Notes: a model not told the origin generated them from the letters alone. A DNA stretch of 30,518 nucleotides from a bacterium (GCA_040755755.1 JBFLZW010000045.1:1-30518), one strand, 5' to 3'; shown: positions 1 to 30,518, counted from the first letter of the stretch. Numbers and translations: made by a program.

Positions 1-27
1 TTGATATGTTCTTATACTGTCACTCAT
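1..27 (-). CDS. Start of an unidentified gene, truncated by the window edge
   Basis: A minus-strand ATG at 27-25 is preceded by AAAGGAG (8 bases upstream), a good ribosome binding site. The reading frame gives MSDSIRTYQ and then leaves the window, so the product cannot be named. The first codons are part of an inverted repeat (16-30 with 68-82) that would pair in the mRNA. Position next to a repeat cassette and a start-occluding hairpin would fit a transposase-type gene, but that is only inference. Confidence 0.45.
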
Positions 28-82
28 GATGTACTCCTTTTTAATTTATTTCAATCAGTTAGGGTATATCATGAGTGACTGT
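16..82 (-). promoter_or_regulatory. Inverted repeat that can occlude the start codon of the edge gene
   Basis: Bases 16-30 and 68-82 are inverted copies of a 15-mer with one mismatch (ATCATGAGTGAC core). In a minus-strand transcript the 3' arm holds the start codon and the next three codons, and the ribosome binding site lies in the loop next to it. A TTGACA on the minus strand at 96-91, with an imperfect TGATAT 19 bases further on (71-66), could be the promoter, in which case the hairpin would be at the 5' end of the message. Confidence 0.4.
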
Positions 83-128
83 TAATGCTTTGTCAACCAA
101 GCTTTAAAAATGTGTCCGGTAGTGAGAT

Positions 129-784
129 CAATAACCCGCTATAACACTGTATGGAATAAATAATAGGCTATTATGTAAAAAGGCAAACATTAGTATTATC
201 TCCGATAAGATTCGTATAAGTCTATATTCGTGCCCCCAAACCTTTGTAGTCACCTCTCCTGTAATCAACCGCGAATGCACACGAATAGACGCTAATAAAT
301 TCTCTTGATTTGCATTCATTTGCCTCCATTATCGAGTCCTCTTTGTATTGACATAGCGCTTCCATTCGAGTTGAGGCGCACCAAAATTGACGATCAACCC
401 AAGCGGAAGATTCGTTGCCTTCAAGTAGTTGAGGATTTGCGCCTCTTCTATCCCCGTGATTGCTTTGATGGCTTTGATCTCGATCACAATCAGGTCATAG
501 CACAAGAAGTCCGCGATGTACTCCTTGTTCAATACCCTGCCTTTGTAGGAAATCTCTATTCGTTTCTGCGGCACGTCGCTCATCAAATTCAATCTCCAAG
601 GCTTCCTGATAGACCGCCTCCAGAAAACCGCACCCCAGTTGATTGCACACTTCCATCGCCGCTCCCACAATTTGATAAACCTCATCCTTCAAAATCAGTT
701 CGCGTTCATTCGCGTTCATTCGCGGTTTTTACCTCCTGTATTCACCCCAACAATCGTCTTATACAGTGTTATAGCGGATTATTG
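129..784. mobile_element. Small cassette with terminal inverted repeats carrying a GxxExxY gene
   Basis: Bases 129-152 and 761-784 are inverted copies of a 24-mer with a single mismatch (core CGCTATAACACTGTAT). A second, weaker pair of inverted sequences lies inside: the CGCGAATG-type repeats near 264-295 and 701-732. Between them is a single broken gene of the GxxExxY family. No clear target-site duplication is visible. The structure resembles a non-autonomous mobile cassette or a repeat that has captured a gene; mobility is inferred. Confidence 0.55.
329..719 (-). pseudogene. GxxExxY family protein, frameshifted
   Basis: The 5' part (719 to about 585) encodes MNANERELILKDEVYQ, then a helix and the family signature GFLEAVYQEAL. 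The 3' part continues in another frame (about 580 to 329) with VPQKRIEISYKGRVL, YIADFL and VIEIKAI. Joined, they make a protein of about 125-130 residues, the usual family length, so one base has been gained or lost near 572-585. GxxExxY proteins are a widespread small family of unknown role; the D...EIK pattern recalls PD-(D/E)XK-like folds. The start is set by two tandem copies of the decamer CGCGTTCATT (701-720, plus strand), which belong to the surrounding repeat. A sequencing error could also explain the shift. Confidence 0.75.
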
Positions 785-932
785 TAATTTATTGCTATGA
801 CCTTGATGCAGGCACAGGGGATATAGCTGCTCTTATTTCTTCAACAATAGAGGTTTTAATCATTGCCTGTGGGAGATTCACATAAAAAAATGAAAATTCC
901 GATGCGATAAGGTTAAAGACAAGGTCGCATCC

Positions 933-1337
933 TTATTTACTCCAATCCATTATTTCTAATCCCTCAACTCGTTTGAAATGATCTTCATTATGAGTCACCA
1001 GGATAAGATTATTGGACAGCGCTACTCCAGCGATAAGGATATCAATATCGTCAATCAGCTTTCCTGATTTCCGCAGGCTGGCATACAAATCTGCTGAAAT
1101 CATGATGGAATCTTCTGTCAAGGGTAATATAGCATTCTGTTGAGCAAATTCCCTAAAAAGATCCAATTTCCTCAGAGCATCTTTATGTTTTAAACCGCTG
1201 AGGATTTCATAATAGGTGACAATACTGAAGCTTACTTTCTCGTACTGTTTAAGATACTCTCCAAAGTGGAACACCACCTGATGGTTATTTCTAAAGAACA
1301 TGGACAGGATGTCAGTATCAATCAATACCGGCTTCAT
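933..1337 (-). CDS. PIN-domain toxin, VapC-like ribonuclease
   Basis: This encodes a protein of about 134 residues beginning MKPVLIDTDILSMFF. PIN-domain acidic residues are visible: Asp in LIDTDIL near the start, Glu in YEILSGL near residue 42, and Asp in DDIDILIAG near residue 98. VapC toxins are Mg-dependent RNases that cut tRNA or rRNA and are neutralised by a partner antitoxin. I chose the ATG at 1337 over an upstream in-frame start because it has AGGAAGG just before it and matches the family N-terminus. It overlaps the 3' end of the upstream antitoxin gene by 20 bases, the standard toxin-antitoxin layout. Confidence 0.88.
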   Translation of the reverse strand: MKPVLIDTDILSMFFRNNHQVVFHFGEYLKQYEKVSFSIVTYYEILSGLKHKDALRKLDLFREFAQQNAILPLTEDSIMISADLYASLRKSGKLIDDIDILIAGVALSNNLILVTHNEDHFKRVEGLEIMDWSK

Positions 1338-1581
1338 TATTTCGCCTTCCTGAGAAAGCATGCTTTCTCCGCTGTCCGATCTCTTCTAAGAATTCGGTGA
1401 ATTCTTCATCAGGCATATCTTGCCAACACCCGGCAAATTTCATTATCGGGTTCGCGCCTTCTTTCGATTGTTGTAAGCCTATCCTGAAATAGTGAACAAG
1501 ATCGTATATCTCTGATAACTTGTGCTCAGGGATGAGGTCAATTTCCTCTATAACTTTATCACGAAGCCCGGACTCTTTCAT
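1318..1581 (-). CDS. Antitoxin partner of the PIN toxin, DUF2281/VapB-like
   Basis: This is a small acidic protein of 87 residues (MKESGLRDKVIEEIDLIPE, then a helical stretch and KFAGCWQDMPDEEFTEFLEE). The layout and the FAG-W-D-MPDEEF segment resemble antitoxins of the DUF2281 type, in which an N-terminal helical part precedes a toxin-wrapping tail. The ATG at 1581 is preferred over a TTG six codons upstream because AAGGAG lies 8 bases before it. It is immediately upstream of, and overlaps, the VapC-like gene, which supports the call more strongly than the sequence alone. Confidence 0.75.
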   Translation of the reverse strand: MKESGLRDKVIEEIDLIPEHKLSEIYDLVHYFRIGLQQSKEGANPIMKFAGCWQDMPDEEFTEFLEEIGQRRKHAFSGRRNNEAGID

Positions 1582-1638
1582 TGTAAAATTCTCCTTCAAT
1601 CATCATTATTGCCTTATAATCGGAATGTTGTCAAGGGC

Positions 1639-3657
1639 TTAAATAATACGCTGTATCGAGCGGCAGGAACCTGCCGCAATCCGGAGCCTGTACACAGAAT
1701 TCTCTTCTTCATCAGGCTGCGTCCCTCGCCGGGTTTCATCTATCTCCCTGGCCGAGAGGCTCAGGCGATAAAAGAAGGTGGCACCCACCGGACGGTAGGT
1801 GATCAGGCCGATCAGAGCTGCGGCTGCCTTGTCAACTTCCACCCGCAGTGACTGTCTCCTGTCTCCAAGCTCTACTGCACCTGCGGTAAGGCCAAGCCCC
1901 TGGCTGGCTGAAACCAGAAATGATACTGACTTTCCGTGGTCAAACCCTCTCCCCCCGGTCAGGTTGAATTGCTCCCACTCACAGCCGCCGTTGTGAGTGC
2001 GGTAGAAGAGTGTAGAGCGTTCAAAGGCTGCCGGATTCAGCGTAACGTGCCCCAGCCGCAGGGAGCCAGGGGGTGTGGCCTTCCAATCGAGCCGATACTC
2101 AAGGTCTAGCAGGGGGGCTTCGAGGAAAAGCCGCACCCGCTTAGAGACTGCACCCAGGGGAGTCTGGACCACTCCGGTGATATCGGTCCAAAGGCTGCTG
2201 TTTTCGATCATCGGCTCAACCGGATTAAGATCGGTCACTTTGGGCTGTCCGGGGGCTTCAAGAACCAGGTGGCCGGTATAGAAGTCGGCACCCAGGGTAA
2301 TATCGTCGTAATAGCCATGCGGCAGCGTGCCGATGAGTGGATGATCCGATACGCCCTTGAACCACAGCCCGTCAAAGGCCAGTCCCCGCCGGGTATTCAA
2401 CTTCAGCACAAGTGCATCTGTCTCCACTACCAGGTAGCGCCCGCACTGGTCAACCCTGGTGGGGTGAGAGCAGGGAGAGGATGGGTGGGGGACAGCTCCC
2501 CGGAAAACACAAGCCTTCCGTACGCCTTCTACCGCGCCGACCCTGGCCGCGAATCTTGCCAGCCGCTCCTGACAGGCAGCCCAGCGTTTTTCGGTGATGT
2601 GGGTGCGAAAATCACTGCTCCAGAGAAAGCACAATTCCCGCCAGTCATCGTCACTCGCAGCAGGGTTTGCCCTCAGCGCCTCGTATATGCGCCAGCAGGC
2701 CGTATTGATGCCCAGATCATCCCGTCCCGTGACTGCCCAGCGGGTAAGGTTATACTTGCCCTGCTTCTTGACCGGCACCGGCTGGTCGGGTGACTCAAGG
2801 TGCAGCCGGTTGCCTGCACCGGGCTGCTGATTCAGCTCCAGCACTTTGCCTGGCCGGACAAACTGAAACCTGCCATCGGCCAGAAGGCGCTCGAAGAGGC
2901 GCGAAAGCCGCGCCCATTCACTCTCTTCCCGGACGAGGGGGCTTTCGGTATGATATCGACCAGGCCGAAAGTCAAAAATTTCAACATCATTGCCATAGAG
3001 CGGAAAAGCGCGGGGCTGATCTCCCAGGTGCCTGCCGAGGTAATCGAGGTATTCGTCCAGTTCCATGTCTCCGTGGGCATAGCGCTGGAATTTCTGAAAG
3101 GCGATGGACTTATTCCAGATGAGGGAGATTTCGCAGCCACTTTGCCCGACGGCGATCTGGGGCAGGTAGCGCCACTCGGCGTTCCACTCAGGATGGCAGG
3201 AGGCCGGATTGTCCCACTCCATGATAATAGCCCGGTATCCGGCATCGAGGTAATGGCTGACCAGTCCGGCAGAGTAGGCCTGCTCGTTGACCAGGGCAAC
3301 CTGCGGCCTGTGGCCTAACAGCCGCTCATAGGTTGTGTGTCCAAGGCGCAGGTTGGCTGCATTCACCTCTGGCGGCACCAGGGGGCCGATAACCTGCGCA
3401 TGGCCGCTGCCGATGAATTCGCCGGGACCGTCAACCGTCAGATGCCGTAATTCATCCAGCCAGGCCGGATCCTGAGCAGCCGCTGCCTCAAGGGTATAGC
3501 CTGTGGCCTCGATGCCAAAGGGCAGGTTATACTCACGGGCCAGGCGCAGCAAAGGCCAGTAGCAGCGCTCCAATACCTGCGGATAATCTTCCTCCTCGAT
3601 CGAGGAATAGGCCAGATTGAGATGAAAGGCGGTATACAGAAGAAGGCGCTTAGCCAC
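1639..3657 (-). CDS. Glycoside hydrolase family 57 protein
   Basis: A 672-residue cytoplasmic protein without signal peptide. The first 240 residues form a GH57-type barrel: FHLNLAYSS near residue 11, GIEATGYTLE near 48, GHAQVIGPL near 85, the probable nucleophile Glu125 in ALVNEQAYSAG, and the probable acid Asp224 in LYGNDVEIFDFRPGRY. The rest matches the beta-rich C-terminal part of long GH57 proteins. The family cleaves or transfers alpha-glucans and related glycans; the substrate here is unknown. The start is a GTG with AGGA six bases upstream. A Pro/Ser-rich stretch around residue 385 (AVPHPSSPCSHPT) looks like an insertion coded by a purine-rich repeat. It is last in the glycan gene run, separated from the ATP-grasp gene by a lone antitoxin gene, so operon membership is likely but unproven. 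Confidence 0.85.
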   Translation of the reverse strand: MAKRLLLYTAFHLNLAYSSIEEEDYPQVLERCYWPLLRLAREYNLPFGIEATGYTLEAAAAQDPAWLDELRHLTVDGPGEFIGSGHAQVIGPLVPPEVNAANLRLGHTTYERLLGHRPQVALVNEQAYSAGLVSHYLDAGYRAIIMEWDNPASCHPEWNAEWRYLPQIAVGQSGCEISLIWNKSIAFQKFQRYAHGDMELDEYLDYLGRHLGDQPRAFPLYGNDVEIFDFRPGRYHTESPLVREESEWARLSRLFERLLADGRFQFVRPGKVLELNQQPGAGNRLHLESPDQPVPVKKQGKYNLTRWAVTGRDDLGINTACWRIYEALRANPAASDDDWRELCFLWSSDFRTHITEKRWAACQERLARFAARVGAVEGVRKACVFRGAVPHPSSPCSHPTRVDQCGRYLVVETDALVLKLNTRRGLAFDGLWFKGVSDHPLIGTLPHGYYDDITLGADFYTGHLVLEAPGQPKVTDLNPVEPMIENSSLWTDITGVVQTPLGAVSKRVRLFLEAPLLDLEYRLDWKATPPGSLRLGHVTLNPAAFERSTLFYRTHNGGCEWEQFNLTGGRGFDHGKSVSFLVSASQGLGLTAGAVELGDRRQSLRVEVDKAAAALIGLITYRPVGATFFYRLSLSAREIDETRRGTQPDEEENSVYRLRIAAGSCRSIQRII

Positions 3658-3693
3658 GTGTGATCCTGACCAGAGAGACCGGGGCTGGTTTTC

Positions 3694-3978
3694 CTAAAAC
3701 CTGTCTTCTCTATTTTCGATGACAATTTCCGAAAGCAGCTTGCCGCCGAGAGGGATAGGGGCATGGAGCGGAAACGGGCCGGCTTTGGCCCGACTGATAA
3801 TACCCTGTTCCTCCAGAAGCCGCAATCGCTCTTCCTGCGTATCTTCCTGTTGCGGGATAGGGCTGATAATGGCAACAGGTTTCCCTCTATCAGTAAGCAT
3901 TACCTCTGTGCCCTCTTTGACCATTTTTTTATATCTTGAAAAGTGCGTTCTTGCTTGCCGCAAGCCAACCTTTTTCAT
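3694..3978 (-). CDS. Phd/YefM-type antitoxin without a visible toxin
   Basis: A 94-residue protein beginning MKKVGLRQARTHFSRYKKMV and continuing with TEVMLTDRGKPVAIISPI. This is the typical N-terminal DNA-binding fold of Phd/YefM/VapB-type antitoxins. The C-terminal 45 residues (EERLRLLEEQGIISRAKAG, PIPLGGKLLSEIVIENRED) match the usual toxin-wrapping tail. The ATG at 3978 has AAGGAG about 10 bases upstream. The next gene downstream is GH57, not a toxin, and the gene upstream is the ATP-grasp ligase. It is either an orphan left after toxin loss or acts in trans. Confidence 0.85.
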   Translation of the reverse strand: MKKVGLRQARTHFSRYKKMVKEGTEVMLTDRGKPVAIISPIPQQEDTQEERLRLLEEQGIISRAKAGPFPLHAPIPLGGKLLSEIVIENREDRF

Positions 3979-4039
3979 GTGCTATAAACTCCTTCTCAAT
4001 AGAGCGCCATAGTTATTGTCTTACCAGGAAGCTGAGAAA

Positions 4040-4105
4040 ATGTCAACCTGCCTGCCTCTCTCTTCTCCACACACTGACCACTGACCACTCCCCCCCACTC
4101 CTCCT
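4040..4105. repeat. Low-complexity intergenic repeat (CACTGACCACTGACCAC type)
   Basis: Between the antitoxin gene and the ATP-grasp gene is a pyrimidine-rich block with two direct copies of ACTGACC followed by CACTCCCCCCCACTCCTCCTC. On the minus strand it reads as purine-rich GTGGTCAGTG repeats. It is of the same general kind as the purine-rich insertions found inside the PseC and GH57 genes of this window. Confidence 0.5.
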
Positions 4106-5332
4106 CTACCCCACCGGCACGGTTTCGACCTTGAGGCAATCGATTGCTCCGACCGCCCTCTCGATTGCCTCCTGCCGGGTGTCTGCCGTGGCAATCACCA
4201 CACCTGCCCGCGCGGGGTGGCTGTTGATCGGCCCGATGATATTGCCGACCCTGACCCGAAGCTCGCACAGGGCGATTCCGGGCTGTTGGCTGACTTCCTC
4301 GAGGCCCGAAATACGGACCACCCGTCCGGGATCGGGCAGGAGGTATCGCTGGGCCACACCTCGCTGAAAGCGGGGGATTAATTCCGACGGGTCCGGTTTT
4401 TCTCCGAGGGCCAGGCGGATGGCCTGGCCAACCAGGTCAACGCCGGTGTTCAGGGGAATTTCGTGGGTACAGAAATACCCGCCGCTCAGGCGGGCGGCAA
4501 GCTCTATGACCTTCGGCTTTCCTTCTGATACGACGATGTCTCCCTTGACCACCCCGCTGGTAATGCCAAGGCTCAGAGCGGCCTGCTGCACCAGGTCGCG
4601 GATATCCTGCTGGACCTGGCCGGGCAGGTGACTGGGAAGCTCTCCGCCATTTTCGATGATATGCGGTGCATAGCGCTCCAGATACTCGTAGTTGCGGTCG
4701 GAAAAGCCGGGAGTGTAGGCCACACCATCGAGCATAAGGGACTCGGTGCTGACCTGGGGGCCGGGCACAAACCGCTCAACCATGACCCGTCCGGTCGGGG
4801 AGTGGCTGCGGGAGAGTTGATATGCCCAGTCAAGGTCAATATCCGGCCCCAGCCGGAGCACTCCCCGCGCGCCCCGGCTGTCTACCGGCTTCAGCACCAG
4901 GGGAAGCCCGTGCCCGGCCACGATCCGGCGAAGATGTCCGGCAGACTCCACCGGGCAGAACCAGGGAATTGGCACCCCATCTGCGGCAAATTTTTGCTTC
5001 ATGGCCAGCTTATCCGAAGCCAGATGAGCCGACTCACAACTGATGCCGGGCAATCCCATCCGGGCAGCCACCCTGGCCACCGTAAGCGGAACGTCCGAGG
5101 CGATACACATGACCCCGTCAATGGGCCGGACCGTGCGGTGATAATGCCAGGCAGCGCTTACCGTAGCCTCGACATCATAAGTGCTGGCGATAAGGCGGTC
5201 ATCTGCCACAGCCAGGCCGGGAGCGCGAGGGTCCTGGTCGCTGACCACAACGTGCAGCCCCATCTGTCTTGCCAGTCTGATCCCCGGCACAGCCTCGATG
5301 CCGCCGCTGATTACGAGCAGTGTCCGGTTCAA
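4106..5332 (-). CDS. ATP-grasp carboxylate-amine ligase
   Basis: A 408-residue protein. The N-terminal 100 residues form the Rossmann-like preATP-grasp domain (LLVISGGIEAVPGIRLARQMG, then DGVMCIASDVPLTVARVA). The ATP-grasp core follows: SDKLAMKQKFAADGVPIP near 125, LPLVLKPVDSRGARGV near 160, MVERFVPGPQVSTESL near 205, and the metal-binding VIELAARLSGGYFCTH near 285. The family joins a carboxylate to an amine using ATP. In this locus it might attach an acyl or aminoacyl group to an amino sugar, which is my inference. The start is a TTG at 5332 that overlaps the TGA of the SDR gene (TTTTGA), with GGAGGG upstream, so translation is probably coupled. Confidence 0.85.
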   Translation of the reverse strand: MNRTLLVISGGIEAVPGIRLARQMGLHVVVSDQDPRAPGLAVADDRLIASTYDVEATVSAAWHYHRTVRPIDGVMCIASDVPLTVARVAARMGLPGISCESAHLASDKLAMKQKFAADGVPIPWFCPVESAGHLRRIVAGHGLPLVLKPVDSRGARGVLRLGPDIDLDWAYQLSRSHSPTGRVMVERFVPGPQVSTESLMLDGVAYTPGFSDRNYEYLERYAPHIIENGGELPSHLPGQVQQDIRDLVQQAALSLGITSGVVKGDIVVSEGKPKVIELAARLSGGYFCTHEIPLNTGVDLVGQAIRLALGEKPDPSELIPRFQRGVAQRYLLPDPGRVVRISGLEEVSQQPGIALCELRVRVGNIIGPINSHPARAGVVIATADTRQEAIERAVGAIDCLKVETVPVG

Positions 5333-6093
5333 AAGTAGAGCCCTCCATTGACATTGATGGTCTGGGCGGTGATATAGCTGCTGGCATCCGAAGCCAGAAA
5401 CACCACCACCCTGGCCACCTCTTCGGGTGTGCCAAGCCGTCCGAGCAGGATGCTCTCGGCTGCCCTGCTGACGGACCCGGCCTGCATCCCGGATGCAGCC
5501 ATGGGCGAGGCAATCAGCCCGGCGGCCACGGTGTTGCAGCGGATATTGTCCCTGGCCCCAAAGCGGGCGACGACCTGACCGAGCGAAATGAGACCGGCCT
5601 TGCTGGCTGCATAGTGTGCTGTTCGCGGCCCGCCATACTGCCCGCTGACCGAGCCGATATTGACGATGCTGCCCCCTCCCCTGCGGCGCAAAGCGGGAAG
5701 GGCTTCCTGGGAGCAGATAAAAGGGCCTTTGAGATTGACGGCCAGGATCTCGTCCCAGTCCGCATCCGTGATCCGGTCAAAATCGGCTGGCCGGTTGATG
5801 CCTGCATTGTTAACCAGGATATCGATGCCTCCGAAAATCCGCTCGGTCGCCTGCATCGCAGCCCTGACCGATTCTCTCTCGGTGACTTCCATATGGAGGA
5901 CAAAAGCCCTGCCTCCCAGATCGTCGATTTCATCGGCAACCCGATTGGCTGCATCCTCCTGCGCCTGGTAAGTCAAGGCCACGCTTGCTCCCTCTCCAGC
6001 CAGGGCAAGGCAGATGGCCCGGCCAATCCCCCTGCTCCCTCCGGTTACCAGGGCAACCTTGTTTTCCAGTAATTTTGCCTGCTTGTCGGTCAT
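5329..6093 (-). CDS. Short-chain dehydrogenase/reductase, FabG-like
   Basis: A 254-residue protein of normal SDR length. It has the cofactor motif TGGSRGIG at residues 17-24, NNAG at 95-98, and the catalytic Ser148, Tyr161 and Lys165 in NIGSVSG and HYAASKAG. It ends in the family-typical INVNGGLYF. SDRs of this type reduce or oxidise a keto/hydroxyl group with NAD(P)H. Its position between a split transketolase and an ATP-grasp ligase, with ATGA overlap to the transketolase C-half, suggests that it acts on the ketol product of the transketolase rather than in fatty acid synthesis. That role is inferred. Confidence 0.9.
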   Translation of the reverse strand: MTDKQAKLLENKVALVTGGSRGIGRAICLALAGEGASVALTYQAQEDAANRVADEIDDLGGRAFVLHMEVTERESVRAAMQATERIFGGIDILVNNAGINRPADFDRITDADWDEILAVNLKGPFICSQEALPALRRRGGGSIVNIGSVSGQYGGPRTAHYAASKAGLISLGQVVARFGARDNIRCNTVAAGLIASPMAASGMQAGSVSRAAESILLGRLGTPEEVARVVVFLASDASSYITAQTINVNGGLYF

Positions 6094-7022
6094 TGTTTCC
6101 CCCTCAAAACCTTCCTGACCGCCAGCACGATATCATCCGGCAGAAGGTGGTATTTCCGGGCCAGGTCCTGCGGGTCTCCCGACTCGGCAAAAAGGTCCCG
6201 TATTCCCACCCGCTCCATCCGGACAGGCACGGTTTCGGCCAGGACTTCGGCCACAGCGCCTCCGAGGCCGCCCAGGATCGTGTGGTCTTCGGCGGTCACC
6301 AGGCAGCCGGTCCGCGATGCCGAATCCGCGATGATCTCCCGGTCAAGGGGTTTGATGGTGGACATATTGATCACCCGGCAGGAAATCCCTTCCCGGTGCA
6401 GCCGTTCGGCTGCCTCGATCGCCCGGTGAACCATGACGCCGATGGCAATGATGGTTACATCCCGGCCTTCCCTGATGATCGAGCCCCTGCCCAATTCAAA
6501 ACGAAGTCCCTCGTCGAAAATGGTCGGCACCGGGCTTCTGCCGGTCCGAAGATACACCGGCCCATCCAGGTCGATCACCGCGGGCAGGGCTTTTTTCAAT
6601 TCGACAGGATCAGCCGGTGAGACAATCGTAAAATTGGGAATGCTCCGAAAAACGGCCAGATCCTCGATAGCCTGATGCGTGGGACCATCCGGCCCTACAT
6701 CGAGGCCAAGGTGACTGGCGGCGATCTTGACGTTGAATTTCGGATAGGCAATGGAATTTCTGGCCTGTTCGATCGATCGCAGGGAGGCAAAGACCGCATA
6801 GCAGGTCACGATGGGTATCAAGCCGAGCGTGGACAGCCCGGCGGCAACGGACATCATGTTCTGTTCGGCAATGCCGCACTGGATAAACCGGTCGGGAAAC
6901 TCCTGCCTGAAAAAATGCGTGCCGGTCCCCCCGGCCACATCCGCATCGAGAACGACAAAGTCTGTGCGTATCCTGCCTAATTCGACCAAAGCCCGGCCAA
7001 AGGCTTCTCTCATGGTAATCAA
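6090..7022 (-). CDS. Transketolase, C-terminal (pyrimidine-binding) half
   Basis: A 310-residue protein containing the pyrimidine-binding domain and the C-terminal domain. The catalytic Glu53 is visible in QCGIAEQNMMSVAAGLS. Further motifs are SHLGLDVGPDGPTHQAIEDLA, PVYLRTGRSP, and the C-terminal VTAEDHTILGGLG. With the N half it forms an alpha2beta2-type thiamine-diphosphate enzyme that moves a two-carbon ketol unit between sugars. Start choice is uncertain: TTG at 7022 (GAGG upstream) or ATG at 7013 (MREAFG, the usual family start). The gene begins right after the N-half stop codon and overlaps the SDR gene by ATGA. A separate two-gene transketolase in a sugar locus suggests a dedicated substrate. 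Confidence 0.92.
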   Translation of the reverse strand: MITMREAFGRALVELGRIRTDFVVLDADVAGGTGTHFFRQEFPDRFIQCGIAEQNMMSVAAGLSTLGLIPIVTCYAVFASLRSIEQARNSIAYPKFNVKIAASHLGLDVGPDGPTHQAIEDLAVFRSIPNFTIVSPADPVELKKALPAVIDLDGPVYLRTGRSPVPTIFDEGLRFELGRGSIIREGRDVTIIAIGVMVHRAIEAAERLHREGISCRVINMSTIKPLDREIIADSASRTGCLVTAEDHTILGGLGGAVAEVLAETVPVRMERVGIRDLFAESGDPQDLARKYHLLPDDIVLAVRKVLRGKQ

Positions 7023-7023
7023 T

Positions 7024-7884
7024 TTATCTGGACCTCAATTCACCAGGCCCGCCAATATTCTCGCATCCGCATTCCTGCAGGGCACGGACTCTTTCCTCGC
7101 CCAGGGGAGCCAGGCTGCCATGCCATTTTGGATTATTCTCCATAAAAGAAATCCCTTTCCCCTTGACCGTATTGGCCACGATAACCGACGGCTTCCCCTT
7201 CGTCTTCCGTACCCGGTCGAAAGCATATTCGATCTCTCTGAAATCATGGCCATTAATTCCTATGACATGCCAGCCGAAGGAGGCCAGCTTACTATGCAGG
7301 GGCTCAAGAGCGGTGACATTGCTGTTGAGATCGTCGCTCTGAAATTTGTTATAATCGATGATAGCCACCAGGTTGTCGAGCTGGTAATGGGTGCCAAACA
7401 TGAATCCCTCCCAGACCTGGCCTTCGTTAAGCTCTCCGTCGCCAAGCATAACATAGACCCGGAAATTCAACCCTGCCCGTTTCCCCCCCAGAGCAACGCC
7501 CAGGGCAAAGGAAAAGCCCTGCCCCAGCGAGCCGGAGTTAAACTCGACACCCGGGGTCTTCAGGCGGTCCGGATGACCTTGAAGCATCCCGTCGATGCGG
7601 CGCAATTTTTTAAATTCTTCGGTACTGAAGAATCCCCTCTGGGCCAAAGCCGCATATAAAACCATGCAGGAGTGCCCTTTTGACAGAATGAAGCGGTCCC
7701 GGTTGGCATCCTGATAATTTTCGGGAGAAAAATTGATTTCCTTATGGAACAGATAGGTCACGATATCAGCCGCTGACAGGGCTCCACCCGGATGTCCGGA
7801 TCCTGCATAGCAGTTCATAATGATGATGTATTTCCTCAGTTCGGCTGCCAACCGCTCCAGCCGGTCTTTTTCATCGTTGTCCAT
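7024..7884 (-). CDS. Transketolase, N-terminal (diphosphate-binding) half
   Basis: A 286-residue protein with all the thiamine-diphosphate domain marks: GSGHPGGALSAADI near residue 28, FILSKGHSCMVLYAAL near 66, GSLGQGFSFALGVA near 118, the GDG motif at 148-150, and the paired Asn179 in IIDYNK. It pairs with the gene just downstream to form a complete transketolase. The ATG at 7884 has AAGGAG upstream and lies inside the 3' end of the methyltransferase gene, a 49-base overlap that implies one transcript. Confidence 0.93.
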   Translation of the reverse strand: MDNDEKDRLERLAAELRKYIIIMNCYAGSGHPGGALSAADIVTYLFHKEINFSPENYQDANRDRFILSKGHSCMVLYAALAQRGFFSTEEFKKLRRIDGMLQGHPDRLKTPGVEFNSGSLGQGFSFALGVALGGKRAGLNFRVYVMLGDGELNEGQVWEGFMFGTHYQLDNLVAIIDYNKFQSDDLNSNVTALEPLHSKLASFGWHVIGINGHDFREIEYAFDRVRKTKGKPSVIVANTVKGKGISFMENNPKWHGSLAPLGEERVRALQECGCENIGGPGELRSR

Positions 7885-9170
7885 AAGCTCATCTCCTTAT
7901 TCACCTTCTCTCCAGAAAAGATAAACGAAAAACCGGAAAAACAGGGATAATATTTGTCAAGGACAGCAAAATCAGACACTGACCACTTCAGACCGGCCAG
8001 AAGGGCGATCATCTCCCGGCCGGATGTGCCTCCCATCGAAGCGGCTGATCTTCTCATGGCATTATAGGCATTGATCCCTGAAGTAAAGGTAGGATAGCCG
8101 ACCGAAAGGTTGCCGAATCCGGCCCGCTCAAGCAGAGCCAGAGTGCTGGCCTCGTCAAGCTCCTGAAGGTGCCAGGGCCATATTCCTGTCTGGCGAAGGT
8201 CATCGGGTGAGTCCGATGGCGAGCCGGACACCGGCCCCTGGTTTACCCGGTAGGGAAACAGGCGTGAGTTCGGGGTGCTGCCGATGAGCCTTCCTCCGCT
8301 GACCAAAACCCGATCAGCCTCCTTCAGCAGCCATTCCGGCTGGCTCAGGTGCTCGATGACCTCAAAACAGACCACTGCCTCGAAGGATGAAGCCGGACAG
8401 GGCAATTTTTCCGCCTGGCCAACCTCAAAGGTCAGCCGGTCGCAGTCTGCCCACAGCTTTCTGGCCAGTGCAATTACCTGGGGATCATTGTCCACTGCCC
8501 GCAGGTGAATCGAGGGATTGAGCACGGCCAAAAGGTATGCGCCAAGGCCAAGGCCGCACCCGATTTCCAGGACCCGTCCGTGCAGGTGCTGGCTGGCATA
8601 GGCGTATCTGGCCAGAACCTCGCAGTCGTAGGGATAACCCGCTACCAGCCCCTCGGTTGGCCTCTCGCCTGCCCGGTCACCATGAGCCAGATTCTGAATT
8701 GCCGGAGCAAAGGCTTTGAGCCTGTGCACAATTCGGGACTGAACCTGGCATACAAGGGCCCTGGACAGGTGGCGGTCATCGATCCGCGGGCTGGCAGTCC
8801 AGGCCATATCCGCCTGGGGCAGTGATACCTGGACAGGCTCCTTCGAGGTGGGATTAATGGCCGCAACCTGCGGGACAAGGGCTGCCATCAGAAGGGCCAC
8901 ATTCCCGCAAAAGTCATTCAGGGGAAAAAAGGCCTGCCTGAATGGCTTCTCCCGAATCCCGGCAAGTATCTGCCCGGTCTCAGGCGAAGAAACCTGCCCG
9001 TAAAAATTTTCAGGCAGGGCATACACTTCCCGGATGCCAAAGGATGAGAGTACATCCCTCAACGATTCTTCCTGCTTCTTCAGAATGAGAGCGGCACTTC
9101 GGCTGGTATCCAGCCTGGCCAGAAAAGGAGCAGCCAGCTCCCGGCTACAGGGAAAAGCCAGAAGTTTCAT
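7836..9170 (-). CDS. SAM-dependent methyltransferase with an extra N-terminal domain
   Basis: A 444-residue protein. The first 130 or so residues (ending near KEPVQVSLPQADMAW) form a domain I do not recognise. The middle is a class I methyltransferase: motif I VLEIGCGLGLGAYLLA at about 200-215, AVDNDP at 225-230, and CFEVIEHLSQPEWLLKEADRVL later. The C-terminal 110 residues (SGINAYNAMRRSAASM, FSFIFSGEK) are less clear but recall sugar or lipid methyltransferases of polysaccharide loci. The substrate is unknown. Its ATG overlaps the stop of the upstream radical SAM gene (ATGA), and its 3' end overlaps the transketolase gene by 49 bases. Confidence 0.82.
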   Translation of the reverse strand: MKLLAFPCSRELAAPFLARLDTSRSAALILKKQEESLRDVLSSFGIREVYALPENFYGQVSSPETGQILAGIREKPFRQAFFPLNDFCGNVALLMAALVPQVAAINPTSKEPVQVSLPQADMAWTASPRIDDRHLSRALVCQVQSRIVHRLKAFAPAIQNLAHGDRAGERPTEGLVAGYPYDCEVLARYAYASQHLHGRVLEIGCGLGLGAYLLAVLNPSIHLRAVDNDPQVIALARKLWADCDRLTFEVGQAEKLPCPASSFEAVVCFEVIEHLSQPEWLLKEADRVLVSGGRLIGSTPNSRLFPYRVNQGPVSGSPSDSPDDLRQTGIWPWHLQELDEASTLALLERAGFGNLSVGYPTFTSGINAYNAMRRSAASMGGTSGREMIALLAGLKWSVSDFAVLDKYYPCFSGFSFIFSGEKVNKEMSLWTTMKKTGWSGWQPN

Positions 9171-10984
9171 GACAGCCTTGCCCTTTCATACAGCACAGTG
9201 CGAGGTTTTACGCCGTCATCGGCTGCCCCCCTATGCACTTCAACAGCAGCATACTGCGGGAACTCCTTCAGGATCATTTTCCCCAGCCGGTCACAAGAAG
9301 CATCTGACAACATGGTCTGCCCATTGTTCCTCCCCGTGAGCCTGACGATGACTTTCTCGCTGGTATAGCTTTGGTCAAGGATGACTCCGATCCGGGGGGG
9401 CACTGCCTCCCCTGCCGGGGTCCAGTCGTTCGGCAGGGCCTGCCCATCAGCATCCAGTACCTCAAGGCGGATGCCCTCTCTCTCCAGAACATCAGGGGCA
9501 GCGTAATCCCGGACAAAGCGGCTGATCTTTTCCCGGCGTTTTCGCCTGGCCAGGTTTTCGCACCGCAGCATGGCATCCCGGATAATCGACTGAGACCGCT
9601 CATCCGGGATGCGATCCGAGTAGAAATGAGAGCTGCGCTGGTGGAACAGGGTCAGGTAGTCCTCGTCATACTGAATAAGGTTTCTTTCCCGGCAATACCG
9701 GGCAATTTCAGTTCCAGGCAGGGGGGTAAGTACGCTGACCGTAGGATTATCAGGCTCGATTTCCTCCATAAAGCTCAGGGTCTCCTGGATATCGGACTCC
9801 GTTTCCCAGGGAAAGCCGATCATGAAAAAAACCGATAAGGAAAGCCCTGCATCGCGGATGATCCTGGCTGCCCGGCGAATCGTCTCCTGAGAGCTCGACT
9901 TGTTAATGGCATCGAGGGTGCGCTGTGAACCGCTCTCCGCTCCGATGGCCACGGCCACGCAATTGGCTGCTTTCATTTTCCCGATAAGCCCCTCGGAAAC
10001 CATGTTCGGATGAATCTCGCACCACCAGCGGAATTCGGTCTTCGGCAGCCCGGCCAGGCCGCGCTCCTGCATCGCCTCACACAGGGCAATGGTATGCTCC
10101 GGCCTGGTCACGAAGCAGTCATCCTGGAAAGAGAAAAAGGAGGTGCCGTATTTTTGCCTGATATCGAGAATTTCATCAGCAATATAGCCCGGCGAGTGCC
10201 GTCTGACCTGGCGCGACCAGGTGGTCCGCGCATCACAGAAAGCACAGGCAAAGGGACAGCCTCGGGAGGAGAAGATGTTGCCAAAGTCATTCGGCGGCAT
10301 CATATGGCTGTGCAGGATACGGCTGCGGTCGGGAAAGGGGATGGTATCAAGATCCTGAATCAGCGGCCGTGCCGGATTGTGAATAACCTGCCCCTCGTGT
10401 CCGTCTTGCCGGTAGGACAGCCCGGCGATATCCTTACGAAGGATATTCCCCGCACGGCCCCCTCCTCCATCGAGCAGCATGGCCAGTTCGACCATGCTGT
10501 GTTCGCCTTCACCCCGCACCACATAATCTGCCTGAGTGCGGATCAATACATGCTCTGGATTTGCGGTCGCATGCGGCCCTCCGACCACAATGGGAACATC
10601 ATCGCCCAGGGTCTCCTTCAGAAGGCGGATAATGGTCCTGGTGATAAAGAATTTGGCTGTCCGGGACGAAATACCGACCAGATCGGGCTTACAGTCTGCA
10701 ATCGTGGACACAACCTCGCGGTAGATAGGGTGCGCATCGTTGGTTACCGCGGCGAGGTATTCTTCGAAGCGGTTCATTTCATCGTAATAGCCGCGGTTGC
10801 AGACGCCAAGGCGCTGATGCGGGTTGAAGTCGGCATTGTAGATGACTACATCCTGAAACCCTTTGGCTCGGAGCGCCGCGGCCAGGTAGTCCAGGCCAAG
10901 GGGCACGCTGCGCTGATCCTCGTTCAGGAAGCGGAAAAAAGGCGGGTCCAGCAGCACTATCCGCCTGATATTCCTTCTGTTCAT
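9167..10984 (-). CDS. B12-binding-domain radical SAM protein (first in map order)
   Basis: A 605-residue protein. Residues 1-165 form a cobalamin-binding-type Rossmann domain (VPLGLDYLAAALRAKGF, DLVGISSRTAKF, PIVVGGPHATANPEHVL, DYVVRGEGE), without the DxHxxG motif. The radical SAM cluster ligands are Cys243, Cys247 and Cys250 in SSRGCPFACAFCDA, followed by an Elp3-type barrel (FSFQDDCFV, AIGAESGSQRTLDAINK, FFMIGFPWETESDIQETL). About 140 C-terminal residues (from ERSQSIIRDAM) are unassigned. Such proteins carry out radical methylation, ring changes or C-C bond formation. AGAGGTGAG precedes the ATG. It lies 15 bases downstream of the other radical SAM gene. Confidence 0.9.
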   Translation of the reverse strand: MNRRNIRRIVLLDPPFFRFLNEDQRSVPLGLDYLAAALRAKGFQDVVIYNADFNPHQRLGVCNRGYYDEMNRFEEYLAAVTNDAHPIYREVVSTIADCKPDLVGISSRTAKFFITRTIIRLLKETLGDDVPIVVGGPHATANPEHVLIRTQADYVVRGEGEHSMVELAMLLDGGGGRAGNILRKDIAGLSYRQDGHEGQVIHNPARPLIQDLDTIPFPDRSRILHSHMMPPNDFGNIFSSRGCPFACAFCDARTTWSRQVRRHSPGYIADEILDIRQKYGTSFFSFQDDCFVTRPEHTIALCEAMQERGLAGLPKTEFRWWCEIHPNMVSEGLIGKMKAANCVAVAIGAESGSQRTLDAINKSSSQETIRRAARIIRDAGLSLSVFFMIGFPWETESDIQETLSFMEEIEPDNPTVSVLTPLPGTEIARYCRERNLIQYDEDYLTLFHQRSSHFYSDRIPDERSQSIIRDAMLRCENLARRKRREKISRFVRDYAAPDVLEREGIRLEVLDADGQALPNDWTPAGEAVPPRIGVILDQSYTSEKVIVRLTGRNNGQTMLSDASCDRLGKMILKEFPQYAAVEVHRGAADDGVKPRTVLYERARLS

Positions 10985-10999
10985 GACTCACCTCTTTGG

Positions 11000-12607
11000 T
11001 TAAAGGTTGGCAAATTCTGCCTTCAGCCTGCGGACGCGGCTCTGATAGCGGCTTTGGAGCTCCGGGATAAGACTGGCTGCATCCTGGGCAATCCGGTCAC
11101 TGTGCTTCACCTTTATCTCTTCGATGCCATCCTGATAGGTTATCCTGCCCTGCCTGATCATGGCTGCGGCCCTGTCTGCGGCGATCAGAGAGGACAACTC
11201 AGCCGGGGTAAAATTCCCGGTCTCGATATTCGGTATGGTAAACCACAGGCGATCCAGGGAAAAATCGGCTGTCAGGAAGCCGTTGTCAACGCATATATCG
11301 TAAAATTTCGTCCCCGGAAAGGGCTGGGCAAACCTGATCCCCCGGTAATCAAGATCCAGAGCATTGATCAGATCGAGCGAACACTTGATATCCTCGATCG
11401 TCTCACCGGGACTGCCCACAATCACATAGCCGAAGATCTTTTCAATTCCTGCCTGCCGCGCCCGTTTGACAACTGCCGCCACCTGCTGGTTGTGGTAGAG
11501 CCCTTTGTCCATGATCTCACCCTTGACCCTGTCCGAGCCTGTTTCGATCGGAAGATCCAGCCGGTACATGCCGCTGGCCCTGGCCAGATCGAGAAGCTCA
11601 GGGTCGATCTTCCAGAGGGCAAAGCCTGCCTCAGGCAGCCAGGGCAGGCCGATGCGGTGGTCGATCATGGCCTGAAACAGCCTTTTGGAAAACTGCGGCT
11701 CGTTAATCATATTATCGTCATAGAAGTGAAGCTCACGGATACCAAATTCATCGCGCAGGCGAAGCATATCTGAAATAAGGCGTTCTACCGGGCGGGTCCT
11801 GAACAGACGGTTGCTCACCGCTGGCAGGGAACAAAAATGACAGGCCAGGGGGCAGCCCCGTGACGAGAGAATACCCATCATAGGGTATGCCTTATGGATT
11901 CCGTGTCGATAGCCGCTGTCGTAATCACCCAGGCTGATCAGCTCAATGGCCGGGAAAGGAACCGAATCCGGATCAGCTATACTCTGCCTGGGGATCGAGA
12001 TGATGGAGCTGCCATTGCCAGCGTTGCTCCTGCATGCGTCATCATCCCGGAAGGAAAGCCCCGGCACCTGCGATAAGTCTCCGCCCCTTTTCAGGGTCCG
12101 GCAGAGCCGGACTATGGCATCCTCCCCCTCGCCTGAAATCACGAAATCCACATCCCGTGACCTGAGAAGAGTTTCCGAAGATGACGATGGGCCGATGCCG
12201 CCCGCAACGATGAGCGCATCGGGCAGATTCTTTTTCAGCAGCCTGGCAAAGTAAAGGGCAGCCGGAATCTGATGATGCCAGGTGATGGAAATACCGATCA
12301 GATCGGGCTGAAAGGCGATGGATTCCTGTACGATCCGGCTGTCGGAAAGACCCATGCGCTTTTGCTTGCCAAAATCTTCGACGGTATCCGTTTGCCTTTG
12401 GCCATCGAGGATTTTCAGGTCATACTCGGACTTGAGCGAGGCTGCCAGGTAAAGAAGCTCGAGGGGAGGATGCGGGTCCTCATGTCCGATATGCTGATGA
12501 TACACAAGCGGGGACCGAAAGAGCAGTACCTTTTCGATCTTCCTGCTGATGGTGCGGCTGCCGGTTGTGCGGCTGCGGCTACTGGTTTGGATCAGAGTAA
12601 TAGGCAT
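11000..12607 (-). CDS. B12-binding-domain radical SAM protein (second in map order)
   Basis: A 535-residue protein of the same architecture as its neighbour but clearly different in sequence. The cobalamin-type domain spans about 25-170 (PPLELLYLAASLKSEYDLKILDG, DLIGISITWHHQIPAAL, LIVAGGIGPSSS, DFVISGEGEDA). Cluster ligands are Cys252, Cys256 and Cys259 in SSRGCPLACHFCS, followed by LHFYDDNMINEP, DLPIETGSDRVKGEIMDKG and YVIVGSPGETIEDIKCSLDLI. The first 22 residues are Ser/Arg/Thr-rich and may be an over-extension, although GAGGA lies upstream of the chosen ATG. The two neighbouring radical SAM genes probably act on the same product one after the other; this is inference. Confidence 0.9.
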   Translation of the reverse strand: MPITLIQTSSRSRTTGSRTISRKIEKVLLFRSPLVYHQHIGHEDPHPPLELLYLAASLKSEYDLKILDGQRQTDTVEDFGKQKRMGLSDSRIVQESIAFQPDLIGISITWHHQIPAALYFARLLKKNLPDALIVAGGIGPSSSSETLLRSRDVDFVISGEGEDAIVRLCRTLKRGGDLSQVPGLSFRDDDACRSNAGNGSSIISIPRQSIADPDSVPFPAIELISLGDYDSGYRHGIHKAYPMMGILSSRGCPLACHFCSLPAVSNRLFRTRPVERLISDMLRLRDEFGIRELHFYDDNMINEPQFSKRLFQAMIDHRIGLPWLPEAGFALWKIDPELLDLARASGMYRLDLPIETGSDRVKGEIMDKGLYHNQQVAAVVKRARQAGIEKIFGYVIVGSPGETIEDIKCSLDLINALDLDYRGIRFAQPFPGTKFYDICVDNGFLTADFSLDRLWFTIPNIETGNFTPAELSSLIAADRAAAMIRQGRITYQDGIEEIKVKHSDRIAQDAASLIPELQSRYQSRVRRLKAEFANL

Positions 12608-12643
12608 GGTTTATTCCTCATCGAGTTTTCATTATCGCATCGG

Positions 12644-13627
12644 TCATGGCCGGGTGGCTATCACCACACACTCACGGCCAAGGCCGCGCCCGGCCAGAGC
12701 CGAATAGAATTCGGTCAGCAGCCCTCCGGCACCTGCGGCTTTCAGGTTAAGCTCAAGGGTCTTTCTCATCCCATGCACTTTGCGGCCGACAGGGTCATTC
12801 CCCACATAGTTTTCCCCCATCAGGAGAAATAACTCCATCGGGAAGGTCGCTTCCCGGTGGACAGGCAAAAATCCTGCGGCGCGGATACAACGCTCCAGGG
12901 ATTCAAAGCAAAAATAGTTGACATGATGCGGCGGAGCTAACCACCAGGGCTGATAATTCAGTGACTTGCAGAGAATCCTTTGCAGGGGATTGTAATCGTT
13001 CGGCACTATCACGCACAGCAATCCACCGGGATCGAGCAGATGGCGATGAATCAGGCCAAGCATTCCCGCAGGATCGGGAATATGCTCCAGAACCTCGTGG
13101 AGGTAAACCACATCGAATGTGCCAAGCAGCCTATGGTTGCCAGGCTGTTCAACCATACGCTCGTCCAGAAACCCTTCGATAACCGCAAGCCCCAGTTCCC
13201 GGCTGTGGGCTGCGGCCTGCGCGGAAGGCTCGATTCCCAGAGTTTCCCAGCCAAGCTTGCGGCCATGCAGCAGAAAAAAGCCGGGGCCTGAGCCCACATC
13301 CAGGATGCGGCGACTTTCGCGGTGCGGTGGAAGGAATTTTCCGAACAGGCTGTAGAGCCGGTCATAGACCAGATTCCACCAGTCGAGATCCTCCCGGTGC
13401 CGATCGAGATACAGCGGCTTTTCCACGGTGTAATATTCCCGCCGGTAGATGCGCTCAAGTTCCTCCTGCGTCGGGACCGGCAGGATGTGCCTGAATCCAC
13501 ACCTTTGGCACTCGATCACCTCATAATCATTGCAGGCATCGATCACCAACCCTCGATGATCCTGCCATTCCCTGAACAGAGGAGAATCAATTATCGGATC
13601 AGGAGAAGCGGCTGATTTTTCAGGCAT
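12644..13627 (-). CDS. Class I SAM-dependent methyltransferase
   Basis: A 327-residue protein. An N-terminal part holds paired cysteines (ACNDYEVIECQRCGFRHI, residues 31-48) like the zinc-binding head of sugar C-methyltransferases. Motif I is RRILDVGSGPGFFLL at 106-120, then LGIEPS, FDVVYLHEVLEHIPDPAGML and PGGLLCVIVPNDYNPLQ. This matches the Methyltransf_23 type common in polysaccharide clusters. The ATG lies inside the end of pseG (8-base overlap), so the two are co-translated. The substrate is unknown; a sugar from this pathway is the simplest guess. Confidence 0.85.
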   Translation of the reverse strand: MPEKSAASPDPIIDSPLFREWQDHRGLVIDACNDYEVIECQRCGFRHILPVPTQEELERIYRREYYTVEKPLYLDRHREDLDWWNLVYDRLYSLFGKFLPPHRESRRILDVGSGPGFFLLHGRKLGWETLGIEPSAQAAAHSRELGLAVIEGFLDERMVEQPGNHRLLGTFDVVYLHEVLEHIPDPAGMLGLIHRHLLDPGGLLCVIVPNDYNPLQRILCKSLNYQPWWLAPPHHVNYFCFESLERCIRAAGFLPVHREATFPMELFLLMGENYVGNDPVGRKVHGMRKTLELNLKAAGAGGLLTEFYSALAGRGLGRECVVIATRP

Positions 13628-14702
13628 ATATGCTATGCTCCCTGAGTCTGTCGGCTATTCTGCGGGCAATCCTCTCTGCTCCCCGGCCATCGATGAGGCG
13701 GCTGGTCATTGGAGGGCCGGAGGCTCCCCTGGTTAAAAATTCCCTGACCGCATCAGCCAGAGCCTGCTGACTCATCTGGCTGAATACACCCAGGCTCTTT
13801 CCAAATCCGGCTGCAACCAGGCTTGAGGCCGATTCAGCATGGTCCCCGGTCAGGCAAAGATAAATGGCCGGAACCCCCAGGGCAGCCAGCTCATAGGCCG
13901 TGATTCCGAATGAGATAATAGCCATGTCTGCCTGAGACATCAGGCCGGGCAGGTCATCTCCTGGTGATTGTACGGTAAAGCTGCGCCGTGCTCCGGCAAG
14001 CAGGATTTCCAGTGTCTCCCTCTGCTGAAATGCCGGTCCCGGCACCAGCACGGCTTCAAAATCCTCAGCTAACGTATCGAGCGCACGAGCGGCAAGCAGA
14101 GTCAGCCCGGCAGGGTCGCTTCCTCCCATAGTCACCAGCACCAGCGGCTTGCTATGGAATGGCCGGGATGGCGACAGCGGAGGATGAGCAAATTCGGGCC
14201 GCAGCACCACCCATTCCCAGCCTGCCTGAAGCTGGCCGGTAAAGCCGCGCCAGTCAAGACGCTGTACCTGGGGTACGGGCGGATAGAAGGCCAGATCTGC
14301 GGCCAGCCTGCGCTCGCCGGGATCGTCCAGGACCGCGATCAGGATTCCCTGCCTGCGCCAGATATCCACCACCTGCCGGGGCAGATCATCCCGTACATCC
14401 AGGATCAAGGCCCCGGCATCAACCGTGTCAATCGCTTCCTCAATCCACCTGCGATAATCAAACGGCTGCTGCTGATCAGGCTGCGGGGGAAGAAGCTGCT
14501 GCTTATCCGGCTGGGGGGTAAGGACCGGATACCCTTTCCTCCGGACCATCTCAAAGGTCGGTGGGCTATGGCGCATGGCAAAGGCAACGGAAAGCTGATG
14601 CACCCGGCAGAGCTCATCAGCCAGGGCCAGACAGCGGACCACATGCCCAAGGCCGATTTCCGGCGAGCCATCACAGCGAATCAGAACGGCCTTCCCGCTC
14701 AT
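13620..14702 (-). CDS. pseG: UDP-2,4-diacetamido-2,4,6-trideoxyhexose hydrolase, PseG-like
   Basis: A 360-residue protein with a GT-B-like fold. The N-terminus has the PseG signature IRCDGSPEIGLGHVVRCLALADEL, including the catalytic His20 in GLGH. Further along are LVTMGGSDPAGLTLLAARAL and the UDP-binding part MSQADMAIISFGITAYELAALGVPAIYL. PseG removes UDP from the 2,4-diacylamino sugar made by PseB, PseC and PseH, giving the substrate for PseI. Residues 63-80 hold a short duplication (PQPDKQQLLP then PQPDQQQPF) not expected in the family. RBS AAGGGG precedes the ATG. Confidence 0.9.
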   Translation of the reverse strand: MSGKAVLIRCDGSPEIGLGHVVRCLALADELCRVHQLSVAFAMRHSPPTFEMVRRKGYPVLTPQPDKQQLLPPQPDQQQPFDYRRWIEEAIDTVDAGALILDVRDDLPRQVVDIWRRQGILIAVLDDPGERRLAADLAFYPPVPQVQRLDWRGFTGQLQAGWEWVVLRPEFAHPPLSPSRPFHSKPLVLVTMGGSDPAGLTLLAARALDTLAEDFEAVLVPGPAFQQRETLEILLAGARRSFTVQSPGDDLPGLMSQADMAIISFGITAYELAALGVPAIYLCLTGDHAESASSLVAAGFGKSLGVFSQMSQQALADAVREFLTRGASGPPMTSRLIDGRGAERIARRIADRLREHSIYA

Positions 14703-14744
14703 CTCAACGCCCCCCTTTGCAGCTTCCTTTTCAACCTCTCGGTT

Positions 14745-16091
14745 TCAGCTCACCAGCCGCTTGAAGCCGGAGTGACTGATCGGCCCTTTCAGCATCTTCT
14801 GCACGTTTCTCTGGTCAATGGCCTTATAAATAATGGCAAAGGCCTCACGGCAGGCGACTGTATAGGCGTCGATATGCTCCTGCTTATGAGCATAGCTTGC
14901 CTTGAACTGGCACCAGGCCAGGTAGCCTCTCTCCAGCATGAGCTGAGTGAACAGGGTCCGAAGGGCCAGCGGGTCGTTCCCTTCGACCCCTTTGATCTCG
15001 AAATGGCCCAGTGTAGGAAGGCCGCTGACCCGGATCGGGAGGCCGGTTTCGTCAGACAGATTCCACCACAGGCTCTGCACCTGGCCGCCGATATGAATGA
15101 TATGCTTATCGACCTGCAGGTTGCGATACTTGCGAATAGTGGCCAGAGCCGCTGCCGGACCGATGCGTTCGGTCCAGTTCGTGCTGCTGATGAAGCTTCT
15201 CTGAGCTGCCTCCATGACATCTCTTCGCCCCAGGACAGCAGCCATCGGATACCCGTTGCTCATGGACTTGGCGAAAACGGCCACATCCGGCTCGACTCCG
15301 TACCGCAGATGAATGCCTCCACAGCCCATGCGAAATCCTGAAGTGATTTCATCGAAGATCAGAACAGCCCCGGCCCGCCGTGCCTGGGCCTGCACGCTTT
15401 TCAAAAAATCCACCGGAGCTTCATGACCGCGGGCAGGTTCCATGATAATGGCCGCCAGGCTCTGGCCATGTCCAGCCATCAGCCGGTCAAAGTCCTCCTG
15501 GTCCCCATAGGTGAAGCTCAGGGCAGAGCCTTTCAGCGCCCTTGGCACCCCTGCCGGTTCAAGTCCGGGCAGCAGTTGCGCATCCAGGGCCGAGCCATCC
15601 CCAAGATTGGCAGCCAGATACCAGTCATGCCAGCCGTGATAGCCGCACAAGGCCACCTTGTCCCTGCCTGTGGCCGCGCGGGCAAGGCGAATGGCAATGG
15701 CTGCCGCCTCACCGCCGGAGCGGGCATAGCGCACCATCTCGGCCCAGGGGTGAAGCCCGCAGAGCAGCTCTGCCAGCTCCACCTCTTCAGGGCAGTTGAG
15801 CGTGCATTGCGTGCCGCAATCAACAGCCCGGTGAACCGCCGCATCAACATCCGGATCAGCATACCCAAGGATGCAGGCTCCAACGCCCATGATGGAAAAA
15901 TCAGTGTATCTGCGGCCATCGAGGTCCCAGACGTGCACCCCCTGAGCTCTGGAATAATAAGCCGGCCAGTTGTCAGGGAGGAACATCTCCGGCCTTTTCG
16001 ACAGCAGTTGAGTGCCGCCGGGAATAAGTTTTTTAGCCTTTTTGTAAAGCTCCTGTCCTTTGCCCATAGAGATCAAATGAGGAGTATTCAT
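14745..16091 (-). CDS. HemL-like class III aminotransferase or aminomutase
   Basis: A 448-residue PLP enzyme resembling glutamate-1-semialdehyde 2,1-aminomutase: LIPGGTQLLSKRPEMF at 22-37, DLDGRRYTDFSIMGVG, RYARSGGEAAAIAIRLARAATG, YHGWHDWYLA at 151-160, FDEITSGFR with Asp247, and the PLP lysine Lys275 in VAVFAKSMSNGYPMAAVLG. Such HemL relatives occur in polysaccharide and antibiotic clusters, where they transaminate sugars or small keto compounds. A heme role is unlikely in this context. The ATG overlaps the stop of the nucleotidyltransferase gene (ATGA). The substrate is not known. Confidence 0.88.
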   Translation of the reverse strand: MNTPHLISMGKGQELYKKAKKLIPGGTQLLSKRPEMFLPDNWPAYYSRAQGVHVWDLDGRRYTDFSIMGVGACILGYADPDVDAAVHRAVDCGTQCTLNCPEEVELAELLCGLHPWAEMVRYARSGGEAAAIAIRLARAATGRDKVALCGYHGWHDWYLAANLGDGSALDAQLLPGLEPAGVPRALKGSALSFTYGDQEDFDRLMAGHGQSLAAIIMEPARGHEAPVDFLKSVQAQARRAGAVLIFDEITSGFRMGCGGIHLRYGVEPDVAVFAKSMSNGYPMAAVLGRRDVMEAAQRSFISSTNWTERIGPAAALATIRKYRNLQVDKHIIHIGGQVQSLWWNLSDETGLPIRVSGLPTLGHFEIKGVEGNDPLALRTLFTQLMLERGYLAWCQFKASYAHKQEHIDAYTVACREAFAIIYKAIDQRNVQKMLKGPISHSGFKRLVS

Positions 16092-16564
16092 CGTTTCTTA
16101 TGCCTCTCGTGCCTCTCAATGGTTTCCTTTTCATCCCATGATGCTCTTTCCTGGTTAACATATCTTTGAGCATCCACTCCTTCCCAGACCTCTTTTCCAA
16201 CTCCTTTTATGTCATAGAAGCTGACTTTTTGGCCTCCTTCATAAATAACCTTGCCTTCTTCCAATACTTGACTGATAAGTGAAGCATGCACTTTCCGGCG
16301 CTTTTCAACTTCCTCTTGAGTATAGACAAGTATATCTTTCGGCATGGGCAATCCACGCAAACAATGGTATGCTCTCGTTGCTCTTTTTGTGGGGGACTCA
16401 TTAGATTGAGAGACAATAACCAGGATATCAAGATCGCTATCCTCATTTGGTGTCCCCCGGGCATATGAACCAAAAAGAATTATTTTTTCAGGCTTAAGTT
16501 CTTCAACCATCCGCTGGGTAATCTCACTTAACTCAGCCTGTAAATCCTCTTTCACTTTTATCAC
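16088..16564 (-). CDS. MNT-type nucleotidyltransferase with C-terminal extension
   Basis: A 158-residue protein. The first 110 residues form a minimal nucleotidyltransferase with the active-site motif GSYARGTPNEDSDLDILV (about residues 32-49). MNT proteins usually pair with a HEPN toxin and AMPylate it. No HEPN gene is adjacent. After VIYEGG the protein continues for about 48 residues (VSFYDIKGVGKEVWEGVDAQ, RYVNQERASW), resembling a separate small-protein segment fused in frame. The start is a GTG at 16564 with GGAG upstream. It overlaps the aminotransferase gene by ATGA and lies just downstream of the MITE-like element, so it may have arrived as a mobile passenger. Confidence 0.8.
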   Translation of the reverse strand: MIKVKEDLQAELSEITQRMVEELKPEKIILFGSYARGTPNEDSDLDILVIVSQSNESPTKRATRAYHCLRGLPMPKDILVYTQEEVEKRRKVHASLISQVLEEGKVIYEGGQKVSFYDIKGVGKEVWEGVDAQRYVNQERASWDEKETIERHERHKKR

Positions 16565-16617
16565 CCCCTATCTCCAGGTAAAACCTTTATCCAGTAAAAC
16601 GGACATCTCACTTAAAG

Positions 16618-16893
16618 GGAATGGCACTTACATAAGAATTAGTAATTCTCCCGCAGAGACGCTGAGACGCAGAGGATATCATTGAAAAGTAAAAGTAAAA
16701 CAAGTTCCTCCTTGTGCCTTTTTACTTTTTGCTTGCTTCCAGGCCGTTGACACATCGATATATCCCGACTTTCATCAGGACCTTGCCGGATTGGTTGTTC
16801 TCTGCGTCTCTGCGTCTCTGCGGGAGATCTTTTTTCCCTGTGTGCTTTGTGTCCTCTCTATATTATAAGCTTGGCTTATGTAAGTGCCATTCC
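16618..16893. mobile_element. MITE-like element, 276 bp, inserted inside the sugar operon
   Basis: The ends are perfect 19-bp inverted repeats, GGAATGGCACTTACATAAG at 16618-16636 and its complement at 16875-16893. They are flanked by direct copies of ACTTAAAG at 16610-16617 and 16894-16901 (8 bp, or up to 10 depending on the boundary), a clear target-site duplication. Inside is a second inverted repeat of 27 bp with one mismatch (16648-16674 with 16800-16826, GCAGAGACGC type). There is no transposase, so it is non-autonomous. It occupies the 380-bp gap between the pseF-like gene and the nucleotidyltransferase gene, where nothing else is coded. Confidence 0.85.
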
Positions 16894-16944
16894 ACTTAAA
16901 GGCATTATATCACGAAATAACCCATACTTATTATAAGGAATTCC

Positions 16945-17727
16945 CTACCCCCTCACCCAGAAAGCCTCATACCCCTCATGCCCGATAAACCGGGCATTTT
17001 TCTCCCTGAGCGCAGGATTACTTTTCAGATAGCCCAGAATGTCCTCTATCCCGAAACAGGGATTTTGGCTGTAGAGGGCGCGGTAGATGTCCCTTACCAG
17101 TTCAAGGTCTTCGAGGTTGTCAACGGTCCAGCGCATCGAGGAATAATCCTTTTCACTGGAAAGACAGCCCACCCGAAACCGCTCAGGGTGCTTCCAGATA
17201 AAAGGGGTGACATGCTCCCGCTCAAGCGGATCTCTGGCTTCCAGCCAGGCCTGCTCAAGGGCGCTGAAGCGTATCGCCTCAGCGTCGAGGCCATCGGGAA
17301 ACCTGCCCTGCCGGAACTCCTGGTTGGCCACGCCTGCGCCGGTGGCCAGTCCCAGATGATCGAAGCTCCCTGATTCAACAAACTGAATCAGCAGCCTCCT
17401 TACCAGATGCGGATCAATGAGCGGGCAATCGCCGGTTATTCGGATGACAATATCGGGATGCTCTTCTTTGGCTGCCTGGTAGAAGCGGTCAAGAACGTCG
17501 GCCTCGCTTCCCCGAAAGCAGGCGATACCGACACTCTGGCAAAAGCTGGCGATCCGGTCATCAGCTTCCCGGTCGGAGGTGGCCACCATGACCCTGGCGA
17601 TTTCCCGTATGGACCCAAGCCGCTCCACGATATACCAGAGCATGGGCCTGCCCAGGATTTCCTGAAGCACCTTGCCGGGAAGCCGGGTCGATCCCATACG
17701 GGCCTGGATGACAGCTATTGTTTTCAT
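16945..17727 (-). CDS. pseF: Nonulosonate cytidylyltransferase, PseF/SpsF family
   Basis: A 260-residue protein starting MKTIAVIQARMGSTRLPGKV, the CMP-sugar synthetase signature (RxGSTRLPGK at 10-19). It continues with MVATSDREADDRIASFC, VIRITGDCPLIDPHLV and FPDGLDAEAIRFSALEQAW. The family activates nonulosonic acids with CTP to CMP-sugars; the SpsF branch is used for pseudaminic-type acids and spore-coat sugars. GTGGAG lies 8 bases before the ATG. It follows the aldo/keto reductase by 25 bases and is the last gene before the MITE-like element. PseF is the best fit, but the exact sugar depends on the unusual enzymes around it. Confidence 0.88.
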   Translation of the reverse strand: MKTIAVIQARMGSTRLPGKVLQEILGRPMLWYIVERLGSIREIARVMVATSDREADDRIASFCQSVGIACFRGSEADVLDRFYQAAKEEHPDIVIRITGDCPLIDPHLVRRLLIQFVESGSFDHLGLATGAGVANQEFRQGRFPDGLDAEAIRFSALEQAWLEARDPLEREHVTPFIWKHPERFRVGCLSSEKDYSSMRWTVDNLEDLELVRDIYRALYSQNPCFGIEDILGYLKSNPALREKNARFIGHEGYEAFWVRG

Positions 17728-17752
17728 GGCAGGTACTCCACTTTCCCCCTGT

Positions 17753-18724
17753 TCAACCCCACAGGGACGGGTTTATCGGCTTTTGCGAGATATTCAGCTC
17801 CAGGGAGTCCCAGGCATCGAGTATTTCCTCATCCATAGTGCCAGTGGTACTCAAGGTGCCACTGCCAGCACCCAGGACAAGTGCCATATTTTCCCTGATC
17901 TGGTCTGTGCTTTCAGCTCCGATCACCAGGATCGCCTCCCCGCTCCTGTGCAGGGCATAACCAAGGGCAAACCCTTTGCGGTCAAGGCCATACTCCCGGC
18001 AGAATGCCTCAAGCTGGAGCATGGCTGGCCTGGCAAAGGAGAGATGTTCAGGCAGGTCTTCCAGTGGCATCAGGATCAGACCCTGGAGAAAAACGCTGCG
18101 CAGGAACATCTGTTTTTTAAGCTGCCGTGCCTGCTCAAGAGCACCGGAAAAAATCAGCCGGCGATCAAAGATGTTGAAAGGGGCCTGAATCAGATCAATT
18201 TCATCAATAGCCAGAGCGTCCCGGGTCTCTTTCGGTGTATACACCGAAACCCCTAAAAAGGCCGTCAGGTGCTGCTCTTTCAGCTCCGCAAGGCTTGCCC
18301 CCAGCCCTGTGCTCCATTCGGCCAGCCAGGAGGCCCGATGGAGCATCAAGCCATACAGCGAATCGACACCCAGCCTTTTCAGGGAAGTCAGGACACTTTC
18401 CCGCAGGCAGGATGGGTCATGATAATTCAGCTCAGGGTGTAATTTGGAGATGACTTTTACCTGGCCGCTCACTCCCAGGGATTGAAAGCACCTGCCAAGG
18501 ACCGCTTCACTCTCTCCATAGCTCTGAGCCGTATCAAAGATCCTCACCCCAAAGTCAAAGGCTGTCCGGATGATCTCACAGGCATCTTCCGGCGATGGCT
18601 GCCCCCGGCGATTGGCCACTCCGTAGGGCATACCAAGCTGGACGGTTCCAAGGGCCAGCCGGGAGAATACTTCCGCATGCCCATTATTTTCTGGCCTGTC
18701 TATCAGATCTGCCCGCTCTTCCAT
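17753..18724 (-). CDS. Aldo/keto reductase of the nonulosonate locus
   Basis: A 323-residue TIM-barrel oxidoreductase. The catalytic tetrad is visible: Asp64 and Tyr69 in RIFDTAQSYGESEAVLG, Lys94 in VKVISKLHP, and His129 in YGLMLHRASW. The N-terminal LALGTVQLGMPYGVANRRGQ is typical of the aldo/keto reductases found between pseF and pseI in pseudaminic acid loci. It uses NADPH to reduce a carbonyl on a sugar intermediate or side chain; its exact role in such loci is not established to my knowledge. It starts 4 bases after the synthase stop codon, so it is co-translated. Confidence 0.88.
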   Translation of the reverse strand: MEERADLIDRPENNGHAEVFSRLALGTVQLGMPYGVANRRGQPSPEDACEIIRTAFDFGVRIFDTAQSYGESEAVLGRCFQSLGVSGQVKVISKLHPELNYHDPSCLRESVLTSLKRLGVDSLYGLMLHRASWLAEWSTGLGASLAELKEQHLTAFLGVSVYTPKETRDALAIDEIDLIQAPFNIFDRRLIFSGALEQARQLKKQMFLRSVFLQGLILMPLEDLPEHLSFARPAMLQLEAFCREYGLDRKGFALGYALHRSGEAILVIGAESTDQIRENMALVLGAGSGTLSTTGTMDEEILDAWDSLELNISQKPINPSLWG

Positions 18725-18728
18725 ATAC

Positions 18729-19649
18729 TCACCCGCGTCTTCCTTCCTGCCCGCAGCTCACCCATTCCTGCCGCAGGCCCTTGAGCGGCCGCAGCCCATC
18801 AGCAGGGTCTCTTCGCCAGTCGCGGTCCGGCAGTTCACTCCGGGCCGGTTCTTTCAATCCTGTGCCATCTGCCCGAAAACCATCTTTCACCTGGTCGATT
18901 ACCGCCTTGATCTGCTCCGGCAGCCAGCAATGCCCAAGGGTAAACTCCTCGCCGGTGCCGTCAAGGTCAAGATGAAATTCGATCACCTCTGCCTGCCACC
19001 GATGAATGGCCCGCTCGATCACGCCCGGTCTGACACTGTGATCGGACCAGCCGACCCTGATCCTCATCAGGCCGGTCAGTTCCGACGACTTCCCGCTTCC
19101 AAATTCCCTGCGCAGCGTGTCGATGGCCGCCAGATTGCAGTCCGAAACCGGCGACGGATACCCGGAAACGCAGTGGAGGATGGTCAGATCGCAGCATCCC
19201 GCCCGGTCAAGCGCCTCCACAGCCTGCCTGATCTCATCGAGTGTGGCCATGCCCGTCGAGAGCACAACCGGTTTTCCGGTCCGGGCACAGGCAGTGAGCA
19301 GGTCAGTCCATAAAAGCTCATAGGAAGCGATCTTATAAAAATCGACATAAGGGAAAAGCTCATCCACTGCCCTGAGATAAAAGGGAGTACAGGAGAACTG
19401 AATCCCTCTTTCCCTGCATCTGGCCCAAACTGCCGGAATGAAAGAAAGGGGAATCTCCCACCGCTTTCTGGCCCTGTGCCGGGAGCTTGCAGCAAGAATC
19501 TCAGGTGCAAAAAGCTCTTCGACCCTGAACAGTTGGAACTTTACTGCACTGCATCCGGTCTGAGCGGCCAGATCGACAAATTGCAGGCATCTTGCCAGAT
19601 CCTGATTGTGGTTACTTGAAACTTCAGCTACGAACTCAGGCTGCTTCAT
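18729..19649 (-). CDS. NeuB/PseI-family nonulosonate synthase lacking a SAF domain
   Basis: A 306-residue protein. The TIM-barrel NeuB domain is complete: FVAEVSSNHNQDLARCLQFVDLAAQTGCSAVKFQLF, FSCTPFYLRAVDELFPYVDFYKIASYELLW, PVVLSTGMATLDEIRQAVEAL, LTILHCVSGYPSP, VGWSDHSVRPGVIERAIHRWQAEVIEFHLDLDG. The family condenses PEP with a six-carbon amino sugar. Standard PseI/NeuB proteins (about 340-350 residues) end in a SAF domain that helps bind the substrate; this one ends shortly after ADGLRPLKGLRQEW instead. It therefore belongs to a divergent branch and may have a different substrate. It follows pseC by 9 bases; the ribosome binding site is weak. PseI is likely from context but not certain. Confidence 0.85.
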   Translation of the reverse strand: MKQPEFVAEVSSNHNQDLARCLQFVDLAAQTGCSAVKFQLFRVEELFAPEILAASSRHRARKRWEIPLSFIPAVWARCRERGIQFSCTPFYLRAVDELFPYVDFYKIASYELLWTDLLTACARTGKPVVLSTGMATLDEIRQAVEALDRAGCCDLTILHCVSGYPSPVSDCNLAAIDTLRREFGSGKSSELTGLMRIRVGWSDHSVRPGVIERAIHRWQAEVIEFHLDLDGTGEEFTLGHCWLPEQIKAVIDQVKDGFRADGTGLKEPARSELPDRDWRRDPADGLRPLKGLRQEWVSCGQEGRRG

Positions 19650-19658
19650 ACTATTTAC

Positions 19659-20900
19659 TCAGCCAGCTCCATAGAAATCTCTGATCGCTTCAACAATATA
19701 ATCGATCACTTCATCGGTCAGGCCGGGGTAGAGTGGCAGGATCAGCGACCTGCTGAAGTAATGCTCCGCCCTGGGGAAATCTCCCCGTTGATATCCGAAG
19801 CGGCGCCGGTAATAGGGCTGAAGGTGAACCGGGATATACATGGCATGGGCACCTATTCCCCGGGAACGAAGATGGATCAGCAATTTATCCCGCGCTTGTG
19901 CCTGTGCTGCATACAGATGCCAGCAGGAGCGGACCCCATCCCGCTCTTTCGGCAGGACAAGCTCCCCGATGCCGGACAGCCGCTCCTGGTAATGAGCCCA
20001 GATTTCCCGCCTTCGCGCGAGAAAAAAGGGCAGCCGCCGCAGTTGCACCAGGCCGAGGGCGCACTGGAGATCGGTTATCCGGTAATTGAAACCAAGCTCC
20101 TGCATTTCATAATACCAGGGGGGGAAAGAGCAGGGAACGGGAGAAGAGACGGAAGCAGTACCTCGATTCGAACGGGGAGCGGTGAGCGTTGAGCCGTGAA
20201 CAGGAAAAGCGCAGTCCAGATTCTGAAATTCCGAAGGATCTTTGGTGATTCCATGGTTACGAAGAAGACGTAAGGTGCGGGCAATTTTCGGATCGTGAGT
20301 GAGAATCATCCCCCCCTCGCCTGTAGTAATTGTCTTGACCGGGTGAAAGCTGAAAATGGTCATATGAGAATGAGAGCAGGAGCCTACCGTGTGCCATTCA
20401 CCTTTTTTATCGCGCCAGCGGGAGCCCAGGGCATGAGCGGCATCTTCGATGACCGTCAGATTCCATGCATCGGCTATCTCCCGGATGCGCTCCATATCGC
20501 AGGGCTGTCCGGCAAAATGGACCGGAATAATCACCCTGGTTCTGGAATTCAGCTTTATCTTGAGCTCATCCGGATCGAGGCAGCAGGTATCGGCCTGAAT
20601 ATCGGCAAACTTGGGTGTTGCGCCGCAGTAGATCAGGCAATTGGCCGAAGCCAGAAAGGTGTTGGGGGAGGTGATCCCCTCGTCACCGGGCCGTATCCCG
20701 CTGGCCAGGGCTGCAAGGTGCAGGGCAGCCGTGCCATTGGCCACGGCAATGGCGTACCGTGCCCCGCAGATTTCAGCCACAGCCTCCTCAAACTCCTCGA
20801 CCTGCGGCCCCTGGGTCAGATAATCCCCTTTCAGGGTCCTGACTACAGCCGCAATTTCCTCTTCATCGAGCCATTGCCGGCCGTAAGGAATCGTATCCAT
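19659..20900 (-). CDS. pseC: UDP-4-amino-4,6-dideoxy-N-acetyl-altrosamine transaminase, PseC-like
   Basis: A 413-residue DegT/DnrJ/EryC1-type aminotransferase. It begins with the PseC-typical MDTIPYGRQWLDEEEI, then LTQGPQVEEFE, VANGTAALHLA at 53-63, IEDAAHALGS at 151-160 and the PLP lysine Lys189 in FSFHPVKTITTGEGG. It ends GLTDEVIDYIVEAI. PseC aminates the 4-keto product of PseB. Between DPSEFQNLD and PWYYEMQELGFNYRITD about 30 residues (229-260) of Ser/Pro/Arg-rich sequence are present where the family has a much shorter loop, coded by a purine-rich repeat at 20121-20216 that stays in frame. The gene overlaps pseB by 38 bases. Confidence 0.9.
   Translation of the reverse strand: MDTIPYGRQWLDEEEIAAVVRTLKGDYLTQGPQVEEFEEAVAEICGARYAIAVANGTAALHLAALASGIRPGDEGITSPNTFLASANCLIYCGATPKFADIQADTCCLDPDELKIKLNSRTRVIIPVHFAGQPCDMERIREIADAWNLTVIEDAAHALGSRWRDKKGEWHTVGSCSHSHMTIFSFHPVKTITTGEGGMILTHDPKIARTLRLLRNHGITKDPSEFQNLDCAFPVHGSTLTAPRSNRGTASVSSPVPCSFPPWYYEMQELGFNYRITDLQCALGLVQLRRLPFFLARRREIWAHYQERLSGIGELVLPKERDGVRSCWHLYAAQAQARDKLLIHLRSRGIGAHAMYIPVHLQPYYRRRFGYQRGDFPRAEHYFSRSLILPLYPGLTDEVIDYIVEAIRDFYGAG
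20121..20216. repeat. Repeat-like insertion inside pseC
   Basis: On the plus strand this stretch is GGGGAAAGAGCAGGGAACGG followed later by GGTGAGCGTTGAGCCGTGAA. It looks like the short GGTGAACGG/GGTGAGCG repeats usually found between genes. Its length keeps the pseC frame open, adding about 30 residues to a loop between the PLP lysine domain and the conserved PWYYEM segment. Confidence 0.5.
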
Positions 20901-21906
20901 GCTGCTGGTACTCCGAATGCTCTTCTATGAATTGTCTCACATATTCCTGAAGCTGCTCACCGGTCAGCCAGTCGGTATTGGTATCGCTCCGGTAGCTGAA
21001 TCCCGGCGGACAGGGCTGCCCTTCCCGGTTTCCATTTCCATGATGGCCGCTCCAGCCGATCACGAAGTATTTGTCATACTCTCGGGTAATACGGCTGTCA
21101 TTTTCATCGATCATGATCTCATGCAGCTTTTCTCCCGGACGGATGCCGATGGAGCGGAAGGTGCACTCAGGGGCGATGGTCCTGGCCAGATCGACCAGCC
21201 TCATACTGGGGATCTTGGGCACGAACACCTCGTTCCCCTGCATTCTTTCAAGGCAGTCCAGAACAAAGTCCACTCCCTGCTGCAGGGTGATCCAGAAGCG
21301 GGTCATCCGCTCATCGGTAATGGACAAAATCCCGCTCTTTCGCTGCCTGAGAAAAACAGGGATGACCGATCCCCGGCTGCCGATCACGTTCCCATAGCGT
21401 ACCACGGCAAATTTGATGTCCTGAGAGCCCGCGTAGGATTTTGCAGCCGTGAATATCTTATCCGAGCAGAGCTTGGTGGCCCCATAGAGATTGATAGGAT
21501 TACAGGCCTTGTCCGTACTCAGGGCGATTACCTTTTTGACTCCCGCATTGATAGCTGCGGTAACGACATTCATGGCCCCGATGACATTGGTCTTGATCGC
21601 CTCCATAGGGTTATATTCACACGAGGGGACCTGCTTGAGAGCTGCGGCGTGAATAACGATCTCAACCTCTCTGAAAGCGTGCAGAAGCCTTTGCTGGTCC
21701 CGGACATCACCGACCAGATACCGCATCGGCGACCTGTGCTCCTGGGTGTCGTCCGGAAACCTCTGCCGCATTTCATACTGCTTGAGCTCATCACGGCTGA
21801 AGATGATCAGCTTTCTGGGCCGGTAGCGATCGAGAACCGTCCTGCAAAGCTGCTGTCCAAAGGACCCGGTACCGCCGGTAATCAGGATTACTTTGCCGTT
21901 CAGCAT
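20863..21906 (-). CDS. pseB: UDP-N-acetylglucosamine 4,6-dehydratase (inverting), PseB
   Basis: A 347-residue SDR-type sugar nucleotide dehydratase from the chosen ATG. Near the start is MLNGKVILITGGTGSFGQQL, with YLVGDVRDQQRL, HAAALKQVPSCEYNPMEAIKTNVIGA, ALSTDKACNPINLYGATKLCSDK (catalytic DKA and YGATK) and RYGNVIGSRGSVIPVF further on. These mark PseB/FlaA1. It makes UDP-4-keto-6-deoxy-L-AlNAc, the first step of pseudaminic acid synthesis. I chose ATG 21906 (AGAGGAG upstream) over an in-frame GTG at 21945 because it matches the family N-terminus. It heads the long minus-strand operon. Confidence 0.94.
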   Translation of the reverse strand: MLNGKVILITGGTGSFGQQLCRTVLDRYRPRKLIIFSRDELKQYEMRQRFPDDTQEHRSPMRYLVGDVRDQQRLLHAFREVEIVIHAAALKQVPSCEYNPMEAIKTNVIGAMNVVTAAINAGVKKVIALSTDKACNPINLYGATKLCSDKIFTAAKSYAGSQDIKFAVVRYGNVIGSRGSVIPVFLRQRKSGILSITDERMTRFWITLQQGVDFVLDCLERMQGNEVFVPKIPSMRLVDLARTIAPECTFRSIGIRPGEKLHEIMIDENDSRITREYDKYFVIGWSGHHGNGNREGQPCPPGFSYRSDTNTDWLTGEQLQEYVRQFIEEHSEYQQHGYDSLRPAMAR

Positions 21907-22434
21907 TTTTCCCGCTCCTCTTATGAGTTGCTCATACAATAACACCTGGAGGCACAGAGATAAGCCTGGACAAAAGCGAAGGATCAGTCGGCAGACTCAG
22001 GGCTCGCTGAAGAACCAGATGGAAACTGAAAGTGAGAAGGTACTGGAGTATGGAGATGGTTTTTCCTATTCCTTGGCCATCGTTACCGAATATTACAAGC
22101 AACTTCTGTGCCACTGAAAAACTGCCGGCAATAAAATTATGGAACTGCTTGTTCTTAAAAAGATTAGACTGTGACATCCTTTGCGCGGCCGATTGGGAAG
22201 GCAGGTTGTTTACGCAAAAAAAGCTCCTATTTTGTGCATATTTCTCACCTGATCTCTCCCCTTGCTAACCCCCTGCCTGAATAAAGTGCACCCTGATCCA
22301 ATCTCATGGGTTTGCCAGTTGCAGGTTGTCGGGCAATGTGATAGATTTAGCCCAAACTGCCGAACACCTTTGTAAAAGCCTGATGCACAAGAAAGGTCCC
22401 GGTGAATTATACCGGCTGAGGAAGGGGGGGAGAC
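21907..22434. other. Divergent intergenic region between pseB and the M20 peptidase gene
   Basis: This 528-bp stretch must hold the promoters of the leftward sugar operon and of the rightward peptidase genes. I see no promoter close to consensus. Short reading frames occur on both strands (for example 21932-22177 minus, 81 codons) but lack good ribosome binding sites. Nothing else is recognisable. Confidence 0.5.
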
Positions 22435-23817
22435 ATGCAGGAGATCAATATCAACCGGTTGCATAATTTTGTCGCGGGCTCCCGAAAACGATTCGAGCAC
22501 TACCTCGGCACCATGGTGGAGATTCCGACGGTGAGCACGGACCCGGCCCGTCAGGGGGATATCCTGAAAGGGGCTGCGCTGGCTGTCGATTATCTGACCG
22601 AGATGGGGGCCAGAGCGGAAATCGTCAAGACCGGCGGTCACCCCATGATCTTAGGCCACTTCGATGCTTATCCTGATGCACCTACGCTTGCCATTTATCA
22701 TCATCTCGATGTTCAGCCCGCCACACCTTCCTCAGAGTGGCTCCATCCGCCATTCAAGTTTACCACTACTCTGGATGGGCACTACCTTGGCCGGGGCACG
22801 ACCGATGACAAGGGGCCTGCCCTGACTGCGCTGTTTGCAGCCGGCTTTGCCCGTGAGGAGGGTATCCCGCTCAACATCAAATTCATCTGGGAGATGGAGG
22901 AGGAGATCGGCAGCCCGCATTTTGCAGCCGCCATCAGTTCCCGGAAGGAGGATATTCACCCGGATTCGATCCTGGTGCAGGACGATGCCTGGATTTCCCG
23001 GCAAAAACCGGCTATCACCTATGGGATCCGGGGACTGATGACCGCTCTTATGACCCTGGGCACGGCTGAGCGGGATACCCATTCGGGGCTGGTGGGTGGA
23101 GCAGCCAGAAATCCGGTGGCTGAGCTTTGTCAGGTCATCAGCCAATGCCTCGATCCTCTGACGGGAAGGGTCAAAATCGACGGGTTCTACGACAGGGTGC
23201 GAAAGCCATCCCCGGAAGAGCTTAAGGAATTTGAAAGCGTTGATTTCAAGGTTTCCGACTTCCAGAAAGCCCACGGTCTCAGGCTGCTTCGTACCCGGGA
23301 TGCCAGCCTGATCCTGCAGGCCACCTGGTGCGAGCCTACCTTTGAGGTTCACGGCCTGGTGGGCGGATATCCGAGCAGCGAGGTTGCAGCCATCGTCCCC
23401 CGCAGCGCCGAGGCCAAGATCAGCACCCGGCTGGTGCCGGACCAGGTGCCCAGGGAGATATTTCAATTGCTCAAAGATCATGTGGCCAGGATCAACCCCG
23501 ATGTGGCGGTCGAACTGGACAGCATCCTGGAACCCTTTCTGACTGAATTTGCCGGCCCCCATGCCCAGGCAGCCAGAGAGGCGATAAACTTCGGATTTGG
23601 TCTGAAGCCTGTTTTTATCCGCGAAGGATTGTCGATCGGCAGTGTGGCCAGCATGCAAAATCTCTGGCGGGTGCCCATTGTGCTGCTTGGCCTCAGTCTG
23701 CCCGAACATGGCTATCATGCCCCGAACGAGTATTTCGACTGGGCTCAGGCATCGGGAGGAATCAGGACCCTGGCCTACTATTTCCACCGGATCAGCCGGA
23801 TTGGGCGGGGGGAGTGA
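22435..23817 (+). CDS. M20 family metallo-dipeptidase, copy 1
   Basis: A 460-residue M20-type peptidase with no signal peptide. Zinc-site residues are visible: His90 and Asp92 in YHHLDVQPA, the bridging Asp in GRGTTDDKGPALTALF (124 or 125), and the Glu pair in IWEMEEEIGSPHF (155-157). A dimerisation-domain His is seen in DTHSGLVGGAARNP, and the last metal His in LSLPEHGYHAPNEYFDW. M20 members of this shape (CNDP/DapE-like) cleave di- and oligopeptides at a free N-terminus. GGAAGGGGGG precedes the ATG. The next gene is a close copy. Confidence 0.92.
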   Translation: MQEININRLHNFVAGSRKRFEHYLGTMVEIPTVSTDPARQGDILKGAALAVDYLTEMGARAEIVKTGGHPMILGHFDAYPDAPTLAIYHHLDVQPATPSSEWLHPPFKFTTTLDGHYLGRGTTDDKGPALTALFAAGFAREEGIPLNIKFIWEMEEEIGSPHFAAAISSRKEDIHPDSILVQDDAWISRQKPAITYGIRGLMTALMTLGTAERDTHSGLVGGAARNPVAELCQVISQCLDPLTGRVKIDGFYDRVRKPSPEELKEFESVDFKVSDFQKAHGLRLLRTRDASLILQATWCEPTFEVHGLVGGYPSSEVAAIVPRSAEAKISTRLVPDQVPREIFQLLKDHVARINPDVAVELDSILEPFLTEFAGPHAQAAREAINFGFGLKPVFIREGLSIGSVASMQNLWRVPIVLLGLSLPEHGYHAPNEYFDWAQASGGIRTLAYYFHRISRIGRGE

Positions 23818-23959
23818 TTATAGCGGTTCTCAATTGCGTATCCTCCAAAAAGACAAAGGCAAAGGACACCACAGAGGCACAGAGGCACTGAGGTACACAG
23901 AGGGATATGGGTGGCATAGAGAGTACAGAAGGCATAGAGAAAAGCAAAGGAGAATAAGT
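23818..23959. repeat. Repeat-like spacer between the two M20 genes
   Basis: The spacer begins with TTATAGCGGTTCTCAATTG and then has a run of short imperfect direct repeats (CACAGAGGCACAGAGGCACT, then variants with CATAGAG). The first part recalls the inverted-repeat end at 761-784 (TTATAGCGGATTATTG), and the CAGAGG runs recall the interior of the MITE-like element. It ends in AAAGGAG, the ribosome binding site of the second gene. Confidence 0.45.
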
Positions 23960-25336
<1,377 letters not shown>

Positions 25337-25448
25337 AGGCGGCTTTCCATCCAGTTAATAAACGGTCATATTCGGGAGATCGTGCCAGGATATTGTACCA
25401 AGGAAACCATCACAGGACAGGCAGTCTTGAGTTGATGAGAGTCCGAAC

Positions 25449-25700
25449 TTACAGGGGTGCGTTTTCAGGTTCTCCCTGATAAGCGCCGATATTCTCCTTG
25501 AGGTGTTCTAAAAGTGCCTTTCTCTCCTGAATCTCCTTTATCTTATCAAGAATGATGTCTATTTCCGGATTGAAATTACAGAAGCCGAAAGAGCAATCCA
25601 CACTGAGCAATTCATTGAGCTTATAGCCCAATGCTATGATTTCTTCGTTCAAATCTTCTATTTCCCTTCCCAGCAGTTTTTCTTCATTTTTCGTTCCCAT
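25449..25700 (-). CDS. Small helical protein of unknown function
   Basis: An 83-residue protein that I do not recognise. It has two helical, charge-rich segments (KLLGREIEDLNEEIIALGYK and ILDKIKEIQERKALLEHLKE) with heptad-like spacing of hydrophobics. They are separated by a short loop with two cysteines (VDCSFGFCNFNPE). The ATG has TAAGGAGG at a good distance, so translation is very likely. It converges on the M20 genes. Its upstream region holds a possible structured RNA. Confidence 0.65.
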   Translation of the reverse strand: MGTKNEEKLLGREIEDLNEEIIALGYKLNELLSVDCSFGFCNFNPEIDIILDKIKEIQERKALLEHLKENIGAYQGEPENAPL

Positions 25701-25773
25701 TTTCTTATCCTCCTTAACCTGTTCCCTGTGAACCTGTTATCCACCGGCTCTAAGTGATAGACCGGGTAAAAAA

Positions 25774-25844
25774 CCGGAGTTGGTACAGGTCGTGGCAAAG
25801 TTAGCCGCTCGCATGGTTATGAACGGCCTGTACTGAAAATCCGG
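25774..25844 (-). ncRNA. Possible structured leader RNA upstream of the small helical protein
   Basis: In the minus-strand direction, GTACAGGCCGT (25833-25823) can pair with ACGACCTGTAC (25793-25783): 11 pairs with one G-U. An outer CCGGA/TCCGG stem (25844-25840 with 25778-25774) encloses it. The apical part holds a smaller GGC...GCC hairpin. It begins about 75 bases upstream of the ATG of the small protein. I cannot match it to a known riboswitch class. Confidence 0.35.
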
Positions 25845-26300
25845 CCTTGTGATCTGGCATGCCTTACCTCATGCAAGAGCCTCCTTTCCTCCTGACTTTC
25901 ATTCTTCCAATTCCGGGAAATAATCGTTCAGGCATTACTCAAGGTCACTTGCCGCTCAATGTCACGTATTGGGTCACGTATTGCTGGGGACTTAATAACG
26001 CGTGGATATTGTTCAGGTTTTCGTGATCTGCTTCTTCTTTGTTCAATTCTTATGCCATATGGTTTCTCCTCGGTAACTGCCTGATATGCTTGATATACTT
26101 GGCATTGCGAGATCATCGGGTCCAAGTGTGGAGGGGGCGGGTGGAAAAAACTATGGGCAATGAAATAGGGATGCGGCACAGCCTCACAATATCAATTAAT
26201 TGCAAATACGAAAAAATATGGAGTCAATACATACACTATATGGACTTCACATCATGATTTCAGGATTCCTCTTTGCATGGCGAAATATTCTCCAGTCGGG
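25845..26300. other. Intergenic region without supported genes
   Basis: There is no reading frame with a convincing start and family match. A short direct repeat (GTCACGTATTG twice, about 25961-25985) is present. A minus-strand frame at 25928-26179 has a C-terminal KPYGIRIEQRRSRSR stretch that could be a gene remnant, but it cannot be assigned. Confidence 0.4.
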
Positions 26301-26319
26301 AAGAATTGCCCAAATAAAT

Positions 26320-27152
26320 AAGAGTCCCATAAAAAGGATGGATATATACATAGCAATTATGGCAGGCAGCAGAAAACCGGCTATAAGCCTGCTGATGCCT
26401 TCACAATCAGTCTTTATTTCCATTTGTTTTCCGCTACTTCTATGTATTTTCCCCCTCTCCATGAATTATTATCCAACCGGCGAAAGCTATTGTGGACACA
26501 AGTTTTTTATCCAAAAACAGAAACTTACCCTTATAGCACTGCCTCGGTCAAACCTTGATCAGGATGTGGTACGGGACTTGCCTTATTTGAAAGTAATGAA
26601 TTTATGAAAACTGTGGTAATGCTTCTCATCTGGTAATAATTAAATAGGAGGAGATATATTTAATCACCTGATCGCCTATGCCATAGCATATTATATAAAG
26701 GCATCATAAGCTGCATAAGCTGCTCCTCTTGCATAAGCTGCCGCTCTCAATTATCGCCATGCTCAGGGCTGTTTTTTCATGTTCCCGCTTCTCTCTGTAG
26801 TCAATAGTTACCCGCTTTGTTGAAGGATCAAGTGCTGCTCATTCCGGCTGCACAGAGAAATGGAAGAGAGATAGCCTGTTCAATAATCAAAGCGGTGAGG
26901 CCTGGAATGCCCATGAGGATAAAAATAAATTATGAAAGGAGGTGAAAGACTGGCAGCTCAGAGTAAATCCAGGGAACATGAGCGTTCGGTCAAAGCGGTT
27001 ATTCGATCGAAGCAGTTATAGGAAAGGGGTGAATAGAGAAGGAATTCAGAACACAGCGTGTAAAGTGATGAGTGTCAGATATTATGATAAACCCGTAATG
27101 CATTGATTGTATTAAGTATCTGCAGGTTAGCAAAAAGAAAGGGGTTTCAAAA
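26320..27152 (+). promoter_or_regulatory. Long non-coding leader of secreted protein gene A
   Basis: This region of about 830 bp has no supported long gene, yet it is collinear with the leader of unit B. It holds three direct copies of CATAAGCTGC (26705-26714, 26714-26723, 26732-26741) and a short reading frame at 26932-27021. An AAGGGG sits just before the gene's ATG. It may be a promoter region plus long 5' untranslated RNA; the transcription start is not visible. Confidence 0.5.
26932..27021 (+). CDS. Short upstream reading frame in leader A (MKGGER start)
   Basis: A 29-codon frame starts MKGGERLAAQSK and ends in TAG. Unit B has a frame at the same place starting MRGGER that stops after 13 codons. 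The shared GGTGAAAG sequence could equally be a ribosome binding site or an RNA element. Expression is unproven, and only the first six residues are conserved. Confidence 0.25.
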   Translation: MKGGERLAAQSKSREHERSVKAVIRSKQL

Positions 27153-27866
27153 ATGTTTGCCAACAGAAAACTTGCGCATGTCTTCTTCATCATGGTCAGT
27201 CTACTGGCTTTATCCTTAGCTTGTTCACCGGCTTTGCAGGCTCAAAACTGGGCCGCTATGCCCCCTTACAATACTTTGTGGCCATTGTGGTCACCTGCTT
27301 TATCACCTGTTGACCCGGTAACCGGATTACCCACACCGATAGTAACTGAATTAACCCATAATACTATATTGCCTGTCGAGCCTGGATTAACCTGGTATAC
27401 GGAACTCAGCTATCCATGGCTTCTGTATAACACTCCCGCCGGAATGGCTTACTATGATCCGATTGACGGCGTTAACTTATGGCCACCCGCATTTTTCATG
27501 TCTCTCCCTTTACCACTGACTCTTCCCCCGGACTATGCGAATCTGCCGCCTACGGATCCAGCCTGGTTAACCGCCACACTGCCGGTGGCTAATTCGGCTA
27601 TCCTTGGTTTCTTACCTGCATTTGGAGGGGCACCGATAGTATCACCCACATTCTTACCTCTCAGCGCTCTTCTTCCTCCTCTTCCTCCTCCTCTTCCTAT
27701 TCCTACAGTCGTTATCCCTACTGTTGTTGCACCGACAGTCATTGCACCTCTGCCCGTTCCTACTATCGTTGCACCGACACTCGTTGCACCGACAGTCATT
27801 GCACCTCTGCCCGTTCCTACTGTTGTTGCTCCGACAATCCTTGCTCCTACCGCAGTTATTATTTAA
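27153..27866 (+). CDS. Secreted Pro/Val/Thr/Ala-rich repeat protein, copy A
   Basis: A 237-residue protein of no family known to me. Residues 1-31 form a signal peptide (MFANRKLAHVFFIMVSLLAL, probable cleavage after ALQA). A conserved middle part follows: QNWAAMPPYNTLWPLWSPAL, SPVDPVTGLPTPIVTELT, WLLYNTPAGMAYYDPIDGVN. From about residue 170 it is a degenerate repeat of APT and PLPVPT units with alternating Val/Ile and Thr. The N-terminal part is rich in Trp, Tyr and Pro. It is very likely exported and may sit in the cell envelope or matrix. The ATG has AAGGGG upstream and a terminator follows. The paralogue is at 28877. Confidence 0.82.
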   Translation: MFANRKLAHVFFIMVSLLALSLACSPALQAQNWAAMPPYNTLWPLWSPALSPVDPVTGLPTPIVTELTHNTILPVEPGLTWYTELSYPWLLYNTPAGMAYYDPIDGVNLWPPAFFMSLPLPLTLPPDYANLPPTDPAWLTATLPVANSAILGFLPAFGGAPIVSPTFLPLSALLPPLPPPLPIPTVVIPTVVAPTVIAPLPVPTIVAPTLVAPTVIAPLPVPTVVAPTILAPTAVII

Positions 27867-27902
27867 AGGAAATCTATTATTCTGATCCTTTGAGTATAAA
27901 AG

Positions 27903-27944
27903 ATGGGGATCTGCTCAAGAGAGAGTGGGATCCCCTCTTTTTTT
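27903..27944 (+). terminator. Rho-independent terminator of gene A
   Basis: GGGGATC (27905-27911) pairs with GATCCCC (27929-27935) and is followed by a run of T (27937-27944). It lies 37 bases after the stop codon of copy A. Confidence 0.85.
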
Positions 27945-27999
27945 CGCTGGGGAAAAACCATATTATGGTATCTATCGTATTATGAGCGATAAAGATTTC

Positions 28000-28876
28000 A
28001 TAAAAAATATGGATTTACACATATCAGCTATGGCATTCGCCAGGTAAGCCACTTTTGCCAGTAAGTGCCTTCACAGACGGCCTTATCTCCCCTTTGCTTC
28101 TCGCTATTTTTATGTATTTTTTCCCCTTATATAACTAAGTCCAGCCAGCGAAAGCTATTACGAATACATATTTTTTTACCTGAAAACAGAAGCTTGCTCT
28201 TATTAGCACCGCCTTGGTCAAGCCTTTATCAAGATGTGGTATGAGACTTGCCTTGTCTTAGGAAATAATTCGGATTCAAAGAAAATAGCAAGAGCGTTTC
28301 TCATTTGTCCATAAGGAAAGTAAAAGGAGATATATATTTTGATCACTTGATTGCCGATATCATAAGCCACTCATAAAATATCTTAAGCTGCATAAGCTGC
28401 CACTCTCAATCAACGCACTGTAGAGAGCTTTTTCCATATTCTTGCTTCTCATTGTGGCTATCAGGTTTTCTCTTTCTTCAAGGCTGAAGTGCTGCTTATT
28501 CCTAATCTGATACAGATTTGAAAAAGTATCAGTTTCTGCTGTTTCTGCTTGTCTGATTCAACAGAGTTAGTTTGAGCAGGGATATGCCTGCCTAGAGGAA
28601 TGCCAGAGAGCATATTTATAACCAAGGCAGCTAAGCTTCGAATGCCCGTCAGGATAAAACACCTTATGAGAGGGGGTGAAAGGCCGGAAAATAACAGCTT
28701 ATTATGAGGAAGTGTGAGCTTTCAACCAGAGCAGTTACAGGGGAAAGGGGTGAAGAAACAGGAGGAAACTGAGGGAATAAACTGAAAAGTGATGTGTGTG
28801 AGGTGTTGTTATTTGTCTGTAAATGTATTGATTTTTTTTTATTACCTATAGGTTAGCTAAGAGAGGTATCTTGAGA
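28000..28876 (+). promoter_or_regulatory. Long non-coding leader of secreted protein gene B
   Basis: An 877-bp non-coding region collinear with leader A. It contains TTAAGCTGC then CATAAGCTGCC (28383-28401), the AAAGGAGATATATAT block near 28323, and GTGAAAGG near 28676. About 130 bp near 28500-28630 has no counterpart of equal length in A. No supported gene is inside it. Confidence 0.5.
28666..28707 (+). CDS. Short upstream reading frame in leader B (MRGGER start)
   Basis: A 13-codon frame (MRGGERPENNSLL) at the position equivalent to the MKGGER frame of leader A. It could be a leader peptide, but its short length and unconserved end make it speculative. Confidence 0.2.
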   Translation: MRGGERPENNSLL

Positions 28877-29851
28877 ATGTTTGCCAATAAGAAATTAGCG
28901 TACTTCTTCTTTTTCATGGTCAGTTTAGTGGCTCTATCATTAGTTTATTCACCGGTTTCACAGGCTCAAAACTGGGCTGCGATGCCTCCTTATAACACTC
29001 TATGGCCACTGTGGTCTCCAGCCCTGTCACCTGTTGATCCGGTATCCGGAATACCTGTCCCAATCGTGACTGAGTTAACACCTGCTACCGTATTGCCCGT
29101 TCAGCCCGGTTTGACCTGGGATCCTGCTGCAGCAAATCCCTGGCTGCTCTACAATACTCCACTTGGCATGGCCTATTATGATCCAATCGGTGGAGTAAAC
29201 CTGTGGCCACCATCGAATTTTCTTGATGCTTCCGGCAGTCCGCTGCCTATCGGCCTCCCGCTTGACTATGCATTTTTGCCCCCGACTCCGGCCAGTTGGA
29301 TAAACACCAATGTTCCTCTGGGGAATGCATACGCCTGGCTTTATTTAATGAGCATTCCAGGATTCATACCCCCGATCGCACCAGTTATAGGACCATTAGG
29401 CTTTACGGGCGTTCCGGGCATTACGGGAATCCCGGGAGTCCCAACCGCACCTCCAGGCTTCTTCCTGCCCCCAAGTGCACTTCTTCCCGGTGTCGCTCCT
29501 CTTCCCGTTCCGACGGCTGTTGCACCTCTTCCCGTTCCGACGGCTGTTGCACCTCTTCCCGTTCCGACGGCTGTTGCACCTCTTCCCGTCACTACCGCTA
29601 TCGCTCCCCTGCCTGTTCCGACGGTTATTGCCCCAACAGCTCTGGCTCCTCTGCCCGTTCCGACGGTTGTAGCTCCTACTGCTCTTGCTCCGACAGCCCT
29701 TGCACCTCTTCCCGTCCCGACGGTTGTAGCTCCGACCGTTGTAGCTCCGACAGCCGTCATTTTGCAGCTTACCGCTCCGACCGCTGTTGTACTGCCAGCT
29801 ACCACAGTTGTACCAGCAGCTATTTCCGGCTTGCTGTTTCCCTTTATCTAA
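28877..29851 (+). CDS. Secreted Pro/Val/Thr/Ala-rich repeat protein, copy B
   Basis: A 324-residue paralogue of the protein at 27153. It has a signal peptide (MFANKKLAYFFFFMVSLVAL, cleavage probably after SQA) and the same middle part (QNWAAMPPYNTLWPLWSPAL, VTELTPATVLPVQPGLTW, WLLYNTPLGMAYYDPIGGVN). A Gly/Pro/Ile stretch near residue 180 (GFTGVPGITGIPGVPTAPPG) looks collagen-like. Then come about 110 residues of APLPVPTAV and APT repeats, and a hydrophobic tail ending ISGLLFPFI. ATG 28877 is preferred over a TTG two codons upstream because it matches copy A. No Cys is present at the signal cleavage region, so it is not a lipoprotein. Confidence 0.82.
   Translation: MFANKKLAYFFFFMVSLVALSLVYSPVSQAQNWAAMPPYNTLWPLWSPALSPVDPVSGIPVPIVTELTPATVLPVQPGLTWDPAAANPWLLYNTPLGMAYYDPIGGVNLWPPSNFLDASGSPLPIGLPLDYAFLPPTPASWINTNVPLGNAYAWLYLMSIPGFIPPIAPVIGPLGFTGVPGITGIPGVPTAPPGFFLPPSALLPGVAPLPVPTAVAPLPVPTAVAPLPVPTAVAPLPVTTAIAPLPVPTVIAPTALAPLPVPTVVAPTALAPTALAPLPVPTVVAPTVVAPTAVILQLTAPTAVVLPATTVVPAAISGLLFPFI
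29498..29605 (+). repeat. 27-bp tandem repeat in secreted protein gene B
   Basis: Three perfect copies of a 27-bp unit (29498-29524, 29525-29551, 29552-29578) encode PLPVPTAVA. A fourth, diverged copy follows (29579-29605). The perfect identity implies recent expansion or slippage. Confidence 0.9.
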
Positions 29852-29888
29852 AGGCAGAATATTGGCCTGATTTTCTGGCAATAAAAGA

Positions 29889-29929
29889 TGGAGTCCCGCT
29901 CAAAAGAGGGTGGGGCTCCATTTTTTTTT
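29889..29929 (+). terminator. Rho-independent terminator of gene B
   Basis: TGGAGTCCCGCTC (29889-29901) and GAGGGTGGGGCTCCA (29906-29920) form a long stem with G-U pairs and a small AAAA loop, followed by nine T (29921-29929). It matches the terminator of gene A in position and partly in sequence. Confidence 0.85.
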
Positions 29930-30019
29930 CGCAGAGATTGATTTTCAACGACATACCGCAGCCAGAAAAAAACAATAAACTGCCCGTATTTCTCTTACCT
30001 TCAGAATTAGCCTCACAAG

Positions 30020-30049
30020 TTGACAACATAAGCTGCCATGTAGTATATT
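30020..30049 (+). promoter_or_regulatory. Sigma-70-type promoter of the coiled-coil gene, with a shared motif in its spacer
   Basis: TTGACA (30020-30025) and TATATT (30044-30049) are 18 bases apart: a perfect -35 and a one-mismatch -10. The spacer contains CATAAGCTGCC (30027-30037), the same 11-mer present in the leaders of both secreted protein genes. A regulator bound there would cover the promoter. The ATG of the coiled-coil gene is about 95 bases downstream. Confidence 0.65.
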
Positions 30050-30144
30050 TATTTTAGTTAATTACCCTTAAGCACTCATATTTATAGTAAATTTTAGTTC
30101 TCCTTAGGAGACATCATTCCAGGGAACCATCAGAGGCAAGTAAC

Positions 30145-30518
30145 ATGAGCGAAGATGATCTCAAAAAAATTGAGGAAATTTTTACCCGCCAGACAAGTAT
30201 CCTTACTGAGAGCTTTCAAAAAAAGGTGGATACTCTCACCGAGAGCCTTCAAAACAGGGTGGATACTCTCAATGACAACTTTCAAAACAGGGTGGATACT
30301 CTCGATGAGAGCCTTCAAAACAGGGTGGATACTCTCGATGAGAGCTTTCAAAAAAAGGTGGATGCTCTCAATGACAACTTTCAAAACAGGGTGGATACTC
30401 TCAATGACAACTTTCAAAACAGGGTGGATACTCTCGATGAGAGCTTTCAAAACAGGGTGGATACTCTCAATGACAACTTTCAAAACAGGGTGGATACTCT
30501 CGATGAGAGCTTTCAAAA
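30145..30518 (+). CDS. Coiled-coil protein of perfect 11-residue repeats, truncated by the window edge
   Basis: The frame opens at ATG 30145 (MSEDDLKKIEEIFTRQTSIL) and is still open at the end of the window, 124 codons later. From residue 21 it consists of 11-residue units, NDNFQNRVDTL, DESFQNRVDTL and DESFQKKVDAL, nine complete plus a partial one. Hydrophobics at F, V and L recur with hendecad spacing, which predicts a long, slightly right-handed coiled coil. No signal peptide is present in the visible part. The ribosome binding site is weak (AGAGGCAAG). The opposite strand is also open through the repeat, but the plus frame has the promoter and a natural start. The family is not recognised. 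Confidence 0.8.
   Translation, partial: MSEDDLKKIEEIFTRQTSILTESFQKKVDTLTESLQNRVDTLNDNFQNRVDTLDESLQNRVDTLDESFQKKVDALNDNFQNRVDTLNDNFQNRVDTLDESFQNRVDTLNDNFQNRVDTLDESFQ
30205..30518 (+). repeat. 33-bp tandem repeat array within the coiled-coil gene
   Basis: About nine and a half copies of a 33-bp unit differ at only a few positions, mainly AATGACAAC versus GATGAGAGC, and AACAGG versus AAAAAG. Two unit types alternate irregularly, as expected from unequal recombination. There are no unique spacers, so it is not a CRISPR array. The array continues beyond the window. Confidence 0.95.

Follow-up and report, generated by a model that had tools for sequence, protein, structure and literature searches.

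Predicted Sigma-54 Promoters and Orphan Shine–Dalgarno Sequences in the Long Leaders of a Bacterial Exported-Protein Family

Introduction

STAB-SD-type elements have been described mainly for Gram-positive genes. In the cry3A mRNA of Bacillus thuringiensis, such an element, a Shine–Dalgarno (SD)-like sequence near position −129, binds the 30S subunit without initiation and stops RNase J1; cry3A has a minor transcript start 558 nt and a major one 129 nt before the start codon (PMC4113751). Two other described systems bear on the locus studied here: sigma-54 regulons, which, according to the abstract of the relevant study, control the bacterial exterior (PMC3162934), and the polypurine 5′-end stabilizer of mycobacterial katG, a purine-rich leader element reported to be tied to mRNA stability (PMC2358910).

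We analyzed a window of 30,518 nt (the whole stretch of bacterial DNA under study, to which all coordinates refer) in which two tandem genes for predicted exported proteins lie behind long leaders. As in cry3A, a long 5′UTR contains SD-like sequences that appear not to direct initiation. Unlike in cry3A, the lineage is another one, the predicted promoters are of the sigma-54 and not of the Bacillus type, and many exported-protein genes are concerned; here, the predicted transcription starts lie ~560–610 nt upstream of the gene and the orphan sites typically 80–220 nt upstream. The locus resembles the sigma-54 regulons of the exterior in that −24/−12 promoters precede genes whose products are exported or lie at the surface, in a genome with many activators; it differs in that the protein family is uncharacterized and that long UTRs with orphan SDs are absent from the abstract of that study (PMC3162934). 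The likeness to katG is limited to a purine-rich leader element (PMC2358910); the element here lies far from the start codon and is exactly complementary to the anti-SD over ten bases.

Two Tandem Units and Their Protein Family

A first-pass annotation of this DNA had described two tandem units of 1.6 and 1.9 kb with the same order of leader, gene, and terminator, and leaders of over 800 bp lacking genes. This layout is confirmed: DNA similarity runs from 26328 and from 27999, each unit closes with a terminator hairpin, the units measure ~1.62 and ~1.93 kb, and the leaders, of 825 and 878 nt, have no conserved gene inside. Throughout, simple rules served to assign start codons and to predict signal peptides. 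The units comprise:

26328–27945, + strand: tandem unit 1 (leader, gene, terminator), delimited by DNA similarity to unit 2 and a terminator hairpin
27153–27866, + strand: gene 1, encoding an exported PPYNTLWPLWSP-family protein of 237 aa with a predicted signal peptide and proline-rich C-terminal repeats
27898–27942, + strand: predicted intrinsic terminator of unit 1, a strong hairpin (−22 kcal/mol, z −3.9)
27999–29930, + strand: tandem unit 2 (leader, gene, terminator), delimited by DNA similarity to unit 1 and a terminator hairpin
28877–29851, + strand: gene 2, a paralogue of gene 1 encoding 324 aa, with a predicted signal peptide and a PLPVPT repeat tail longer than that of gene 1
29882–29928, + strand: predicted intrinsic terminator of unit 2, a strong hairpin (−29.8 kcal/mol, z −7.5)

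The longest frame across leader 1 (26200–26607, TTG start) was rejected as coding: it is not kept between the copies because the best-conserved block has 1-nt indels both between them and in the sister species. A search for more leader copies, proposed with the first annotation, gave nothing: by DNA similarity, the whole leader occurs nowhere else in the 5.26 Mb genome, despite the ~33 members of the gene family that this genome (G000) encodes.

Family proteins share a conserved core (PPYNTLWPLWSP...GLTWDP...PWLLYNTPxGMAYYDP) followed by the proline-rich repeat tail. Four relatives (same genus, family, and order) have 13–21 matches per genome, and 35 other genomes have none. Neither Pfam nor NCBIfam has a match for these proteins, no PDB fold was significantly similar to an AlphaFold model used as query (pLDDT 82.8), no viral relatives were found, and a literature search on the family motif returned no paper carrying it; phmmer gave a weak match of a family protein to a designed protein. 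To judge from the predicted signal peptides and these searches, this is a family of uncharacterized exported proteins without known domain or fold. Five of its genes form a tight tandem cluster elsewhere in the genome (L026, G000:C69:73500–82000) and belong to a more divergent subfamily (PPYNVLWPLW).

Two further regions of the window may be mentioned. An ORF starting within 30147–30518 contains about ten 33-nt tandem repeats, encoding a coiled-coil-like 11-residue repeat, and runs off the window; positions 4000–22000 hold a sugar-nucleotide/glycosylation-type cluster (epimerase/dehydratase, aminotransferase, NeuB-like, cytidylyltransferase, and radical SAM proteins) which, by reading only, resembles a nonulosonic-acid locus.

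Leader Similarity and the Neutral Expectation

The conservation of the leaders had been taken as a sign of function. Their matching blocks are real, with 545 of 780 aligned columns identical between leaders 1 and 2 (70%) against 38–46% in shuffled controls; what does not hold is the inference from overall similarity, since four-fold silent sites in codons 1–60 of the gene pair are equally alike (16/24, or 67%; p 0.82 against the leader). Beyond codon 60 only 26 of 85 such sites are identical (31%), and the whole-gene value is 39%; an excess of leader conservation over this last figure is therefore misleading, as the sites in codons 1–60 match the leader level.

Outside the window, the leaders were compared with those of one sister species (G001), which has a single family gene in the same neighborhood, downstream of two M20 peptidase genes and a small ORF. 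Its leader is 61–62% identical to the window leaders in the promoter block and 45–50% in the UTR, the latter being near the shuffled level. When the three leaders are aligned, only short conserved islands remain, and the UTR outside them is without conservation to G001. Similarity no higher than neutral decay, the outcome that the first-pass annotation had named as refuting its proposal, is thus largely what the neighboring silent sites and the sister UTR reveal. Moreover, gene 2 resembles its G001 counterpart more than it does gene 1, whereas leaders 1 and 2 are nearer to each other than either is to the G001 leader, so that the 5′ half of the units has likely undergone conversion within this genome; pairwise leader similarity would then mostly reflect shared recent history or gene conversion.

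These three comparisons, with adjacent silent sites, with the sister UTR, and of the relationships of leaders and genes, are those expected if the leaders were unselected spacer, their similarity merely recording tandem duplication and 5′-half conversion and their only functional part being an ordinary promoter. We nevertheless consider this explanation unlikely, because it accounts neither for the motif islands retained in three diverged leaders nor for the family-wide enrichment of sigma-54 and orphan SD signals described below.

Conversion may also have affected neighboring genes. Tandem M20 peptidase genes occupy 22435–25336 in the window and L072:5625–8765 in the sister species, and silent sites of the sister pair are 75% alike between copies, compared with 50–57% between orthologues, which suggests gene conversion there. 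The leader of the sister species also contains, ~1170–1250 nt after the small ORF, an insertion with GTCATTCCCGCG...CGCAGGAATGAC ends that resembles a small mobile repeat.

Predicted Sigma-54 Promoters

One island of the three-way alignment reads TGGTAyGrGACTTGCC, which corresponds to a sigma-54 −24/−12 element; GG at −24 and GC at −12 are found with the fixed spacing at both 26567 and 28237. The promoter regions of the two units are as follows:

26328–26566, + strand: region upstream of promoter 1, the best-conserved part of the leader (promoter block 73% identical to unit 2 and 62% to the sister species)
26567–26582, + strand: predicted sigma-54 promoter of unit 1, TGGTACGGGACTTGCC (−24/−12), from a promoter scan; retained in both unit 2 and G001 (TGGTATGGGACTTGCC), with dyad enrichment in the family
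28237–28252, + strand: predicted sigma-54 promoter of unit 2, TGGTATGAGACTTGCC, from the same scan

The scan used a crude promoter model. For this reason, we also searched, with no model, for over-represented spaced triplets (dyads) in 69 regions upstream of family genes in five genomes (G000–G004). GGC-N8-TGC was present in 37 of the 69 regions (7.2 expected) and TGG-N9-TGC in 32 (10.4 expected), whereas the spacing off by one, TGG-N10-TGC, was not enriched (12 observed, 12.25 expected). The ordinary ribosome-binding site (RBS), AAGGAG, was also among the leading signals, and a weak extra motif, AGGTTA, occurs near the RBS in the last 110 nt of family upstream regions (14 observed, 3.5 expected), including both window leaders. 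The sigma-54 pattern was found 74 times in the whole genome, against 16 for a reversed control. Each of the five genomes has one rpoN, and the sigma-54 activator domain (PF00158) has 38 matches in G000. About half of the family is without a clear sigma-54 site, some of these genes lying inside gene clusters. No shared enhancer motif was found upstream of the family sigma-54 sites; region 26328–26566 may contain binding sites for an enhancer-binding protein.

Orphan Shine–Dalgarno Sequences

With transcription predicted to start ~12 nt past the −12 element, both genes would have long 5′UTRs containing several SD-like sites:

26594–27152, + strand: predicted 5′UTR of gene 1, ~559 nt, its start deduced from the −12 element
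26646–26655, + strand: promoter-proximal SD-like site of UTR 1, AGGAGGAGAT, ~50 nt past the predicted start (AAGGAGAT in unit 2, 28324–28331)
26936–26945, + strand: orphan extended SD of unit 1, AAGGAGGTGA, ~217 nt before the ATG, complementary at 10/10 positions to the 16S rRNA 3′ end
27022–27033, + strand: second SD-like site of UTR 1, of GGGGTGAA type, ~130 nt before the ATG
28264–28876, + strand: predicted 5′UTR of gene 2, ~613 nt, its start deduced from the −12 element
28670–28679, + strand: unit 2 counterpart of the orphan SD, GAGGGGGTGA (8/10), degenerate
28743–28754, + strand: second SD-like site of UTR 2, ~134 nt before the ATG

The 16S 3′ end of this genome is GGATCACCTCCTT, with an intact anti-SD, and AAGGAGGTGA is the exact ten-base complement of that end (...ATCACCTCCTT). 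This complementarity, typical of a STAB-SD, is present at 26936 and degenerate in unit 2, whose 8/10 site falls below the threshold of at least 9/10 used hereafter; the site is degenerate in the sister species too. Over the two leaders, the promoter-proximal sites fall ~50–60 nt beyond the predicted start.

In the dyad search, GAG-GTG was found in 35 of the 69 family regions (9.2 expected; 9–10 for GAG-GTG/AGG-TGA), and orphan AAGGAGGTGA elements lie ~80–300 nt before the ATG, apart from the RBS. Near-perfect orphan sites, defined by a match of at least 9/10 between −45 and −300 from the start codon, occur in 24 of 71 family regions but in only 3 of 198 other genes, taken from 400 kb of this genome (p 7e−13), and in 0 of 71 family regions on the opposite strand. 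Among 40 promoter-bearing regions, SD-like sites fall in 44 of 218 bins after the predicted transcription start and in 2 of 114 before it (p 4e−7); this confinement argues for a role in the RNA.

The signal extends beyond the family. The genome contains 56 perfect copies of AAGGAGGTGA, against 21 for the reversed control, and the 47 non-family matches inspected divide into 29 orphans, 11 RBSs, and 7 coding matches. Of the 29, two (L167) actually represent the complement of 16S genes and three serve a 36-aa ORF as its RBS, leaving a clean set of ~24. A signal-peptide gene, as called by a simple rule, follows 20 of 23 non-family orphan sites (two of which share one gene), typically 94–161 nt downstream, against 45 of 285 random genes. 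A strict pattern of orphan site, RBS, and ATG was found 16 times in G000–G004 (control, 3) and 8 times in 31 distant genomes (control, 5). One orthologue pair outside the family, L153/L188, differs very little between species in its promoter core and in the stretch of UTR surrounding two SDs, whereas the remainder of the gene diverges.

Three side observations concern these loci. The 36-aa ORFs (L142, G000:C21:14500–18500) are three near-identical copies, M[KR]IAT[NS]LKAGFRVTPWS...GLFNFFA, and a perfect AAGGAGGTGA immediately precedes each of them. The signal-peptide codons of L153/L188 are, like the UTR, nearly identical between species. Nucleotide-level conservation of these codons together with the UTR is also seen in a second G000/G001 orthologue pair, L161/L189: over both pairs, 35 of the 36 codons that specify the same amino acid within codons 1–22 are identical, compared with 122 of 211 beyond codon 60.

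Taken together, the sigma-54 promoter and the orphan element are well supported by these sequence comparisons as real signals. The proposal that the long untranslated RNA contains regulatory sites is thus upheld through motifs enriched family-wide, and not through overall conservation.

Alternatively, the orphan SDs might start the translation of short uORFs, whose leader peptides would control the gene through attenuation or coupling. At L153/L188, L157, and L161/L189, the site does fall within a short frame that has an SD of its own, where it is read as Lys-Glu-Val, and three of the four differences between the L153 and L188 frames are synonymous; two of the orphan-site frames at these five loci share KKIKKEV. 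In the family, a start codon lies 3–12 nt behind only 9 of 31 sites, not above the chance rate, every such frame has at most 17 codons, frames are not shared, and no start codon is consistently placed. An ATG also precedes the window site, yet in the sister species the frame is a different one. As a general explanation, leader peptides therefore seem improbable to us, although a leader-peptide variant may apply, given the short upstream frames in three non-family genes.

A structured regulatory RNA (riboswitch or sRNA), a version of the unrecognized RNA first suggested for these leaders, would fit a long UTR with islands of conservation but is very improbable, given that the leaders have no credible Rfam match and that their segments fold no better than shuffles (z-scores −1.0 to +1.3). 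A terminator-like hairpin midway along the UTR was discarded as weak and not conserved.

Discussion

We thus favor, as the probable reading, that the leaders combine a sigma-54-driven control region with a long 5′UTR whose orphan SDs bind the 30S subunit in a STAB-SD-like manner. In each unit, the sigma-54 promoter would be followed by a long UTR with orphan SDs for 30S docking, then by the ordinary RBS, the exported-protein gene, and the terminator. Sigma-54 RNA polymerase would bind the −24/−12 element at 26567 or, in unit 2, at 28237, and be switched on by an enhancer-binding protein on the conserved upstream DNA; transcription would then cross the 560–610 nt 5′UTR and the exported-protein gene. 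Within this UTR, the SD-like sites without usable start codon, of which AAGGAGGTGA at 26936 is the clearest, would probably base-pair with the 3′ end of 16S rRNA and keep a 30S subunit docked on the leader, which may shield the mRNA from decay, feed ribosomes to the real start site, or both. We infer the transcription start, the 30S binding, and its effect from sequence.

The parallel with cry3A is one of action. No RNase J match was found in G000–G002, and only weak partial matches in G003–G004; the classical STAB-SD blocks this 5′–3′ exonuclease, and the orphan SDs are therefore classed as working like the RNase J-dependent STAB-SD and not as members of that class. A STAB-SD would also be expected where the stable transcript begins; most sites here lie far from the predicted transcription start. 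Since RNase J was not detected, shielding from another nuclease, or ribosome standby, would be more likely.

More tentatively, and with somewhat less than even confidence, orphan ten-base anti-SD complements may mark the mRNAs of exported proteins genome-wide in this lineage, recruiting 30S subunits far ahead of the start codon and stabilizing or channeling the message without RNase J. If so, an orphan SD that recurs at exported-protein genes of a bacterium rich in sigma-54 and apparently lacking RNase J would extend the STAB-SD idea to another decay system. With ~33 copies and no known domain or fold, the protein family is itself a candidate for a major component, either secreted or at the surface. 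The locus also teaches that the similarity of paralogous leaders can mislead, function being carried by short motifs and not by overall conservation, and its orphan SD would offer a simple test case for what distant ribosome-binding sites do.
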